64,000 nt of DNA from Solwaraspora sp. WMMD1047 (GTDB lineage: Bacteria > Actinomycetota > Actinomycetes > Mycobacteriales > Micromonosporaceae), in NCBI RefSeq assembly GCF_029626155.1, contig NZ_JARUBL010000001.1:5980501-6044500 (forward strand), read 5' to 3'. This document shows positions 1-64,000 of this stretch, piece after piece; position 1 is the stretch's first letter, and the number at the start of each line of letters is the position of its first letter. The notes under the pieces were generated by a model. The model saw only the letters and a program-made list of their open reading frames with translations, ran no database searches and was not told where the DNA came from. The position numbers were made by a program, and so were the translations under genes.

Positions 1-576
1 TGCCTCCGCCCGCCCGATGGTGGCGACCGCGAGGTCAAGCCCATCACCGGTGAACAGATCCGCTTCCCGGTCGAGACGATGGGTCGGCTCGGCGACGGCC
101 ACCGCGAGCCGCACCGGTGACTCACTGGTCCCCAGGTACGGCACCTCGGGGCAGAGGTCGGCCAGCGCCGCGGCCACCGGCTCGGGCGGCTCCTGCTCCC
201 ACGTCCAGGCGAACCGCCCGGTCACCGCCACACCGTTCACCGCCGGCTTGCCGACCAGCTTCTCCGACAACGGGCTGCTGCCTTCCTTGACGACCAGACC
301 TTCCTTCCGGTACGCCGTCTCAGGGCCGTCGTTGCGCAGCGTCTCCGGTACGGCAACGCCGTCCGGCGGATTGGCCTCCAGCCAGCGCAACGCCTCGCGA
401 TCCGCGTCGGACGGTCGTAGCCCGTCGCCGTCGGCGACCGCCCGCACCCCCTGGGCCGCCGCGCAGAGCAGGGCGGCGTGCAGGCGGGCCGGTGACGGCA
501 GCGGATCAAGCTGGCCACTGCCCACGTGCCCCTTGTAGACGCCGAGGAGCGGCTCGGCGACGATCGCGAAACTCAT
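1..576 (-). CDS. csb2: Csb2, type I-G (I-U) Cas5/Cas6-type Cascade subunit (partial)
   Basis: The first 192 codons are present; the gene runs off the left edge of the window. The frame is open throughout and starts with an ATG inside the ATGA overlap with the end of csb1 (573-576), so the two are translationally coupled. In type I-G systems Csb2 is the Cas5-like subunit, often fused to a Cas6-like crRNA endonuclease, that holds the 5' handle of the crRNA in the cytoplasmic surveillance complex. The N-terminus has the family's short hydrophobic strand followed by a PLPSPARLHAALL-type helix. The call rests mainly on linkage to csb1 and the array. The remaining cas genes (csx17/cas8, cas3, cas4-cas1, cas2) would be expected to the left, outside the window. 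Confidence 0.8.
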   Translation of the reverse strand, partial: MSFAIVAEPLLGVYKGHVGSGQLDPLPSPARLHAALLCAAAQGVRAVADGDGLRPSDADREALRWLEANPPDGVAVPETLRNDGPETAYRKEGLVVKEGSSPLSEKLVGKPAVNGVAVTGRFAWTWEQEPPEPVAAALADLCPEVPYLGTSESPVRLAVAVAEPTHRLDREADLFTGDGLDLAVATIGRAEA

Positions 577-1808
577 TCCTTCTCGTCCGCCTCGACCGCG
601 CCGGAGACGATATCCGGGTTGCCAATGACCCGCATCGCCAGACCCGACCACGCGACATCGGCAACCTTCTCGGCGTGCGCGAGCGCCTCCCCAAGCAGCA
701 GGTCGGCGGCGTCGATGCTGAGCGGCTCGACGTCCAGGAACGCACCTCCCCGCTGGTCAAGCCGTACCGTCGGCATTTCCGCCTCAACCAGGTCGCAGTT
801 GGCCCGCAGGGAGAGCTCGGCATCGGATCGGGCGAGCGCGTTGAGCGCCAACGCGGCCAGTAACGCCCGGCAGGCGGCGTCGCCCTCGACCCCGGCACCG
901 AATCGCATCTGCCGAAGGGTGGCGAAGGAGAGCACATGTGTGCGGATGATGGTGTCGCAGGCAACCCCGGCCAGTTGGTCGAGCGTCGGTGGGATACCGC
1001 CGAGGCCGAGCGCGGACGCCGATTCCCCGGCGCCGGGCTTGATCGCGTTCGCCGCCTTGACGATCTTGTCGTACGTGGCACGACTCAGTTCGTCTTGCTG
1101 CCGGGTCGCCGTCTCGGTCATCGCCTTCTTGCCGAGGTTGATCTGCATACCGACCGGGTCGACCCGGGCGCCGCCTCGCAGGCCGGGCTCCGGCTTCACC
1201 AGCGCACCGGTCTGGTCCCGGCCTGCGGAGACGAAGCCGACGATCTCCCCGACAAGCGCGCTGCGCCACCGGCCCTGGCGGCTGCGCCGGCTTGAGTCCC
1301 AGCCGCCGAAGACCAGCGTCACCGGGCTCGTCTCCAGCAGCGCCCGAGCGTTGGCCGGGCTCGCGTCCCGGACCGCCCGGTACGCCGGCGTCTGCGTGGT
1401 CGGCACGCCATCGATCGAGCCGGCACGAATGTGCCCATCGAACACCCGGTGCGGCAGCGTGAGGTCGTAATAGTGCTCGACTCCCCCGTCCCGCTCGTAG
1501 GTGACCCGCACGTGCGGAACCCGCGACAGCAGCGGGTGACCGTCCTCAACGGCTTGGGCCAGCGTCTGCTCGGCCCGGTTGAGCTGCGACTGCTTCGAGT
1601 CGATCACCACCGCGTACCGGCTCTCGTCACCGAGAAAACGCTGCTCGTACGCGTACACCCCGCCTTTCTTGTTCCGCTCAGCGAACTTGGCCGGCGCAAC
1701 CGACGCGTGCCGCCCGCCGGCCGGCTCCAGCGCCGTCGTCGACGTCAGACAACTCGACCCACCGGGTGACCCAGCGGCAAGCAACGCAGCAAGATCCAAC
1801 GAACGCAT
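573..1808 (-). CDS. csb1: Csb1, type I-G (I-U) Cas7-family RAMP backbone subunit
   Basis: This 411-residue protein matches the GSU0053/Csb1 (Cas7u) family, which polymerises along the crRNA as the backbone of the type I-G surveillance complex. Visible landmarks are an N-terminal ALEPAGGRH segment, a DSKQSQLNRAEQ segment near residues 70-81 (the family's SVQSQANRMEE region), an LVFGGWDSSRRSRQGRWRSA segment and an ALVGEIVGF segment. Length is usual for the family. The start at 1808 is preceded by a good ribosome-binding site (GGAAGG). The gene is followed by csb2 with a 4-bp overlap. No Zn-finger or nuclease residues are expected or seen. A 578-bp gap upstream probably carries the promoter. Confidence 0.85.
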   Translation of the reverse strand: MRSLDLAALLAAGSPGGSSCLTSTTALEPAGGRHASVAPAKFAERNKKGGVYAYEQRFLGDESRYAVVIDSKQSQLNRAEQTLAQAVEDGHPLLSRVPHVRVTYERDGGVEHYYDLTLPHRVFDGHIRAGSIDGVPTTQTPAYRAVRDASPANARALLETSPVTLVFGGWDSSRRSRQGRWRSALVGEIVGFVSAGRDQTGALVKPEPGLRGGARVDPVGMQINLGKKAMTETATRQQDELSRATYDKIVKAANAIKPGAGESASALGLGGIPPTLDQLAGVACDTIIRTHVLSFATLRQMRFGAGVEGDAACRALLAALALNALARSDAELSLRANCDLVEAEMPTVRLDQRGGAFLDVEPLSIDAADLLLGEALAHAEKVADVAWSGLAMRVIGNPDIVSGAVEADEKE

Positions 1809-2386
1809 TCAAAGTCCTTCCAGGAACGTGCACGAGCAAGTCAACTGTCGCGGTCGGAGTGCCAGGCACTGCGCTCCAAGCCGCAAGTGCTGGCAGTGCC
1901 TCCTGCTTCGCGAAACCCGGTCATTGCCCGGGGGGTTCCGTCAGCACGCGGGAGACCATAGGCGGTAGGACCGACACTTTCTACGGCCGACAGGTCACAC
2001 CGCTAACTCCTGACGGGCTCTTGAACCAACGCGTGACTTTCCGATCAAGCAGGATTCGGCATAGGCTCGAACGCGAGATCGCCTCAGCAATGCGTCTCAC
2101 CGGGCAAGTTGCACTTCCATCAATCTTTCGCCATGAGTCGAAAGATGAAGCGGATTCGCTCGGATCTGCGCAGTTCGGACACAGCCACCGAGTACATCGC
2201 GCCAAGTCGCAACAGGCAACAGGCTCGGAAAGATCCAGTCCCGAGCACCAGGCCCAGGATCAAGATCTAATGACCGACGGTTTGCAGCTGTGGAACCGGT
2301 AGGCACCTCGTCTCAGGCTTTGCCCCCACCGCAATCCACTTGCGCGCACCCAGGACGATGGACCAGCCGGACCGTTCGCGATTGGG
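1809..2386. other. Intergenic region between csb1 and the NTPase-TPR gene
   Basis: This 578-bp divergent spacer lies between csb1 (minus) and the NTPase-TPR gene (plus). Its GC content is visibly lower than that of the flanking genes. Short frames are open in it but none shows a convincing ribosome-binding site or recognisable protein. It should hold the promoters of both divergent genes. I see no repeat copy in it. Confidence 0.5.
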
Positions 2387-4612
2387 GTGTTACGCGTGTG
2401 GAGGAAGATGCGGCCATGGCTGACCCTGCTCGCCGCGTCGATCAGCGGGGGTGCGGTTGGCGTACTGACGGCCGTTTGGCTACCACCGTGGGCGGCGGCC
2501 GCTCTCGGTACGGCGGGCGCGGGCATCGCGGGCATCTTCAGTGCGAGAGCGCAGGACAGCATCAACCGCGCGGCAAGTCGAGAGCCCGAACGTCGGCGCA
2601 GCGTGCGCGATCTGACCGATCCCATCGTTCTCGGCGTCCACCCAGCGGCAACCGTGCGAGGTACCAATGACAGCAACCGAGTGCCGGAGTTCGTGCACCG
2701 CGACGCGTACGCAGAGCTGCGTGAACGGCTCCGGGAGGGCGGGTTTGTCCTGTTGATCGGCGAGTCGACCGCTGGTAAGTCCCGCCTGGCGTTCGAGGCG
2801 ATGCGCGACGAACTGCCAGAGCACCGGTTCCACCGGCCTACACCGGGGCAGGGCTTCGACGGTGTCTGCGCAGCGGTGGGCTCGGGACGCCAACATGTGG
2901 TCTGGCTGGACGAATTGGATCTGTACCTTGGCGCTGGTGGCCTAACGGTCGACGCCGTCGATCGTCTGCTGGCGCAGCATCCGTCTCGACATGTGGTGAT
3001 CTTGGCGACGATGCGAGTGCGCGAGTATGACCGGTACAGCGCCCGCCACCGGGATGCATCCGATGCGGCGGTATGGCGGGCAGGCCGAGACGTGTTGCTG
3101 CTCGCCCGCAACCCACTGGAGCTGCCGCGTGCGTGGTCGGCGAGCGAGCTGAATCGCGCACGAAGTACCACTACGGACCGCAGGGTGGTCAAGGCCGTCG
3201 CCCAGGCGCATCAGTACGGAGTCGCGGAGTTCCTGGCCGCAGGCCCTGAGCTAGTGGCGGACTGGCAGCGCGCGGCAACCGTGGGCGACCACCCGCGCGG
3301 CGCAGCACTGGTTGCCGCAGCCGTCGATTGTCGCCGTATAGGTGTACACCGCCCCATCCCGCTTGAGCTCCTGCTGTCGCTGCACGCAACGTATCTCATT
3401 GAGAGCGCGAACCGCCTGCATCTCGAAAGCGTGGAGCAGGCCATTCGCTGGGCAACGACCATAACGTACGCGTCCAGCAGCCTTCTCACCGAAGTCGGCG
3501 ACCGCGGATATCTCGCATTCGACTACCTGATTGACCAGCCATTCCTCCCTGCCGTGCCCGAACCGAGTTGGACCACACTGCTGGGACACGTCACACCCGC
3601 CGAGGCATATGACGTCGGATGGGCAGCGATCGATGTTCAACGGCCGGACCACGCGATCTCCGCGTTCGAGCAAGCCCGCCGGCACCATGTCGCCAACGCC
3701 GACTACGCCTACGTCCTGGCCTGGGGTAACGCGGGGCAAGCGGTGGCCGCCGCCGAGCAGCTACGCACGATCGCAGCGGACCGGGAAGTACGATTGGGCC
3801 CAGACCACCCCGACACCTTGCAGGCACAGCACGACCATGCCCGCTACCTCGGCGAGGCGGGTAGCGCCGCCCAGGCCGCGCGAATCCTTCGCCATGTCGG
3901 CGATCGACGTGCCGCAGTGCTCGGGCCAGATAACCCACACACGCTCACTTCAAAAGGGTACGAGGCCAAATTCGTCGGCCGTTCCGGTGACTCCGAGTCT
4001 GCAATACGAATGCTCACCGAGACGGCCGAGCAGCGCCGCCGGATACTGGGTGACAGTCACGTCGACACACTGCTGGTCCGCATCGACATCGCCCGTTACA
4101 CCGCTAAGGCGGGGCGTTCCGAGGAGGCCGCTCGTCACCTCGCCGAATTGTTGACCGAGATACGTGGACTGTTCGGTCCCGACACCCCGTACTCGTTGAG
4201 CACGCGATACGAGTACGCCCGCGCCGTGGGCGATGCAGGCGAACCACGAAAGGCCATCGCCCTGCTCACCGAGCTGATCGCCGACCAGCAACGGATTCTC
4301 GGCCCCCGGCACCCCCGCGTGCTGAGCACCCGCCACCAGCTCGCCCGGTTCCTTGGGGAGACCGGAGACCCGGCCACTGCAGTTCGGCTGTTCGCCGAGC
4401 TCGTGAACGACCGCGTACGCATCCTTGGGCCCGACCATGCCCGCACCATCGGGTCCAGGCTCCAGCACGCTAGGTTCCTCGCCGACGTAGGCGAGTCACA
4501 GCTTGCGTCAGCCACGCTGGACGAAGCACGTCGGGCATGCGTCGCCGCCCTGGGTGATCAACATCCGTTAAGCCGCTTCGCAGAGCATCTTGCGCAGACC
4601 GTCAACCGCTGA
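2387..4612 (+). CDS. Membrane-anchored P-loop NTPase with C-terminal TPR repeats
   Basis: This 741-residue protein begins with two hydrophobic segments (about residues 11-31 and 35-52). A P-loop NTPase domain follows, with Walker A GESTAGKS (125-132) and Walker B VVWLDELD (171-178). From about residue 440 there is a series of kinesin-light-chain-like TPR repeats with the recurring pattern LGPDHP-T followed by ARYLGEAG. The architecture resembles STAND/NB-ARC-like signalling NTPases, where TPRs sense a partner and the NTPase switches state, but no N-terminal effector domain is present apart from the membrane anchor. The start could be GTG 2387 or GTG 2396. It is transcribed away from csb1 and lies between the cas genes and the array, so a link to CRISPR or another defence is possible but not shown. 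Confidence 0.7.
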   Translation: MLRVWRKMRPWLTLLAASISGGAVGVLTAVWLPPWAAAALGTAGAGIAGIFSARAQDSINRAASREPERRRSVRDLTDPIVLGVHPAATVRGTNDSNRVPEFVHRDAYAELRERLREGGFVLLIGESTAGKSRLAFEAMRDELPEHRFHRPTPGQGFDGVCAAVGSGRQHVVWLDELDLYLGAGGLTVDAVDRLLAQHPSRHVVILATMRVREYDRYSARHRDASDAAVWRAGRDVLLLARNPLELPRAWSASELNRARSTTTDRRVVKAVAQAHQYGVAEFLAAGPELVADWQRAATVGDHPRGAALVAAAVDCRRIGVHRPIPLELLLSLHATYLIESANRLHLESVEQAIRWATTITYASSSLLTEVGDRGYLAFDYLIDQPFLPAVPEPSWTTLLGHVTPAEAYDVGWAAIDVQRPDHAISAFEQARRHHVANADYAYVLAWGNAGQAVAAAEQLRTIAADREVRLGPDHPDTLQAQHDHARYLGEAGSAAQAARILRHVGDRRAAVLGPDNPHTLTSKGYEAKFVGRSGDSESAIRMLTETAEQRRRILGDSHVDTLLVRIDIARYTAKAGRSEEAARHLAELLTEIRGLFGPDTPYSLSTRYEYARAVGDAGEPRKAIALLTELIADQQRILGPRHPRVLSTRHQLARFLGETGDPATAVRLFAELVNDRVRILGPDHARTIGSRLQHARFLADVGESQLASATLDEARRACVAALGDQHPLSRFAEHLAQTVNR

Positions 4613-4765
4613 CGGCCCCGGTCGCCCCCGCCACCGAATCACTCCTATGACTCGCGCAGAACTCCGCTCGGTCCGCCCTCTCAACGGATCATCGTGCGAC
4701 ACCGATCTGTCCGCGGCCGACGGCGAGGGGCTGCGGCTGACCTCTTGGTGACGGTCGCCCAGACG

Positions 4766-5512
4766 GGTCAACCAGGGCAGCTTCGACGGGAGTTGCGGCA
4801 CTGTCAGAGGCGTCGAGCCGGTGGCGTCGCCGAGGCCTCAATGAAGGGCAGCTCCGAGGGAGCTGCGGCCGGCGATCGGGTTCTTGACCGGCTTGCCCGC
4901 CTGGATCGGGCCTCAATGAAGGGCAGCTCCGACGGGAGCTGCGGCATGTCGGCGATGACGGACACGTAACCGAGGACCATGCCTTAATGAAAGGCAGCTC
5001 CGACGGGAGCTGCGGCTCGACCAAGACGTCTCTGCGGGCCAGCTCCATGCGGTTCCCTCATGAAGGGCAGCTGCGGCCGCGGCGGCACCTGGAGCGGCTG
5101 CTGGTGCTGCCTCAATGAAGGGCAGCTCCGACGGGAACTGCGGCTCGGTCGCATCACTCTGCCGCGCGACAACTTGCGCCTCCCTCAATGAAGGGCAGCT
5201 CCGACGGGAGCTGCGGCCCGGGCGCCCACGAGTCCAGGCCCTCGGCGTAGCGGGCCCCTCAATGAAGGGCAGCTCCGACGGGAGCTGCGGCGCCATCGCC
5301 AACCACGAACCCGCTCGGCCGCCGCCCCTCAATGAAGGGCAGCTCCGACGGGAGCTGCGGCCGGGGTGCTGATCTCCGGGCCGATCGAACGCCCCGGACA
5401 CCCTCAATGAAGGGCAGCTCCGACGGGAGCTGCGGCTCGGGAGCCCCTGCCCGGAGTGCCGGGCGACGGCTTGCGCCCCTCAATGAAGGGCAGCTCCGAC
5501 GGGAGCTGCGGC
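4766..5512 (-). CRISPR. CRISPR array, 11 repeats (type I-G associated)
   Basis: Eleven copies of a 35-bp repeat start near 4766, 4836, 4911, 4982, 5056, 5110, 5183, 5257, 5327, 5402 and 5478. On the plus strand the repeat begins CCTCAATGAAG and contains the perfect stem GCAGCTCC / GGAGCTGC with a GACG loop. Spacers are 32-41 bp. Copies 3 and 7-11 are identical; copies 1, 2, 4, 5 and 6 carry changes, and copy 5 lacks 13 bp. Decay clusters at the 4.8 kb end, making this the old, leader-distal end. Read on the minus strand the repeat ends in CATTGAGG, resembling the ATTGAAA(C/G) 3' end typical of crRNA handles. Both clues give minus-strand transcription with the leader right of 5512. Confidence 0.95.
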
Positions 5513-5824
5513 AGGGTGCAGATTCTAACTGTCTTGAGCTGGGCTGGATCCGGTCCGCTGCGAAGGGTCCTACCCTCGTCGGCTGAGTGACACCCCACGG
5601 GACCGATTGCGCTCGTCAATCATGGCGGTTGACCTGGCCAAACAACCTGGCGACGGGTCCACGCTCACGGGCGGGATGACGGAGGCTTCGCCAGGCTTCC
5701 ACAGTGGGCGGCTTACGTCGAGATGCGGAGCGTCAGGACGGCCCGACATCAGGCCGTCGATCGGCAGCCTATCGGGCTTCTCACCAATTGAGCAGCCTCT
5801 CGGACTGAGAAGGTCGCCTGCCAG
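5513..5824 (-). promoter_or_regulatory. Probable CRISPR leader
   Basis: This gene-free 312 bp abuts the conserved end of the array (five identical repeats) and precedes the stop of the GalU-like gene. By position it should hold the array promoter and the integration-guiding leader. The stretch next to the first repeat (about 5517-5535) is AT-richer than its surroundings. No clear -35/-10 pair was identified by eye. Confidence 0.55.
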
Positions 5825-6667
5825 CTACCGGTCGGCCAGCCCGGCGGCGGCGTTGTTGGCGGCGAGCCAGCCGTTGATGTTTCCGCAGTCGTAGTAGGTG
5901 CCGGTGATGGGCGAGACGAGGGTTTCGTGGTCGGTGGCGTACGCCTCGATGACATCGGTCGTCTGGTATTCGCCGGTGCTCGGATCCGGCCGGAGCCGAT
6001 CGAAGTACCCGGTGATGTCTGCCGGCAGGTAGTAGCGGCTGATGTTGACGAAGCAGGTGGGTTTCTGCCAGTCGCGGGGCTTCTCGACGATGCCCGTGAA
6101 GATGTGCGTATCGGCGTCACGGTTGGCTGTGGACAGCACCCCGTACCGGTAGGCCTGCGTGCCGTCGACCGTGGCGGCCGCGAGCGCGGCGGACACCCCC
6201 GCCTGCCACGCCCGATCGACAAGATCAGCGATGTCAGACCCGCCGTCAGCCCGAAGGAGCAGGTCATCGCCCGCGAGCAGTACGAAGTCCTCGCCCGCGA
6301 TGAAGTCCCGGGCGACCATGGCCGGTACGGCGGTGCCGTACCGCTGGTCCCGGGGTTGTTCGAGGAACGTGAAGGTGGCCAGGTCCTGCAGGTGGGCAGC
6401 CGGTCGCCACTTGTCGTCCCAGCCTCGGTCGTGGAAGTACGCCTCGGTGTCCGGGTCGGCGGTGAAGTAGTGGCGGACCTGGCTGCCGGCCTGGCCGGGG
6501 GCTGTGACGATGGCGATGTCGGTGATTCCGGCCCGGACGCAGTCCTCGACCGCGTATTGGACGACCGGCTTGGTGAGGATCGGAAGCATGCATTTGTTGA
6601 GCGTCTTGGCGACAGGGAAGAATCGCGTGCCGAAGCCGGCCACGGCGATCACGGCTTTCGTGGGCAC
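5825..6667 (-). CDS. GalU-like sugar-1-phosphate nucleotidyltransferase
   Basis: This 280-residue protein is close to the usual length of UTP-glucose-1-phosphate uridylyltransferases. It carries the N-terminal nucleotide-binding signature in the form AGFGTRFFPVAKTLNKCMLP (about residues 10-29), where GalU has AGLGTRFLPATKAIPKEMLP, and a later LLAGDDLLLR acidic motif for metal binding. It would join a sugar-1-phosphate and an NTP to give an NDP-sugar and pyrophosphate. The altered residues after the TR motif (TLNKC instead of AIPKE) argue against housekeeping GalU and for a pathway-specific paralogue. It is the last gene of the minus-strand operon and sits 84 bp after the GT2 gene, which could use its NDP-sugar. 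Substrate unknown. Confidence 0.8.
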   Translation of the reverse strand: MPTKAVIAVAGFGTRFFPVAKTLNKCMLPILTKPVVQYAVEDCVRAGITDIAIVTAPGQAGSQVRHYFTADPDTEAYFHDRGWDDKWRPAAHLQDLATFTFLEQPRDQRYGTAVPAMVARDFIAGEDFVLLAGDDLLLRADGGSDIADLVDRAWQAGVSAALAAATVDGTQAYRYGVLSTANRDADTHIFTGIVEKPRDWQKPTCFVNISRYYLPADITGYFDRLRPDPSTGEYQTTDVIEAYATDHETLVSPITGTYYDCGNINGWLAANNAAAGLADR

Positions 6668-6751
6668 GTACGATTCCCCTTCGCTTTCTGTCCTGTCGAC
6701 CGCCCAGATTCTACGCAGCGGTCGACCGGCAGCGACGGGGATCGCCGAGGG

Positions 6752-8740
6752 CTACGCGCCGTCGGGTTCGTGATCGCGGGCCTGCTGGCGGACGCGTTCG
6801 AGCATGGCGGGGTAGTCACGGGGAGTGCCGACGTACCCGTCGGAGTACTGATGCAGCGCGCACACCCCGACCTCCGTGATCGTGGCCTCGGCGAGGCGGG
6901 CGAGCAGCAGGAGTTCGGAGTCGAAGCTGAGCTGACGGTCGCGGACGGCGGGCAGGATCCGCCGCAGAAGGTCACCGCTGAAGGCTTTGAAGCCAGCCTG
7001 CGGGTCGGTGACCATGGGCAGCCGGAGCAGTTCGGTGACGGCCTGCTGGTACCGGCGGGCGGCGGCGTTCGGTCCGACGGGCGGGTAGTAGCCGTGTGAG
7101 TCGGCCAGGCGACGCGAGCCGATCACCACGTCGGCCTGCCCGCTGATGAGTGGGTGCAGCAGGAGCCCGGCCTGGTTGAGCGGGTAGGTCAGGTCGAGGT
7201 CCGTGTAGAGCAGATACCGATGGCTGGCCAGCTGCCCGAGCCCGTACAGCACAGCGCCGCCCTTGGCCGAGGCCGACCCGTCGGGCCGGGCGGCGACCGC
7301 CACGGTCAGCCCCGGGACCGGGTCGAGGACCGCGAGGATGTCAGCGACCTCCCGGGCGGTGGGGCCGGCGGGGTCGTCGTCGACGAAGAGCACCTCCACC
7401 AGCGCGTCCGGGTGGCTGTCGAGGAGCCACCCCAACTGCTCTATCTTGACCCGTACCGCGTCCTGGCCGCCCGGATGAACATCATCGGGTACGCGCAGCC
7501 GCGCCTGCTCGGCGCGCATCGGAATGACGACGCCGAGACGCAACCGCCCCGCATGGTCGATGAGGTGGCTCTTGGATCGAGCGGCCTTGACCGCGGCGAC
7601 GAACCCGGTGACGTGCAGGCTCGCGACCCGGTCGCCCTGCTGCCGAGCGAGGTGCTGGGCGAACGACCGCAGGACGGCGTCGTCGGAGAACCGGTCGAGG
7701 GACTGGATGTGCCGATACCCGGTGAGCCGGTCGGCGACGGCGTGGAGCAGGCGCCGACCGGCGGGGTCGGTCGCCCAACAGCGGTCCGGGGTGGCGCCGG
7801 TCGCGGTCCGGGCGTTCGCGGCGAGCAGGTGGTACGCGACGACGAGCGGCCGCTGGCACGCATCCCAGGTGGATCCGTCCGGCGTCGTGGCGTGCGCCGC
7901 CCAGGTGGTCTCCCACAACGCCCCGAAGCCGTCAGGGTCGCTGCCTGCCCGGGCCGACACGAGTCCGGTCTGACGGTGCCGATGGTGCATGACGGGCCGC
8001 GCCGCAGCCGGAAGCGCGGCAGGAACCCCGGCGACGCGGGCGATCGCCGCCTCGGCGTCGTCGCCACAGGCCGCCGTCTCCCGCAGCTCGCCGACCAGGA
8101 GATCGGTGGCACGGGTGAGCTGACGCGTAGAGTCCGCCAGAGTCTCCCGCACCCCCGCGAGAGGTGCCGCCACCGATTGAACGCGCCGGGCCCGTTCCGT
8201 ACGGGCGAGCGCCGCCGCGGCCTTCCGGGCGAACTCGTCGACCTCCAGTGCGTCACGGGCGGTCAGGACGCGGCTCAGTGTCGGAAGCCGACCCTCGTCA
8301 ATCACCTCGGCCGCGAGCGTCCGGGCCAGGATCTCGGCCAGGACCGCCCCGTCCGCCTTGACGATGGTGTTGGTGAACCGGGCGCTGGCAACGAAGTCGA
8401 GGTCGACGCCGGCGGGCCGATGTTCCAGGAACGCGACGGTACGGGTGACCCGATGGCAGCCGGCGTCGTTCCCGAACAGACGGGTACGCAGCCGGCTCGT
8501 GCTCGCCCGCAGATCCGCGTGAACCGCGACCAGGTGGGCGAGCACTCCGGTCGGCAGGTCCTCGCGCCCGTCGAGCGCGTGGGCGATCCCGGCTGCGACG
8601 GCGGGCCTGTTGACCTGCACGAGGCGGTGCAGCACAGCCGGATCGTTCGACGTGATGGCCATGAAGACGGCCAGCCGCAGGTGGTCGGACTCCAGCGGAC
8701 GCCGCAGTAGCAACGGGCTGGCCGCCTGCTGGTCGTTCAC
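6752..8740 (-). CDS. GT2 glycosyltransferase with a large unknown N-terminal domain
   Basis: The C-terminal part (about residues 400-650 of 662) is a GT-A family 2 glycosyltransferase like ALG5/dolichyl-phosphate-glucose synthases. It has an RLGVVIPMR start strand, VLFVDDD, an SAKGGAV motif, the metal-binding LLYTDLDLTYP motif and a VVIGSRR motif. The first ~390 residues are Ala/Arg-rich and mostly helical, with no family I recognise. No membrane segment is obvious, so a polyprenyl-phosphate acceptor is uncertain. The ATG start lies in a 4-bp overlap with the end of the radical SAM gene (8737-8740), indicating coupling. The nucleotidyltransferase downstream could supply its donor. Confidence 0.75.
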   Translation of the reverse strand: MNDQQAASPLLLRRPLESDHLRLAVFMAITSNDPAVLHRLVQVNRPAVAAGIAHALDGREDLPTGVLAHLVAVHADLRASTSRLRTRLFGNDAGCHRVTRTVAFLEHRPAGVDLDFVASARFTNTIVKADGAVLAEILARTLAAEVIDEGRLPTLSRVLTARDALEVDEFARKAAAALARTERARRVQSVAAPLAGVRETLADSTRQLTRATDLLVGELRETAACGDDAEAAIARVAGVPAALPAAARPVMHHRHRQTGLVSARAGSDPDGFGALWETTWAAHATTPDGSTWDACQRPLVVAYHLLAANARTATGATPDRCWATDPAGRRLLHAVADRLTGYRHIQSLDRFSDDAVLRSFAQHLARQQGDRVASLHVTGFVAAVKAARSKSHLIDHAGRLRLGVVIPMRAEQARLRVPDDVHPGGQDAVRVKIEQLGWLLDSHPDALVEVLFVDDDPAGPTAREVADILAVLDPVPGLTVAVAARPDGSASAKGGAVLYGLGQLASHRYLLYTDLDLTYPLNQAGLLLHPLISGQADVVIGSRRLADSHGYYPPVGPNAAARRYQQAVTELLRLPMVTDPQAGFKAFSGDLLRRILPAVRDRQLSFDSELLLLARLAEATITEVGVCALHQYSDGYVGTPRDYPAMLERVRQQARDHEPDGA

Positions 8741-10311
8741 GACAGGGCCTTCACGATGCCGACCGCAGCTTCGCGGGCGGTGTGTACCGGGAAGACGAGG
8801 TTCTGCCGCAGGAATGTCCGTTCGAACGGGGTCAGCTCAGGGTGTACGACCACCGTGTGGCCGGTGATGCTGAAGGCCGCGTCGGGTTTAGGGATCCGGG
8901 CGAGCAGGTGCCGGACCTGCTCCTTGGTCGGTGGGGTCGCGGCCGCGCAGACCGCGTGCTGGTCGAGCGGGCAGCGCAGCAGGCAGTTGCTCTGCGGGGT
9001 GTCGTAGTGTCCGTTGTAGTCGGGCTGGTGGCTGCCCCGGACGATGACCCGTCCGCAGGAGGAGCGCCGCACCACGACCGGCCGCCTTTCAGGTTCGATG
9101 TCGGCGTACACCTGGTCGTAGATGGTCATGATGCGGCGTTCGGTGTCGGGGGTGAGTAGCTTCTTGCCGGGGGTGAAGGTGCCGGCCGGCAGCGGGAGGC
9201 CGTAGGTCATGAAGCTGGTGAGGTGGTCGTCGCCGAACTTGAGCCCGCCGAGGACGACGACGCGGGCACCGGCGGTCTTGAAGGTCTCCCAGACGGTACG
9301 GATGTGCGTGTCGGTGGTGTTGATCCCCTCGGCGATGGGCCGGTAGTAGGCGATGACGTTCAGCCGTTCGGACCGCAGGGCGCGGCGCAGGAAGTCGATC
9401 CGCTTGGCCACGTTCGGGGGTTCGACGGTGCTGGGCATGGCCGCGTAGCAGACGTTGATGTCGAGGTCGACGTTGCGGAGCTCTTCCAGGGCGGTGATCT
9501 GCTCGTCGCTGAGTCCGTACTTGGTGATGCAGCTGACCCGGTTGGTCAGTCCGAGGTCGTCGAGGCGGCGCAACGCCGCGAGGGTCCGGGGCCACAGTTG
9601 CGGGATGAACGCCTCGGAGGTCGACATGTGCAGGCCGATCGGGGTGATGTGCGGGGTGAACCAGGGGTGGGCCAGCAGCCGGTCGATGGCCTGGTCGGCG
9701 TCGAGGAATTCGGTAGGCTGCCACGAGCCGAGGTAGCCGTCGACGGTGTCGCCTTCGCGGCGGTAGCAGTAGGCGCACATCAGCGGGCAGCCGATGCCGA
9801 AGTCGACGCTCATCCCGCCCTTCATCTGCGACACGAGGTAGCTGGTGTTCAGCCCGTCGGGTCCGGCGTCCTGCTGCGACCGCAGGATCTCGTCGGCGGT
9901 CATGGCCGGCCGGTAGCCGGGGTCGGGTCGGGCCTTGAGCGCCAGCGGCGCGGTGGGGCTGCCGACGATGCCGGGGTACTCGTAGGTGAGGTTGATCGAG
10001 AAGCGGAGCGCGTCGACGTCGGCCGGTTCGAGGCGGTATGCGCGCTGCAGCGGCTCGATGAGCCGGGCCGGGGTCTCGGTCAGGGGCACCCTGCGTCCGG
10101 TCGGTTCGTGCAGCATCCGGTCGGCGGTGAGGACCCGCAGCGCCTCCGGCAGTTTGGTCGGTTGCCGTCCGGTGGTGGCTCCGACGTGGGCGAGTCGGGC
10201 GGTGGTGACGGCCAGGTACGGGTCGGTCAGCGGTCGCAGCCGGTGCAGCCGGGCGGCCAACTGGTCCCGCAGGCTCGGATCGTGCAGACCGTAGGTGGCA
10301 CGTGCGTTCAT
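8737..10311 (-). CDS. Radical SAM enzyme
   Basis: This 524-residue protein has the radical SAM cluster motif CPLMCAYC (Cys 175, 179 and 182), which binds the [4Fe-4S] cluster that cleaves S-adenosylmethionine. The CxxxCxxC-YR form and the following SEAFIPQLWP and VSCITKYG segments recall spore-photoproduct-lyase-like members, but the ~170-residue N-terminal extension is not typical. The C-terminal third has more cysteines (SSCGR, then NCLLRCPLDQHAVC), a possible site for an auxiliary Fe-S cluster. I chose the ATG at 10311 because GGAGGAAACG lies just before it; the frame is also open to a TTG at 10323. It is coupled to the GT2 gene and follows the dehydrogenase gene by 24 bp. Substrate unknown. 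Confidence 0.85.
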   Translation of the reverse strand: MNARATYGLHDPSLRDQLAARLHRLRPLTDPYLAVTTARLAHVGATTGRQPTKLPEALRVLTADRMLHEPTGRRVPLTETPARLIEPLQRAYRLEPADVDALRFSINLTYEYPGIVGSPTAPLALKARPDPGYRPAMTADEILRSQQDAGPDGLNTSYLVSQMKGGMSVDFGIGCPLMCAYCYRREGDTVDGYLGSWQPTEFLDADQAIDRLLAHPWFTPHITPIGLHMSTSEAFIPQLWPRTLAALRRLDDLGLTNRVSCITKYGLSDEQITALEELRNVDLDINVCYAAMPSTVEPPNVAKRIDFLRRALRSERLNVIAYYRPIAEGINTTDTHIRTVWETFKTAGARVVVLGGLKFGDDHLTSFMTYGLPLPAGTFTPGKKLLTPDTERRIMTIYDQVYADIEPERRPVVVRRSSCGRVIVRGSHQPDYNGHYDTPQSNCLLRCPLDQHAVCAAATPPTKEQVRHLLARIPKPDAAFSITGHTVVVHPELTPFERTFLRQNLVFPVHTAREAAVGIVKALS

Positions 10312-10335
10312 CGTTTCCTCCAAGCGTCGGGCGGA

Positions 10336-11400
10336 TCAGGAACCTGCGGCATGGACGGTGATGAGGTGGTCGGTCAGCGTGGTGGGGTCGACGCCGTACC
10401 GGCGGCCGGCGTCGGTCAGGCAGCGCAGGTGCGCGGCGTCCAGGCCGATGCCGTCCCGGTCGGCGACGGCGGCCGCCTCCCAGCCCCGGTCGCCGGGGAG
10501 CCGGGCTCCCGCGATGCCGGCAACGGGCACCGCGTCGCGCACCGCGGCGGCGAGGTGTTCGACCTGCCCGACAGCGACCCCGAGGCCGCGGGGGTGGATC
10601 GCCACGGTGAGCAGTCCGCGCCGCTCGCCCGACGGCAGGGCGGCGGAGCCGGTGAAGGTGCCGGCGAGGATCTCGGCGATCACCGCCAACGCGGAGCCCT
10701 TGGCCCCACCGAACGGCCGCAGCACGGCCGCCCGGCCGGCGTCGCGGGTGGGCAGACCCGCATCGTCGTACGCGACGTCGCCGGGCAGCGGCCGGCCGGC
10801 GGTGCGATGTTCGGAGACGGCGCCCCAGGACATCGCGCCGCAGGCGAGGTCGGCGACGATCGGCGGGTGGCCGCCGCGCGGTACGGCGACAGCGACCGGG
10901 GTGTTGCCGAGCACCGGCGACACCGAGCCGTCCGGGGCGACGCTCGCCGCGCCGGTCTGCCCGATGACGAGGGTCAGCATGTCGGCGGCGGCGCCACTGA
11001 TCGCCGACGAGCCGGCCGCCCCGATGTGTCCGCAGCCGCTCACGGCTACCACGCCGGCACCCATCCGGCGGGCGATGGCGGCGGCGTGCCGAACCGCCAC
11101 GTCCGCCGCCCAGGGCCCGAGGGCACCGTCGGCGTCGAGCCGGCGGCAGACGCCGCCCCGGAACACGGTGCGGATCCGGGGTCGCGGGTTGAGCCGCCCG
11201 TCGGCGAGCTTCGTCAGGTACCGGCCGGCGAGTCGGCTGCCGTGCGACAGGATCCCCCGCCGGTCGGTGTCGACCTGAACCCGGGCCACCCGCCGCGCCG
11301 GCCGGTCCGCCACCCCCACCGCCCGGTAGCAGGCCGCCAGGTACTCGACCAGCGGTCCGGCCGGCACCCGAGCCACCACGAATCCGCCGGGCCGCGTCAC
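10336..11400 (-). CDS. Ldh-family (malate/lactate/ureidoglycolate-type) NAD(P)-dependent oxidoreductase
   Basis: This ~354-residue protein fits the YlbC/AllD/ComC-type dehydrogenase family, which oxidises 2-hydroxy acids with NAD(P). Seen are the QVDTDRRGILSHGSRLAGRY segment holding the catalytic-type SHG, an SGCGHIGAAG segment, and GNTPVAVAVPRGGHPPIVAD. The terminal FGGAKGSALAVIAEIL helix region is also typical. The GTG at 11400 overlaps the GH3 stop as GTGA and has GGGG five bases upstream; an ATG at 11412 would add four residues. Its place between a glycosidase and a radical SAM enzyme suggests it oxidises or reduces a sugar-acid or hydroxy-acid intermediate. Confidence 0.8.
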   Translation of the reverse strand: MTRPGGFVVARVPAGPLVEYLAACYRAVGVADRPARRVARVQVDTDRRGILSHGSRLAGRYLTKLADGRLNPRPRIRTVFRGGVCRRLDADGALGPWAADVAVRHAAAIARRMGAGVVAVSGCGHIGAAGSSAISGAAADMLTLVIGQTGAASVAPDGSVSPVLGNTPVAVAVPRGGHPPIVADLACGAMSWGAVSEHRTAGRPLPGDVAYDDAGLPTRDAGRAAVLRPFGGAKGSALAVIAEILAGTFTGSAALPSGERRGLLTVAIHPRGLGVAVGQVEHLAAAVRDAVPVAGIAGARLPGDRGWEAAAVADRDGIGLDAAHLRCLTDAGRRYGVDPTTLTDHLITVHAAGS

Positions 11401-13190
11401 CGCCGACCCCATTCGACGGGTACGGCGCCGCGCGGTCGCCGTACCCCGAACAGGACCTCGACGGCGGCGGCGACGCTCGCCTCGTATGGGCTGTAGGTGG
11501 CCACCGCGACCTGCGCCGGCGTGCCGTCCAGGTCCGCCGGATCTCCCGTCGCGAGGTGAACGGTCGGGACACCGGCCGCTTCGAATCCGGCGATGACCCG
11601 CCGGTGGTTCGACCCGCTGTGGCAGGCGTTGTGCGTCACCACAACCACCGCCGCGAACGGGCAGGGCAGCAGCGGCGGACCGCCGCACACCGCCGACAGG
11701 TCAATGACCTGGATCTGTCCGTGGTGGCGACGCAGCAGATCCGGCAGCGTGAACGGCGTCTGCCAGGAACTGTCGGCGCGCAGCCGTCCCGCCGGGGGCA
11801 TCCGGACAACGCCGAGCAGGTCGGCCGCCGCCGGCCGCAGCGGCAGCAGCCGTTCGTCGTCGCGTACGACGGTCACCGCCGACCGCGCCAACCGGCGGGC
11901 GGTGGCCGCCGCCGCCCGATCGACCACCTCGTAGCCGTCGTCGTCGAGCAGGGCGGCGCGGTCGTCGACGCCGAACCGCCGCGTCAGGGCCCGGACCCGG
12001 CCGGCAGACTCGACCACCCGCTCCTGGCTGAGCCGGCCGGACTCGACGGCCTCCACGACAGCGGCGATCACCGCGGCCCGCCGCATCCCGGTCATCGTGT
12101 TCGCCCGGCGGATCGCCCCCGGGGACGTCGACCGGGAGATCTCCGAGTCGACCATCAGCAGGTCGGCCCCGGCCAGCATCGCCCGCACCGCCGCCTCCCC
12201 GATGCTGCCGGCCTGCCGGGTCACCGCCGGAATGGACAGGTTCTCCGTCACGATCACGCCGACGAAGCCGAGCCGGTCACGCAGCAGCCCCTGCACGATC
12301 GCCGGGGAGAAGACCGCCGACGCATCGTCGAGGTCCGTGACGACGTGGCTGCCCACCATCACGGCGGCGGCCCCTGCCTCGATCGCGGCGGCGAACGGCT
12401 GCAGCGCGCCTTCGGGAAGCCGGTCCAGTGTCGACACGCCCCGGTGCGGGTCGCCGCTGGCACCGCCCAGCCCCGGGAAGTGCTTCGCGGTCGCGGCCAC
12501 CCCGACCGACTGCAGTCCACGGACATAGGCGGTGGCGAGCACCGCCACCCGGCCGGGGTCGTCGCCGAAGCTGCGGGTCCCCACCGCCGGGTTCAGGTGG
12601 TAAAGGTCGCAGACCGGGGCCAGGTTCCAGGTCACGCCCAACGCGCGCAGCTGCCGACCGACCGCCGCGCCGGCCTGCTCGGCCAGCCGCGGATCGTCGG
12701 TCGCGCCGATCGCCATCGCCCCCGGCAGCGTCGTCACGTCCGGCCAGTCGAGCGCGTCGAGCCGGCCGCCCTCCTGGTTGACCGTCAGCGCGCAGCCACC
12801 CTCGTTCTCGATCGTGCGGGCCAGCAGCCGGCGCAGCACGGCACCGCTGGTCGCGGTCCGCTTGCTCAACCGGCCCGCTCCCCCACCGAACCAGAGCCCG
12901 ACCCGGTGGTCCTCGGCGTCGCCGTGCAGCGACCGGAACCCGGGCCGCACCAGCTCCCGCACCAGCGAGCCCAGCGGGGAACCCGCCAGAATCGCCGTCC
13001 GCACCGCCGGCCGCGCGGCCCGCAGGCCCTCGGCCCGACCGGCGACGCTGGACCGGACGGCGACCCCGGCCAGGTGCAGCTGCCGCTGCACCACGCTGTA
13101 GGAGAAGCCCAACTCGGCAGCGATCCGCTGCATCGGCTCCCCGGCCAGGTAACGGTGCACGATCTCTGCCTGCGTACCAAGGTCGCTCAT
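11397..13190 (-). CDS. HTH-GH3 fusion: NagZ-like glycoside hydrolase with N-terminal DNA-binding-type domain
   Basis: Residues 1-50 form a helix-turn-helix like the small HTH protein encoded just upstream (QRIAAELGFSYSVVQRQLHL). Residues ~60-597 form a GH3 barrel plus a C-terminal domain. NagZ-type motifs are NQEGGR (138-143), RSFGDDP (206-212), KHFPGLGG (236-243) and GDPH (246-249, the His acid/base loop). At the nucleophile position, where NagZ has (S/T)D(D/A)L, this protein has TENLSI, so Glu316 replaces the expected Asp. The enzyme may act on N-acetylhexosamine-type glycosides, be altered in activity, or act as a sugar-sensing regulator. The ATG start overlaps the upstream HTH gene by 4 bp. 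Confidence 0.8.
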   Translation of the reverse strand: MSDLGTQAEIVHRYLAGEPMQRIAAELGFSYSVVQRQLHLAGVAVRSSVAGRAEGLRAARPAVRTAILAGSPLGSLVRELVRPGFRSLHGDAEDHRVGLWFGGGAGRLSKRTATSGAVLRRLLARTIENEGGCALTVNQEGGRLDALDWPDVTTLPGAMAIGATDDPRLAEQAGAAVGRQLRALGVTWNLAPVCDLYHLNPAVGTRSFGDDPGRVAVLATAYVRGLQSVGVAATAKHFPGLGGASGDPHRGVSTLDRLPEGALQPFAAAIEAGAAAVMVGSHVVTDLDDASAVFSPAIVQGLLRDRLGFVGVIVTENLSIPAVTRQAGSIGEAAVRAMLAGADLLMVDSEISRSTSPGAIRRANTMTGMRRAAVIAAVVEAVESGRLSQERVVESAGRVRALTRRFGVDDRAALLDDDGYEVVDRAAAATARRLARSAVTVVRDDERLLPLRPAAADLLGVVRMPPAGRLRADSSWQTPFTLPDLLRRHHGQIQVIDLSAVCGGPPLLPCPFAAVVVVTHNACHSGSNHRRVIAGFEAAGVPTVHLATGDPADLDGTPAQVAVATYSPYEASVAAAVEVLFGVRRPRGAVPVEWGRR

Positions 13191-13414
13191 GGCTGCTCGC
13201 GTCGGGCCCGGCGGCGATGGGAGCCGCCCCTCGGTCGGAAAGTCACGCCGCCCTCGGCGAGCAGCGCCCGCACGAAGCCGTACGAGCGGCCGGTGCTGCG
13301 CATGATCGTGCGGATCGACTCACCTGACCGGTATCTGTCCGTGACGGCTGCGGTCCAGGCCTGGCGCTGTTCACCGACGATCCGGCGGTTGGGCGGACTC
13401 GAGAGGGGTTCCAT
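13187..13414 (-). CDS. Small helix-turn-helix protein
   Basis: This 75-residue protein carries a helix-turn-helix (TAAVTDRYRSGESIRTIM, then RSTGRSYGFVRALLAEGGV), followed by a basic tail FRPRGGSHRRRARR. Similar small HTH proteins with the RSYG-V--LL--AGV signature are common in actinobacteria. The ATG at 13414 follows AAGGAG; a TTG at 13435 would add seven residues. It is the first gene of the tight operon running to 5825, so it may regulate it. Its HTH resembles the N-terminus of the next protein, suggesting duplication and fusion. Confidence 0.7.
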   Translation of the reverse strand: MEPLSSPPNRRIVGEQRQAWTAAVTDRYRSGESIRTIMRSTGRSYGFVRALLAEGGVTFRPRGGSHRRRARREQP

Positions 13415-13507
13415 CGCCTTGTCGCTCTCCTTCAATAAGGGTGGGGATTCCCACGGCCCCGACCGGCGTGCCTCGGGCCGGACCGCAATGGGGCGCCGGG
13501 CTGTTCG

Positions 13508-15013
13508 TCAGGTCGGCCACCGTCCGAGCGGTGGAGCCCCCAGCACGGGGATAGCGGCCTTCGCGCCCCGGCCGATAGCCGCGTACACCTCAGGGCGCCG
13601 AGCCCGTAGCCGCAGGCCCCAGAGCGTGCCGGCGACGCCGACCCCGACGTAGCCGGCGGGCACGCCCCAACCAAGGACATGACCTTCGGGTACGCCGAGC
13701 AGCAACCCGAAGTTCGTCACCGCGAGCGCGACGACCACCAGCAGCGCCGCCAACGCGATGACCGGGGCCACCACCCGCCGCCACCGGCTCTCCCCCGACG
13801 GCCGACGGGCAAAGAAACCGACGACCGCGACGGCGGTAGTGGTGATCAGGAACAGCACCCCGAGGCCGCCGCTGGTGCCCGCCCAGAAGAACAGGTGCAC
13901 CAGCGGATCGTGACCACCGGCCGCGTAGCCGACGATCACCGCCAGGCCGAGCCCGGACTGGACCAGGGACGCGTTCGCGGGCGCGTTGCCGTGCATCGTC
14001 GTCCAGCCGAGCCTGGCGGGCAGGACCCCTTCCCGGCCGAGGGCGAACATGTACCGCGCCACCGTGTTGTGGAACGAGATCAACGCCGCCACGATCGACG
14101 TCACGAACAGGAGCTGCCCGACCGCCACCAGCTCACCGCCCAGGTGAGCACCGGCCAGGTTGAACACCAGCCCGGTCGACTCGTCCCGGGACCGGTCCAC
14201 CACCTGCCCCGGCCCGGTGGCCACCGTGACAGCCCAGGACGCGAGGACGTAGAGCAGCGCGGTGATCCCCACCGCGAGGTACGTGGCGGCCGGCACGGTC
14301 CGGCGCGGATCCTTCGACTCCTCGCTGAACACCACGCTGCTCTCGAACCCGACGAACCCGAGCAGCGCCAGCACCAGCAGCGCCCCGGCACCCGGACCGA
14401 TCAGGTTCTGCGGCGCCAACGCCTGCACCGACACGACACCACCGGCGGGATGGGCGAGGCTGGCCAGGCTGTAGACCACGATCACCGCGACCTCCGCCAG
14501 CAGCAGCACCGCCAGCACCCGCCCGTTGAGCTCCACCCGCGACAGCCCCAGGACGGCGGTCACCGACCACGCGGCGAGCGCGATCACCCACCACGACAAC
14601 GACCAACCGAACCAGGAGCCCAGCAGCGGGCCGGCCGCCGCACCGACCGCGCCGTACAGGCCGACCTGCAACAGGTTGTACGCCACCAGCGCGACCCACG
14701 CCGCGCCCACCCCGGCCGGCCGGCCGATGCCGTGGGCGACGTAGGGGTAGAAGGCGCCCGCGTTGGCCATCTGCCGGCCCATCGCCACGAACCCGACCGC
14801 GAACACCGCCAGCAGGACCCCGACCGCCGCGAACGCCACCGGAATACCGATCAGCCCCGTGGTCGCGTACCCGGTCGTCACCACCCCCACCACGACCGTC
14901 AAGGGCGTAGCCGCGCTCAGCACGAAGACCAGCACCGCCGGCACGCCGAGCCGGTCCGCCGCCAACCGTGTCGACACCAGATCCGACCCCACCGGAAGAA
15001 ACTGTCTGACCAT
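13508..15013 (-). CDS. APC-superfamily amino acid/polyamine permease
   Basis: This 501-residue integral membrane protein has about twelve hydrophobic segments and the APC-type first helix (LGVPAVLVFVLSAATPLTVV). A GFVGFESSVVFSEESKDP segment after helix 6 and the segment MFALGREGVLP are typical of amino acid permeases. It should take up an amino acid or amine with protons at the cytoplasmic membrane. The ATG at 15013 follows GGGAGG at good spacing; longer frames upstream are shadows. It lies 93 bp upstream of the HTH-GH3 operon on the same strand and just downstream of the GPP34 gene, so it may supply an amine precursor, but this is inference. Confidence 0.85.
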   Translation of the reverse strand: MVRQFLPVGSDLVSTRLAADRLGVPAVLVFVLSAATPLTVVVGVVTTGYATTGLIGIPVAFAAVGVLLAVFAVGFVAMGRQMANAGAFYPYVAHGIGRPAGVGAAWVALVAYNLLQVGLYGAVGAAAGPLLGSWFGWSLSWWVIALAAWSVTAVLGLSRVELNGRVLAVLLLAEVAVIVVYSLASLAHPAGGVVSVQALAPQNLIGPGAGALLVLALLGFVGFESSVVFSEESKDPRRTVPAATYLAVGITALLYVLASWAVTVATGPGQVVDRSRDESTGLVFNLAGAHLGGELVAVGQLLFVTSIVAALISFHNTVARYMFALGREGVLPARLGWTTMHGNAPANASLVQSGLGLAVIVGYAAGGHDPLVHLFFWAGTSGGLGVLFLITTTAVAVVGFFARRPSGESRWRRVVAPVIALAALLVVVALAVTNFGLLLGVPEGHVLGWGVPAGYVGVGVAGTLWGLRLRARRPEVYAAIGRGAKAAIPVLGAPPLGRWPT

Positions 15014-15036
15014 CAGGAACGCCTCCCAGGCCAAAG

Positions 15037-15672
15037 TCAGGACCGGGCCGCCAGGACCGCGTCCCCCACCGCGGTCCGGGCCGCCGCCACCAGCTCGTAC
15101 GCCGGCTGCCACACCGCACCGACCGCCTGCTCGAAATACGACCGGCTGCCCGCAGGAAGCCCGTCCAGCAGGAAACGGTCCAGACCGGTCGCCGCGCAGA
15201 GCCCCGCGAGGAACACCTCGTCCTGTGCCAGCGACGCGCGGCACCGCAGCTTCATCGACAGCAACGCCCATGGCATCGCGGCCCGGTTCGTGTCGGTAGG
15301 CACATACACCACCGACGTGCTGATGAGCCGTCGACGCATCGTCCGCGGCCGCAGATAACCGGTCCGCCACAACCGTTCCGCGACAAGATCCGTCGTATTG
15401 CCGGCGAAGAAGCGCACCCACGTCCGAACATCCGTGCGCTCCGGTTGCGCCGCGAGCTGATCCAGCACGGTGTGCGCCAGCGCGTCCACCGGCACCGGCC
15501 GGCGGAGCAGCCGCAGCCGACCACCCTGCACCCACAGATGCCGGGAGTAGACCAACTCCGCGAGCAACGCCGCACCGAGCCCGAGCCCGCAGACCCGCGA
15601 CGCCAACCTGGCCCGCCCTGTACGGTCATCGTGACCGAGCAGATAGAACTGATCAGCCAAGGCCATCTCCAC
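15037..15672 (-). CDS. GPP34-family phosphoprotein (Golgi phosphoprotein 3-like)
   Basis: This 211-residue protein fits the GPP34/VPS74 family, abundant in actinobacteria. Its N-terminus (ADQFYLLGHDDRTGR, then a GLGLGAALLAELV helix) and C-terminal VYVPTDTNRAA and LLDGLP segments match the usual pattern. Eukaryotic members bind phosphatidylinositol-4-phosphate and retain Golgi glycosyltransferases; the bacterial role is not established. A GTG at 15672 has GGGAGG nine bases upstream; ATG 15666 is the alternative. It is 23 bp upstream of the permease. Proximity to a glycosyltransferase operon is suggestive only. Confidence 0.85.
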   Translation of the reverse strand: MEMALADQFYLLGHDDRTGRARLASRVCGLGLGAALLAELVYSRHLWVQGGRLRLLRRPVPVDALAHTVLDQLAAQPERTDVRTWVRFFAGNTTDLVAERLWRTGYLRPRTMRRRLISTSVVYVPTDTNRAAMPWALLSMKLRCRASLAQDEVFLAGLCAATGLDRFLLDGLPAGSRSYFEQAVGAVWQPAYELVAAARTAVGDAVLAARS

Positions 15673-15705
15673 CGTCCGCCACCTCCCGAAGTTGTCGACC
15701 GCCGG

Positions 15706-16014
15706 TCAGGTCCGAACGACCAGCTCCAGCTCCTGCGACATCGCACCGACACGCACCACGGCCAGCACCCGCCGAAACAGATCCGGCCAGTCCTCGACCC
15801 GCACACCGTCCGCCGGCACCAGCCGCCGCTCATCCAGCACGTCGTAGATCAGCCGCTCCGCCACCCCGGCGTCGACCGGACCCAACCGACAACCGCAGGG
15901 CGACCGGTAACACCGCCGCCCATCAGCCGACAGCAACGGCGCCAACCGCAGATCACAACCGCCGCAGACCAACACCCCGCAAAGCGGGAAGATCTGCGAG
16001 GGGACGGACTCCAT
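15706..16014 (-). CDS. Small zinc-ribbon protein
   Basis: This ~102-residue protein has a zinc-ribbon-like region (CGVLVCGGC, then C and C-x-C in CYRSPCGC). It resembles the zinc beta-ribbon near the C-terminus of large serine recombinases, followed by a helix (VAERLIYDVL). No recombinase catalytic domain is present, so it may be a free ribbon protein or a recombinase remnant. The ATG at 16014 follows a G-rich site; the frame stays open to 16080. It lies 33 bp upstream of the GPP34 gene on the same strand. Confidence 0.5.
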   Translation of the reverse strand: MESVPSQIFPLCGVLVCGGCDLRLAPLLSADGRRCYRSPCGCRLGPVDAGVAERLIYDVLDERRLVPADGVRVEDWPDLFRRVLAVVRVGAMSQELELVVRT

Positions 16015-16331
16015 TGCCCCCGAACAGCGTGGGCGAGTTCGATGATCCAGCGGCTGAGACGCAACTCGGTCTTCGACCATTGCGGTTCTCCCATCTGGAC
16101 AACGCCTCGTTGTGCTGAACGGGCCGCACGATGACAGATGCCGTCGTGAGTTGAATCACCGTAAGTGGCTCTACGCGCAAGAGCATTACTGTTCCTAATA
16201 CAACTGGTTGATCACTGATACATCCCTCTCGCGCGGGGCCAGACGGGAACCACTACTGATCCCAGCCGTTCCCAGATGCAGTCCATGACGTACGGGTGAG
16301 AGCATGAGGATCGGATGCGGCTGGAGGAACC
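16015..16331. promoter_or_regulatory. Divergent intergenic region
   Basis: This 317-bp spacer separates the zinc-ribbon gene (minus) from the flavoprotein gene (plus). It contains an AT-richer stretch around 16180-16220, where promoters for one or both directions are expected. No further structure was found. Confidence 0.4.
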
Positions 16332-16883
16332 TTGAGGAACTCACCTGTGCTCTACGTCGTCGCCTGCGGTGGCCGGTCCGCCGCACAGCTCGTTGACCAC
16401 CTGCCCGACTGGCAGGCCGACGGCTGGCGGACCTGCGTAATCGCCACGCCGATGGGCACGAACTTCATTGATCGCGAGAAGCTACAGCAGGTCTCGGGGC
16501 ACGTCGTTCGCTTCGCCTACAAGCAGCCGGACGAACCTGATGCGTTGCCGCCCGCCGACGCTGTTGTGATCGCCCCAGCCACCTTCAACACCATCAACAA
16601 GATGGTGAGCGGCAACAGTGACACCCTGGCTCTTGGAATCTTGAACGAGGCGATCGGCCTGGGCTTGCCGATGGTGGCGGTTCCCACGCCCAATGCGGCT
16701 CTCGCGCGACACCCAGCGTTCCCTGCAAGCGTCGCGACCCTTCGCAGCTGGGGGATACAGGTGATGTTCGACCCGAGGCGGTTCCCCCTGCCAACTCCGA
16801 ACATGGGGCCACCGGCGGCCGATCTCTTCCCCTGGGAGGCGCTGCGGACCGAACTGGTAGCGATCCGAGGGAGATTGCCATGA
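16332..16883 (+). CDS. HFCD-type flavoprotein
   Basis: This 183-residue protein belongs to the phosphopantothenoylcysteine-decarboxylase-like flavoprotein family (HFCD), which binds FMN. The motif APATFNTINKMVSGNSDTL (81-99) corresponds to the PASANTxxK-G-xDNL element that contacts FMN and substrate; the Met of PXMNxxMW is replaced by a PTPNAAL segment. The start is a TTG with GGAGGAA directly upstream; a GTG at 16346 is possible. It overlaps the XRE gene by 4 bp. Such flavoprotein-regulator pairs recur in actinobacteria with unknown function. Confidence 0.75.
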   Translation: MRNSPVLYVVACGGRSAAQLVDHLPDWQADGWRTCVIATPMGTNFIDREKLQQVSGHVVRFAYKQPDEPDALPPADAVVIAPATFNTINKMVSGNSDTLALGILNEAIGLGLPMVAVPTPNAALARHPAFPASVATLRSWGIQVMFDPRRFPLPTPNMGPPAADLFPWEALRTELVAIRGRLP

Positions 16884-18052
16884 GCGCGAATCACATTGGC
16901 GTCCGCGTACGGCACTGGCGGCTCAAGCGAGGGCTGTCTCAGCGGGCGCTCGCGGAGCTGGCCGGATTTACCCAGGGCTACATCGCGCAGATAGAGGCCG
17001 GCACCTCGCCCCTGGACAAGCGCAGCTCGCAGGTATCGCTCGCCCAGGCGCTACAGGTCTCGGTGGCCGACCTGACCGGGCAGCCATACGATCCCCAGAG
17101 CATCGAGCACTCCGTCGCGGCCACCGCGTTGCCCGCCCTCCGGGGAGCGCTGATGGCGATATCGCTCGACGACCGGCACACCGCCGCCCGGGGCCTCGAT
17201 CAACTCCGTGCGGTCTTCGACAACGCGGTTGAATTGCACAACACGTGCCGGTACGACCGGCTCCTACCGATACTCCCCGCCCTGCTATTGGACCTCCACG
17301 CCCACCGAGACAATCCCGAAGCAGCCACCATGCTGGTCTGGATCTCATACGCCACCACCTTCGCGGCCAAGTACCTGGGCTACGTCGACCTCTCCATGCT
17401 CGCCGCCCAACAGTGTCGAACGATCGCTCCCACCCTCGCCGATCCGGCCTGGCTGGCGGTCGCGGAGTTCGCCGCCCTCCACGCACTCCCCCCGGAAGCG
17501 AAGGACGTGGCCCAGCGACACACTGCCGCGGCACTCGACCGCACCGAGGCCGCCGCAGGCGACACAAGGGCGGCCCAGGTTTACGGAATGCTCCACCTGA
17601 CCGCAGCGATGTCGTCCGCCATCACCGGCCGCACCGATGCCGCCCACGCACACCTCAACGAGGCCGAGCAAGTAGCGCAGCGCGTCGGCGAACGCAACTT
17701 CGCACAGATGTGGTTCGGTCCCACGAATGTCGTCATCTGGCGGATGGGTGTGTACGCCGAGCTCGGTGAGGGTGACCGGGTCAGCGCCATACCGGAGATC
17801 GACCCGACCCGTCTCGGCTCGTTGAACCGCCAGGCCACCTACTACGCCGACATGGGCCGCTCGCTCGCCCAGTCAAAGGGGAACGAACCCCGAGCACTCG
17901 CCGCCCTGCTGCGTGCCGAGTCGATCGCGCCGCAGCGGGTGAGATTGTCTCCCCAGGTACGGGAGACCGTCGGCGCCATGCTTCGTAGGGCTAGAGCGAC
18001 CGCCGGTGGGCGCGAACTACACACCCTCGCCCGACGTCTCGGGACGGTCTGA
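16880..18052 (+). CDS. XRE-family regulator with helical C-terminal domain
   Basis: This 390-residue protein has an XRE/Cro helix-turn-helix at residues ~5-60 (RHWRLKRGLSQRALAELAGF, then YIAQIEAG). The rest is a long Ala-rich helical region likely to form TPR-type repeats. Such proteins are widespread cytoplasmic regulators in Streptomyces and Micromonospora. Translation is coupled to the flavoprotein gene through the ATGA at 16880-16883, so the regulator may respond to a state sensed by the flavoprotein. Ligand unknown. Confidence 0.75.
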   Translation: MSANHIGVRVRHWRLKRGLSQRALAELAGFTQGYIAQIEAGTSPLDKRSSQVSLAQALQVSVADLTGQPYDPQSIEHSVAATALPALRGALMAISLDDRHTAARGLDQLRAVFDNAVELHNTCRYDRLLPILPALLLDLHAHRDNPEAATMLVWISYATTFAAKYLGYVDLSMLAAQQCRTIAPTLADPAWLAVAEFAALHALPPEAKDVAQRHTAAALDRTEAAAGDTRAAQVYGMLHLTAAMSSAITGRTDAAHAHLNEAEQVAQRVGERNFAQMWFGPTNVVIWRMGVYAELGEGDRVSAIPEIDPTRLGSLNRQATYYADMGRSLAQSKGNEPRALAALLRAESIAPQRVRLSPQVRETVGAMLRRARATAGGRELHTLARRLGTV

Positions 18053-18178
18053 CGGCACGACCCAGGTTGACCAGCCGAGACTCGAGCCACCTCGTCTCCA
18101 CCACTTTGCAGCACATGCGGCCGGTCCTATCTCGGGGCAAGCCGTCGCCGCAGGATTGGCACATGAGCCTGCAATTTC

Positions 18179-18732
18179 TCAGTTGTCCCGCAAGGTCTTG
18201 GGAAGAGTCGCCAATCGGTCGAGCAGCACCCAGCTGTCCCGCTCAATCTCGCGGACCCGGCCGGCGGCACCGGCAGGTCGAAGTCGTCCTCGAACGCGCG
18301 GCCGTCCGGCGGGCCGGCACCTCGTGGTCCGGGACCGGCTCGGTGCGCTCACCGTTCGCCCGGGCGTCGGCCTCGGCGATGCTTGTCACGTTCAGCCGGT
18401 TGTGCAGGAACCGCGCCCGCCCCCCTGGACAGTTCGTGGCCGACCGCCACCGCCTCCATCTCGTTGAGAGTGCAGTGGTTGCCCGCCTCGTCGGTCCAGT
18501 CCCGGGTGTACATCCGCCCGAACACCACCACCGGGTCGCTGACCCCGACCGAGGCGCCCACCCCCACGGCCAGCTTCCGCCAACAGTTGCACCGCACCCG
18601 GTTGTGAGGCAGCCCCATCTGAGCGTTTCCGGCCCACACACCGGTGGGGCGTGCCTCAAGAAGACCGTGCGAGCACACCCGCCGAGGCGCGCCGGACGGC
18701 CCGCAGCGGACGCCACAGCTCACGCTCTGCAC
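18179..18732 (-). pseudogene. Decayed ssb-like gene (single-stranded DNA-binding protein)
   Basis: Parts of an actinobacterial SSB-like protein are scattered over three minus-strand frames. One frame reads VRCNCWRKLAVGVGASV, then VVVFGRMYTRDW, then EAVAVGHELSRG, which match the OB-fold core. A second frame continues with ARFLHNRLNV and EADARANGE. A third supplies an acidic EDDFDLPVPPAG tail. The N-terminal strand is missing or unrecognisable. At least two frameshifts are therefore needed, so no functional product is expected. A further frame ends RDSWVLLDRLATLPKTLRDN before a TGA at 18179; whether it belongs to the same gene is unclear. Confidence 0.6.
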
Positions 18733-18908
18733 ATGAACCTAAGTCGCTCAGAGACCGGCTGACGTGCTGAGTGAGAAAGTAACGCGCCGAGCGGGATGCT
18801 GTTGCGTCCGTGCATCACTGTGCGATGCTCTGCACTGCAATGAAAGCAGGGAAGACCCCCGCCCCAATGGTTCCGAAGCCCGAGGCGGAGGCCCTCCCAC
18901 CCGGCTGG

Positions 18909-18941
18909 GGGCTCATCTGACCCTGGAGGTCAGGTGAGCCC
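18909..18941 (-). terminator. Strong hairpin over the end of the 54-residue ORF
   Basis: A 14-bp stem with one mismatch and a 5-nt loop (arms 18909-18922 and 18928-18941, GGGCTCA ... TGAGCCC) spans the stop codon of the small gene. There is no clear T-tract after it, so it may be a U-less actinobacterial terminator or an mRNA-stabilising hairpin. Confidence 0.5.
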
Positions 18942-19094
18942 GCACCCGTTTCCGGACGCCAGCATCCCTGCCAGCGCCACGGCGTAGATGAGGATCTTCA
19001 GCACGAGTGCTGTCACCTCGCCTGCTTGCCGCCACCGATCGGTCTTGGTTCGCAGGCTCCTTCTACGGCCGGTAGGCCGTTCCCGACGCGCCAT
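18930..19094 (-). CDS. 54-residue single-pass membrane protein
   Basis: The N-terminal half is strongly basic (MARRERPTGRRRSLR, then KTDRWR). It is followed by one hydrophobic segment (TALVLKILIYAVALAGMLAS, residues 28-47) and a short GNGCGLT tail. A strong ribosome-binding site (AGGAGAGG, 8 bases upstream) precedes the ATG at 19094, which is why I accept this short frame over the long shadows around it. The gene ends inside a strong hairpin. It lies alone between the ssb remnant and the Tad operon. Function unknown. Confidence 0.55.
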   Translation of the reverse strand: MARRERPTGRRRSLRTKTDRWRQAGEVTALVLKILIYAVALAGMLASGNGCGLT

Positions 19095-19780
19095 CCAGGC
19101 AACCTCTCCTCGATCGAGACAGAAGGCATTCGCCTCCCGTACGTCGAGGCGAACAGCTCGACCTTCCCTCTCCCTCCGCGAATCGGTTTCCGGGCTGGTG
19201 CGCCAAGCCGTCACTGTAGTGGCCGGACCCGACGACCTCGCCCGCGACACGTCTGGGCGTGTCGCCGTCCTAGGCGAGACCCATCCAGGCGTCCTGAGGC
19301 CGTCGTCCGGGCTGGCCGGCCGCCTCTGCAACGGAGGGCGACCCTCAAGAACTCCCAGGCCAGATGCGGTTGTCACACGACGAGTGGGCAGAAAGAACTT
19401 GGGATGCTGGTGCCGAAACTTCTTGCCGAGAACATCCACCATCGGCCACCCGTTGTCGGAGGCGGGGCGCCCAATGCGGTCACCGGGGCGCCCCCGGACG
19501 CCGCCACGAGACACGTCACCGCACCGACCGGAACGCGGACCCATGGGGCCTGACCTGGGGCCGACCGCTCTGGCGGGGGGTAAGGCCGGACATGCCGGCC
19601 GCCCGCTGCCCGCCCGGACACCCTGACTGGTCTTCCCAGAACATGTGCCGCTGGTGTCGAGCGAGGAACACAACGCCCCGCACCAGGCCGCCCACAGGCC
19701 GAGCCATCTGAGATGTCACCTACCGGCGCGGCAGACCCGGATGCCGCAGATGCGGTCGGCTTGATGCCGTCGCGCGAGGT
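19095..19780. other. 686 bp without a supported gene
   Basis: Several long frames are open here because of the GC content, but their translations are Arg/Pro/Gly-rich without ribosome-binding sites or recognisable motifs. Part of it lies downstream of the Tad operon (which ends at 19781), and it may be decayed DNA like the neighbouring ssb remnant. Confidence 0.4.
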
Positions 19781-21196
19781 TCAGCGTCGCGGCCTCGGCG
19801 CCGTGTCGGTCGGCCTGCGGTGTTCAACTGCGGTAGCTTCGGTCTGGGGCGCCGAGCCACCATCGAACGACATCGTCACCGTGGCTGTCGGACTCCGGGC
19901 GCCGACGCCGAGGGCCATGATGAAGTTGTGGCGCCGTAGTTCGTTGAGGCCGCGGACGATGGTGGCGATCGCCGAGTGTGCCGGTCCGGCTCTGGTCCAG
20001 GCCTCGGTGGCGTAGAAGATGCCGCCGCGAGACGTGCTAGCGAGTTGTTTCTCGGTGACGCACAGGAGACGTCGTTCGGTGAGCGATCTGGTCACTTCCA
20101 GGACCGAGTGGGCCAGGCCGGGGAGGAGCCGCGCCTGCTCGTCCAGCACCTGCCGGGTCGGCACGTGAATCAGCGCGGACGGCCGACCGAGGGTGGAGCG
20201 AACGATGTCCGCCGAGTGTAGTAGGCGCTGCAGGGTGGGGTCGGATCGGCGTGCCGTACGAGGTCCGAGGTTGCCGAGGACGGTCGCGACCTCCCGCCAC
20301 TTCGCCAACGCGGCGACGGCGCCGTCCGATTCGTCTTTCTGCGCTCCTGACCAGGTGAACGTTGCCGCCCCGGCGACGAGTACGGCGAGCCGGGCGGCCT
20401 CGGTGGCGTGCGCGAGATCCAGCCTCCGCGGATCACGAACTCCCAAGGCACGGACAGCGGAGATGACACCGGTCACGTCCTGCAGAGTGGCGACCGGTAC
20501 GTATGCGTCCGGGGCTGGTGCCGGCGCGACCTGCAGGAGGTGCAGCAGCCGGTGCCCCGGGGTCGCGGCGATCCGGCGGAGCCCCGCGTCGAGGTCCCGA
20601 TCGTCTTGCCTCCGGAGGTAGGCCACCTGCTGGGCGTAGAGCGCCCCGATGGTCCGATCTCGGGTGCCGGCCCCGAGCCACCGGGCGAGGCGTTCGTCGA
20701 GCATCCGCGCGGCCAGGGCAAGAGTTGCCAGGTCGGCAAGCGCGCCGGCCCTGCCTGCACCGTTGCGGATCGCGATCCCTTCCGGTGTCGCCGGCCGCTG
20801 ATCGCCGACGTGGCTGGCGAGGATGTCCCCCGCCACCAGCACGGAGTCGCCGGCTCCCCGCAGAACTCCGACGATCGGACTGGGCGACGAAACCCGGGAG
20901 ACCGGTGGCGGCGACGGCTGAATCTGCCGGTCCACAGCGCCCCGGAGCCACGCGATTGCCTGAAGCTTGTCGAGCCGGCCACCGCCATCGACGAGTTGCT
21001 CGATCGGCTGCCGCTGGACCGGCTCGTCCGGGAACGCCAGCAGGTCCACCAAATGACGTAGCCCGCGGTACGTCCTGTCACGGGCGGCGAGGGCGTGAGC
21101 CGCCTGTCCGTGGCTGGTGCAGCCGCCCGAGGTGGCATGGTCGGCTGCCTGGCCGATCAGGTCAGCAGCCCGCACCAGGCACTCGCCGAGGTTCAT
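19781..21196 (-). CDS. Unknown protein, last gene of the Tad-type operon
   Basis: This 471-residue, Ala/Arg/Leu-rich, mostly helical protein has no family I recognise. No membrane segment or nucleotide-binding motif is visible. The ATG at 21196 lies in a 4-bp overlap with the preceding gene, so it is expressed with the pilus operon. The N-terminus MNLGECLVRAADLIGQAADH resembles an amphipathic helix. The longer upstream frame is a shadow of the neighbouring genes. Confidence 0.6.
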   Translation of the reverse strand: MNLGECLVRAADLIGQAADHATSGGCTSHGQAAHALAARDRTYRGLRHLVDLLAFPDEPVQRQPIEQLVDGGGRLDKLQAIAWLRGAVDRQIQPSPPPVSRVSSPSPIVGVLRGAGDSVLVAGDILASHVGDQRPATPEGIAIRNGAGRAGALADLATLALAARMLDERLARWLGAGTRDRTIGALYAQQVAYLRRQDDRDLDAGLRRIAATPGHRLLHLLQVAPAPAPDAYVPVATLQDVTGVISAVRALGVRDPRRLDLAHATEAARLAVLVAGAATFTWSGAQKDESDGAVAALAKWREVATVLGNLGPRTARRSDPTLQRLLHSADIVRSTLGRPSALIHVPTRQVLDEQARLLPGLAHSVLEVTRSLTERRLLCVTEKQLASTSRGGIFYATEAWTRAGPAHSAIATIVRGLNELRRHNFIMALGVGARSPTATVTMSFDGGSAPQTEATAVEHRRPTDTAPRPRR

Positions 21197-21612
21197 CGCG
21201 AACCGTTCAGCGCCGTCCCCAGCCGGCCTGACGCCGCCGCCCACGCCCATCGCTGATCGGCGGGCTGAGCCGGATCGGCGGCGGCCCGGTCCAGCCGGTC
21301 CACCACCGCCTCCAGCAACGCCCGGGTCTCCGCCACGAAATCCTGCCCGACCAACGGGCTCACGCTCAGGCTGAGCGGACGAAGGTCTCCGTAGAGATCG
21401 TCCGCGACACTCTGGGCCGCCGTACCCATCGCGTCCCAGGCCAGCATCTCGCCCACGTCGGCGGGAGCCGGCTGGGTCTGCCACCCGAATCGGACCAGTT
21501 CCAGCGCCACCCGCACAGCGCCGTCCGACTCCAAGGTCAGCCGCACATCGGCCTGGGCCCACTGCAGCGCAGCGACGTAGTCGAGAGTGATGTCGGGGTC
21601 CGAAGTCGTCAT
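21193..21612 (-). CDS. Unknown 139-residue protein of the Tad-type operon
   Basis: This acidic small protein is unrelated to anything I recognise. The ATG at 21612 follows AGGAG at 7 bases; an ATG at 21633 in a 4-bp overlap with the upstream gene is the alternative start. It is coupled to the downstream gene by the overlap at 21193-21196. Ending in a predicted helix, it may be a partner of the LysM-BTAD protein, but this is only from position. Confidence 0.55.
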   Translation of the reverse strand: MTTSDPDITLDYVAALQWAQADVRLTLESDGAVRVALELVRFGWQTQPAPADVGEMLAWDAMGTAAQSVADDLYGDLRPLSLSVSPLVGQDFVAETRALLEAVVDRLDRAAADPAQPADQRWAWAAASGRLGTALNGSR

Positions 21613-21629
21613 CGGAGGTCTCCTCTCCG

Positions 21630-24600
21630 TCATCCGGTCCGCAGCAGGTCACCGACCAGGCGGTGGATCGCCGCGTACGTGCCAACCGCCAGCTCCTCGG
21701 GAACCTCCACCTCCCGAATCCTGACCAGGTCGTCGAGCAGGGTGCGCAGTTCGGCGGTGCGGCCATCGGCGTGGGCGGCGCGCATCGCGTCGATCCACGG
21801 ATGGTCATCCACTCGCGCCGGGTCGGCCTGCCACGCTCGTTCAACCGCCCACCGCGCCCCCGCGGTGTCCCCCTGGGCCAGACAGTGTTCCGCCAGCTGG
21901 TGGGCGGTGTCGACCACCGCCGAGGCGAGGTTGTGCGGCTGAATCGTGCTGTCCGGCAGCCAGGTGTAGGGATTACGGTACCCCGACGAGTACGGCAGCT
22001 CCGCCCCCGCGAGCGGCTCTCCGCGTACCAGATCAAGGGCTTGCCGCAGATCGTCGGCGCCGGCCGGACCACACCGCTCGCCACGGGCCCGCAGCCTGCG
22101 GAACAGCTGCCAGTCGAGCAGGTATCCCGGCGTCAACCGGTAACGGCGGTCCACGCCGGAGTTCGGTGGGAGCCACTGGGCGCCGTCGGGGGTCTCGCCG
22201 AGCCAGCGTCGGGCCTTGCTGATGGCGACCCGCCGGCTGCGGGCGTTGACCATCGTCCCGGGCCACAACGCGTCGTCAATCTGCTCACCGGTCGCGCCGG
22301 TGCGGCCCCGCTGGGCCAGGTAGACGATGATCTCGGAGTAGAAGCGGCGGCGCTCCTCCGGTGGCTCGCCGGGCGCTTCGACCAGCACAGGGCCGAGGAT
22401 GGCGATGCGCGGCCGGTCGGGGTCGCCCGTCCGCCAGGCCGCCAGGTCCGCGTCGAGCTCCGGGTCCTCGGGCAGTGCCGGTACGCGCTGCGTGGGGTCG
22501 GGCACCACCGGCCTCCTCTCCTGTTCCGCGTCGTCGTCGCGCGCGTCGGTCGAGTTGGTCTGCGCCCGGCCGCTGTCCGCCGGTTCCGGTTCGGTGGAAT
22601 GGGCGGGATCGAGCAGGTGGCCGTGGGCGTCGGTGCCGGCCGCCCATCGTTCGGGTTCCGGCGCCGGCGGTACGGGCTCGTCGGCCGGCTCCTCGCCGGT
22701 GGCGGCGGCCCGGGCGGTACGCATCGCGGCGGCGAGCTGGGCGAGCTGGTCCGAAGGCAGGCGTACGCCGGTGGCGCTGGTGATGCTGAGCCAGTCGACT
22801 CCGAGGGTGCCGTCTGCGGCTACCTCGATGTGCCACTCGGCCGGCGTTGGCGTCGCCACCACCGCCGCCACTCCGCACCTGCCGGTGATCCGGAGCTGGC
22901 CCTCAAGGGCCGTCACCTCGTCGGTGGAGTCGCCGTCGGCTTGGGGGTCGGCGATGAGTAGGACCAGCGGCATCCAGGCGTCCGCGCCGACGTCGCGGAC
23001 TCGGCCTTCGAAGGCGTCGACGAGTTCGCGGTCGGCGAGCGCGGTGGCGTTGCCCGTTGCGCGCCGGCGGACCCGGCTGATGGCGTCGGTCACGGACGAG
23101 GCGATCCGGACCCGGTCCTCGCTGAGTGCGGCGAGGTTCTCCGCGTCGGCGGGGTCGAAGCCGGCGAGCAGGATCTCAACGTCGTCGCTCCACTGCGCGG
23201 TGGCCAGCTCCGCGGCAAGGTAGCGCAGCAGGTCGGCGGATCGTTCCGGAGAACCACCGACGCTCAGGACGCCGGTGCGCTCCAGGTCGACGAGGAGGTG
23301 CTCGCCACCCGGCCGGGAGGCGATGGTGGCGAGGGCGGGCACCGGTGCGAGCAGGTCGTCGGCCTCGGGCAACTCCGCCTTGGCGTCCAGGTTCCAGCTC
23401 CGGCCGCCATCGCCGACCCGGTACGGGGCCGGTGGGCGATGGTCCGGGGAGGCGAGGACCAGGTGAAGCTCGTCTTCGGCCATCCAGGCGGCGGCGATGT
23501 CGGGCAGTGTGCCCTCCCGATCCCGCAAGCCGGCGGCGAGACCGCGCAGCGCGACGTCGAGCCGGTTGATGTCGGTCGGCCTGGCGGCGGCCCGGGCACG
23601 TACCTCGGTCTTCGGGTCGGCTGGCTGGATGATGCGGCGGTTCGGGCGGCGGAACTGCCGCTGCCGTTGCCGCCGCTGCGCCAACCGGACCAGCAGCAGC
23701 GCGGTCAACATCCCGGCGGTGGCGAAGACGGCCGCCACCGGAAGCAACTGGTTGACGAGCTCGTCGTCATCGGCTGGGGCGGGTTCCTGGTCAACGGAAG
23801 CGGTCGGGTCGGGATCGGCCACCGCGCTGGGGCTCGGAGTTGGCGCCGGGTCCGCCGACGGTGATGTGGTCGGGCGGGGGGACGGGCGCGGTCGTTCGTT
23901 CGGGCTACGCCGCTCGGCTCCGGTCCCGGGAAGCACGTCTCCGGTGGCGTGGGCGCGGGGGCCCCGGTCGTGGGCGTCGGCGGGAAGGCGTACCCGTTGT
24001 CCCTTCTGGATGTGGTCGGGGAAGCGGGGATCGGCGCGGCGCAGCTCGGGGTTGATCCGGGCGATCTCCCGGTAGCGGTCGCCGTCGCCGAGGTAGCGCT
24101 CGGCGACGTGGAAGAGCCAGTCGTCGTGCTCGATCGCGTACACCGGTCCGGTCTGCGGTCCGGCGGCCCGGAAGGTCGTAGCGGCGAACCCGGTGGCCGG
24201 GCCGTGGATGACGGGCTGGCCGATCGCCGGAGCGGCCACCGCTGCCGCGGCCGCACTCGCGTTCGCGGCGGCAGGGGAAGCGATGATCGCCAGCGCGGCG
24301 GCGACGAGGACTGCGGCCCGGCGTTGCTGCCAGGCCAGGCCGAACAACCGGGGCGGGCGGCGCCGCAGCAGCTGGAACGGGATCTCCACCAGCAGGGGTA
24401 CGGCGAACGAGGCCCAGCCGAGCCAGCCGGCCAGGGTGATTCCGGTCAGGAAGACGCTGCCGTCGTCGCGGCTGGTCAGCGCCGCCACCACGGTCGACCA
24501 GTCGGGCAGGCTTTCGGGCAGCGGGTTGCCGGCAAGGCGGTAGAGCGCGTACGGGATGCCGACCAGTAGCACGAGGATGGCGGCGGTGCCGGCGAGGCTG

Positions 24601-24653
24601 GTGGTGGCACGACGGCCGGTGGAGCCGGCCGGGCTGGTCGTCCAGTTCGTCAT
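21630..24653 (-). CDS. Membrane LysM-BTAD protein (SARP-like regulator fused to membrane/LysM region)
   Basis: This 1007-residue protein has three N-terminal hydrophobic segments (about 21-41, 66-92 and 113-130) and a LysM domain (about 171-223, ending QKGQRVRLP). A Pro/Thr/Ser-rich linker and a fourth hydrophobic segment (about 300-322) follow. After a long cytoplasmic region comes a C-terminal winged-helix plus bacterial transcriptional activation (BTAD) domain (about 770-1007), as in SARP regulators. LysM binds peptidoglycan, so the protein could link wall contact outside to a regulator-like domain inside. Such proteins are typical companions of actinobacterial Tad-like loci. It follows the TadE/G-like gene by 6 bp and overlaps the next frame. 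Whether the BTAD region binds DNA while membrane-tethered is unknown. Confidence 0.75.
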   Translation of the reverse strand: MTNWTTSPAGSTGRRATTSLAGTAAILVLLVGIPYALYRLAGNPLPESLPDWSTVVAALTSRDDGSVFLTGITLAGWLGWASFAVPLLVEIPFQLLRRRPPRLFGLAWQQRRAAVLVAAALAIIASPAAANASAAAAAVAAPAIGQPVIHGPATGFAATTFRAAGPQTGPVYAIEHDDWLFHVAERYLGDGDRYREIARINPELRRADPRFPDHIQKGQRVRLPADAHDRGPRAHATGDVLPGTGAERRSPNERPRPSPRPTTSPSADPAPTPSPSAVADPDPTASVDQEPAPADDDELVNQLLPVAAVFATAGMLTALLLVRLAQRRQRQRQFRRPNRRIIQPADPKTEVRARAAARPTDINRLDVALRGLAAGLRDREGTLPDIAAAWMAEDELHLVLASPDHRPPAPYRVGDGGRSWNLDAKAELPEADDLLAPVPALATIASRPGGEHLLVDLERTGVLSVGGSPERSADLLRYLAAELATAQWSDDVEILLAGFDPADAENLAALSEDRVRIASSVTDAISRVRRRATGNATALADRELVDAFEGRVRDVGADAWMPLVLLIADPQADGDSTDEVTALEGQLRITGRCGVAAVVATPTPAEWHIEVAADGTLGVDWLSITSATGVRLPSDQLAQLAAAMRTARAAATGEEPADEPVPPAPEPERWAAGTDAHGHLLDPAHSTEPEPADSGRAQTNSTDARDDDAEQERRPVVPDPTQRVPALPEDPELDADLAAWRTGDPDRPRIAILGPVLVEAPGEPPEERRRFYSEIIVYLAQRGRTGATGEQIDDALWPGTMVNARSRRVAISKARRWLGETPDGAQWLPPNSGVDRRYRLTPGYLLDWQLFRRLRARGERCGPAGADDLRQALDLVRGEPLAGAELPYSSGYRNPYTWLPDSTIQPHNLASAVVDTAHQLAEHCLAQGDTAGARWAVERAWQADPARVDDHPWIDAMRAAHADGRTAELRTLLDDLVRIREVEVPEELAVGTYAAIHRLVGDLLRTG

Positions 24654-24659
24654 CCCGGT

Positions 24660-25091
24660 TCACCCGACCAGCAGGTTGGCGGTGACGGTGGCGGTGCCCT
24701 CCAGCGGCGGAACGCCGGGGATCGCGTCGACCATCAGCGGGTCGTAGCCGATGGTCACCGTGACGGTGACCTGCTGCCCGTCGGGTGCGACCTCCATGTT
24801 CCAATCGGTCACGCCGGCGGTGGTCAGGTAGTGCCGTACGGCGTCCGCCGCCAGCTCCGGGTCGACCGTCTTCTCGCCGCCGTCGATCGCGTCCGGCAAC
24901 CGGATCGCCTGGCCGCCGGCCCGGGCTGCCTCGGCGGCGATGTTCTCCGCCCGCTGGCTCGTCCGGATGTAGCCGGCGCCGTCACCGGCCAGGCCGATCA
25001 GGGCGATGAGCCCGGGCATGACGATGGCGTAGAACAGGCCGATCCGGCCGCTGTCGAGAGCGGCCCGGCGGCTGAGCGTCGGTGGCGTCAT
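24660..25091 (-). CDS. TadE/TadG-like pilus protein
   Basis: This 143-residue protein has one N-terminal hydrophobic segment (GLFYAIVMPGLIALIGLAGD, about 18-37). Helical QRAENIAAEAARAGGQA follows, the pattern of TadG/TadE-like minor pseudopilins. A beta-rich C-terminal part (QQVTVTVTIGYDPL, ATVTANLLVG) would face outward. The ATG lies in a 4-bp overlap with the preceding gene. It probably inserts into or caps the Flp-type pilus in the membrane. Confidence 0.7.
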   Translation of the reverse strand: MTPPTLSRRAALDSGRIGLFYAIVMPGLIALIGLAGDGAGYIRTSQRAENIAAEAARAGGQAIRLPDAIDGGEKTVDPELAADAVRHYLTTAGVTDWNMEVAPDGQQVTVTVTIGYDPLMVDAIPGVPPLEGTATVTANLLVG

Positions 25092-25510
25092 CCGGTCCTA
25101 CTCCGATAGAGGTCGAGTGGGGAGCTGTACTGCGCGCTCACCCAGTGGGTCGGGGGTATGCCAGGCAGCGCCGCGTCGGCCAGGGAGACCTGGCAGGCGA
25201 TCGCGACGGTGACCGCCGCGGGCTCACCGATCGCGTACGCGAACTGGCTCGTGTCGACGGTGACGTCCAGGGTCTGGCAGGTCAGACCCTGTCCGGCGAG
25301 CGTTTCGATGGCTGAGTCGCGGGCTCGGGTGCGGGCGGTATCCGGGTCGCGGGCGAGCGAGGCGACCCGCGCGGCCGAGTAGGCGGCGGAGTCGACCGCC
25401 GCCCAGGCGAAGCTGACCCGGCCGACGAAGACGGCGAGGCTGGCCACGAGCATCAGGCTCGGCGCGAGGATCGCCAGCTCGATGGTGACCGAGCCACCCT
25501 GGCGCCTCAC
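25088..25510 (-). CDS. tadE: TadE-family pseudopilin
   Basis: This 140-residue protein starts with the prepilin-like motif GG|SVTIELAILAPSLMLVAS: a glycine cleavage site, Glu at +5 and a hydrophobic helix. AYSAARVASLARD follows, as in TadE proteins. A pair of cysteines (CQTLDV and AIACQ) may form a disulfide outside. It overlaps genes on both sides by 4 bp. It is likely processed by a prepilin peptidase, none of which is encoded in this window. Confidence 0.8.
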   Translation of the reverse strand: MRRQGGSVTIELAILAPSLMLVASLAVFVGRVSFAWAAVDSAAYSAARVASLARDPDTARTRARDSAIETLAGQGLTCQTLDVTVDTSQFAYAIGEPAAVTVAIACQVSLADAALPGIPPTHWVSAQYSSPLDLYRSRTG

Positions 25511-25929
25511 GGCTCGTCCTCCGTGGTGAAGCGTTCCAGGCCCGCGTACGCGGTCTGGCTGACGGTCAGGTCCAGCCCGAACCAGCTCAGCGCGTCGCCC
25601 GTGACGGTGACCCGGACGGCCGTCGGCTCGTCGCCGTCCTCGGCGACCGGCGTCACGGCGATCTCCCAGTCGGTGAGCAGGTCGCCCATCCGATTCAGGT
25701 AGCCCGCCGCGCGGGACTCCCCCGCACCCGGCTCGGCACCGTAGGCCGACTCGGCCGCGGCCCCGAGCTGCGCGGCTGCCAACGCGACGTTCCGTCCCGA
25801 GAAGACCAGTGCGACCTGGACGCCGAGCATGATCAGCACCACGAAGATCGGGAAGAGGATGGCCAGCTCTATCGAGGCCGAGCCCTGGTCCGGCCGCCGC
25901 CCGTGGCCGCTCGGCCGGCCCGGTCTCAC
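25507..25929 (-). CDS. tadE: TadE-family pseudopilin
   Basis: This 140-residue protein has the prepilin-like G|SASIELAILFPIFVVLIM motif at its N-terminus, with Glu at +5, followed by a long helix (NVALAAAQLGAAAESAYG). The start is taken as the GTG at 25929, which overlaps the stop of the Flp-like gene as GTGA; the frame extends upstream only as a shadow. It is a minor pseudopilin of the Tad pilus, distinct in sequence from its paralogue directly downstream. Confidence 0.8.
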   Translation of the reverse strand: MRPGRPSGHGRRPDQGSASIELAILFPIFVVLIMLGVQVALVFSGRNVALAAAQLGAAAESAYGAEPGAGESRAAGYLNRMGDLLTDWEIAVTPVAEDGDEPTAVRVTVTGDALSWFGLDLTVSQTAYAGLERFTTEDEP

Positions 25930-26126
25930 GGCGCCGGCTCCCCGACCTCTGGCCAGATCCCGATCCACCCCGTGACGTAGTCGCCGGCGGCCGTGAGCAG
26001 CGCGACCGCGATGATCGCGGCGATCGCGTAGATGATGGCGTTCGGGATCACCTCGCCACGATCGTCGCGGATCGCGACCACCAGTCGGCGTCTCATCCGT
26101 GGCCACCAGGTACGGCGTTCGGGCAT
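25926..26126 (-). CDS. Flp-like small pilin peptide
   Basis: This 66-residue protein has a basic N-terminus (MPERRTWWPRMRRRLVVAIR), then DDRGEVIPNAIIYAIAAIIA and a hydrophobic helix. It occupies the position of the major Flp pilin between tadC and tadE. The Gly-x-x-x-x-Glu-Tyr processing site of classic Flp prepilins is not clearly present, so cleavage at DRG-EV is uncertain. It is the best candidate for the pilus shaft subunit in this operon. Confidence 0.65.
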   Translation of the reverse strand: MPERRTWWPRMRRRLVVAIRDDRGEVIPNAIIYAIAAIIAVALLTAAGDYVTGWIGIWPEVGEPAP

Positions 26127-26141
26127 CAGACAACCTCCTGG

Positions 26142-27020
26142 TCAGTTCACCTGTGGGCCGGCGAGCAGCCGGGCGAGAAACGGGTAGAGCGCGAGCAACA
26201 TCAGGACGATGAGCAGCAGCGCGCCGGGGATCTCCAGCTGAGAGGTACGCAGCTCGGCGCGGGCCAGCTCGTCAGCGCGGATCTGGCCACGCAGCGACGC
26301 CGCGCGGGCCCGCAGCGTCCGGTAGACCTGAGCTCCGGACACCCCGGCGGACTGCATGATGTCGCCGAGGTCGCCCAGCTCGGGTACGCCCATGTCGGCG
26401 CCCAGCCGGTGCAGCCCGGTCCACGGCGGTGTGACCTCCAGCTCGGCCCGGAGCAACGCCTGCCGGATCCGGGTGAAGACCCAGCCGCTGCCTTTGCTGG
26501 CGGCCCGACGTAGCGACTCCTCGGTGCCCCGGCCAGCGGCGCGTTGCAGCGCCGCCAGGTCGATGAAGAGGCAAACGGCCCGGCGGCACTCCCGCCGCGC
26601 CTCGGCCGCCTTGCTGGCGACATCGCGGTAGAGGAGCGCGACGAGGAAAGCGGCGCAGATCAGCGCCGCGATCACCGGTACGCCAGGCCCGAATCCTCGC
26701 CCGATCAGGGCCAGCAGGCCGAGCAAGGTCGACGGCAGCGCCAGCCCGATCAACGTGACCACGGCCAGGCTGGTCACGAACTCCTCCGGCGTACGGCCGA
26801 GCAGCCGCAGGTCCGTCGCCGGCACGATCGGATGTGCCCGGGAGGTGAGCCGCTGCCACGCCGTCCGCCGGCCGGGCACCTCGCCGGGCTGGGGTTGCAG
26901 ACGTGCCAGGGCCGGGCCGAGGGCCGGGCTGGCCGGCAGGAGCTCGTGGACGGTGAGGAACAGCCCGAGGCCGAAACCGGCACCGACGACGGTGACGAGG
27001 GCGAGCCAGGCGGGGGTCAC
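26142..27020 (-). CDS. tadC: TadC-like type II secretion F-domain membrane protein
   Basis: This 292-residue protein has an N-terminal membrane segment (PAWLALVTVVGAGFGLGLFL), a central pair of segments (about 100-145), a cytoplasmic helical T2SSF domain (residues ~150-260) and a C-terminal membrane segment (IPGALLLIVLMLLALYPFLA). TadB and TadC form the inner-membrane platform on which the TadA ATPase acts. The GTG at 27020 overlaps the tadB stop as GTGA; longer frames are shadows. Confidence 0.8.
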   Translation of the reverse strand: MTPAWLALVTVVGAGFGLGLFLTVHELLPASPALGPALARLQPQPGEVPGRRTAWQRLTSRAHPIVPATDLRLLGRTPEEFVTSLAVVTLIGLALPSTLLGLLALIGRGFGPGVPVIAALICAAFLVALLYRDVASKAAEARRECRRAVCLFIDLAALQRAAGRGTEESLRRAASKGSGWVFTRIRQALLRAELEVTPPWTGLHRLGADMGVPELGDLGDIMQSAGVSGAQVYRTLRARAASLRGQIRADELARAELRTSQLEIPGALLLIVLMLLALYPFLARLLAGPQVN

Positions 27021-27913
27021 GGCTCGACCCGGTCCGGGGCGGCCGGCGCGACCAGCCGGATCACGGGCGGCGGAAGGCTCAGCGACCGGGCCCACCAGAG
27101 GCAGCCGACGAACCCGGCGGCCAGGATCGCCAGGACCACCTGGCCGCGCGGCTCCGAGTAGGGCGCGGTGTACTCCGGACTCCCCAACCCCGCGACGATG
27201 AGCAGCATCGATCCGCCGGTCAGGAAGCGGATCTGGAACCGGGCGCGGGCCCGGCGGGACATCATCTCCCGCCGCATCGCGACCTCCTCGGCCGCCGCCT
27301 CGGCGATGCCGGTGAGCGCGTCGGCCAGCCGGGCTCCCCGGTCGGACAGGTGCAGGGCGAGCGCGGCGACGACCTGGTCGCCGATCGGATCGCGCACCGC
27401 CTCCGCGAAGGCGTAGAGGGCGGACTCCGGGTCCCAGCCGGCCTGGATCCGGGCGGCGAGCAGGTGCACGTCAGCGGCGATGGCCTTCGGCGTGGTCTGG
27501 GCGGCGTCCACGATCGCCTCCTGCAGGCCGACGCCGGCGTCCTCGACGTCGCGCAGTCGGCGTACCCACATCTCCACGGCCTCGACCCGGGCGATGGCCC
27601 GCGCCTCCTCGCGGCCGGCGGAGAGCAGCCACGGCACGCCCGGAATGGCGACGGCCACCAGCAGCCCGGCCACCGGTACCGAGGTGAGCGCCCACGCGAC
27701 CACCCCACCGGCTACCGCACCGGCCAGCCAGAACCGGCGACGGCGGCGGTCCCGGCGGGTGGTGCCGGATCCGTGCCAGAGCCGCCGTAGCTGGGCGGCC
27801 CAGGGTGACGGCGGTCGCGCCGGGCCGGCCGGGCCGGCGACGGCGGAGATGCCCAGGACGAGGCTGCCGGCGAGTCCCGCGCCGATCAATGCCGCGATCA
27901 GAGCCGGGTTCAT
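27017..27913 (-). CDS. tadB: TadB-like type II secretion F-domain membrane protein
   Basis: This 298-residue protein has membrane segments at the N-terminus (LIAALIGAGLAGSLVLGISAVAG), around 65-95 (two close segments) and near the C-terminus. Between them lies the helical T2SSF domain (EMWVRRLRDVEDAGVGLQEA, then DQVVAALALHLSDRGARLAD). It is the platform partner of TadC for pilus assembly. Its ATG is in a 4-bp overlap with the tadA end and it overlaps tadC by 4 bp, a strictly coupled order tadA-tadB-tadC. Confidence 0.8.
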   Translation of the reverse strand: MNPALIAALIGAGLAGSLVLGISAVAGPAGPARPPSPWAAQLRRLWHGSGTTRRDRRRRRFWLAGAVAGGVVAWALTSVPVAGLLVAVAIPGVPWLLSAGREEARAIARVEAVEMWVRRLRDVEDAGVGLQEAIVDAAQTTPKAIAADVHLLAARIQAGWDPESALYAFAEAVRDPIGDQVVAALALHLSDRGARLADALTGIAEAAAEEVAMRREMMSRRARARFQIRFLTGGSMLLIVAGLGSPEYTAPYSEPRGQVVLAILAAGFVGCLWWARSLSLPPPVIRLVAPAAPDRVEP

Positions 27914-29484
27914 CGCCAGGCTCCCAGACTTGGCAGCGGCCTCGGCCAGGCTCCGCGACCGGCGTGCGAGGCGAGGACGGCCGGGTCGTATCCGGCCAGG
28001 AGGAGGGGGTGGCGCAGCCGCTCGGGTTGGTGCAGCGGCACGGCCCGCCCGTCCGGGCCCGGGCCGAAGATCTGGGTGGTCTGCGGCCGGTCGTTCTCGA
28101 CCAGGCCGCCGACCTCCAGGACGTGGCTGACGAACCGGTGTTTGCGGCCGCCGAGCGCGCTCTCGTCCACCAGGCTGACGTAGACGATCAGGTCGAGGGC
28201 GTTGGCCACCTGCAGGTAGGCGCGCCGGTCGGATCGCTCGTCGCGGTGGCTCAGCGCCAGCTCGACCACCCGGTCGAAGACCAGGTGCGGGCCCCGGGCG
28301 TGGATGGTGCAGAGCGAGCCGTTCGTGGTGCCCATCGCCTGCAGCATCGCGACGATCTCCCGCGAGCGGACCTCACCGACGATGATCCGACGGGCGTTGA
28401 GCTGCAGCCCGATCGGGATCAGATCGTCGAGCGTGACCTCGCCGGCCGGGCGGCCGTCGGGTCCCCGGTCGCCGTGGCCTTCCCGGGTCTCCATCGACAC
28501 CGCCCACGGGTGCCGCCCGGTCCGGTGCAGGGCCAGCTCCCGGGCCTCCTCCATGGTCACGTACCACTCGTCGGCCGGGATCTCGCTGGCCAGCGCGCGC
28601 AGTAGTGACGTCTTCCCGCTGCCCGGCACGCCGGCGACCATGATGTTGAGGCCGGCTCGCATGGCGGCCCGCAGGAAGTCCCGGAGCAGCGGGTCGATCA
28701 TGGCGCTCTTGTGCGGGTCGGCCCGGTCCAGGTGCACCAGCGCGTCCAGGTCGACATCGAGGATCTGATGATTGCGGATGACGGCCACCGGCCGCTGGGT
28801 GACCAGGTACGTCGCGGCGAGTCGCTGCCCGCCGGGCAGTTCCATGCTCAACGTCGGCTTGTCCTTTGACAGCGCCCGCTCGGTGCCGCCGGCCCGGCGG
28901 GCGAGCGCCTGCAGCAGCAGGACCAGGTCCTCGTCACTGTCGGCGACCGGCGTCGAGAGGTCGATGCGGCCGTCCGGTCGTTCGATGCGGACCTGGTCGT
29001 GGCCGAGGATCGTGATGGTGTCGAAGGGCTCGCGCAGCAGCCGGTCCAGCCGGCCAAGCCCGAGCAGCGCCGCCAGCACCGCGTCCAGTAGCTGCTGCTC
29101 CTGGTCGTCGGTGAGCGGATGCCCGGCGGCTCGCTGCCGGTCGACGTACTCCCGTACCCGCTGGCCGGCGATCCGGCGGCCCTCCGCCCGCCGCTCCGGC
29201 TCGGGCACGTACTCCCGTTCGGCCAGCAGCCGGGAGAGCTCCTCGCTGACGGCCACCTGTAGCTCGCGGACCACCCCGTAGTCGGGAGCGACGTACACCG
29301 GCGGGCGCGGCGCCGGTAGGTTTCGGCCATTGCCAGGTCCGTCGCCGGCACCGTTTGTCAGCGGGCGGCGGGAGACCGCCGGAGCCAGCGCCGATCCGGT
29401 ACGCCCACCGCCGTCCCTCGGCATCGGCGCCCGGGCTGGTTCGGCGGTCGGATCCCGCCAGACCGGGGTCTCAAACGACGGCAC
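27910..29484 (-). CDS. tadA: TadA/CpaF secretion ATPase
   Basis: This 524-residue protein is the motor of the Tad pilus. The catalytic half has Walker A GVPGSGKT (285-292), an Asp-box-like region with TMEEARELAL, a Walker B in NARRIIVGEVRSREIVAML and a His box in TTNGSLCTIHARGPH. The N-terminal ~60 residues are a disordered Pro/Gly/Ala extension; residues ~70-280 form the usual N-terminal domain. ATP hydrolysis should drive pilin extraction at the TadB/TadC platform. It overlaps the CpaE-like gene by 14 bp. Confidence 0.9.
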   Translation of the reverse strand: MPSFETPVWRDPTAEPARAPMPRDGGGRTGSALAPAVSRRPLTNGAGDGPGNGRNLPAPRPPVYVAPDYGVVRELQVAVSEELSRLLAEREYVPEPERRAEGRRIAGQRVREYVDRQRAAGHPLTDDQEQQLLDAVLAALLGLGRLDRLLREPFDTITILGHDQVRIERPDGRIDLSTPVADSDEDLVLLLQALARRAGGTERALSKDKPTLSMELPGGQRLAATYLVTQRPVAVIRNHQILDVDLDALVHLDRADPHKSAMIDPLLRDFLRAAMRAGLNIMVAGVPGSGKTSLLRALASEIPADEWYVTMEEARELALHRTGRHPWAVSMETREGHGDRGPDGRPAGEVTLDDLIPIGLQLNARRIIVGEVRSREIVAMLQAMGTTNGSLCTIHARGPHLVFDRVVELALSHRDERSDRRAYLQVANALDLIVYVSLVDESALGGRKHRFVSHVLEVGGLVENDRPQTTQIFGPGPDGRAVPLHQPERLRHPLLLAGYDPAVLASHAGRGAWPRPLPSLGAWR

Positions 29485-30283
29485 CGGTCACCTCCGGACG
29501 GGGGTACGGGCTCGGCCGGCGCAGCCGCGCCTGCCGCTGGCGTACCGCTTCGATCAGTGGACCTTCGGCGGCGGCCGCGGCCCGCAGCAGCGGCCGGCCG
29601 GTGCGTACCGTTCCGCCCCGGGCCAGCGCCCGCGCGGACGGCACGTCCGTCGGCAGGGTGGGTGCGATCGGCGTGCCGAGGCGGGCCGCGACCGTGCCGG
29701 CGTCGTAGTCGCCGTCACCGACCACCAGCAGACCGAGCCGATCCCCCGGGTCCGCCCCGCCAACGGCGGAGCGCAGTGCGTCGAGGGCCGCCCTGGCCGG
29801 CACCAGCGAGGCGAGCGTCGGTCGGACGACGAGCAGCACCAGGTCGGCGCGGTTCAGCAGCGGCCAGGGAGCGTGCGGGGCGATCAGCCGCCCGCAGTCA
29901 ACGAGGACGTCGTACCCTGGCACGCCCCGGGCCAGCGACGAGAAGAAGATTCCCAACTGGTGCCAGCTCGGATCGAGGCTCGCGGCCTGGGTCGGCGTCG
30001 CGATCCCGGGGAGCAGTAGCCGCCGTTGGTCGGGCGGATCGAGGTCGATGAGCTGTTCCCAGAGGTGTTCGTCGGCCTGGCCGCGCCGCTCGGCGACGAC
30101 GAGGCGCATCAGGCCCTGGTCGGCGGGGAGCTCCAGGTTCCGCAGGAAGCCGGCCCGGATGTCGCCGCCGGCCGGGTCGCACTCGGCCAGGAGCAACGGC
30201 CGCGACCAGGTCAGCAGCATGGCGAGGGCCGCGGTGGTCACGCCGGGCGACCCTTTCGCGCTGGTCAGGGCGATGACGGCCAT
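29471..30283 (-). CDS. CpaE/MinD-like ATPase of the Tad locus
   Basis: This 270-residue ParA/MinD-superfamily protein starts MAVIALTSAKGSPGVTTAAL. The deviant Walker A KGGxGKTT is changed to KGSPGVTT, so the C-terminal catalytic Lys is Val while the first Lys remains. LLAECDPAGGDI (switch I-like) and YDVLVDCGRL (switch II/Walker B) are kept. CpaE-type proteins localise the pilus machine at the membrane. Loss of the second Lys suggests weak or no ATPase activity, a form I believe recurs in actinobacterial homologues. It lies 1 bp after the SAF/CpaB-like gene. Confidence 0.75.
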   Translation of the reverse strand: MAVIALTSAKGSPGVTTAALAMLLTWSRPLLLAECDPAGGDIRAGFLRNLELPADQGLMRLVVAERRGQADEHLWEQLIDLDPPDQRRLLLPGIATPTQAASLDPSWHQLGIFFSSLARGVPGYDVLVDCGRLIAPHAPWPLLNRADLVLLVVRPTLASLVPARAALDALRSAVGGADPGDRLGLLVVGDGDYDAGTVAARLGTPIAPTLPTDVPSARALARGGTVRTGRPLLRAAAAAEGPLIEAVRQRQARLRRPSPYPRPEVTGAVV

Positions 30284-30284
30284 A

Positions 30285-30950
30285 TCAGGAGCCGACCAGG
30301 GTTAGAACGAGCCGGCCCTGCGCGGCAAGCCGGGCGACCAGCGGTCCGTCGCTGTCCCGGACGGCGACCGAGACGGTCGCGGTCCCCTCCCGACTGCCGG
30401 CGATGATGTGCACGACGGTGCCCGGCACCGAAGGCGCCGCGACCGGCGGTGCGTCCGTTCCGGAGGTCTGTTCCTCGGTGGAGACCAGGAGCACCCGGGC
30501 GCCGGTACGTACCGGGGCTGACGGGATCTGACCGGCCTTGAGTGCCAGTCCCACCACCTGTTCCCCCGGCGCGGGGAAGGGCTGGTCGACCAGGGCGCCC
30601 TCGGAGAGGAGCATCCCGGAGAGCAACGGAATCGCCGCGTGTTTCCCGACCACGCTGCCGGATTGGTCGGCGGGGATCGGCTTGAGCGCCGGGTCTGGGT
30701 TCAGGTGGACGGTGACGAGATCGGTGGCGGTCAGCTGGGTACCGGCCGGGATGTCGCGGGCGAGCGCCAGGTAGGGCTGGGTTCGGCTGACGTAGCCGAA
30801 GAGCGCGACCGCAGCCAGCGCGCAGACGGCCATCAGCGCCACCGCGATGCCGAGGCGACCCGGTCGTACGCTGCGCTCGCGGACCACCCGCGGCCTGGGA
30901 ATGGCGTGCGGGCCGGCCTGCGTCGGAGCGGTCGGCGTCACCCGGGTCAT
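30285..30950 (-). CDS. SAF-domain (CpaB/RcpC-like) pilus assembly protein
   Basis: This 221-residue protein has an N-terminal membrane segment (LGIAVALMAVCALAAVALFG) and a SAF/beta-clip domain (LALARDIPAGTQLTATDL). A CpaB-like C-terminal part (GEQVVGLALKAGQIPSAPVR, then GARVLLVSTEE) follows. CpaB is a periplasmic assembly factor in Gram-negative bacteria; here it would face the cell wall. The ATG at 30950 lies in a 4-bp overlap with the preceding gene; longer frames are shadows. Confidence 0.8.
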   Translation of the reverse strand: MTRVTPTAPTQAGPHAIPRPRVVRERSVRPGRLGIAVALMAVCALAAVALFGYVSRTQPYLALARDIPAGTQLTATDLVTVHLNPDPALKPIPADQSGSVVGKHAAIPLLSGMLLSEGALVDQPFPAPGEQVVGLALKAGQIPSAPVRTGARVLLVSTEEQTSGTDAPPVAAPSVPGTVVHIIAGSREGTATVSVAVRDSDGPLVARLAAQGRLVLTLVGS

Positions 30951-31861
30951 TCGGTCACCACCTGCAGTTCGTCGATGTCGATCGAGGTGGTCGCGGTTCG
31001 GGTGATGGTTTCCGTTCCGGTGGTGCCGCCACCGACCATCCACCACTCGACGTGCCAGGTGGTGACGGCGGTGACCTGATAGCGCCCGCCCGGCTGGTTC
31101 CGGCTCGACCGCTGGTAGCCGTCGTAGCCGCACGTCGGGGAGGCCGCCGCGCCGTGCCGGCCGCGGTCGTACGCGGTGCCAGGGTTGTGGCAGACCTTCC
31201 TGCTGCCGTCGCCCATGTCCCAGGTGATCCGGGTGGCGTTGCCGCGTGCGGTCACCGAGAGGCCGGGCACCGAGGCCGTCGCCGTGATCGGCCCCCAGGT
31301 CTGCGGTGTCACCTCGGTCCACATCCAGATCGGCAGGCCGACCAATCCGGCGCCGTCCGGGTCGGGTCGCAGTCCGATCGTGGCGCCCCGCATCGGAAGG
31401 TCTTCGATCGCCCGGGCCGCCAGTTGGGCCGGGGTGAGGCCGCCCGGCGTACCCGGTGGCGGGGTGGCCCGCCAGACCAGGTCGCCGATCACATCGCCGT
31501 TGCACCGGGCCCGATAGACGGCGCCGTCGCCTGGTTCGTGGCCCGCCCAGGCAGGATCTCCGGCGGCGGGCTGCGGCGATTCGAGGATGTAGTAGCAACC
31601 GTCCGACGAGTTGAAATGTCCGTATCCGGCCTGCCAGCAGGCCACCGGCTGCCCTCTCCAGATGCACTGCGGGTCGCCGCCACCTCCGCCGCCGTCGCCC
31701 GGCTCCTCGGTTCCGCCAGCGGGTGGGGTCTCCACCACCACGTAGCAGTCGCCGATCGGCGGGCAGACCCAGTAGTCGGCCTGCGCTGGCGCCGCCGGCG
31801 CCAGCGCGCAGGCGACGACGGCCGCGGCGAGCCCGACCCAGGCGGTGATGCGGTTCAGCAT
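30947..31861 (-). CDS. Secreted PKD-like protein of the Tad locus
   Basis: This 304-residue protein has a signal peptide (MLNRITAWVGLAAAVVACAL, then APAAPAQA|DYW) and many cysteines. There is a Gly-rich low-complexity stretch (DGGGGGGDP) and a PKD-like beta domain (ARGNATRITWDMGDGS) near residue 215. Such proteins are regular members of actinobacterial Tad-like loci and are presumably exported surface or pilus-tip proteins. Its ATG at 31861 overlaps the upstream lipoprotein-like gene by 7 bp. Confidence 0.7.
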   Translation of the reverse strand: MLNRITAWVGLAAAVVACALAPAAPAQADYWVCPPIGDCYVVVETPPAGGTEEPGDGGGGGGDPQCIWRGQPVACWQAGYGHFNSSDGCYYILESPQPAAGDPAWAGHEPGDGAVYRARCNGDVIGDLVWRATPPPGTPGGLTPAQLAARAIEDLPMRGATIGLRPDPDGAGLVGLPIWMWTEVTPQTWGPITATASVPGLSVTARGNATRITWDMGDGSRKVCHNPGTAYDRGRHGAAASPTCGYDGYQRSSRNQPGGRYQVTAVTTWHVEWWMVGGGTTGTETITRTATTSIDIDELQVVTE

Positions 31862-32397
31862 GCGACGTCCCGGCGCGGGTTCGATTCGTAGACGTACCAC
31901 CGCTCGCCGACGCGCTTCACCTTCGCGACCACCGGATACTTCCTGGCCTGAGCGGTCGGGGCCGGCCGACCGCCGACCGCGTTCCAGTCGGTGGAGTCGA
32001 AGCAGTCCTCGATCACCGCGTCGTTCGCCTCCAGCCGCAGCTCGGTCACCGTGGGGCTCCATCGGGGACGGCCGACGTTGCGGACGCCGTTGTTCGACAT
32101 CAGTTGCAGGTTGTTGAGCAACTGGCCGAGGAGTGGCTCGGCCACCCATTCGGCGAGGTCCTTCGTGCGGTAGTCGGCCTTCGCCGAGGCGGCGATGTAC
32201 GCCTCCAGGTAGCCGTCGTATGTGGCGAGGATCTTCGTCCGCGCCTCGTCCTCCGCCGGGTTGCCGGTCGGGCTCGGCTGCGACGTGACCTGGCTGCCGT
32301 CCGGCGATGGCTCCGGCTCGCCATCGCCGTTGCAGCCGATCAGGCCCACCGCCATTGCCATCGCGATGACCGTCATCGTCGCCCGGATCCTCCCCAT
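31855..32397 (-). CDS. Predicted lipoprotein, first gene of the Tad-type operon
   Basis: This 180-residue protein has a short hydrophobic signal (TVIAMAMAVGLIGC) with a lipobox-like LIGC at about residue 22, followed by a Pro/Ser-rich linker and an NTF2-like region ending VGERWYVYES. It is likely anchored to the outer face of the membrane. The ATG at 32397 has AGGAGG upstream; the frame continues upstream without support. As first gene it is read from the promoter region at 32398-32714. Confidence 0.7.
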   Translation of the reverse strand: MGRIRATMTVIAMAMAVGLIGCNGDGEPEPSPDGSQVTSQPSPTGNPAEDEARTKILATYDGYLEAYIAASAKADYRTKDLAEWVAEPLLGQLLNNLQLMSNNGVRNVGRPRWSPTVTELRLEANDAVIEDCFDSTDWNAVGGRPAPTAQARKYPVVAKVKRVGERWYVYESNPRRDVAC

Positions 32398-32714
32398 GTC
32401 GCCGCCTCCTCGCAGTAGGGCCCGTTGGTCTGGCAAAGCCGGACGACGTGGTCTCGTCCGCGTTTCCAGCTTGGCCCTTGCGGCGAGGTCCCGCCGCTGC
32501 TGTTCCAGCAGTGCGCTGCGCCGACCGGAACGTCCATCCCCGACTCCGGTCGTCTCTTGCCCTCTTGGGATGCTCCCTTCTGGTGGAAGTTCCACTGCCA
32601 GCCCCAGCTACGGTCTTACCGGAACGAGCAGTCAGCCCGCTACGCTCCGTCAGGATCAGACCAGCGAGACGTGACACGGGAGTACGGCTCCTCAAGTGCG
32701 CACCTCCAAGTGCG
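32398..32714 (-). promoter_or_regulatory. Upstream region of the Tad operon with an inverted repeat
   Basis: This gene-free 317 bp upstream of the 14-gene operon should hold its promoter. It has the inverted repeat GTGGAA-G-TTCCAC (32583-32595), a possible operator about 190 bp before the first start codon. The IS701-family element sits directly upstream (duplication 32715-32718), so part of the original regulatory region may have been displaced. Confidence 0.45.
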
Positions 32715-32718
32715 CTAA

Positions 32719-34132
32719 TACTCCAACGTCACTTGGCTTCGGCGTTGGGCGTGGCGTGGGGATGAGGGCGGCCACCGCGTTGATCATCGATGGTTTGTGA
32801 GGACAACCGAAGATCGCGCGATGGCCGTGGGCCACAGCGTAGACCCCGCCCGGTGGCGGGTCATCCTGGATGAGGCGGTGACGCGTGTTGCTGATCGGTT
32901 CGTGCGGGCCGAGCCGCGGGCGACGGCCGGGCAGTTCGTGGAAGGGCTGCTGTCAGACACCGAACGGAAGACGTGCTGGTCGCTTGCGGAACGGGCGGGT
33001 AACGCTGATCCGCAGGCGATGCAGCGGCTACTGCGCACAGCGGTGTGGGACGCCGACGCCGTCCGCGACGATGTGCGTTCCTGGTTGATCGAACAGCTCG
33101 GCCACCCCGACGCGGTGCTGGTCGCCGATGAGACCGGGTTCCTGAAGAAAGGGGTGTGCTCGGTCGGGGTGCAGCGGCAGTACACCGGCACCGCCGGCCG
33201 TGTCGAGAACAGTCAGGTCGGGGTGTTCCTGGCCTACGTCACCCCGCGCGGGCGGGCGATGATCGACCGTCGGCTCTACCTGCCGGAGACGACCTGGTGC
33301 GACCGTCCCGACCGCCTGGCCCTCGCCGGCGTCCCCGACCAGGTCGGGTTCGCCACGAAGCCTGCCCTGGCCCGGCAGATGATCGTCGCCGCGATCGCCG
33401 CTGGTGTCCCATGCGGGTGGGTGACCGGCGACGAGGTCTACGGCGCCGACCCGGGCCTGCGCGCTGAGCTGGAACAACGCGAGATCGGCTACGTCCTGGC
33501 GGTCGGCTGCGACCGACGCGTGGCCGTCAACGACGGCCGCACCCTGATCCGCGTCGACGACCTCGCCGACCGGGTCCCCACCCGCGAGTGGCAGCCGCAC
33601 AGCTGCGGCCCCGGGGCCAAAGGACCACGCGAGTACCTGTGGGCCTGGATCACCACCGCCACCAGGCCAGACGAGTACCGGTGGCTGCTGATCCGCCGCA
33701 ACCGCACCACCGGTGAGCTGGCCTTCTACCTGTGCTGGTCACCCCGCCCCGTCCCGCTGCACACACTTGTGCGAGTGGCCGGCTCCCGATGGAGCATCGA
33801 AGAGCTGTTCCAGACCGGCAAAGGCCAGGTCGGCCTCGACCACTACCAGGTCCGCGGTTGGACGGGCTGGCACCGCCACGTCACCCTGGCCATGCTCGCC
33901 TTGGCCATCCTGACCATCCTCGCCGCACAACAGCCCGACCCCGACCCTGACCCCGATCCGAAGATCATCGCGTTGACCGTCGCCGAGATCCGCCGACTCC
34001 TCAACGCCTTCCTCCTCGCCACATCGCCACCATCAGCGCACACCCTGCACTGGTCAATCTGGCGACGAACATCCCAAGCCCGCGCCCGACGAGCCCACTA
34101 CCAGCGCAGACAAGCCAAATGACGTTGGAGTA
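32719..34132 (+). mobile_element. IS701-family insertion sequence, copy 1
   Basis: This 1414-bp element has terminal inverted repeats starting TACTCCAACGTCA-TTGGCTT at both ends. It is flanked by the 4-bp direct repeat CTAA (32715-32718 and 34133-34136), the YTAR target duplication known for IS701. It encodes one transposase. It lies next to the Tad operon promoter region. Confidence 0.9.
32797..34122 (+). CDS. IS701-family DDE transposase
   Basis: This 441-residue transposase has the DDE-type core: VADETGFLKKG (first Asp), VTGDEVYG (second Asp) and SRWSIEELFQTGKGQVGLDH (Glu). The family's N-terminal RAEPRATAGQFVEGLLSD segment is also present. It starts at GTG 32797. It carries a short DPDPDPDP stretch near residue 387 that is two residues longer than in copy 2. 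The gene is intact. Confidence 0.9.
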   Translation: MRTTEDRAMAVGHSVDPARWRVILDEAVTRVADRFVRAEPRATAGQFVEGLLSDTERKTCWSLAERAGNADPQAMQRLLRTAVWDADAVRDDVRSWLIEQLGHPDAVLVADETGFLKKGVCSVGVQRQYTGTAGRVENSQVGVFLAYVTPRGRAMIDRRLYLPETTWCDRPDRLALAGVPDQVGFATKPALARQMIVAAIAAGVPCGWVTGDEVYGADPGLRAELEQREIGYVLAVGCDRRVAVNDGRTLIRVDDLADRVPTREWQPHSCGPGAKGPREYLWAWITTATRPDEYRWLLIRRNRTTGELAFYLCWSPRPVPLHTLVRVAGSRWSIEELFQTGKGQVGLDHYQVRGWTGWHRHVTLAMLALAILTILAAQQPDPDPDPDPKIIALTVAEIRRLLNAFLLATSPPSAHTLHWSIWRRTSQARARRAHYQRRQAK

Positions 34133-34332
34133 CTAAGCCGCCCGAAACCGCCGAGCGATCGCCACTCCACCCCAAAATATTCACGATCGTCACTGTTGTG
34201 CGCTTCCCTAGGGCGGCCACCAAAGACCGGCAGAATCACCCAAAGCACTTGACACGAAACCCTCAGCACCGGTCCCATAGACGCCGCACTGTCGGATGCC
34301 TGACAGACACTGTGGGCAACCTGCCAACCGCC

Positions 34333-34644
34333 ATGGGGGTAGACGGGGTGAAGTTCAGCGACCTGCAGGAGATCCGTGAGCTGCTGAAGCACCAACACGT
34401 CGTCGCCGCCGTAGTGTGCCTCGGCAACCGGCCGATGCGGTACGGCGAGCTCGGCAGCGCGATGTCCGGCTGGATCGGCAGCCGGATCAGCGACGGCGAG
34501 ATCACCCGCACCCTGCACCGCTTGGAGGAGAGAGGTCTGGTGGAGGATGCCCACAGCGCCGGTCCCCGGCTTCTCACGCTCACACCGAAGGGCCGCAGCT
34601 ACCTCACGACGGTGTCGGCCCTGGTCAAGGCTCTGCGCACATAA
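34333..34644 (+). CDS. HxlR-like winged-helix regulator
   Basis: This ~103-residue protein is a winged helix: MRYGELGSAMSGWIGSRISD (helices 2-3), then EITRTLHRLEERGLVEDAHS (recognition helix and wing), then LTPKGRSYL. This pattern is typical of HxlR/PadR-type regulators, though no conserved HxlR cysteine is seen at the N-terminus. The start could be ATG 34333 or GTG 34348. It is isolated between IS701 copy 1 and a convergent gene. Confidence 0.65.
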   Translation: MGVDGVKFSDLQEIRELLKHQHVVAAVVCLGNRPMRYGELGSAMSGWIGSRISDGEITRTLHRLEERGLVEDAHSAGPRLLTLTPKGRSYLTTVSALVKALRT

Positions 34645-34663
34645 CCGGGGCGCACTGCGCCGG

Positions 34664-35485
34664 TCAGCCCCGCCGGTGTCCATGCTGATCTCGTCCAGGC
34701 TGATTCTCCGGCCCGCTCTCGACTGCCGGATCGGTTGTCGAACCCTGCTCCCTGGATGCAATGGGCAGCTCAGTCGCTAACCCGTCAGGTCCTGCGAGTT
34801 GGGCCAGCCGGTTGGGGTGATTCTGAGGATCTGAATCAGCGATCCGGTGGGCCGAAGTCGCAAGGCGATCGAGCCACCTGAGCGTCGGCGTACCGGCCAG
34901 GGCGGTCGTTGCGGCGAGCTCGTCATGGCGGATGGCGTTGATGATGCGGTCGGTTGCCCCGTATGCCTCGCCCCAACCGTCCCGGTAGCCGTGGCTCCAG
35001 GCCGTCACCGCCGCGTGGGCGACCCGGTCGACGTCGTGGCGGTGCCCACGGGTGCGGCAGGCGGCGAGGTACGTCCTCGGCAACGGCGTGTCGGCCACAC
35101 CGCCCGGCCCAGGCCGCCGAGCCCGCAACGATTCCTCCTGTGCGGCGACGACGAGCCGGTCCAGCAGATCCCGGACGGTCCGATCGGGGTCGACTTCGTC
35201 GCCGAGGTCATCGATCGCGCGCCGGGTCGCGGTGCTGACGTACTCGGCAACGGCGGCGGTCCCGGATCGGCGCCCTGCTGCGAGAGCGCGCGGGTAGACG
35301 GCCGAAACCACCGCGACGGCAGCCCGCCGACGGTTCTGCACGGTCGGTTCGTCCATCTCGACCCCGCCGGACCACGCCTGGGCGGAGAGCCGGGCGATCT
35401 CGTCCACCGGCATCGGGCCTGCGATCCCGGCCGCCCGCTCGGTCAACTCCTCAATCAGCGCGTCGACCGTGCCGCGCCCGGTCAT
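34664..35485 (-). CDS. Unknown 273-residue protein
   Basis: This helical, Ala/Arg-rich protein has no family I recognise. There is no signal peptide or membrane segment. The last ~50 residues are Gln/Asn/Gly/Pro-rich and look disordered. It lies between two IS701 copies, convergent with the winged-helix gene, and its codon use looks like the neighbouring genes. Confidence 0.55.
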   Translation of the reverse strand: MTGRGTVDALIEELTERAAGIAGPMPVDEIARLSAQAWSGGVEMDEPTVQNRRRAAVAVVSAVYPRALAAGRRSGTAAVAEYVSTATRRAIDDLGDEVDPDRTVRDLLDRLVVAAQEESLRARRPGPGGVADTPLPRTYLAACRTRGHRHDVDRVAHAAVTAWSHGYRDGWGEAYGATDRIINAIRHDELAATTALAGTPTLRWLDRLATSAHRIADSDPQNHPNRLAQLAGPDGLATELPIASREQGSTTDPAVESGPENQPGRDQHGHRRG

Positions 35486-35636
35486 GTCCGGCTCCGGCGT
35501 CGCGGGAGTGTCGCCGTCCCTCGCTCTGCGATTCGCTGCTGGGCGCCGGCTCTACGGCTCGACCGGACGGTGATCCTCGGGCCGCACAGCGGTCCTGAGG
35601 CAACTGTCTCGTGAATGCTCACGATGCTCCTTCCGT

Positions 35637-36335
35637 TCAGATGGAGCGCCGCCGGCCGAGACGTGACCTGGCCGGTTGGGTGTTGGTAGGTGGCTGCGGA
35701 CCGGGACCGGCCTCAGGTGTCCCCCCGAAGTTCAGGTCTGCGACCTCGGCCGGCGACTGCTCCTGGTCCTGGCCCTGTCCGTTCGAGGTGTCCGCCGGAT
35801 CGCGCTCGGCGGCAGGCTGCGGGTCGTTGGAGGACCGTCGACCGACATCCAGCGAGCGCACGAATTCCCGCAGCGACTCCACGGCGTACGGGTCCAGCTC
35901 GACACCGGCGATCAACGCAACCGAGAGAACGCCGGTTCGTGCGGCCACCCAGGGGTGACCGGCCAGCGGCGGCCGCCGGGTCAGGTCGTTGAGGATTTGC
36001 CGCCAGTCCGCGTCCGGCAGGAGCCGCTCTGCCGGCAGGGTCCGCACACCGAGGACGGCCACGGCACCCCGGTCGGCGAGACGCCGGACCCGGTCCCGCC
36101 AGTCGTTGACGTACCAGCCGGAGCCGGCGTCCAGAACCCGCGCGTCGGCGAACTGCCCCCGGCCACGCGGTCCGCCGGTCCCGGCCGAAATCGCCCCCGC
36201 GAGCCGCCGAGCCGACAACGTGTCGTACGCGCTCAGGATCATCTCGACCCCCAGCACCGACACCGAGCAGGGAGGCTGCGGCGCCGGTCTGCGGCTACCG
36301 CGCTGGGCAGCGGCGACCTGCTCGGTGCACCACAA
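35637..36335 (-). CDS. Unknown 232-residue protein
   Basis: There is a structured region up to about residue 165 (GRGQFADARVLDAGSGWYVN, then ADRGAVAVLGVRTLPAERLL) and a long disordered Pro/Gln/Asp tail ending SRLGRRRSI. No known domain is recognised. The start is uncertain: the first 30 residues read like a shadow of the disrupted gene upstream, and the ATG of MILSAYDTLS at about 36243 is an alternative. Confidence 0.5.
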   Translation of the reverse strand: MWCTEQVAAAQRGSRRPAPQPPCSVSVLGVEMILSAYDTLSARRLAGAISAGTGGPRGRGQFADARVLDAGSGWYVNDWRDRVRRLADRGAVAVLGVRTLPAERLLPDADWRQILNDLTRRPPLAGHPWVAARTGVLSVALIAGVELDPYAVESLREFVRSLDVGRRSSNDPQPAAERDPADTSNGQGQDQEQSPAEVADLNFGGTPEAGPGPQPPTNTQPARSRLGRRRSI

Positions 36336-36558
36336 CCGGGTCCCCGCTGATCCCCGGAGCCGGCGCCGCGCCGCCGCTCCTCGCGCTCACTCGCTTCGGA
36401 CATGACCGCCACGCTGACGAACTGGTGTTCCCGCCAGCGCTACCAGTAGCGGCATCAACGTTCTCGTCGCCCGCGGCTCTCCCGGATCGACGACCGCAAT
36501 ATTGGCGAGCGGTCCTCGTCGCGGTCGGGACCATCACCTGCGATGGGAGCGGAATTAG

Positions 36559-37966
36559 TACTCCAACGTCATTTGGCTTGTCTGCGCTGGTAGTGGGCTC
36601 GTCGGGCGCGGGCTTGGGATGTTCGTCGCCAGATCGACCAGTGCAGGGTGTGCGCTGACGGTAGCGATGTGGCGAGGAGGAAGGCGTTGAGGAGTCGGCG
36701 GATCTCGGCGACCGTCAATGCGATGATCTTCGGATTGGGGTCGGGGTCGGGCTGTTGTGCGGCGAGGATGGTCAGGACGGCCAGGGCGAGCATGGCCAGG
36801 GTGATGTGCCGGTGCCAGCCGGTCCAGCCGCGGACCTGGTAGTGGTCGAGGCCGACTTGGCCTTTGCCGGTCTGGAACAGCTCTTCGATGCTCCAACGGG
36901 AGCCGGCGACGGTGACGAGGGTGTGCAGCGACACTGGGCGGGGTGACCAGCACAGGTAGAAGGCCATTTCGCCGGTGGTGCGGTTGCGGCGAATGAGCAG
37001 CCACCGGTGCTCGTCTGGCCGGGTGGCGGTGGTGATCCACGCCCACAGGTAGTCGCGGGGACCTTTCGCCCCGGGACCGCAGCTGTGCTGCTGCCACTCG
37101 CGGGTGGGGATCCGCCCAGCGAGGTCGTCGACGCGGATCAGAGTCCGACCGTCGTTAACGGTCACACGCCGGTCGCAGCCGACCGCCAGGACGTAGCCGA
37201 TCTCGCGGTGTTCCAGGTCAGCGCGCAGGCCAGGGTCGGCGCCGTAGACCTCGTCACCGGTCACCCACCCCACCGGGACACCAGCCTCGACCGCGGCGGC
37301 GATCATCTGCCGAGCCAGGGCAGGCTTCGTGGCGAACCCGACCTGGTCGGGGACGCCGGCGACGGCCAGCCGGTCGGGCTGGTCACACCAGGTCGCCTCC
37401 GGCAGGTAAAGCCGACGATCGATCAGCGCCCGCCCGTGCGGAGTGACGTAGGCCAGGAACACCCCGACCTGACTGTTCTCGACACGGCCGGCGGTGCCGG
37501 TGTACTGCCGCTGCACCCCGACCGAGCACACACCCTTCTTCAAGAACCCGGTCTCATCGCAGACCAGCACGGCGTCGGGGTGGCCGAGCTGCTCGACCAG
37601 CCACGAACGCACGTCGTCGCGGACGGCATCGGCGTCCCACACCGCCGTACGCAGCAGCCGCTGCATCGCCTGCGGATCAGTGTGCCCCGCCCGTTCCGCA
37701 AGCGACCAGCAGGTCTTCCGCTCGGTGTCTGACAGCAGCCCTTCCACGAACTGCCCAGCCGTCGCCCGCGGCTCGGCCCGCACGAACCGGTCAGCGACAC
37801 GCGTCACCGCCTCGTCCAAGATGAGCCGCCACCGGGCGGGGTCTACGCTGTGGCACGCGGCCACTGCACGATCTTCGGTTGTCCTCACAAACCATCGATG
37901 ATCAACACAGTGGCCGTCCTCATGCCCGCGCCACGCCCAACGCCGAAGCCAACTGACGTTGGAGTA
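36559..37966 (-). mobile_element. IS701-family insertion sequence, copy 2
   Basis: This 1408-bp copy is inverted relative to copy 1, with the same terminal repeats (TACTCCAACGTCA...). It is flanked by its own 4-bp duplication TTAG (36555-36558 and 37967-37970). The different duplications show that the two copies inserted separately and do not form a transposed composite unit. Confidence 0.9.
36569..37888 (-). CDS. IS701-family DDE transposase
   Basis: This 439-residue transposase is nearly identical to copy 1, with scattered substitutions (for example VCDETGFLKKG at the first Asp) and a shorter DPDPNP stretch. DDE residues are kept in DETGF, GDEVYG and SIEELF. The start is GTG 37888 as in copy 1. 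It appears intact. Confidence 0.9.
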   Translation of the reverse strand: MRTTEDRAVAACHSVDPARWRLILDEAVTRVADRFVRAEPRATAGQFVEGLLSDTERKTCWSLAERAGHTDPQAMQRLLRTAVWDADAVRDDVRSWLVEQLGHPDAVLVCDETGFLKKGVCSVGVQRQYTGTAGRVENSQVGVFLAYVTPHGRALIDRRLYLPEATWCDQPDRLAVAGVPDQVGFATKPALARQMIAAAVEAGVPVGWVTGDEVYGADPGLRADLEHREIGYVLAVGCDRRVTVNDGRTLIRVDDLAGRIPTREWQQHSCGPGAKGPRDYLWAWITTATRPDEHRWLLIRRNRTTGEMAFYLCWSPRPVSLHTLVTVAGSRWSIEELFQTGKGQVGLDHYQVRGWTGWHRHITLAMLALAVLTILAAQQPDPDPNPKIIALTVAEIRRLLNAFLLATSLPSAHTLHWSIWRRTSQARARRAHYQRRQAK

Positions 37967-38085
37967 TTAGAACGCCGTCGAAGTCGACCAAGATCAACAT
38001 CGGCCGACGCCGGCAGGCACTGCCGAACCCTACCGCTGTGGCTGTCAGCGGCGATGATCCCGTCGCGGCAGTACGTCGATCTGCT

Positions 38086-39075
38086 GACGTGATCTCAGCA
38101 AGGATGCGGTAGGTATCGGTATTCGAAGTGTGTGAGGTGGATAGCGGCGCGGACGATATCGCCGAGGCTTCGTGGGCTGGCGGTGGTGTGACGAAGCGTC
38201 CGCCAGCGGCCGGTCAGGATTGCGAAGCCGCGTTCTCCGAGGCACCGCAGGGATCGAAGGATCGCGTTGTGGGTTCGGTTGCCGACGGCGAGGCGGTGGC
38301 TGTCGGTGGGTTGCTTGTATGGGGTGTGGATGCCCTGGCCAGCGCCTTCGTAGCCGGAGTCGGCCAGGGTCGGCAGGTCCAGGGTTGACGCGGCCCAGTA
38401 GAGCGCGCCGGTGATGTCCAGGTCCTGGGCGCAGGTCAGGTCGTGCAGGTGCGCGGGCATCGCCTCGGACGTCCAGATCGGTAGCCCGTCGGGCCGCATG
38501 ATCGCTTGGATGTTCGCGCCGAAGCCACGGTGTTTCCCGGAGTACCAGGCATCGATCGTTTCGCCTTTGACACTGGTGGTGGTCTCGCCGAGCCGGTCGG
38601 TGTCGAACAGTTTCCCGTCCAGGATCACGTGCGACCAGCCGTCCGCGGCCACCCGGGCGAGGGCGTCGTGCAGGGTTGGTGTCTGCGCCGCGAGGACCCG
38701 CACGGCCTCGGCGACATACCGGTACGCGGTGGCCCGTGACACCCCGAACCCGGCCCCGAGGGTGGTCTTGTCCTCACCCTTGCGGAACCACACCAACACC
38801 AGCAGCGCCTGGTAGAAGCACGTCAACGCCCTCGTGCGGCGGCGGGTACCCACCGCCGCACGCTCGGCGCGAAGCAGACCCGCCACGTGACGCACGAGTT
38901 CCCTGGGCACGTCAAGCCTGGCAGAATAGGTGATCACGTGGAGCCCTCTCGGAGACCGATTCCGTCGCAAGAACCTGTCTACCGATGGCTCCACGTCCAT
39001 ATCCCAGCATGTCCGCTACGGGCGCTACGTCCGTGTCATCCCGAACCGCTCCCGAATCCTTGCTGAGATCACCTC
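38086..39075 (-). mobile_element. IS5-family insertion sequence, copy A
   Basis: This 990-bp element has ~20-bp terminal inverted repeats (GA(G/C)GTGATCTCAGCAAGGAT, one mismatch) and a 3-bp target duplication GCT (38083-38085 and 39076-39078). Its transposase matches that of copy B at 62303-63292 residue for residue. The insertion lies in DNA where I see no intact gene. Confidence 0.85.
38095..38937 (-). CDS. IS5-family DDE transposase
   Basis: This 280-residue transposase has an N-terminal helix-turn-helix (LGAGFGVSRATAYRYVAEAV) and a DDE core: VILDGKLFDTDR (first Asp), LADSGYEGAGQG (second Asp) and LGERGFAIL (Glu). I take the GTG of VITYSARLDVPREL as the start because it follows GAGAGG; an ATG at 39000 would add 21 residues. 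Confidence 0.85.
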   Translation of the reverse strand: MITYSARLDVPRELVRHVAGLLRAERAAVGTRRRTRALTCFYQALLVLVWFRKGEDKTTLGAGFGVSRATAYRYVAEAVRVLAAQTPTLHDALARVAADGWSHVILDGKLFDTDRLGETTTSVKGETIDAWYSGKHRGFGANIQAIMRPDGLPIWTSEAMPAHLHDLTCAQDLDITGALYWAASTLDLPTLADSGYEGAGQGIHTPYKQPTDSHRLAVGNRTHNAILRSLRCLGERGFAILTGRWRTLRHTTASPRSLGDIVRAAIHLTHFEYRYLPHPC

Positions 39076-39192
39076 GCTGAACGGGCATTCGACGCCGACA
39101 TCTGGGTGGGATGTCGGTGCGTGCCGGTACGGCGGCACGCACCGATGGTCTGGACCGGTACGACCGCCTTCAGCGTCGTGGCGCTTGCGTCG

Positions 39193-40332
39193 TCACTTGT
39201 TTGCCCTGGCCAACAACCGATCCGACAACTCAATCGTCGCCAGGTACCACCAGAACACCCAGTCCAGAAACACTGGATCGTAGTCTGCCTTCTGGCTCTC
39301 GCTCTCGTGGCGGATGGCGAACCCGTTGGCGATGTGGAAGAGCGCGCCCTCGTCGCCACGAAGCAGCTCCGTCTTGAGCAATGCACGGCGGCTCTCGAGA
39401 ACATGCGCCAGAGCGACGACCGCCGACCGCTTCTCTTGAAGCGTCGAGGTGCGGCCACGAAACAAGGCGATGGCGTGCTCGACCTGGTCGCCCGCTTTGG
39501 GGTCGGGTGATCGCAAGACCTGTTCCACCAGCGCTCGCCGTTCGTCATCGATGAGGTGGACCAGGCGGCCGGTGTCCTCGCCCTCCTCGGCAAGGCGCAG
39601 CTCGAGCGCCGCCACCTCAAGCAGCTTGTTGACCCGCCGGCGGTACAGCGCCCGCGCGGGCGCGATGGCGTACGAGGAGTAGTGCCAGCCGCACTGGTTC
39701 CAGCTGTGGTAGTGGCGATTCCGCGGCCGGGCAACGAGGTCGTGGAAAACTTCCACCAAGCCGTAGAAGATGTCATCGTCCCATTCGGCGGGGCGGAGCG
39801 GCCAAAGGTTCGGCACACCTAGATGCTCCTGGAGCCTGGCCGACTCGTCAACGGCCACATCAAACGGGCCGTCAACACACTCCCGCGGGAAGACACGCTC
39901 AAGGTAGCCGTCCCGGCTGAACTGGTTGATGAGCTGGACGAAGCGTCGCTTTGCCGCGTGAAGATCGGGCTCAAGCTGGTGCGCGGCAGACTGTGCCGCC
40001 ACGCGCTCCGGCCAGTACGGGCGTGGGGTTGATGCTTCACGCAGGGAATCGGCGTTCTTGACCAATGTGGCGAGGAATTGATCTTTCATAGCCGACGGAG
40101 TCCCGGCGGCCTCGATCTCGGCAGCGCCAAGCGGCACCGCCCACGGGTCATCGAAGGTGGTGGAGCCAGCGGCAGTGAAATCGTCCCACGGCCCCGAACT
40201 CGTGAAGGCTTCCTCCAGAAGGCACCCAACCCTGTCCTCGTCGGTGGCGTGCCCGCTGGCGATCAATGCGGACGCCTCGGCCACGAAGAGATCACGCGGC
40301 CAGGCCAATTCGTAGTCAGGGGCATCAAACAC
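39193..40332 (-). CDS. Unknown ~379-residue protein
   Basis: This largely helical cytoplasmic protein is rich in Trp, Glu and Arg (ESARLQEHLGVPNLWPLRPA, HSWNQCGWHYSSY). I recognise no domain. The GTG at 40332 starts where the sequence becomes protein-like (FDAPDYELAWPRDLF); the frame is open further to 40575 with shadow-like sequence. It lies next to IS5 copy A in a cargo zone, so a defence or regulatory role is conceivable but unsupported. Confidence 0.55.
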   Translation of the reverse strand: MFDAPDYELAWPRDLFVAEASALIASGHATDEDRVGCLLEEAFTSSGPWDDFTAAGSTTFDDPWAVPLGAAEIEAAGTPSAMKDQFLATLVKNADSLREASTPRPYWPERVAAQSAAHQLEPDLHAAKRRFVQLINQFSRDGYLERVFPRECVDGPFDVAVDESARLQEHLGVPNLWPLRPAEWDDDIFYGLVEVFHDLVARPRNRHYHSWNQCGWHYSSYAIAPARALYRRRVNKLLEVAALELRLAEEGEDTGRLVHLIDDERRALVEQVLRSPDPKAGDQVEHAIALFRGRTSTLQEKRSAVVALAHVLESRRALLKTELLRGDEGALFHIANGFAIRHESESQKADYDPVFLDWVFWWYLATIELSDRLLARANK

Positions 40333-40484
40333 GGTCCGCAACGATAGCGGACGGCGGGTCGTGTCGTCTTGTCGACCCGTATTATCCGAAGTGTTGGATT
40401 TGCCTGACGGATTCAGGTCGGATCGGACAAGGCTGTGGCCAGTAGCCGTTGCAAGCCAGCGACCACACGCGGGCAAGCTCAGGT

Positions 40485-41423
40485 CTATGCGGTGGCCCAG
40501 CGAGTGCTGGGATCGAACCAGCCGGTCTCGGGAAACCAGGCGATGCACCGGCCGATTGGGTAGGACCATACCCAAACGTGTGTGACCTCGGCCGGCACCT
40601 TAGGCGGTCGGCTGGGTAGTCCTTGGTAGTCATCGCTGAGGGTATGGTACGCAGCCCAAGGCGTGCTAAAGGACATCCCGATGAACGCGTGCCGGTCCAC
40701 CGCGTCCGTGGCCGCGAGTTTGGCGCGCACGTCGACCTGCCGCGGATCGTGCAGAAAGGTCGCGAGCCAATCGTTGAAGGCGTCCCAGTTCTGACCAGCG
40801 GGCCCGCCAGCGCCCTTCCCATACATAATGGCCTTGCCCTCTTCGTCTGTCACAACGGGACGCGAGGCTAGTCTTACGACACCCGACGCGGCCAGTGCGC
40901 GTACCGCCTCTACATCATGCAGGTTGAGATGCTGTTCCCAGGCGACCGTCTCGAATAGCGCGCCGGACAGCTGGACATTGGCCAGCCGGTCTGGCAACTC
41001 CCGCTTCAACTGCTTGATGTTGGCCGCCGGTGACACGGTGACATACCAGACCCGCCCAAGTTCCGGGGTTGGCACTTGGACCTGTCCTCGTATCGCGCTG
41101 GCCATCGCAGCGTAGGACCTGTCGATATCGGTGACGACTTCGACGTAGCCGGGAGATCGATCTGGATAGTCGATACGAATATCGACCATCGCGGGGGCGC
41201 TGTTGTCGTCCTGTAGTACGACACGCTCCCCGGTTAGGCGCGCGACCACCCGAGCAGCCGCCAACTCGAAGTCCCCCAAGTGGCTCTGGAAGGCTCGACG
41301 GCGCATGCCGTCGGTCCGGTTATCGACTGGGTACCCAGGCTCGTAATGCTCCACAACCGGCCAGGATACTGACGCGGCACGACCACCGCGTACTCGAGCG
41401 CTGCTGTCACGTTGCTCTGGCAT
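40485..41423 (-). CDS. Unknown protein with a possible endonuclease-like segment
   Basis: This ~312-residue protein has no firm family. The segment APAMVDIRIDYPDRSPGYVE followed by VVTDID has the spacing of a PD-(D/E)XK-like core (Asp, hydrophobic strand, then Glu), but the Lys is absent. This similarity is weak. The C-terminus is Trp-rich (VWVWSYPIGRCIAWFPETGW). The ATG at 41423 is one of several possible starts. It is 152 bp upstream of the previous gene on the same strand. Confidence 0.5.
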   Translation of the reverse strand: MPEQRDSSARVRGGRAASVSWPVVEHYEPGYPVDNRTDGMRRRAFQSHLGDFELAAARVVARLTGERVVLQDDNSAPAMVDIRIDYPDRSPGYVEVVTDIDRSYAAMASAIRGQVQVPTPELGRVWYVTVSPAANIKQLKRELPDRLANVQLSGALFETVAWEQHLNLHDVEAVRALAASGVVRLASRPVVTDEEGKAIMYGKGAGGPAGQNWDAFNDWLATFLHDPRQVDVRAKLAATDAVDRHAFIGMSFSTPWAAYHTLSDDYQGLPSRPPKVPAEVTHVWVWSYPIGRCIAWFPETGWFDPSTRWATA

Positions 41424-41679
41424 CAAGTGACGCCGCGGCCAACCCAGCCGAACCACGACCACCGTCGAACCTCCGCCACGCCAGAGCCACCGGTGCAAGG
41501 TCAAACGACTCCACAGCGGCCGTGGCGGCGGGCCCGAGAGGACAACAGGGTACGACAACTGACTCCAGCGTGGCCGGCCGCATCCCCCATCCGGCTCTTT
41601 GGGAGCATTCACTTCCCGGACCCGCCGCCACCCAGGATAAAACTCTCACCTCGCGGTATCTTAACCTCCGAAAAGGAGC

Positions 41680-42333
41680 CTATTTCCACACGACGTAACT
41701 TAGGTCAAGGGCTCCCTCAAGTACGTCCACGCGGTCAATCCTAATGGCGGCGATGCTTTCGTCGGTTGTTTGGACGCAGATCCATTCGCCTTCCAGCCCG
41801 GGTGCCACGTCGTAGGTACCCTGTCTGCGAGAGCGCAGTCCGGCGTAACAGTTCTGTTTGGTGATCTCGTCATCGATCACTGCAAACTGGGCGAGCTGAC
41901 CGATAAGGAGAGTGTCGCCCAGGAGTGTGATCACTCCGTCATTCAGGTCCTTGACGACGCGGAAGTCAGCGCGACCGTCGAACGAATCCACGAGGTATCC
42001 CTTGGAGAGGTTTACCCAGTCCCTGTCTTGCGCCGCAAGGGTCCCCTCTAGCTCGGCGGTTCCGGCGTCTTGGGACCCAGTATTGGTGCCAGGTCCGGGC
42101 GGCGGGGTTGATCCAATCAGCCCATTTCGCGGACTCGACGGTGCTGTGCTGGCAACCGCGGCGTCGGACTGCCCCTCGCCGCCGCTGCCACCTAGAACGA
42201 CAACAGCCCCGACCACGGCGGTGAGCAGCGCGGCTATCGCCGTGATCAATCCGGGGAGGCTCGTGAAGAACAACCGGAGACGTGATCCACTCGCCGAGCC
42301 TGCGGAATCGTCGGGGCCGATCGTATCGGACAC
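41680..42333 (-). CDS. Unknown single-pass membrane protein
   Basis: This 217-residue protein has one membrane segment (LPGLITAIAALLTAVVGAVV, about residues 25-45), a Ser/Pro/Gly-rich linker (~47-85) and an extracytoplasmic domain with two cysteines (KQNCYAG, EWICVQT). The GTG at 42333 has GAGGAG six bases upstream, which decides the start over the ATG at 42354. Function unknown. Confidence 0.6.
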   Translation of the reverse strand: MSDTIGPDDSAGSASGSRLRLFFTSLPGLITAIAALLTAVVGAVVVLGGSGGEGQSDAAVASTAPSSPRNGLIGSTPPPGPGTNTGSQDAGTAELEGTLAAQDRDWVNLSKGYLVDSFDGRADFRVVKDLNDGVITLLGDTLLIGQLAQFAVIDDEITKQNCYAGLRSRRQGTYDVAPGLEGEWICVQTTDESIAAIRIDRVDVLEGALDLSYVVWK

Positions 42334-42860
42334 GGGTGGCTCCTCAGGATGCATGACAGGAGGTCAAAGGGCGAATTCCATGGCCGTTTCCTTTGTACCA
42401 CACCAGCAACACCGCGCCGCGCCGTTGATCTCGTTGCCATGAGCGGAAGAGGATCTGGTTGAGGTCAACCGCGTTTCATCGCATGATCACGCGCTGTAGG
42501 CCGATCGGCGGGTTACTCGGGTAGCCGGTCCGGGCGCCAAGGTCATCTACCGTAACGTTACGCGGTGGTGTCTCCTACTCGTTGACGTCGGGCTCGTCGC
42601 AGGCATCACGTTGCTGATAGTTCAACGCAGACGTGGTCGGCCCCAGACCGTCGAGGAGAAAGCGGCTGCCGCGCGGGCCGCCATGCGCTCCATCCGTCGT
42701 AGCTCGCCGCGCTCTGGTCGCGACATCTTCGAACGTGGCCGAGGCGTTCCTGACCGGCACTCCGGCGCCATCGCGGCAAACTCCACCTACGGCGACGCCG
42801 CAAACTTCAGTTCAGGCGGCGGCGGGGACAGACTGACTCACATCTCCAGTCAGGCTCCGG
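42334..42860. other. 527 bp without a supported gene, with a palindrome
   Basis: The spacer lies between the membrane protein gene and the wall-hydrolase gene. The frames open here have no convincing start signals. It holds the perfect 12-bp palindrome CGTAACGTTACG (42551-42562), which looks like a repressor operator. A plus-strand frame at 42611-42892 includes a basic helix (VEEKAAAARAAMRSIRRSS) that could be a small remnant. Confidence 0.4.
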
Positions 42861-43982
42861 TCACCCGGGCTGATGCTCCTCGCGAAGGCTGACTCCCTGG
42901 GCATAGAAGAAGGGGACCGGATCGGTCGCGGTGGCTGAGTTCAGAGGTGGGGCGTTGCGGTGGAGCTCGAAATGGAGGTGTGGGCCGCTGGATCTGCCGG
43001 TTGAGCCGACCCAGGCGATGAGCTGGCCGGCTTGGACCTGGGCGCCGGGTCGGACGTTGAGACGGACCGCGTGGCAGTAGCGCGTGGCGATGCCGTTGCC
43101 GTGGTTGATGTTGATGCGTAGCCCACAGCCGGATAGTTCAGGGTTGCCGGGGCGGTTGCAGTATGGGCTGCTGCAGCCGGCGTCGAGGACCGTTCCGGCG
43201 GCGACGGCGTAGATGGGAGTGCTGGTCGGAGCAGCGAGGTCGACGCCGTCATGGGTCGGCCGGTTGGGCGGACGGAACCCGCTGACGAGCCGGTAGCTGC
43301 CGGCGGGCAACGGTAGCCGCCATGAACCCGTTCCGCCAGCGGAGAGCGTGTACGTCGAGATCCGGCTCCGGACCCGCTGCGGGTAGTCGTGGGCCAGGCC
43401 TGCTGCGGGTACGCCGCCGGCGTTCTCGATGCAGCCGCGGCCGCAGAAGTAGGCAGCCCATGCCAGATCGAGGGCGTCGCCGCGCAACCTGCCAGCGCGG
43501 ACCGCCCGTCCTGCCCAGTCGACGTTGGCGCAGATCAGCCGGCCCATGGCGTAGATCGCGTCTTCCGGATCGTCCGGCCCGTCGCGGCGGTCGCGGTCGT
43601 AGTCGTCGCCCCAGGTTCGCCAGGTGCCGAGCTGGAACTGGGCGATACCGACGGCGTCGCCGCCGTGATCCGCTGGATTGTGTGCCACGGCGTCGAGCCG
43701 CCAACTGCTCTCCACGTCGAGCTGCGCGGCGATCATCGGTGAGATGACCTCGGGACAGATGCCGCCGGCGCGGACCACCCACGGCGCGAGGTGCCGGGCG
43801 TGCTCCGGGATCGCGTCGATGTTGAGCTGGCTCGACGAGCCGGGAACAGCGGCGAGATTGGCCGCCAGGCCCGAGCTGATGATGACGACCAGTGCGAGCG
43901 GCAGGGCGACCAGCGCGGCCAAAACGATGAAGATCGCGGGTACGACAGCGCTTCTGGCCCGAGGTTCGAGACGGTCAGCCAT
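42861..43982 (-). CDS. Cell-wall hydrolase: lytic transglycosylase-like plus M23 peptidase domains
   Basis: This 373-residue protein starts with a membrane segment (AVVPAIFIVLAALVALPLAL). A transglycosylase-like region follows (MIAAQLDVESSWRLDAVAHN, with Glu as likely catalytic residue, then AVGIAQFQLGTW). The C-terminus is an M23 endopeptidase domain (PTHDGVDLAAP with the first metal ligands, NHGNGIATRYCH, and GPHLHFELH). T4SS modules need such enzymes to open the peptidoglycan. The ATG at 43982 is preferred; a GTG at 43991 overlaps the upstream stop as GTGA. Confidence 0.8.
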   Translation of the reverse strand: MADRLEPRARSAVVPAIFIVLAALVALPLALVVIISSGLAANLAAVPGSSSQLNIDAIPEHARHLAPWVVRAGGICPEVISPMIAAQLDVESSWRLDAVAHNPADHGGDAVGIAQFQLGTWRTWGDDYDRDRRDGPDDPEDAIYAMGRLICANVDWAGRAVRAGRLRGDALDLAWAAYFCGRGCIENAGGVPAAGLAHDYPQRVRSRISTYTLSAGGTGSWRLPLPAGSYRLVSGFRPPNRPTHDGVDLAAPTSTPIYAVAAGTVLDAGCSSPYCNRPGNPELSGCGLRININHGNGIATRYCHAVRLNVRPGAQVQAGQLIAWVGSTGRSSGPHLHFELHRNAPPLNSATATDPVPFFYAQGVSLREEHQPG

Positions 43983-43987
43983 GACGG

Positions 43988-44563
43988 TCACTCGATGCTG
44001 TAGCCGCTGAGACGCCAGCCGTCCGCGACGAGACGCAGGGTGCAGTAGACGGTGTGGTGCGTCTCGGTGTCGCGCCAGCCGTCGCGGCCGACCGGCGAGG
44101 CGGAGACGAGCACGGCACGGTGGGTCTCCTGGTCGCCGTCGGGGCCAAGCGCGTCTCCGGCGTACGGATGGAGACGCACCTGCGTGCGGACCTGGTGTTG
44201 GGTCCACCGCTGCCACCGGGGACTCGGCCGGTGGGTGGAGACGTCGGCGACGGCCCCGGTGAGCGTCTCGTCGAGATAGGCGATCGCCCGCCGGTAGGCA
44301 TCCGTGGGTCCGGCGTCGGTTGTCGTGTCGACGGTGTGCACCGTCTCGGCGAAGGCCCGGCAGACCGCGTCGGGATCGCGATAGTCGATCTTCTGGTCGG
44401 CAACCGGTCTCGGTGTCTCGACGACCCGAGGCCGCGACGAGACGGCCTGCATCGGCGACGAGGGCTCGCCGGTTGCGGCGAGCAGGACGCCACCTGCGGC
44501 GAGGAGCACGACGACCACGGCTGCGATGAGCATGGCCACTGGTCCGCGTTGGGCTGAGGTCAT
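43988..44563 (-). CDS. Bitopic T4SS-associated protein, NTF2-like
   Basis: This 191-residue protein has an N-terminal membrane segment (VAMLIAAVVVVLLAAGGVLL) and an extracytoplasmic region ending THHTVYCTLRLVADGWRLSG, typical of NTF2-like/VirB8-type domains. It is co-transcribed with the wall hydrolase and divergent from the T4SS operon, so it is a likely accessory of the channel. A longer Pro/Arg-rich N-terminus (to 44686) is open but less likely. Confidence 0.6.
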   Translation of the reverse strand: MTSAQRGPVAMLIAAVVVVLLAAGGVLLAATGEPSSPMQAVSSRPRVVETPRPVADQKIDYRDPDAVCRAFAETVHTVDTTTDAGPTDAYRRAIAYLDETLTGAVADVSTHRPSPRWQRWTQHQVRTQVRLHPYAGDALGPDGDQETHRAVLVSASPVGRDGWRDTETHHTVYCTLRLVADGWRLSGYSIE

Positions 44564-44725
44564 ACGGGTCACGGTCGGGCCGGCTGGTTGGCGGCGGCGT
44601 TGCCGTAGCGCCCGTAGCGGGGGCGGCAACGGGTTCGGCACCGGTAGCGGTGCCGCCGGCCCGCGAGCGTCGCGTGCAGCGGCCACCCTCCCCGGGTGGC
44701 CGCGTCTTCCTGATTGGAGCGCGAG

Positions 44726-45046
44726 ATGCTGGTCAAGCTGTTCGTCGCGGCGCAGGTGCTCGTCGCGCCCACGCCCGAACCTTCTTCCGGTGTGGTGGAT
44801 CTGAATCCGCCGCCGGTCGTGCCGCCCGGCATGGACGAGGTGTCGACCACCTTCCTGAGCTGGGGCAAGTGGACGTTGATGGTGGCCGGGGTGCTCGGCT
44901 TCATGATCTGCGCCGGCATGATGATCATCGGCCGGCGGAACCGGTCGCAGACGGCGGTCGACGGGGCGGCGGGGGTGCCGTGGGTGCTCGCCGGTCTGGC
45001 GTTGACGACGCTGGCGGCGGGGATCGCCGGGGTGGTGCTGTCATGA
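44726..45046 (+). CDS. Small two-pass membrane protein of the T4SS operon
   Basis: This 106-residue protein has an N-terminal hydrophobic stretch (LVKLFVAAQVLVA), a Pro-rich segment and two membrane segments (WTLMVAGVLGFMICAGMMII and VLAGLALTTLAAGIAGVVL). The topology resembles VirB2/TrbC-type pilins or VirB3-like proteins. The ATG at 44726 has GGAG six bases upstream. It is the first gene of the plus-strand operon and overlaps the next by 4 bp. Confidence 0.6.
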   Translation: MLVKLFVAAQVLVAPTPEPSSGVVDLNPPPVVPPGMDEVSTTFLSWGKWTLMVAGVLGFMICAGMMIIGRRNRSQTAVDGAAGVPWVLAGLALTTLAAGIAGVVLS

Positions 45047-45819
45047 AGGGCTACCGGGGTCGTCGGCGCGCGCCTCGCCGCCGCGGCGTGATCGTGCTGA
45101 TCGTGGTCGTGGTGTGCGCCCTGCTGGTCGCAGCTCTGTTGGTGGCGAGGTCGGCGGGGCGCAGTTCCGGCGGGCCGGCGGACCGGGCGGGCACGGCGGT
45201 GGTCGTGGAGATCCCGCCACCGTCGGCCATGTCCGCGACCGCCACCGGGCCGGCTCGGGAACCGGTTGGCTGGCCGGCGGACCTGCGCTGGACCGCCGTC
45301 GCGGGTCTGCCGTTGCCGGTCTCGGCGACGGTCGGCCCGCGGGACCTCTCCGGTGGACGGGCACGGGGGTTCGCCATCGGGCAGGCCGGCGCGATGTTGG
45401 CCGTGGTGCACCTGGTCGTACGGACCAGCCCGCAGGTGGGTCCGGCCGTGTTCGGACCGACGCTGCGCGAGCAGGTCGTCGGACCGGACGCCGCCTCGTA
45501 CGCCGAAGCGGTGCACGGGGACTACGAGGCGCAGCGGGAGCAACTCCTGCTGCCGCCCGGTGAACCGCTGGGCCGGATCTACGGCTCGATCACCGGGTTA
45601 CGCGTCGACTCGTACTCCGATGATGCCGCGTCGTTGCGGCTGCTGATCGAGGCACCCGGCCGGGACGGCGGGATCGAACGGGCGGCGACGGTCGTGCAGG
45701 TCGCCTGGTCGGGCGGCGACTGGAAGCTGGTCGCGCCGCCACAGGGCGACTGGTCGACGGTGCGCGCTCCGGTACCCGCCGACCGGGTGGGCGACTACCC
45801 GCCGATACCGGGGAGGTAG
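45043..45819 (+). CDS. Bitopic T4SS-associated protein
   Basis: This 258-residue protein has a very basic start (MKGYRGRRRAPRRRG), a membrane segment (VIVLIVVVVCALLVAALLVA, about 16-35) and a ~200-residue outer domain. It ends GDWKLVAPPQGDWS, the tail pattern of NTF2/VirB8-like conjugation proteins in Gram-positive elements. The ATG overlaps the preceding stop by 4 bp. It may be the VirB8/TcpC counterpart. Confidence 0.6.
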   Translation: MKGYRGRRRAPRRRGVIVLIVVVVCALLVAALLVARSAGRSSGGPADRAGTAVVVEIPPPSAMSATATGPAREPVGWPADLRWTAVAGLPLPVSATVGPRDLSGGRARGFAIGQAGAMLAVVHLVVRTSPQVGPAVFGPTLREQVVGPDAASYAEAVHGDYEAQREQLLLPPGEPLGRIYGSITGLRVDSYSDDAASLRLLIEAPGRDGGIERAATVVQVAWSGGDWKLVAPPQGDWSTVRAPVPADRVGDYPPIPGR

Positions 45820-45821
45820 TC

Positions 45822-47105
45822 GTGTGCGAGATCTGGGACCTGGGTTGTCCAGTTCGGGAACGAGCCGCCGAGGAGGTCGCCGACTCCGTGGTCGGCCGGC
45901 TCGCCGACATGATCGCCGACGCGCAATCGGCCCTCATCACGTCGACTATCACCTGGTGGCTGCAACTGCCGCCGGTCGACGTCGAAGCCGCGCCCGCCGT
46001 GCGGACGCTGCAGGAGTGGATGCTGCCGTTCGCCCTGGTGATCGCAGTCGGCGGCACGCTCTGGCAGTCCCTGATGCTGATCCTGAGCCGCCGGGGCGAG
46101 CCACTGATCGCCGTGGTCAAAGGGCTGTTCACCACCGTGATCTGGGGCGCGGTGAGCGTGACCGGCGTCCACCTGCTGCTGCAGGGCGGTGAGGCGTACA
46201 CGGAGTGGGTGCTCACCCACGGCCTGGGCTGCGACCCGGGCCTCGGGCAGGACGCCGAGTGCAAGACCGACGCCCTGGCCGGGCGGATGCAGATAATGCT
46301 CGCACCCGCCGGTCCGAACCTCGCCAGCATCCTGATCGTCACCGTCGGGATGGTGGTGCTGGCCGCCACGGTGACGCAGGCGATCCTGCTGCTGTTCCGC
46401 AGCGGGGCCATCCTGATCCTCGCCGGGCTGTTACAGCTCGCCGCGAGCGGCACGTTCACGGCGGCCACATCGAACTGGCTCCGGCGGGTGCTCGGCTGGC
46501 TGCTGGCGCTGGTGTTCTACGAGCCGTTCGCGGCCACCTGTTACGCGGTCGGGTTCATGCTGATCGGCGACCGGGAGAACACCGACATCGCGACCTGGTT
46601 CACCGGGGTCGGGATGCTTGGGCTGTCGCTGGTGGCGTTGCCGGCGATGATGCGATTCTTCAACTGGACCGTGGGTTCCGTGCAGATCTCGGGCAACTCG
46701 GCGGGGATGGTCGCCGCTGCCGGCGCGGCCGGGATGCACGCGATCGCGTCCCGGCGCGGCGTGGGCGGGTTGGGCGCCATCGACTACGCCCGCGACCTGG
46801 ACGCCCACCGACCGGCCGCTGCCGGGACCGGGTCGGGACCCGGGTCGGCCCGGTCGACGCCGCCGGTCTTCACCGGTCCCGTGCCGGCCCCGGCGACGGC
46901 CTCCAGCACATCCACCACTGCCGCCTCGACGGCGAGCACGACGGCGTCGACGTCAGCCGCCGCTGGCGCGGCCGCAAGCTCAGGAGCAGCGGCGGCAGGA
47001 CCCGCCGGTGCGGTTGTCGCCGGCGCCGTGGTGGCCGGCAAGGTCGTCACCAGTTCCACCCGGTCCGCCGGTGGTGCCGCGACGCGGGCCACCGAGGGCG
47101 GGTGA
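45822..47105 (+). CDS. VirB6/TrbL-like multi-pass membrane protein
   Basis: This 427-residue protein has six or more membrane segments between about residues 65 and 300 (for example WMLPFALVIAVGGTLWQSLM and ASILIVTVGMVVLAATVTQA). A low-complexity Ala/Thr/Ser-rich cytoplasmic or outer tail follows (residues ~330-427). TrbL/VirB6 proteins form the inner-membrane channel of T4SS. The start is GTG 45822, two bases after the previous stop, and the end overlaps the next gene as GTGA. Confidence 0.75.
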   Translation: MCEIWDLGCPVRERAAEEVADSVVGRLADMIADAQSALITSTITWWLQLPPVDVEAAPAVRTLQEWMLPFALVIAVGGTLWQSLMLILSRRGEPLIAVVKGLFTTVIWGAVSVTGVHLLLQGGEAYTEWVLTHGLGCDPGLGQDAECKTDALAGRMQIMLAPAGPNLASILIVTVGMVVLAATVTQAILLLFRSGAILILAGLLQLAASGTFTAATSNWLRRVLGWLLALVFYEPFAATCYAVGFMLIGDRENTDIATWFTGVGMLGLSLVALPAMMRFFNWTVGSVQISGNSAGMVAAAGAAGMHAIASRRGVGGLGAIDYARDLDAHRPAAAGTGSGPGSARSTPPVFTGPVPAPATASSTSTTAASTASTTASTSAAAGAAASSGAAAAGPAGAVVAGAVVAGKVVTSSTRSAGGAATRATEGG

Positions 47106-48598
47106 ACGCCGTGACGCCGAACGCGACGGCCGAGCCGCGCAGCTACGGAGGCTGGCGGCGGGCCCGTGGGATGGGGCTGATGGGGCTCGGCTTCGGCCAG
47201 ACCATGGGCGTACTCGCCGCCGTCATCGCCGCACTGATCACCGTCACGGTGAACCTCAAGGCGCTCATCGTCGTCGGGCCGCTCTGCCTCGCGGTGGCCG
47301 CCGGGAACCTCGTACGGTGGGATGGGGTTTCCCTCGCGCAGGCGCTGCTGCGCTGGTCGCGGTGGACGGCCGGCGTCGGGCGCGGCCAGACCAGCTTTCG
47401 CGGCGGGGTGATGGCTGTCGGCGAGCACGCCTGGCAGCTTCCTGGGGTGCTCGCCCCGACCGTGTTGCTCGACGTCGAGGACGAGCGCGGCGAACGGTAC
47501 GGGGTGGTGTGGCACCGCCGGATCGGAACGATGACCGTGACGCTGCGCTGCGCCGCCCAGTCGACCTGGCTGGCCGACCCGGACGCCGCGAACGCCTGGG
47601 TGGCCAACTGGGGTGGCTGGCTCGCCGGTCTCGGCCACGTACCGATCGTGCGTTGGGTGGCCGTCACGGTGGACACCGCCCCCGACTCGGGCCGCCGGTT
47701 GTCCGACTATGTGCACGGTCGGCTGGCGCCGGATGGGCCAGCTGCCGCCGTACGTGTGCTGGAACAGCTTGTGGCGACGGCGCCGCGCGCCGCCGCGGAC
47801 GTCCAGACCACGGTGTCCATCACCTTCGACCCGGGGATGTCCGCGTCCCGACCGAGGACCATGCCGGACCGGCTCGCCGAGGTAGACCAGGCGCTGCCGG
47901 GGCTGCGCGATTCGCTCGCCGGCTGCGGCCTGACCGTCCTCGGCACCGCCAGCGCCACCCAGCTCGCCGGAATGGTCCGCGGCGCCTTCGACCCGGCGTC
48001 TCGCGCCGAGATCGGCCGCCTGCTCGACATCGCCACCGCCGGGGACCTGCTCGGCTGGGAGAACGCCGGCCCGGTCGCCGCCGACGAACATCGCGACCGG
48101 TACGAGCACGACGGCGCGGTCAGTGTGAGCTGGGCGTGGCACGAGGCGCCCCGGCAACCCGTCACCCACGACGTCCTGGCCCGGCTGCTCGCGCCCGGCC
48201 AGTTTCCGCGCCGGGTCAGCCTGCTCTACCGGCCGCTGACCGCCGGGCAGGCGGCTGCGGAGGTGGAGCGGCAGGTCAACGCGGCGCAGTTCCGGGCCGC
48301 GTACCGGCGGGCCCGCCGGCTCGACCCCACCGCTCGGGACGTCGCCGACCAGGAACAGGCGGTCGCGGCGGCCCGGGAGGAGGCGCTCGGCGCCGGCGTC
48401 GGACTGGTGAGCCTTTGGGTGACCAGCACCGTGCTCGACCCGGCCGACCTGGGTCGGGCCGTCGCCGACGTCGAGGCCCGCGCGGACACCTGCAAGATCC
48501 GGCTCCGCCGCCTCTGGGCCTCGCAGTCCACTGGGTTCGCCGTCACCCTCCCCGCTGGCATATGCCCGCCGGTGCTCGCCGGCCACTGGCCGCACTGA
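47102..48598 (+). CDS. SCO6880-family conjugation protein
   Basis: This 498-residue protein has two adjacent membrane segments near the N-terminus (GLGFGQTMGVLAAVIAALIT and VGPLCLAVAAGNLV), as in PrgI-like/SCO6880 proteins of actinobacterial T4SS. The rest is a soluble region resembling the N-terminal domain of VirB4 proteins (RRVSLLYRPLTAGQAAAEVE, then AQFRAAYRRARR). It appears to be the half of VirB4 that in other systems precedes the ATPase domain, encoded separately next to it. The start GTG overlaps the previous stop. Confidence 0.7.
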   Translation: MNAVTPNATAEPRSYGGWRRARGMGLMGLGFGQTMGVLAAVIAALITVTVNLKALIVVGPLCLAVAAGNLVRWDGVSLAQALLRWSRWTAGVGRGQTSFRGGVMAVGEHAWQLPGVLAPTVLLDVEDERGERYGVVWHRRIGTMTVTLRCAAQSTWLADPDAANAWVANWGGWLAGLGHVPIVRWVAVTVDTAPDSGRRLSDYVHGRLAPDGPAAAVRVLEQLVATAPRAAADVQTTVSITFDPGMSASRPRTMPDRLAEVDQALPGLRDSLAGCGLTVLGTASATQLAGMVRGAFDPASRAEIGRLLDIATAGDLLGWENAGPVAADEHRDRYEHDGAVSVSWAWHEAPRQPVTHDVLARLLAPGQFPRRVSLLYRPLTAGQAAAEVERQVNAAQFRAAYRRARRLDPTARDVADQEQAVAAAREEALGAGVGLVSLWVTSTVLDPADLGRAVADVEARADTCKIRLRRLWASQSTGFAVTLPAGICPPVLAGHWPH

Positions 48599-48627
48599 CC
48601 GGTTCTTTTCCGAAGGAGTGCCCTCCC

Positions 48628-50076
48628 ATGCGTATTTCCCCTGTAGACCCCCCTGGGCCGGTGCCGCCGGCGTGGGGCTGGCGCCACCGAGGCGCCGGCC
48701 GAGCCGTGCACGTCGCCGCCGGCGTCGAATACCAGGCCACCACCGCGCAGGCCGCCGGCCTGTACCCGTTCACCGCCGGCAGCGGCTCCCCGCTGCTCGG
48801 CGTGCCCATCGGGCGGCACCAGTTGTGGGGCGAGTCCGTGCTGCTCGACCCGTTCGAGTGGCTGACCGCCGGCCTGATCACCAACACCGGCATGTTCGTC
48901 CTCGGCCAACCCGGCGCCGGCAAATCGGCACTGGCCAAGCGCCTGGTCACCGGGATGACCGGCACCGGCGCCCAGGCCCTCATCCTCGGCGACACCAAAC
49001 CCGACTACACCCCACTGGTACGGAGACTCGGCGGGCAGGTCATCCGGGTCGGCCGCGGTCTGGACCGGATCAACCCGCTCGACGCCGGCCCGCTCGGCGC
49101 CGCCCTGACCCGGATGAGCGGCCCCGACGCGGACCAGCTCCGACTGGAGGTACGCGGACGCCGGCTCACCCTGCTCGTCGCGTTGTGCACCCTGGTCCGC
49201 GACGGCGGCCGGGTCAGCAATGCCGAAGAGGTCATCCTCGGCCGGGCGGTCGACCTGCTCGCCGAACGGCAACCCACCGACCCGGTCATCCCCGACGTAC
49301 TCGCCCTGCTCGAACAGGGCCCCGATCGGATACGGGCCGCCGCCCGCGCCACCGGCCAGGCCGACTACCGGCGCCGGGTCGACGACCTGGTCGCCACCCT
49401 GCGGCTGCTCTGCGACGGCACCCTCGCCGGAGTATTCGACGCCGCCACCTCCACCCCGATCGACCTGGCGGCACCAGCGGTCAGCGTCGACATCTCCCGG
49501 GTCGCCGCCGCCGGAGACCGCCTGGTAGCCGCCGCCATGCTCTCCACCTGGTCCTACGGGTACGCCGTCATCGACGCCGCCGCCGTGCTCGCCGAACACC
49601 GGCTCGCCCCCCGGCGCCGGTTCCTCGCCGTGATGGACGAACTCTGGCGAGCCCTACGCGGCGCACCCGGCCTGGTCGAACCGGCCGATGCGCTGACCCG
49701 GCTGTCCCGCAACCTCGGCGTCGCGCAGATCATGCTCACCCACAGCCTCGACGACCTGGAGGCCCTGGCCAGCGACGCCGACCGGGCCAAGGGCCGGGGC
49801 ATGGCCGAACGGTGCGCCATCAAGGTCCTCGCCGCCCTGCCGGCCCGCGAACTCGACCGGGTCGGCCGGATCGTCCGCCTCACCGGACCCGAACGGGACA
49901 TGGTCAGCTCCTGGGCCGCACCGGAAGCCCTGGTTCCCGCCGCCACCCACCCCGGACGGGGCCGCTACCTGATCAAGACCGGAGAACGCGCCGGTACGCC
50001 GGTCGCGCTGCACCTCGTCGGCGACGAGCACGCCCTCTACGACACCGACATGGCGGTCCGGGCGGGTGCCCGATGA
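48628..50076 (+). CDS. VirB4-like T4SS ATPase
   Basis: This 482-residue P-loop ATPase has Walker A GQPGAGKS (93-100) and ALILGDTKPDYTPLVRRLGG. A Walker B (FLAVMDELWRALRG) precedes an RLSRNLGVAQIMLTHSLDD sensor-like region, a layout typical of VirB4/TraC. It powers assembly or substrate movement at the inner membrane. The ATG at 48628 follows AAGGAG; the longer frame upstream is a shadow. It overlaps the VirD4-like gene as ATGA. Confidence 0.8.
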   Translation: MRISPVDPPGPVPPAWGWRHRGAGRAVHVAAGVEYQATTAQAAGLYPFTAGSGSPLLGVPIGRHQLWGESVLLDPFEWLTAGLITNTGMFVLGQPGAGKSALAKRLVTGMTGTGAQALILGDTKPDYTPLVRRLGGQVIRVGRGLDRINPLDAGPLGAALTRMSGPDADQLRLEVRGRRLTLLVALCTLVRDGGRVSNAEEVILGRAVDLLAERQPTDPVIPDVLALLEQGPDRIRAAARATGQADYRRRVDDLVATLRLLCDGTLAGVFDAATSTPIDLAAPAVSVDISRVAAAGDRLVAAAMLSTWSYGYAVIDAAAVLAEHRLAPRRRFLAVMDELWRALRGAPGLVEPADALTRLSRNLGVAQIMLTHSLDDLEALASDADRAKGRGMAERCAIKVLAALPARELDRVGRIVRLTGPERDMVSSWAAPEALVPAATHPGRGRYLIKTGERAGTPVALHLVGDEHALYDTDMAVRAGAR

Positions 50077-51899
50077 CCGGCCTCCACGGCCAGCGGCCGG
50101 TCCAGCCCGGCAGCGCCGCCGGCGGATACCCGCTCGCTCCCTGGCTGATCCTCACCGGCTTCGCCGGCGGCGGCGCCCTGCTGTGGCTCGCCTGGCTCGC
50201 CGGGCGCGTGGCCATCGTCCTGTCTGGAGACGACTGGGTCGGTCCCGGGTTCGGGTGGGAGTTCACCGGTGACCTGTTCCATCGGCGGTGGGAGCGGCTG
50301 TGGCCCGGGGTGCCGCCGGTGCGGGTCGGGGTGGTTTTCGTGCTGCTGCTCGCCGCTGTGGTCGTACCCGTGGGGTGGGGTTGGGTGTGGTGGCAGGCTC
50401 GCCGGCCCCGGGCCGACGACCCGCTGCCGTCGCTTGCCGACGCCCGCGACCTCGGCGAGCTCACCGGAGCTGCGGCGGTCCGCCGGGCCCAACGGCTGCG
50501 GCCCGGGCTCGCCGGCCTCGCCGCCGACGCAGTCCCGCCCACGGCGGTCGGCGTGGCCCTTGGGCGGCTCGTCACCAGGCACCGCCGACAGAGGCCGGTG
50601 CTCCGGTCGAGCTGGGAGGATGTCCTGCTCGCCATCATGGCGCCCCGGGCTGGCAAGACCACCGCGCTCGCCGTACCGCCGGTCCTGGACGCACCCGGCG
50701 CGGTACTGGCCACCTCGAATCGCTCCGATGTCTGGGCCACCACGAACCGGGCGCGGGCCCGAGTCGGCACCGTCTGGCTGTTCGACCCGCAGAACATCAC
50801 CCGCCAACCCCAGCGGCTCTGGTGGGACCCGCTCGCCGGCATCAGCGGCGCCGAAGAGGCCGGACGCCTCGCCGACCACTTCATCCAGGAGATCCGCGGC
50901 ACCGGATCGTCCGACCCGTTCTGGCCACTGGCCGCCGGTGATCTGCTCACCTGCCTCTTCCTCGCCGCCGCGGGCACCGGCGGAACGTTGGCCGACGTGC
51001 AGGCGTGGCTCACCGACGTCGCCAACCGCGAGCCCGTCACCCTGCTCCGGGCCGCCGGCTATCCCCAGGCCGCCCGGTCATTGGCCGGGCGGCAGGCCGG
51101 CGCCCCGGAAACCCGCGACGGCGTCTACGAGACCGCGCGCACCGCCGCCCGCTGCCTCGCCGACCCCGACATCATGGCGTGGGTAACCCCCAGCCCTGGC
51201 CTACCCGCCCTGCAGGCAGCGGCGCTGCCCGCCAGCCGGGACACCCTCTACCTGCTCAGCAAGGAAGGCTCCGGCGCCGCCGCGCCGCTCGTCGCCGCTC
51301 TCACCGACACCGTTTTCCGCGCCGGCGTCGCCCGGGCCGAAGCTGCCGGCGGCCGGATCGACCCGCCGCTGCTCGCCGTCCTCGACGAGGCCGCGAACAT
51401 CTGCAAGATCTCCGACCTGCCGCAGCTCTACAGCCATCTCGGCGGCCGGGCCATCATCCCGATCACCATCATCCAGAACCTTGCCCAGGGCCAGGGCGTC
51501 TGGGGCGAACGCGGCATGGCCGCCCTCTGGTCGGCCGCCACCATCAAGCTCATCGGCGCCGGCCTCGACGACGCGCGCCACGCCGACGACATCTCCCGGC
51601 TCATCGGCGACCACGACGTCGCCACCACCTCGGTCAGCAGGGACGGCAACGGCCACCGCAGCTACTCCACCAGCCCGCACCGTCGCCGGATCCTGGAACC
51701 CGGCGACCTGCGCTCCCTCCCCCGAGGCCGGGCCATCCTGCTCGCGACCGGCGCTCGGGCCGCCATGATCGAGCTGATGCCGTGGTACGCCGGCCCGCAC
51801 GCCGACACCATCACCGCCGACACCGCCGCCAGCGTCGACGCGATCACCCGGAACGCTCGTGCCACCTTCGACGGGGACATCTTCGGCGGTACGGCATGA
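50073..51899 (+). CDS. VirD4/TraG-like coupling ATPase
   Basis: This 608-residue protein has two N-terminal membrane segments (about 22-50 and 84-106). Its P-loop reads APRAGKTT (190-197), replacing the first Gly of the Walker A. SNRSDVWATT follows, then a Walker B LLAVLDEAANI and a TraM-recognition-like region (AIIPITIIQNLAQGQG). Coupling proteins select DNA-protein substrates and pump them into the T4SS channel. Coupled to its neighbours by 4-bp overlaps on both sides. Confidence 0.8.
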   Translation: MTGLHGQRPVQPGSAAGGYPLAPWLILTGFAGGGALLWLAWLAGRVAIVLSGDDWVGPGFGWEFTGDLFHRRWERLWPGVPPVRVGVVFVLLLAAVVVPVGWGWVWWQARRPRADDPLPSLADARDLGELTGAAAVRRAQRLRPGLAGLAADAVPPTAVGVALGRLVTRHRRQRPVLRSSWEDVLLAIMAPRAGKTTALAVPPVLDAPGAVLATSNRSDVWATTNRARARVGTVWLFDPQNITRQPQRLWWDPLAGISGAEEAGRLADHFIQEIRGTGSSDPFWPLAAGDLLTCLFLAAAGTGGTLADVQAWLTDVANREPVTLLRAAGYPQAARSLAGRQAGAPETRDGVYETARTAARCLADPDIMAWVTPSPGLPALQAAALPASRDTLYLLSKEGSGAAAPLVAALTDTVFRAGVARAEAAGGRIDPPLLAVLDEAANICKISDLPQLYSHLGGRAIIPITIIQNLAQGQGVWGERGMAALWSAATIKLIGAGLDDARHADDISRLIGDHDVATTSVSRDGNGHRSYSTSPHRRRILEPGDLRSLPRGRAILLATGARAAMIELMPWYAGPHADTITADTAASVDAITRNARATFDGDIFGGTA

Positions 51900-52066
51900 C
51901 CGAGTCCTGGGTGGAGGCTGTCTTTGCCGACCTGCAGCGCCAGATCGATGTCCTCACCGACCGGTTGGACGCGCTCCCTTGCGGCGGCTGCCCCGGGCAT
52001 GCATGCGCCGCGACGCGGGCGGACCGTGATGGGCCGCATCCAGACCAGGACCGCGGCGATGGCTGA
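51896..52066 (+). CDS. Small 56-residue protein
   Basis: A short helix (ESWVEAVFADLQRQIDVLTD) precedes a Cys/His cluster (CGGCPGHAC). The ATG at 51896 overlaps the VirD4-like stop as ATGA, and the frame ends in the start region of the primase-like gene, a tight packing that supports it being real. The cysteines could bind zinc. Role unknown. Confidence 0.55.
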   Translation: MTESWVEAVFADLQRQIDVLTDRLDALPCGGCPGHACAATRADRDGPHPDQDRGDG

Positions 52067-54134
52067 CCGGCCGGTCCACGCCCCGTCGCCGGCGGTTGAA
52101 CGGCTCTATGCCGCCAATGCCGAGGCTGCCCGGTACTACAGACGACGCATCGCCGCCTCACCTGCCGTTTTGCGGTACGCCCGCCAGCACGGCATCGCCA
52201 AAGTCCTTGCCGAGAACGAGCCGTGGGCGGTCGGCTACGCCCCGAGCCCGTGGACTGGCCTGGTCGACCACATCAGGGGTTGCGGCTTCACCGATCCGGA
52301 AATCCAGGGTGCTGGACTGGCATTCGTCCATCGCGCCACCGGCAACCTGCTCGACCGCTTCCGGGACCGGATCATGTTCCCCGTCACCGACCACCAGAAC
52401 CGCGTCGTCGGCTTCACCGCCCGCGACCTCTCCGGCAACGCCCGAGCAAAATGGATCAACACCCCCGAGACTCCGATCTACCAGAAGAGCAAGCTGCTCT
52501 ACGGCCTCGGTCAGCAGCTGGTCGGCCGGCTGCCCGGCGAGGGAACTCCCGATGTCGTCATCGTCGAAGGCGCAGCCGACGTCCTTGCCGTCCGACTGAT
52601 GGCCAACGTGCGGGGTGCGCCCGCTGGGACATCGCCGCTGTACGCGGTGGCGCCCTGCGGCACCCACCTCACCAGCGGGCACCTCGACCTGCTTCACCAG
52701 GCACTGCCCGGCGCAAGACTCATCCTCGCCTTCGACAGCGACCCCGCCGGCGAACGAGCCCTCGACCGGACCTACCTTCTCACCAGACGATGGCCCGGTC
52801 AGGTCCTCGGCACCAGGCTGCCTGCCGGTCACGACCCGGCCAGCAGGCTCGCAACCGTCGGTCCCTTAGACGCACTCGGCGAGCTGCTCGCGGCAGCTCT
52901 GCCGCTGGCGCAGATCGCGATGAGCCACGTCCTACAGCGGCTGAAGGACTCCGGACACATCACCAACCCCACCGCGTACGCCGAGGACCGCGTCCTGGCC
53001 TTCCGCGCCGTTGTCGACTTCTTCGTCGACAATCCCGGGCTGCACCGGCAGCTCGCCGCCGACGCCGCCCGACTCCTCGGCCTCGGCGAGGCCGAGGTTG
53101 CTCGGGGAATCATGGACATCATCCTCGCCCGGTCCGAGGCCGACCTCCCTGCCGACGGCGGGTCGCCAGAGCATGCGTCCGAGCGGAAGCCTCGCCCACG
53201 GGGTGGTACTAGCCTGCTCTCCGCCGCACGCAACGGGTCCGACCAAGCCGGCGACACCCGTACCAGCGTCTTCGCTGGCGCATTCAGCAGAGGCCGCCAG
53301 GCGATCGCCACCACCGCCGCAGCGGATCGCCACGACGCCACCACCGGGGTCACGGCTTGGGCGCTTGCCGACGGCATCGGCGATCCGCCCGAAGCTTCCG
53401 CCGCAGCCACCATGGCATGTGAAAGCGCGGTCACCGCAGCTCTGGGAACCTCGGCCGCCGATGCCCTGACCGCCGCCCGCTCCGCGGTCAACGCCCACTA
53501 CCAGGCCCACCCGCCGGACGACGCCGGCGACGCCTCGCTGCTCATCGTCATCGCACGACCGGACCCGACCGCCCGATACGGAGTCCACTACGAGATCGCC
53601 TGGACCGGCGACTGCCGCGCCTACACCGTCAACGGCCACGGCCTCCACCAGCTCACCACCGACCACACCACCGCGGCTCGCCGCCAGACGGAGGCCGGTC
53701 CATCGGCCAGGCCGGAAGGCATAGCCGACCGGATCCTCACCTCCAGCATTCGCACCGGCCCCATCGGAACCTGCTCTCTGCCCAACGGTCCGCTCCTGCT
53801 CTGCACAGCCACCGTCCACCGCCAGGTCGGCGAACGGCTCCTCGCGACCGAACTCGCCAGCATCACCGACGTCCTGACTAGCGTCCAACGGATCATCACC
53901 GCGGCCGCCAACCACCACAACGACGCCGAAACACGCCTTCTGCTGGTCCTTCCTCGCGACGCCCCTTCTGCACTCGTCAGCCCGGCTCTCGGCCGGCGCG
54001 CGAAGTCCAGAATGCCGGATTTAGCTCGGTCCTCTTACCCCCAATCTCCGACAGCGGCCCGGGCAAGGGCTCATGACGAAGGTGCTGCCGGTCTCCTCAC
54101 AAGGAGCCCACTTCCAGTCAGATTCCGGCTTTAA
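52029..54134 (+). CDS. Toprim primase-like protein fused to a degenerate PP2C domain
   Basis: Of 701 residues, about 50-290 resemble the DnaG catalytic core: a GCGFTDPEIQ segment, FRDRIMFPVTDHQNRVVGFT, and Toprim motifs VVIVEGAADV (Glu180) and LAFDSDPAG (Asp236, Asp238). No zinc-binding domain is present. After a linker, residues ~415-640 resemble a PP2C phosphatase: AWALADGIGD (448-452), GDCRAY (527-532) and LTTDHT. The SDG metal motif is replaced by CTAT (592-595), so phosphatase activity is doubtful. Start could be ATG 52029 or ATG 52059. It is the last gene of the T4SS operon and could prime transferred DNA. Confidence 0.7.
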   Translation: MGRIQTRTAAMADRPVHAPSPAVERLYAANAEAARYYRRRIAASPAVLRYARQHGIAKVLAENEPWAVGYAPSPWTGLVDHIRGCGFTDPEIQGAGLAFVHRATGNLLDRFRDRIMFPVTDHQNRVVGFTARDLSGNARAKWINTPETPIYQKSKLLYGLGQQLVGRLPGEGTPDVVIVEGAADVLAVRLMANVRGAPAGTSPLYAVAPCGTHLTSGHLDLLHQALPGARLILAFDSDPAGERALDRTYLLTRRWPGQVLGTRLPAGHDPASRLATVGPLDALGELLAAALPLAQIAMSHVLQRLKDSGHITNPTAYAEDRVLAFRAVVDFFVDNPGLHRQLAADAARLLGLGEAEVARGIMDIILARSEADLPADGGSPEHASERKPRPRGGTSLLSAARNGSDQAGDTRTSVFAGAFSRGRQAIATTAAADRHDATTGVTAWALADGIGDPPEASAAATMACESAVTAALGTSAADALTAARSAVNAHYQAHPPDDAGDASLLIVIARPDPTARYGVHYEIAWTGDCRAYTVNGHGLHQLTTDHTTAARRQTEAGPSARPEGIADRILTSSIRTGPIGTCSLPNGPLLLCTATVHRQVGERLLATELASITDVLTSVQRIITAAANHHNDAETRLLLVLPRDAPSALVSPALGRRAKSRMPDLARSSYPQSPTAARARAHDEGAAGLLTRSPLPVRFRL

Positions 54135-54223
54135 CGGCAGCCCGAGCCCGCAAACCGGCACTGCGGCCGGCCATAGCAACGACGCAGTGACGTCGCCAAC
54201 GTCAATCGCCTGCCAGTCCACAC

Positions 54224-54544
54224 CTACTCGTGGCGGCGTTCATCGAGAGCCACGACACGGTTGAGCAGGCCGATCAAATGTGCCAGATCGTGCCAGATGA
54301 CAACCTGCTGTTCGATCCCGCCGTCCAGAAGTTGGCGCAGGCTGTCGAGGTCGTCGCTGAGTTGTCCGACCGTCAGCCCTGGTCGTCGCGCATCGTCGAA
54401 CCGATACATGGCCTGACGGTCCAGCTCCCAGTAGTAGTCCGCATCGAGGTCAACCATCGCACCGTGGCGCCGTTCGACCTCGTCAAGAACGAGGCCGAGA
54501 GCCCGGCGAAGGTCCGCGATCGGAAGGCGGAGCACGTCACTCAT
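54224..54544 (-). CDS. Unknown small protein
   Basis: This 106-residue, acidic, helical protein (DLRRALGLVLDEVERRHG, then AHLIGLLNRVVALDERR) has no family I recognise. The ATG at 54544 overlaps the end of the DUF4913 gene by 8 bp. Part of a minus-strand trio (56071 to 54224) typical of integrative element cargo. Convergent with the primase-like gene. Confidence 0.6.
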   Translation of the reverse strand: MSDVLRLPIADLRRALGLVLDEVERRHGAMVDLDADYYWELDRQAMYRFDDARRPGLTVGQLSDDLDSLRQLLDGGIEQQVVIWHDLAHLIGLLNRVVALDERRHE

Positions 54545-55118
54545 CGCACAAGTGTGATCCAACCGGTCTCAGCGACTCGAACCTCGAACGGGAGACGAGG
54601 CGGCCGGACCGCCTGGCCCAGCCGCTGGCCATTTCTGGATCATGCAGTGCTCCCGATTGGACGTCAGCCCCCCACCAGCCGGCTGGGGCCGGGTCCGCTG
54701 TCGCAGCCGGGACGTCGGTGTGCCGGGCCGGGCGGTCCTGGTCGGCGGTACGGCATTGGCGCAGTGGTCCGTCGTTGCCGAGCAGTTCGGGTAGGTGACG
54801 GTCGAGCTCGACGGACCAGGCGGACATCCCGGTCGACTGTAACCGGGCAACCTCCCACGAACGCCACAGCAGCTCCAGACGCCAGATGGCGTCGGCGTGC
54901 CGCCACCACTGCGGGCACCAGTGCCACCGCTGCCCGTCGACCCGCCAGCTGAACATAGGCAGGAACAGCTCGTTCACCCACGCCTCCACCTCGGGGAACC
55001 GCAGTTGCGCCTCACGCTTCTCCGACGCCGGCAGGTCCTCGGTGCGCCCGCTGAGTTCGTCCGGCCCGCTACGAAGTTCGCCGAGCAGGTCTCGGTCGGC
55101 ATCGGATACGCCGTTCAC
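54537..55118 (-). CDS. DUF4913-domain protein
   Basis: This 193-residue protein contains the DUF4913 pattern: FPEVEAWVNELFLPMFSWRV, WCPQWWRHADAIWRLELLWR, then STGMSAWSVELDRHLPELLG. DUF4913 proteins are common on actinobacterial plasmids and integrative elements next to transfer genes; function unknown. The tail (~120-193) is disordered. Its ATG overlaps the preceding gene by 4 bp. Confidence 0.75.
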   Translation of the reverse strand: MNGVSDADRDLLGELRSGPDELSGRTEDLPASEKREAQLRFPEVEAWVNELFLPMFSWRVDGQRWHWCPQWWRHADAIWRLELLWRSWEVARLQSTGMSAWSVELDRHLPELLGNDGPLRQCRTADQDRPARHTDVPAATADPAPAGWWGADVQSGALHDPEMASGWARRSGRLVSRSRFESLRPVGSHLCDE

Positions 55119-56071
55119 CTGGTCCTCCTCAACGTCGGTCGTGAGGTGGTCACTGGCATTGGGCCAGTCGCGGAAGGGCTGGTCAATGCTTGTCCGGCGG
55201 GGACGGGGAAGGATTCAGCCGCCGAGCGAGCGGCCGTACCCGGAGTGGTGGCCGTCGCGGTCGCGGGCCCGGCGTCCGACGCCCGACCACCAGCGGCTTC
55301 GGGCACCGAGCCGGGCGACCGCTCAATGGCGGTCGGATCACCCGCAGCCTCAGCAGCCTCGCGACCGGCCGCTGTGCGCTGTAGCAGTACGTCGACCTGG
55401 GCCAGGGCGTGCGGGGACCAGCCGGCGTCTGCCAGGTTGTGCCGCAGCCGGGCCGCTCCCACCGCGTCGAGCTCGCCGGCCAGTGCGACGACCTCCCGGG
55501 CGAGTTCCTCTCCCAGAACCGGCAACGCGCCCGCCGTGGGCGGCCGACCGCCGTGGGCGCGGGCGGTACCAGCTCCGCCGAACCAGACTCCGTTCACTGC
55601 GTCGGCCATCGCCTCGTGTCGGGCAGCCCCGCTATCGCGTCGCCGGTCGTAGAGGTCGGCCAAGCCGGGCCATCGACGCCGCAGCTCCGACTCCGCCGCC
55701 TCCAGCACGGCAGCCGCCGTCGGGTCGGTGTCGGCCTGCGCATCGGCGTGTCCCCAATGCGCGGCCAGGTCCACGAGGGTCAGCCCACTCACGTACTCCC
55801 GCAGCCGTTGCCTGTTGCCCGCGAACCGCGCCCACTGCCGTGCGCGACGGGTATCAGCCGCAGCCGCCCGTCGTCGCTCCCGCGCAGCGTTCCGGTCGGC
55901 GGCCGTCCGGTCCCGGACATCTTGCTCGGCCCGCTGCGCCCTGGCCCGGGCATTTTCCGCAACCAGCCGGGAACCGGCCTCGGCGAGCACACCCAACGCC
56001 ATCAACCGCTCCAGCCCGCGCTGGGTCCCCTCGCCCCACGGATCATGATGATCGGCTTCCATACCCGCCAC
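55115..56071 (-). CDS. Unknown coiled-coil mobile-element protein
   Basis: This 318-residue protein has an Arg/Ala/Glu-rich helical N-terminal half (ENARARAQRAEQDVRDRTAA, likely coiled coil). A structured centre (VSGLTLVDLAAHWGHADAQA) and a disordered Thr/Ala/Pro tail follow. Similar proteins with DUF4913 neighbours occur in actinobacterial integrative elements. ATG 56071 or ATG 56062 could be the start. Confidence 0.6.
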   Translation of the reverse strand: MAGMEADHHDPWGEGTQRGLERLMALGVLAEAGSRLVAENARARAQRAEQDVRDRTAADRNAARERRRAAAADTRRARQWARFAGNRQRLREYVSGLTLVDLAAHWGHADAQADTDPTAAAVLEAAESELRRRWPGLADLYDRRRDSGAARHEAMADAVNGVWFGGAGTARAHGGRPPTAGALPVLGEELAREVVALAGELDAVGAARLRHNLADAGWSPHALAQVDVLLQRTAAGREAAEAAGDPTAIERSPGSVPEAAGGRASDAGPATATATTPGTAARSAAESFPVPAGQALTSPSATGPMPVTTSRPTLRRTR

Positions 56072-56245
56072 CGTGCACCTCGCCCGTTGCCGCCGGCGTT
56101 ACCGCTAACCAGCCGGGGCGCGGGTCCGCCAACGTGACACATTCGTCGGGCGTCTGCGACACAAGCGGTACAGACATGGCGGCGGCGGTTTGGCGCGCGC
56201 AGACCTTGGTGCTTCGGCCTCTAGAGACGTCTCGCTGGAGCTTCG

Positions 56246-56785
56246 ATGGTGCATGCTGCTCAGGTGGCGGCCTTCAACCGCGAGACCGACCTCACGCGGC
56301 TCGACTACCAGTTGATGGTGCACGCGCCCGTGCGGTTGGTGCACGACCGGGCGCTCCTGGATACCGCAGTGGCGTGGTTACGGCGGCACGGCTACCACGT
56401 CGTGGTTGTCGATGCCTCATGGTTGATCACCGCGCACATGTTTCGCGATCTCGGCTCAGCCTTAGGGTTCGTGTGTCACGACCAGTGGCACTGCCTCGGT
56501 GAGGGCCTCGACGAGGCTTTGGCCGAGTCATGGAACCAGACGACAGGGTTCGCGCTCGTCCTAACCGGCTTCGACGTCTTCGCGCGGCATCACCTTGAGG
56601 ACGCACACATTCTGCTGGAGGTGATTGCCGAGCGAGCATGGCCCGCTGCCCTGGTGGGCCGACGCCTGCTATGTCTGGTCCAGTCCGACGATCCCGCCCT
56701 ACGCCTGCGGCGAATCGGACTCTGGACCCTGCCGTGGTTCGATCACGACCGACCCCACCGATCCGAACCAGGCAACAGTCAGTAG
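56246..56785 (+). CDS. Barstar-like protein
   Basis: This 179-residue protein has the barstar-like topology and signature: VAWLRRHGYHVVVVDAS, a WHCLGEGLDEALAE segment in place of the helix that plugs barnase, and GFALVLTGFDVFARHHLEDA. Barstars bind and inhibit barnase-type RNases. No barnase gene is seen in the window, so it may be an orphan immunity protein. Divergent from the coiled-coil gene by 174 bp. Confidence 0.65.
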   Translation: MVHAAQVAAFNRETDLTRLDYQLMVHAPVRLVHDRALLDTAVAWLRRHGYHVVVVDASWLITAHMFRDLGSALGFVCHDQWHCLGEGLDEALAESWNQTTGFALVLTGFDVFARHHLEDAHILLEVIAERAWPAALVGRRLLCLVQSDDPALRLRRIGLWTLPWFDHDRPHRSEPGNSQ

Positions 56786-57108
56786 CGGGATGTCCGCGGC
56801 GCAAGACAACGTCCCGGACGGCACACAGGCGGAGTGTGCCCACGCTGGCCGCAATCCTTGTCCCATGGCTGAAGACGACACGGCAGCTGGCGGGAACGCG
56901 CCGCATCGGCAGATGCGGCGCTGAAGGCGGAATCAGGAGACGCAGTCATACATCACCGTGCGTCGCTACCGGAGATGAACGCCAGTCCCACGGAGCGGCA
57001 TCTGAGCGCCGCCTGCTCAAGGCTGATTCGAGCCTTGGAAGCAGGGTGACGTGTCCGCAGACGGATGGCGAGCTTTACGTTGGCCGTGCTGTCCGCTAGT
57101 AATCGCCT
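56786..57108. other. 323-bp spacer
   Basis: I see no gene with a start signal, no repeat and no clear hairpin here. It lies between the barstar-like and DUF1883 genes on the plus strand and may hold the latter's promoter. Confidence 0.35.
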
Positions 57109-57372
57109 ATGGAGCACCTGTGGTTCGACCTCGGTGGCTGCGCAGGCGGCACTCAGCTCGAGGTACAGCTGCGCGGCTCGTCCGCGCGAGCGTGCCTCAT
57201 GGACGCCGATGAGTACCAGGCGTATCTCGACGGTGACGAGTACGAGTACCACGGCGGCTTCTTCGACGTCAGCCCCGTGGTCCTCGAAGTGCCGTATGAC
57301 GACGACTGGTTCCTGGTCGTCGACAGCTACCACGGACGAATCAAGGTCAAGTACGAGGAAATCTTCGACTGA
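57109..57372 (+). CDS. DUF1883-like protein
   Basis: This 87-residue acidic beta-rich protein fits DUF1883: EHLWFDLGGCAGGTQLEVQL, ACLMDADEYQAYLDG, HGGFFDVSPVVLEVP and WFLVVDSYHGRIKVKYE. DUF1883 domains are often found alone or next to TIR domains in bacteria; function unknown. No TIR gene is seen beside it. The ATG at 57109 has no strong ribosome-binding site. Confidence 0.65.
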   Translation: MEHLWFDLGGCAGGTQLEVQLRGSSARACLMDADEYQAYLDGDEYEYHGGFFDVSPVVLEVPYDDDWFLVVDSYHGRIKVKYEEIFD

Positions 57373-57723
57373 TGTGAACTCGGCTGGCCTGTCTGTCTCG
57401 ACGACGCACAAGACGCCAGGGCACCGCCCAAAGCAGCTGGCCGCTTCAAGCGCCACGATCGACCGCATCACCCAGGCAGGACCGCGCGCCGGACGTCAGA
57501 CAGAACCCCTCACCCGCTGTGACTTGAGACAGCCCTGTCACCGCACCCGCTCCGCGCCAAACAGGGCGTTCGCGGAGGCCGAAACGGCGCGGTGGTGCTT
57601 AATCGTTGTGCGTCTGCTGTGAACCAATTTGGCATGGTTCACGGCCGGGTTTCCACTTGGATCTGTTCAGCTGGTGGTTGCACCCTGCCTCGCCTCTTCG
57701 CCGATAGCCTCTACTCTGTGCTG
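57373..57723. other. 351-bp spacer
   Basis: This is plus-strand intergenic DNA between the DUF1883-like gene and a membrane protein gene. The downstream frame is open from 57592 but its early part looks untranslated (no ribosome-binding site, biased residues). Nothing else seen. Confidence 0.35.
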
Positions 57724-58317
57724 ATGCGTCTGCCAGTCAGCACCCGTGTCCTGCTGATCCTGCTCGGCCTCGGCGTGGCCACAGTGGGCGTCGTCGGTTT
57801 GCTCTCCGAGTGGCCCTTGGGTACCCCCATGATCGTGCTGGTCTTCGGCCTGCTGATGGTCACCGTGGCTGCCATCGGTTCCATGCCCAACCTCAACTGG
57901 CGCGAGGGCACCGTCCTCTGGCCCGACCCGAAACTCTACGAGCGTCTCGACTTGCTGAAGAAGGCGCTGAAGGACTTGAGGGAAACCGACACTCGGCTCG
58001 CCGTGGAGGCCGAGAGCGACGCCGAAGTGCTCGACTACGTTCTGTCCCGGTTGCCCGCCCCACCTGACGGCGACGAGTACGAAAGCGACGATGCCCGGCT
58101 GGCCGTATGGGAGGAGAGATTGGGCCAGACTGAGCACGAGATCACCTCTCGCTACTACAGCGGCGAGGACTACGACGACGGGATTAGCATCCATGGACTG
58201 GAGATGACGCGCGACGATCAACGACGCGACATCCGCCTCGAAAGTCGCCGCCTCAAGGCTAAAAGGCGCTTCGATCCGGCCCGCTACGACGGCCACCACC
58301 CAACGCGCGAAATTTGA
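57724..58317 (+). CDS. Unknown two-pass membrane protein with charged C-terminal domain
   Basis: This ~197-residue protein has two close membrane segments (VSTRVLLILLGLGVATVGVV and GTPMIVLVFGLLMVTVAAIG). A strongly charged helical cytoplasmic part follows (ERLDLLKKALKDLRETDTRL, then EERLGQTEHEITSRYY), probably coiled coil. ATG 57724 is chosen where the sequence becomes protein-like. No family recognised. Confidence 0.6.
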   Translation: MRLPVSTRVLLILLGLGVATVGVVGLLSEWPLGTPMIVLVFGLLMVTVAAIGSMPNLNWREGTVLWPDPKLYERLDLLKKALKDLRETDTRLAVEAESDAEVLDYVLSRLPAPPDGDEYESDDARLAVWEERLGQTEHEITSRYYSGEDYDDGISIHGLEMTRDDQRRDIRLESRRLKAKRRFDPARYDGHHPTREI

Positions 58318-58627
58318 CTGAAGGCAGCAATGCCAGTTCAAGCTCAGTTACTGAACTTGTCGTTTAACCTCCTGTTTCACCGAGGCGTCGCTGCGGACGA
58401 GGGCGGTGCGCCATAAGGGGTGACTGCGATGCGTGCCGGCCAGCGGGCTGGGCGCAGGCTACGACGGAGACCCAGCACCCGTTCTCTGCGGCATGTGCGG
58501 ATGAGCGTCACGCTCCCGGCGAGTGGCGGATCGGCGGAAATGCTACCTTTTCCGACCCACAGGCACGCATGTTTGAGCTTCGAAGGGGGTTTCAAGTCGT
58601 AGCGGACCGCTGCTATCGTCGGCACAC
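58318..58627. other. 310-bp spacer
   Basis: No supported gene. It probably holds the promoter of the next gene. Nothing repeated or palindromic stood out. Confidence 0.35.
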
Positions 58628-59557
58628 GTGGAGTCTGAGAATGACCTTGTTGCACAGGCGAGGTTGGCTGGGATGCGGGCCAGCAACCGATCCGTCGTCT
58701 CGATAAAAATAGTACTAACGATCGTCTTCGTAGTGTCGGCTGCGACGACAGCGAGCCCGTCTCTCCTCGGTTCGCCGCCGCGGTGGTTGCCAGCGGTCAT
58801 TGCCGTCCTATGCGCCCTGCCCGGCATCTTTGACCTACTTAATAGACTCACACCTGCCCAGCAACAGACCCGACTCATATCGCCAGTTATTAGGATGAGT
58901 TCCTATGTAGGCACGGCGGCTCGACATCGCCATCTTCGACGTGCGTTCGCTGCACAGGGGATTGCGGCCGGTGCGGCCGCTGCGGTGGCTGCCGGCCTCC
59001 TAAAGCAGTCGGAGGCTTCTCTTCTCGTCAGGTCGCGCCGGCGACGACTCGGGTGGCGAGGAATGCTGCTCGTTGCTGTAGCGCTCGGAATCATCGTCGG
59101 CAGTTACACTTGGTGGTCATCCAGATCCGGAATCACCGCCGTCGGGCGCCCCTTTGACCTCAACGGCGTATATGAGACCACTGTCTTGCAAGAACCAGCC
59201 TGTGGACGGGACCCCGAAGGCGAGCCGCATTGCCTGGCATTCGTTGAGTTTCGTAACGTCAGCGGGGAAGAGCAACACATCGACCAGCGCTCATTCGGCA
59301 CCATCGGGCCCAAGCGGGTGACCTTCTTTTATGGCCTCGACCCGGAGTTGGATGGGCAAGAGTATGCCGTAGCAGCGGTCATGAACGGCCAGTACTTCAA
59401 GCTTACGAGAGCCACATTCGAGAGAAACGAGTTGAAGGCAGGAGAAGCGGCGAGGGCCACACTCTTCTTCGAAACACATGGCGGGGTCCCGCAACTTACC
59501 GAGATTCAGTTCGCCGCTCGCGACCAGTCTGGACGCATCTACGTTCGTTTCTCGTGA
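58628..59557 (+). CDS. Unknown membrane protein with DUF4352-like outer domain
   Basis: This 309-residue protein has two membrane segments in the N-terminal part (about 24-45 and 52-72), an Ala-rich helix (about 105-125) and a third membrane segment (WRGMLLVAVALGIIVGSYTW, about 143-162). A ~140-residue extracytoplasmic beta domain follows (LAFVEFRNVSGEEQHID, then LKAGEAARATLFFET), similar to DUF4352/TRF2-like domains. Start GTG 58628. The codon use and GC content are lower than in the T4SS operon, which suggests acquired DNA. Confidence 0.55.
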   Translation: MESENDLVAQARLAGMRASNRSVVSIKIVLTIVFVVSAATTASPSLLGSPPRWLPAVIAVLCALPGIFDLLNRLTPAQQQTRLISPVIRMSSYVGTAARHRHLRRAFAAQGIAAGAAAAVAAGLLKQSEASLLVRSRRRRLGWRGMLLVAVALGIIVGSYTWWSSRSGITAVGRPFDLNGVYETTVLQEPACGRDPEGEPHCLAFVEFRNVSGEEQHIDQRSFGTIGPKRVTFFYGLDPELDGQEYAVAAVMNGQYFKLTRATFERNELKAGEAARATLFFETHGGVPQLTEIQFAARDQSGRIYVRFS

Positions 59558-59949
59558 AGGACGGCTCTCGACGAGTACGCATGGATTCTGCTCGCCGGCG
59601 GCGCGGAGTGGCGGCGTCGGTGGTTTGTAAAAGGCGATCCATTGGAACACGTTGCGGCGGACGTCGGCTTCGGTGGCCCAGCGGCAGCGGTCGACGTCGC
59701 GATCGGACTTCGATCCCGAACCACACCCTGCCGGCAGCCTCGGGTGGGTCGAGGGTCTTCGGCACCGCAGCCAGTTGTAGACGTCGACTTATGCCAAGGT
59801 CGACCAGAACGCGTCCCTCGACACCGTGCAAATTTCCGATTCCTACCCATTTGCTGGATTTGCTGTAAGGACAATTGCGCACACGTGACAGTCGGGGAAA
59901 TCGGGCCTACCTTTCCTGATGACAGCAGAGAGCACAGGAAGGGTTCGCC
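59558..59949. other. 392-bp spacer
   Basis: Shadow frames only. Near its right end AGGAAGG (about 59937-59943) is the ribosome-binding site of the next gene. Otherwise nothing seen. Confidence 0.35.
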
Positions 59950-60573
59950 GTGGAGGGCAAGGTTCGCCAGTATCGGCGCGGAGATAAGGTCCGGATGACC
60001 TGGTTTGACAATCGAGGTCGCAGGCACCCGTCGTCAGGACGGGTAGTCGGTCAAGACGAGGACGCCGTCAAGATCGCGTTTTACCTCCCTGGCTCCGAAG
60101 AGGTTCGGCACAGGGAAATCCCGGAAGGCACTCCCAGTTACGGGTTGTGGCACGCTGGCTACGTCGAATTGGTGGCTCGGGATCCAGACTGGCAGCCCTT
60201 TGATCTGGTTCCGACGCTAACGCCCGGTCAGGCTGTACGTATAGCCGGCGGCATCGGCATTCCGCCCGGATTCCGGGGTTTCACCCACGTGGGCGCATAT
60301 CGGCCGTCGACAGATTATGACACGAAGGATCCTGTGTGGGCGTGGGCAAGTGAAGAGTGGCGGCCAGCGGTGGTGATGGATTCGAAGCGGTCATGGATAA
60401 CCGTACGATACCTTGCTGGGTATCCGACGCAGCTCGCTCGCCCCACACAGTCACACAGGCCGCGCACGATTTCGCCAATCTTGTCCGACTATCCATGGAG
60501 GAATCCCGCATTTGCTTCAATGTCGCGTGCATTCGAGGACATCTCGCCGCCGCCGTTGCCCGGTAGGCGATGA
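59950..60573 (+). CDS. Unknown ~207-residue protein
   Basis: The N-terminal part is beta-rich and basic (VRQYRRGDKVRMTWFDNRGR, then GRVVGQDEDAVKIAFYLPGS), like an SH3- or Tudor-type barrel. A second similar segment follows (WRPAVVMDSKRSWITVRYLA). Two such barrels suggest a nucleic-acid- or peptide-binding role, but no family is recognised. The GTG at 59950 has AGGAAGG upstream. Confidence 0.5.
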   Translation: MEGKVRQYRRGDKVRMTWFDNRGRRHPSSGRVVGQDEDAVKIAFYLPGSEEVRHREIPEGTPSYGLWHAGYVELVARDPDWQPFDLVPTLTPGQAVRIAGGIGIPPGFRGFTHVGAYRPSTDYDTKDPVWAWASEEWRPAVVMDSKRSWITVRYLAGYPTQLARPTQSHRPRTISPILSDYPWRNPAFASMSRAFEDISPPPLPGRR

Positions 60574-60977
60574 GCGACTCCGAGCACCAAGGCGCGGCGA
60601 CTTAAAGCACGTCACGGACTATAGTTTCGCGCACTCATCGGCAAAATCAGCGCACCGCCCGGATGCCAGCGGCAGCAATCAGCTTCTACGGAGAGTGATG
60701 CGGCGCTGCGGTCGATGGCGATCGAGACTTGTCCGTGATCCACAAGGCGCAGGTTCTGACGAACACCCGCCGAGTACGCGAAGCCCGTTGCTGGACGCAT
60801 AGGACCGGCATTCCCGGCACCTCAGCGATCCGGCAGCCCGGCCCACCGGGTGTTCGGATCATCGTCGGACATCATGAGCGCCGCGTCCATTTTGATTTGA
60901 ATGTCGCGCAACACCGGGAGCACGCGCGCCACCGGTATCTCGCCGCCTCGGGCATCAGGTGACGGTCACCGGGTGGT
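60574..60977. other. 404-bp spacer where an integrase might be expected
   Basis: The excisionase-like gene just to the right reads toward this region, where integrative elements usually carry the integrase. No integrase frame or tyrosine recombinase motif (RxxR, HTLRHTHAS-type) is visible in any frame, only short shadows. Confidence 0.4.
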
Positions 60978-61208
60978 TTAGCCGCAGCCGAGCGATTCCA
61001 GGATCGCGGGCACCGGCACCAGGTAGCGCCGTCCGACGCGTAGCACCTTGACCGGGAACTCGCCGGCCTGGACCAACTGATAGGCCTTTGTCCGACCGAT
61101 GCCGAGGATCGACGCTGCCGTCACCACGTCGGTGGTCAACCCTAGGCCCCGTACCGCTTGCTCTGTCCAGGCCCGCTTCGACGAGTCCGCGGTGGAGATG
61201 ATCGTCAT
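60978..61208 (-). CDS. Excisionase-like helix-turn-helix protein
   Basis: This 76-residue MerR/Xis-type HTH protein (VVTAASILGIGRTKAYQLVQ, then AGEFPVKVLRVGRRYLVPVP) fits the small excisionase family of actinobacterial integrative elements. It would bind DNA near the attachment site and direct excision. The ATG at 61208 follows GGGAG. It lies downstream of the SpdB-like gene on the same strand, as in AICEs, but no integrase follows. Confidence 0.7.
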   Translation of the reverse strand: MTIISTADSSKRAWTEQAVRGLGLTTDVVTAASILGIGRTKAYQLVQAGEFPVKVLRVGRRYLVPVPAILESLGCG

Positions 61209-62302
61209 CAGATGCTCCCTACCCCTGCCTCCGGCTGCCAGATCGTCCGCCAGCCCCGACCGCCACGCTCCACCACCACAGCCGCCGGCACCGCTACCGA
61301 AACTCTGACTGAGAACCGACGCCCTACGAGTAGGTCTCGGCACCGGCCGGTGCGGCTGCCGCTTAACGACCGCCGTCGCGACCGATCTCGCCACGAATCC
61401 AATCACCTGTCTCGAGACACCAACCCCTGCGTCTCCACTACCGGGTCTCGACCGGAACGGTCACCGCCGACGCAGGCCGGAGTGCCGCAGGACCCGCGAG
61501 CCGTAGTTCGAGGTGCCGAACAGCCGATCGAGGTCGGCCCCGGTCACCGTCTGACCCGCCGCGATGCGCTCATGCGCGTACGCGATCATCGCGGCCTTGA
61601 CCCCGCCCGGAGACGACGCCTCAACACGGCCCGACTCGTCTCGACCCCGCCGACGAAGAGACCCACCTACAGCCGGCGTCTCACCGGCGACACCCCCGAC
61701 AACCCGCCCCTGCCCCGTAGCCGACGACGATTCCGTCTCCGAGACCGCCGGTCCCGTCTCGACTCTTCCATTGCCGCCAGCCGGGACTGCCCCCTGCCCA
61801 TCAGGACCGGCAACCCGTCGGCCAGAAAGACCAAAGCCTCGTCGTACGCCAGAACCGGCGCCGGGATTCGGCGCGACTGCCGCATCTCCGGACCGGCGAC
61901 CACGCCGGCCCTGCCCTAGCTCACCGGCCCGCTCGCCCTGCTCACCCGCACGCGCGGCCCGGCTCCCGGCGCTCCCGGATCGACCACGAAGCGCGGCAAC
62001 CGCTCGCCGGACCGAACCATGCTCCTGGACCTGCGACAACGCCGCCCGCCACGCCTGCTCCGTCGTCGTGTGACCATCCCGGAGCACCAACAGATGCGCC
62101 AGGTGAGTCACCCGCGGAAACCACAACCGCCGCGCCAGACCAAACCGCGGCCGCGGTGGCGGCAACTTCCCCTCCCGCCGCAACAACCCCCGATGCCGGT
62201 ACGTCGACAGCAACTCCCACAACACCACCCCGGTCAACGACATCGCCCCGTACGACACCGCCACCCCATTTGGGCCGAACCCCGGATCCGCCGCATGCCA
62301 GT

Positions 62303-63292
62303 GAGGTGATCTCAGCAAGGATTCGGGAGCGGTTCGGGATGACACGGACGTAGCGCCCGTAGCGGACATGCTGGGATATGGACGTGGAGCCATCGGTAGA
62401 CAGGTTCTTGCGACGGAATCGGTCTCCGAGAGGGCTCCACGTGATCACCTATTCTGCCAGGCTTGACGTGCCCAGGGAACTCGTGCGTCACGTGGCGGGT
62501 CTGCTTCGCGCCGAGCGTGCGGCGGTGGGTACCCGCCGCCGCACGAGGGCGTTGACGTGCTTCTACCAGGCGCTGCTGGTGTTGGTGTGGTTCCGCAAGG
62601 GTGAGGACAAGACCACCCTCGGGGCCGGGTTCGGGGTGTCACGGGCCACCGCGTACCGGTATGTCGCCGAGGCCGTGCGGGTCCTCGCGGCGCAGACACC
62701 AACCCTGCACGACGCCCTCGCCCGGGTGGCCGCGGACGGCTGGTCGCACGTGATCCTGGACGGGAAACTGTTCGACACCGACCGGCTCGGCGAGACCACC
62801 ACCAGTGTCAAAGGCGAAACGATCGATGCCTGGTACTCCGGGAAACACCGTGGCTTCGGCGCGAACATCCAAGCGATCATGCGGCCCGACGGGCTACCGA
62901 TCTGGACGTCCGAGGCGATGCCCGCGCACCTGCACGACCTGACCTGCGCCCAGGACCTGGACATCACCGGCGCGCTCTACTGGGCCGCGTCAACCCTGGA
63001 CCTGCCGACCCTGGCCGACTCCGGCTACGAAGGCGCTGGCCAGGGCATCCACACCCCATACAAGCAACCCACCGACAGCCACCGCCTCGCCGTCGGCAAC
63101 CGAACCCACAACGCGATCCTTCGATCCCTGCGGTGCCTCGGAGAACGCGGCTTCGCAATCCTGACCGGCCGCTGGCGGACGCTTCGTCACACCACCGCCA
63201 GCCCACGAAGCCTCGGCGATATCGTCCGCGCCGCTATCCACCTCACACACTTCGAATACCGATACCTACCGCATCCTTGCTGAGATCACGTC
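62303..63292 (+). mobile_element. IS5-family insertion sequence, copy B
   Basis: This 990-bp element has the same ~20-bp terminal repeats as copy A and the 3-bp target duplication AGT (62300-62302 and 63293-63295). It is in opposite orientation to copy A, 23 kb away. It disrupts a DUF2637-like gene. The lack of divergence from copy A suggests recent transposition. Confidence 0.9.
62441..63283 (+). CDS. IS5-family DDE transposase
   Basis: This 280-residue transposase has the same residues as the copy-A enzyme over its length, with Asp in VILDGKLF, Asp in LADSGYEG and Glu in LGERGF. The GTG start at 62441 follows GAGAGGG; ATG 62378 is the alternative. Intact and probably functional. Confidence 0.85.
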   Translation: MITYSARLDVPRELVRHVAGLLRAERAAVGTRRRTRALTCFYQALLVLVWFRKGEDKTTLGAGFGVSRATAYRYVAEAVRVLAAQTPTLHDALARVAADGWSHVILDGKLFDTDRLGETTTSVKGETIDAWYSGKHRGFGANIQAIMRPDGLPIWTSEAMPAHLHDLTCAQDLDITGALYWAASTLDLPTLADSGYEGAGQGIHTPYKQPTDSHRLAVGNRTHNAILRSLRCLGERGFAILTGRWRTLRHTTASPRSLGDIVRAAIHLTHFEYRYLPHPC

Positions 63293-63863
63293 AGTAGTTC
63301 ATCGCCGCAGCGCCCGCCGCGAACAACCATGTCGCCGCCCGGAACAACGCCGTCCCGTCGCCCTCCGCCCGAGCCTTCCAGTCCAACCGCGCAACGTAGG
63401 CCGTCGACAGCTCGAATCCCGCCGCGAACACCACCGCCCCCGCCAACGGCCACCGCATCACGTCCTGCGCGAACTGGATCTGCCCCACCCAGGCGACCGC
63501 CATCGGGAACCCGATCGGCCCCACGAACAACGCTCGATCCACCCAGACCGGCGCCGCCGCCCGCAACCGGGCCCGCCGCGCCGCCCGCGAACTCCGCCGC
63601 GCCTTCCGCCGCCCCGCCTTCGCCCGCTGATCCGCCTCCCGCACCCGAAGCGCCACCTCAGCACGACGCTCCTCCACCTCCAACTCCGCCAACGCCGCCC
63701 GACGCCGCCGCTCCACATCCGCATCAGCCGAAACCCGCTGCTGCTCCGCCAGCGCCACCTTCCGCCGCGTACGCCGATCCGGCGCGCCCTCCTCCGACGA
63801 AGCCACCTCCAGACCCGTTCGGGCACCAGCGGATCCAGACGCAGCCCTGCCAGGGTCAGCCAT

Positions 63864-64000
63864 GACCTAAACCTCCGCTCGATCACGATCGGCACAAGCG
63901 GCGACATCGCCCTTTGGATCACCACGTCCGTCGCGCGACAAGCGGTGATCGTCAACGCTCTATGCTGCGGAACGGCGGTCGTTGGCAGCGCTACCAGTAG
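63864..64000 (-). promoter_or_regulatory. Upstream region of the disrupted DUF2637-like gene
   Basis: These 137 bp contain the GGAGG ribosome-binding site for the ATG at 63863 and presumably the promoter or the end of an upstream gene outside the window. Nothing else was recognised. Confidence 0.4.

Follow-up and report, generated by a model that had tools for sequence, protein, structure and literature searches.

A DnaG-type primase core fused to an apparently inactive PP2C-fold domain closes a T4SS operon in Micromonosporaceae

The window analyzed here, a stretch of 64,000 nucleotides from Solwaraspora sp. WMMD1047 (contig NZ_JARUBL010000001.1, positions 5,980,501 to 6,044,500), contains a transfer region in which homologues of SCO6880, VirB4, and VirD4 share one operon. 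The last gene of this T4SS operon follows just after virD4, in some loci with a 56-aa ORF in between, and encodes a primase joined to a PP2C-like part. The initial annotation had described this gene as a primase fused to a dead phosphatase-like domain at the end of a conjugation operon. Pfam, fold searches, and synteny bear out each element of this description, with a PP2C fold that looks catalytically dead. The transfer region is composed as follows (window positions).

42861..44216, minus strand: M23 peptidase, divergent, at the head of the transfer region (Pfam PF01551, E 3.8e-27; synteny)
44726..45046, plus strand: small ORF of 106 aa at the operon head, without family match
45043..45819, plus strand: 258-aa ORF of the operon, without family match
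45822..47105, plus strand: membrane protein, TrbL/VirB6-like by position and labelled by eye (no Pfam match; position conserved)
47102..48598, plus strand: SCO6880 family protein (NCBIfam NF042935, 493 bits, cut-off 60)
48628..50076, plus strand: VirB4-like ATPase, below family cut-offs (best matches VirB4/TraC models; synteny)
50073..51899, plus strand: VirD4-like coupling protein (Pfam PF12696, E 1.8e-30; PF02534, E 5.6e-28)
51896..52066, plus strand: 56-aa ORF that separates the VirD4 and primase genes and overlaps the start of the latter (five of nine named loci give partial matches, 50-55% identity)
52029..54134, plus strand: whole ORF, 701 codons open, DnaG-type primase core without zinc finger plus pseudo-PP2C

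The order from the divergent M23 gene through the two small ORFs, the membrane protein, SCO6880, VirB4, and VirD4 to primase-PP2C is kept in seven of the nine named loci, these seven being the ones whose DNA extends far enough. L039 and L040 have about 1 kb extra between SCO6880 and VirB4. PP2C-bearing sequences fall into two clades, A and B, and four clade-B loci display the same gene order, the M23 match being absent in two of them (L137 and L139).

Within the last gene, the ATG at 52059 is likely the true start, giving 691 aa, since homologues begin at about this position and an AGGA lies 8 bases before it. Numbered over the full frame, the 701-aa protein runs from the primase core through a disordered linker and a PP2C-fold domain to a disordered tail, with the following features.

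52134..52514, plus strand: DNAG_N subdomain, residues 36-162 (Pfam PF08275, E 2.5e-28)
52554..52784, plus strand: Toprim subdomain, residues 176-252 (Pfam Toprim_2 at 177-252, E 4.3e-8; acidic residues invariant)
53133..53261, plus strand: linker, about residues 369-411 (pLDDT below 50 in the full-length model; fast-evolving by identity per region)
53262..53954, plus strand: PP2C-fold domain, residues 412-642 (AF2 model, fold searches)
53367..53384, plus strand: ADGIGD, the DG motif, residues 447-452 (metal Asp D448 kept)
53607..53624, plus strand: GDCRAY, residues 527-532 (D528 aligns with D119 of tPphA)
53802..53813, plus strand: CTAT in place of C-S-D-G (metal Asp lost; LLLCTATVHR against LLLCSDGL in tPphA)
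54021..54038, plus strand: LARSSY, the window form of a conserved motif in the disordered tail

The first reading of the primase part, that the Toprim acidic residues are kept and a zinc finger is absent, holds. E180, D184, D236, and D238 are invariant among eight fused proteins (alignment A1), as are R110, R112, R114, and K153, and the zinc-finger (CHC2) model finds no match in the window primase at E <= 1 in the Pfam scan. We take the counterparts of these invariant residues in E. coli DnaG to be catalytic or basic-ridge residues. Beyond Toprim, the surrounding DnaG polymerase core is present too, which adds to the initial annotation: residues 20-300 align with solved DnaG cores (best E 1.6e-29). 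NCBIfam TIGR01391 (DnaG) matches the protein at E 4.4e-43 and 147.7 bits, below its equivalog cut-off of 283.6. Thus, DNAG_N and Toprim are shared with DnaG, whereas the zinc finger and a recognized DnaB-binding domain are not. The housekeeping DnaG of the same genome contains Zn_ribbon_DnaG (E 1e-30) as well as both PF10410 and PF08278; in the window primase, neither of the latter two is detected at E <= 1 by sequence comparison. The bare primases that were scanned are likewise without zinc finger. A primase core of this kind may be poor at priming alone.

The PADLOC model RT_UG29 (DRT defence) matches core residues 111-304 (window 52359-52940, plus strand; E 1.7e-10); this sequence match suggests that the defence protein model includes a primase-like part. 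In a relative (G293), the same primase core lies within a 1391-aa open frame (L209:3700-7872, plus strand).

In the C-terminal part, Pfam PP2C_2 matches residues 439-563 at 23.3 bits, just below the cut-off of 24. An AF2 model of residues 412-655, calculated from ten sequences (the window copy and those of nine named Micromonosporaceae loci; alignment A2), reaches a pLDDT of 72.4 and a pTM of 0.72, a middling confidence at which the predicted fold is nevertheless clear. Searched with Foldseek, this model matches 127 PDB chains at E <= 0.001, tPphA being the best (1.2e-12), and VIA superimposes it on tPphA with a Z of 22.4 and an rmsd of 3.6 over 215 residues. The ten-sequence profile matches 3rnr (SpoIIE family protein; E 2.8e-9), tPphA (1e-6), and PstP (2.2e-6). 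Structure prediction, the check named in the initial annotation, thus returns a PP2C fold, and the candidate reading that there is no such fold is rejected by the Foldseek and VIA matches to tPphA. The full-length model (pLDDT 64.3, pTM 0.42) displays a disordered linker and tail, and part of its Toprim region is weak.

A protein family of phages may include a related domain, since PHROG family phrog_5650 (function unknown, 565 positions) matches the PP2C part at E 1.1e-14 (window 53313-53750, plus strand). A tblastn search of a phage collection with the PP2C part found none, and viral contigs yielded one stretch, which was not confirmed. Searched with a stand-alone PP2C, phages gave four unannotated records at 33-35% identity.

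The motifs ADGIGD, GDCRAY, and LTTDHT (the last at residues 542-547) are present, and the SDG position reads CTAT, as the initial annotation had it. D119 of tPphA, to which D528 corresponds, is presumably a third-metal ligand. We tallied metal ligands across 37 aligned proteins, composed of 16 distinct fused sequences including the window copy, five stand-alone PP2Cs, and 16 other PP2Cs. Both the SDG Asp and the DN Asp occur in 0/16 fused, 5/5 stand-alone, and 16/16 other PP2Cs. The motif I Asp (AD of the stand-alone group) is present in 5/5 stand-alone proteins and in 0/16 fused ones, which have Thr, Ile, or Ala instead; motif I of generic PP2Cs is misaligned with that of the stand-alone group, and the position was counted for stand-alone versus fused proteins only. 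The DG Asp is found in all 11 clade-A fused sequences and is replaced by Glu in all five of clade B, while the position of D528 is Asp in 10/11 and 3/5, respectively. The DG Asp is the only one of the DG, SDG, DN, and motif I metal Asps that remains in the window protein. Compared with tPphA, PstP, and Stp1 (PP2C/PPM), it shares the fold, GD[CS]RAY, and the DG motif but has neither SDG, DN, nor motif I Asp.

The loss of the SDG motif is not a quirk of the window copy, a possibility rejected by its absence from all 16 fused sequences examined. The motif is intact in all five stand-alone relatives; loss and fusion thus go together. That the fusion stems from an error of sequencing or frame is likewise rejected, as the frame is open in 16 distinct sequences. 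In the accessible part of PMC3375153, mutation shows that the coordinating Asp of all three metals is essential for PP2C activity. Because metal-ligand Asps are lost throughout the fused sequences and PP2Cs depend on all three metals, catalysis by the fused domain is, judged from its residues, very unlikely. Activity might still be retained if D448 and D528 formed an atypical metal site; the former is kept in all and the latter in all but one of the clade-A sequences. We hold this to be highly improbable: the three other ligand Asps are gone from all 16 fused proteins, clade B has Glu for D448 throughout, and the three-metal requirement reported in that same source stands against it.

Inactive PP2C folds have precedents. 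TAB1 and PHLPP2 are of this type according to the accessible part of PMC12002173 and, like the window protein, keep the PP2C fold despite loss of much of the metal centre. They differ in being eukaryotic, in having other partners, and in retaining one metal at the M2 site.

The fused PP2C domains form one clade (support 81/78, below the starred level) that adjoins stand-alone PP2Cs. The five intact stand-alone proteins derive from three actinobacterial genomes and two Streptomyces plasmids, and L128, one of the 16 other PP2Cs, groups with them in the tree. WP_331730900.1, encoded on a Streptomyces plasmid, is a stand-alone relative of this kind. As these relatives retain all the Asps in question, the fused domain has its kin in a phosphatase lineage with an intact site. 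The simplest reading of the sequences is that an active stand-alone PP2C would have been captured and its metal site, and with it catalysis, lost afterwards. The surroundings of the stand-alone genes vary. A ParB-like gene lies at most six annotated genes away from the plasmid copies L110, L111, and L234; on the contig of one genomic copy, a TrwC relaxase is encoded along with a distant T4SS, and the other two genomic copies have no T4SS matches among the surrounding genes. The primase tree neither shows nor rejects a single origin of PP2C-bearing primases (AU p 0.342). A first primase tree with ArdC-type rows was discarded (branch 3.82), and four ArdC rows were dropped from the second. The window copy sits on a long branch in both the primase tree (0.53, flagged) and the PP2C tree (0.71). 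A clade-B primase without PP2C part (G020) has no T4SS genes in the surrounding 18 kb.

This kinship bears on a further idea of the initial annotation, namely that a dead phosphatase-like sensor could couple DNA entry to phospho-signalling, taken here as Ser/Thr signalling of the host. PP2C folds bind phosphoproteins, and descent beside an intact PP2C lineage would fit such a role. However, most ligands of the phosphate-holding metals are gone, a scan of 12 window proteins around the operon matched no kinase family, and a plain protein-binding role accounts for the same facts. We therefore regard phospho-sensing as improbable.

In seven overlapping pairs of named relatives, none of which includes the window copy, NG86 dN/dS is 0.07-0.41 for the PP2C part versus 0.17-0.46 for the primase, and values for linker and tail mostly lie above both. 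By this measure, the dead PP2C domain is under purifying selection in the relatives and constrained like the primase. It could be thought a decaying relic of a chance fusion, given the lost catalytic residues and a window copy on a long branch outside the dN/dS pairs. Yet the fold is kept, 16 distinct sequences carry the domain, and its dN/dS is well under 1 in all seven pairs. A relic is hardly credible under these circumstances, and we reject it on the similarity of the PP2C and primase values in relatives.

The whole fusion is found in other genomes at 44-50% identity, with a more distant form at 38%. The named genomes that carry it belong to Micromonospora, Salinispora, Dactylosporangium, and Virgisporangium, each a genus of Micromonosporaceae. 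Taking VirB4 at >=62% identity as the marker, 300 genomes of the window's family contain 28 T4SS loci. On the 3' side of VirD4, 14 of them encode a primase with PP2C part (eight clade A, six clade B) and nine a bare primase; three have no primase in the ~9 kb fetched, one has a broken primase, and one lies at a contig end. This count scores as fused one clade-A gene split over two contigs, and five clade-A loci in it were judged from protein loci, positions, and synteny of matching named records. The PP2C part is thus absent from 9/23 loci with an intact primase and has to be considered accessory; together with the three loci devoid of a primase, this implies that transfer of this type depends on neither part. 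A partner gene confined to the PP2C-bearing loci was not identified.

Around a second VirB4 type (about 40-47% identity), this primase occurs in none of the 20 loci examined of 40 listed, and VirB4 loci in other families of the class (61-68% identity) are without it in 13 of 13, among 15 matches listed. Class-wide, the PP2C profile matches in 20 of 394 genomes at E <= 1e-12, and at the 19 loci other than the window's, the primase profile finds nothing beside the PP2C match; clade B may escape this profile search. A single-sequence scan of genome contigs gave 43 pattern stretches, none of them confirmed; a second contig scan gave 78 loci, with the PP2C part covered in nine and the primase part only in 69.

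Two relatives illustrate the range of architectures. The primase of the Micromonospora zamorensis plasmid NZ_CP107937 occupies the same place after virD4 of a related T4SS but is bare, with 429 aa and no PP2C part. Another primase type of the family stands at L012:1483-3633 (minus strand), where DNAG_N and Toprim are fused to an ArdC N-terminal-like region (just below cut-off), a TraC1-like plan in actinobacteria. Far from the T4SS, window 20408-21196 (minus strand) encodes a weak relative (28%, E 3e-5) of an M. zamorensis plasmid protein whose gene lies just downstream of the primase there and in named relatives.

Many plasmid primases serve replication, and the window protein could similarly serve the element's own replication in the donor, with nothing special to transfer. 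The three of 28 loci of this T4SS that lack such a primase are in line with this view, whereas the fixed position of the gene, closing the T4SS operon after virD4 in both PP2C-bearing clades, speaks against it; we rate it as unlikely. Instead, the best reading is a conjugative primase that belongs to an integrated Micromonosporaceae T4SS element.

Comparable proteins are TraC1 from RP4 and Sog from ColIb-P9 (IncI1): both are Toprim primases encoded in a conjugation region, and TraC1 is also fused to an extra domain. As described in the accessible part of PMC7213743, both primases are transferred to the recipient, TraC1 has its extra domain beside Toprim, and Sog differs from it in having no ArdC domain; SogL is carried over independently of the plasmid (PMC8406263, accessible part). 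The extra domain of TraC1 is ArdC/DUF1738, that of the window protein a PP2C fold, and delivery is putative here. ArdcN has no match in the window protein at E <= 1.

Judged by its operon position and by what TraC1 and Sog do, the probable task of the core is the priming of transferred strands. It would lay primers on the transferred ssDNA, either in the recipient or for the replacement strand in the donor. The PP2C part would stand in place of the helicase-binding domain of DnaG and, without hydrolyzing phosphate, would act as a non-catalytic protein-binding module. Its putative partner most likely belongs to the transfer/replication complex, with VirD4, the relaxase, SSB, or a helicase as candidates. 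On balance, we lean slightly towards this reading, a conjugative Toprim primase that primes transferred ssDNA and uses a catalytically dead PP2C as binding module.

A different emphasis would make the pseudo-PP2C and disordered tail above all a delivery module, docking the primase on VirD4 for carriage into the recipient. In PP2C-bearing loci that span both genes, the primase directly follows virD4, in some with the 56-aa ORF in between; the tail carries LA[KR][ST]SF in 8/11 clade-A sequences along with a basic end, and TraC1 and Sog, by the partial account cited above, do reach the recipient. On the other hand, nine of the 23 primases beside related VirD4 proteins are bare, and basic tails are common among control ORFs: among 346 such ORFs, called mechanically, 14% on average reach the basicity of clade A in their final 10 residues, and 32% that of clade B. 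As a T4SS signal, the basic C-terminus is suggestive for clade A alone, and weakly so. A role mainly in delivery therefore appears somewhat unlikely to us. Quite unlikely, in our estimate, is a broader, recurrent scheme of T4SS-delivered Toprim primases with exchangeable passenger domains that act in the recipient (ArdC in TraC1, the dead PP2C here), the latter being a delivered decoy or binder of a recipient protein, e.g., of Ser/Thr kinase-based defence or of replication.

The window's own element may no longer be intact. Only one PF03432 relaxase was detected genome-wide; its gene begins near position 6,052,809 of the contig, ~18 kb past the primase gene and beyond the window, so that the element is rearranged. 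This distance, together with the long branch of the window copy and its absence from the dN/dS pairs, indicates that the element may be decaying. The relaxase itself is of MobA/VirD2 type (contig 6052809-6054044; L233:16810-18045), shares ~50% identity with its M. zamorensis plasmid counterpart, and lies on the opposite strand to DUF4913, ~17 kb away. Its placement suggests, from gene positions, insertions or an inversion after 56071. The transfer region is flanked by two identical, inverted insertion elements of 992 bp with a 301-aa transposase (38084-39075, minus strand; 62303-63294, plus strand). Two transposase genes of another family stand in opposite orientation (32797-34122, plus strand; 36569-37888, minus strand) and encode proteins that are 92% identical. 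Beside the transfer region, a Tad/Flp pilus-like block, assigned by eye, comprises CpaF-like ATPase, TadB/TadC-like, and TadE-like proteins (about 25000-32700, minus strand).

No report of a primase-PP2C fusion was found in the open-licence papers searched. The terms "primase", "toprim", and "dnag" are absent from the main text of a survey of bacterial PP2C domains (PMC12088040), and the accessible parts of PMC3218068, PMC12102498, and PMC12857230 mention no such fusion. Within this literature, the fusion gives a conjugative primase of new domain architecture. The PP2C-fold pseudophosphatases described in the accessible part of PMC12002173 (TAB1, PHLPP2, and Cyr1) are eukaryotic. Here, in a bacterial mobile-element family, relatives with an intact site, the fused form, and the lost metal centre can be observed together, with the dead domain under selection and in a fixed place of a conjugation operon. 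The family lends itself to a clean test of how a phosphatase fold functions after catalysis is lost, and of what conjugative primases carry besides priming.
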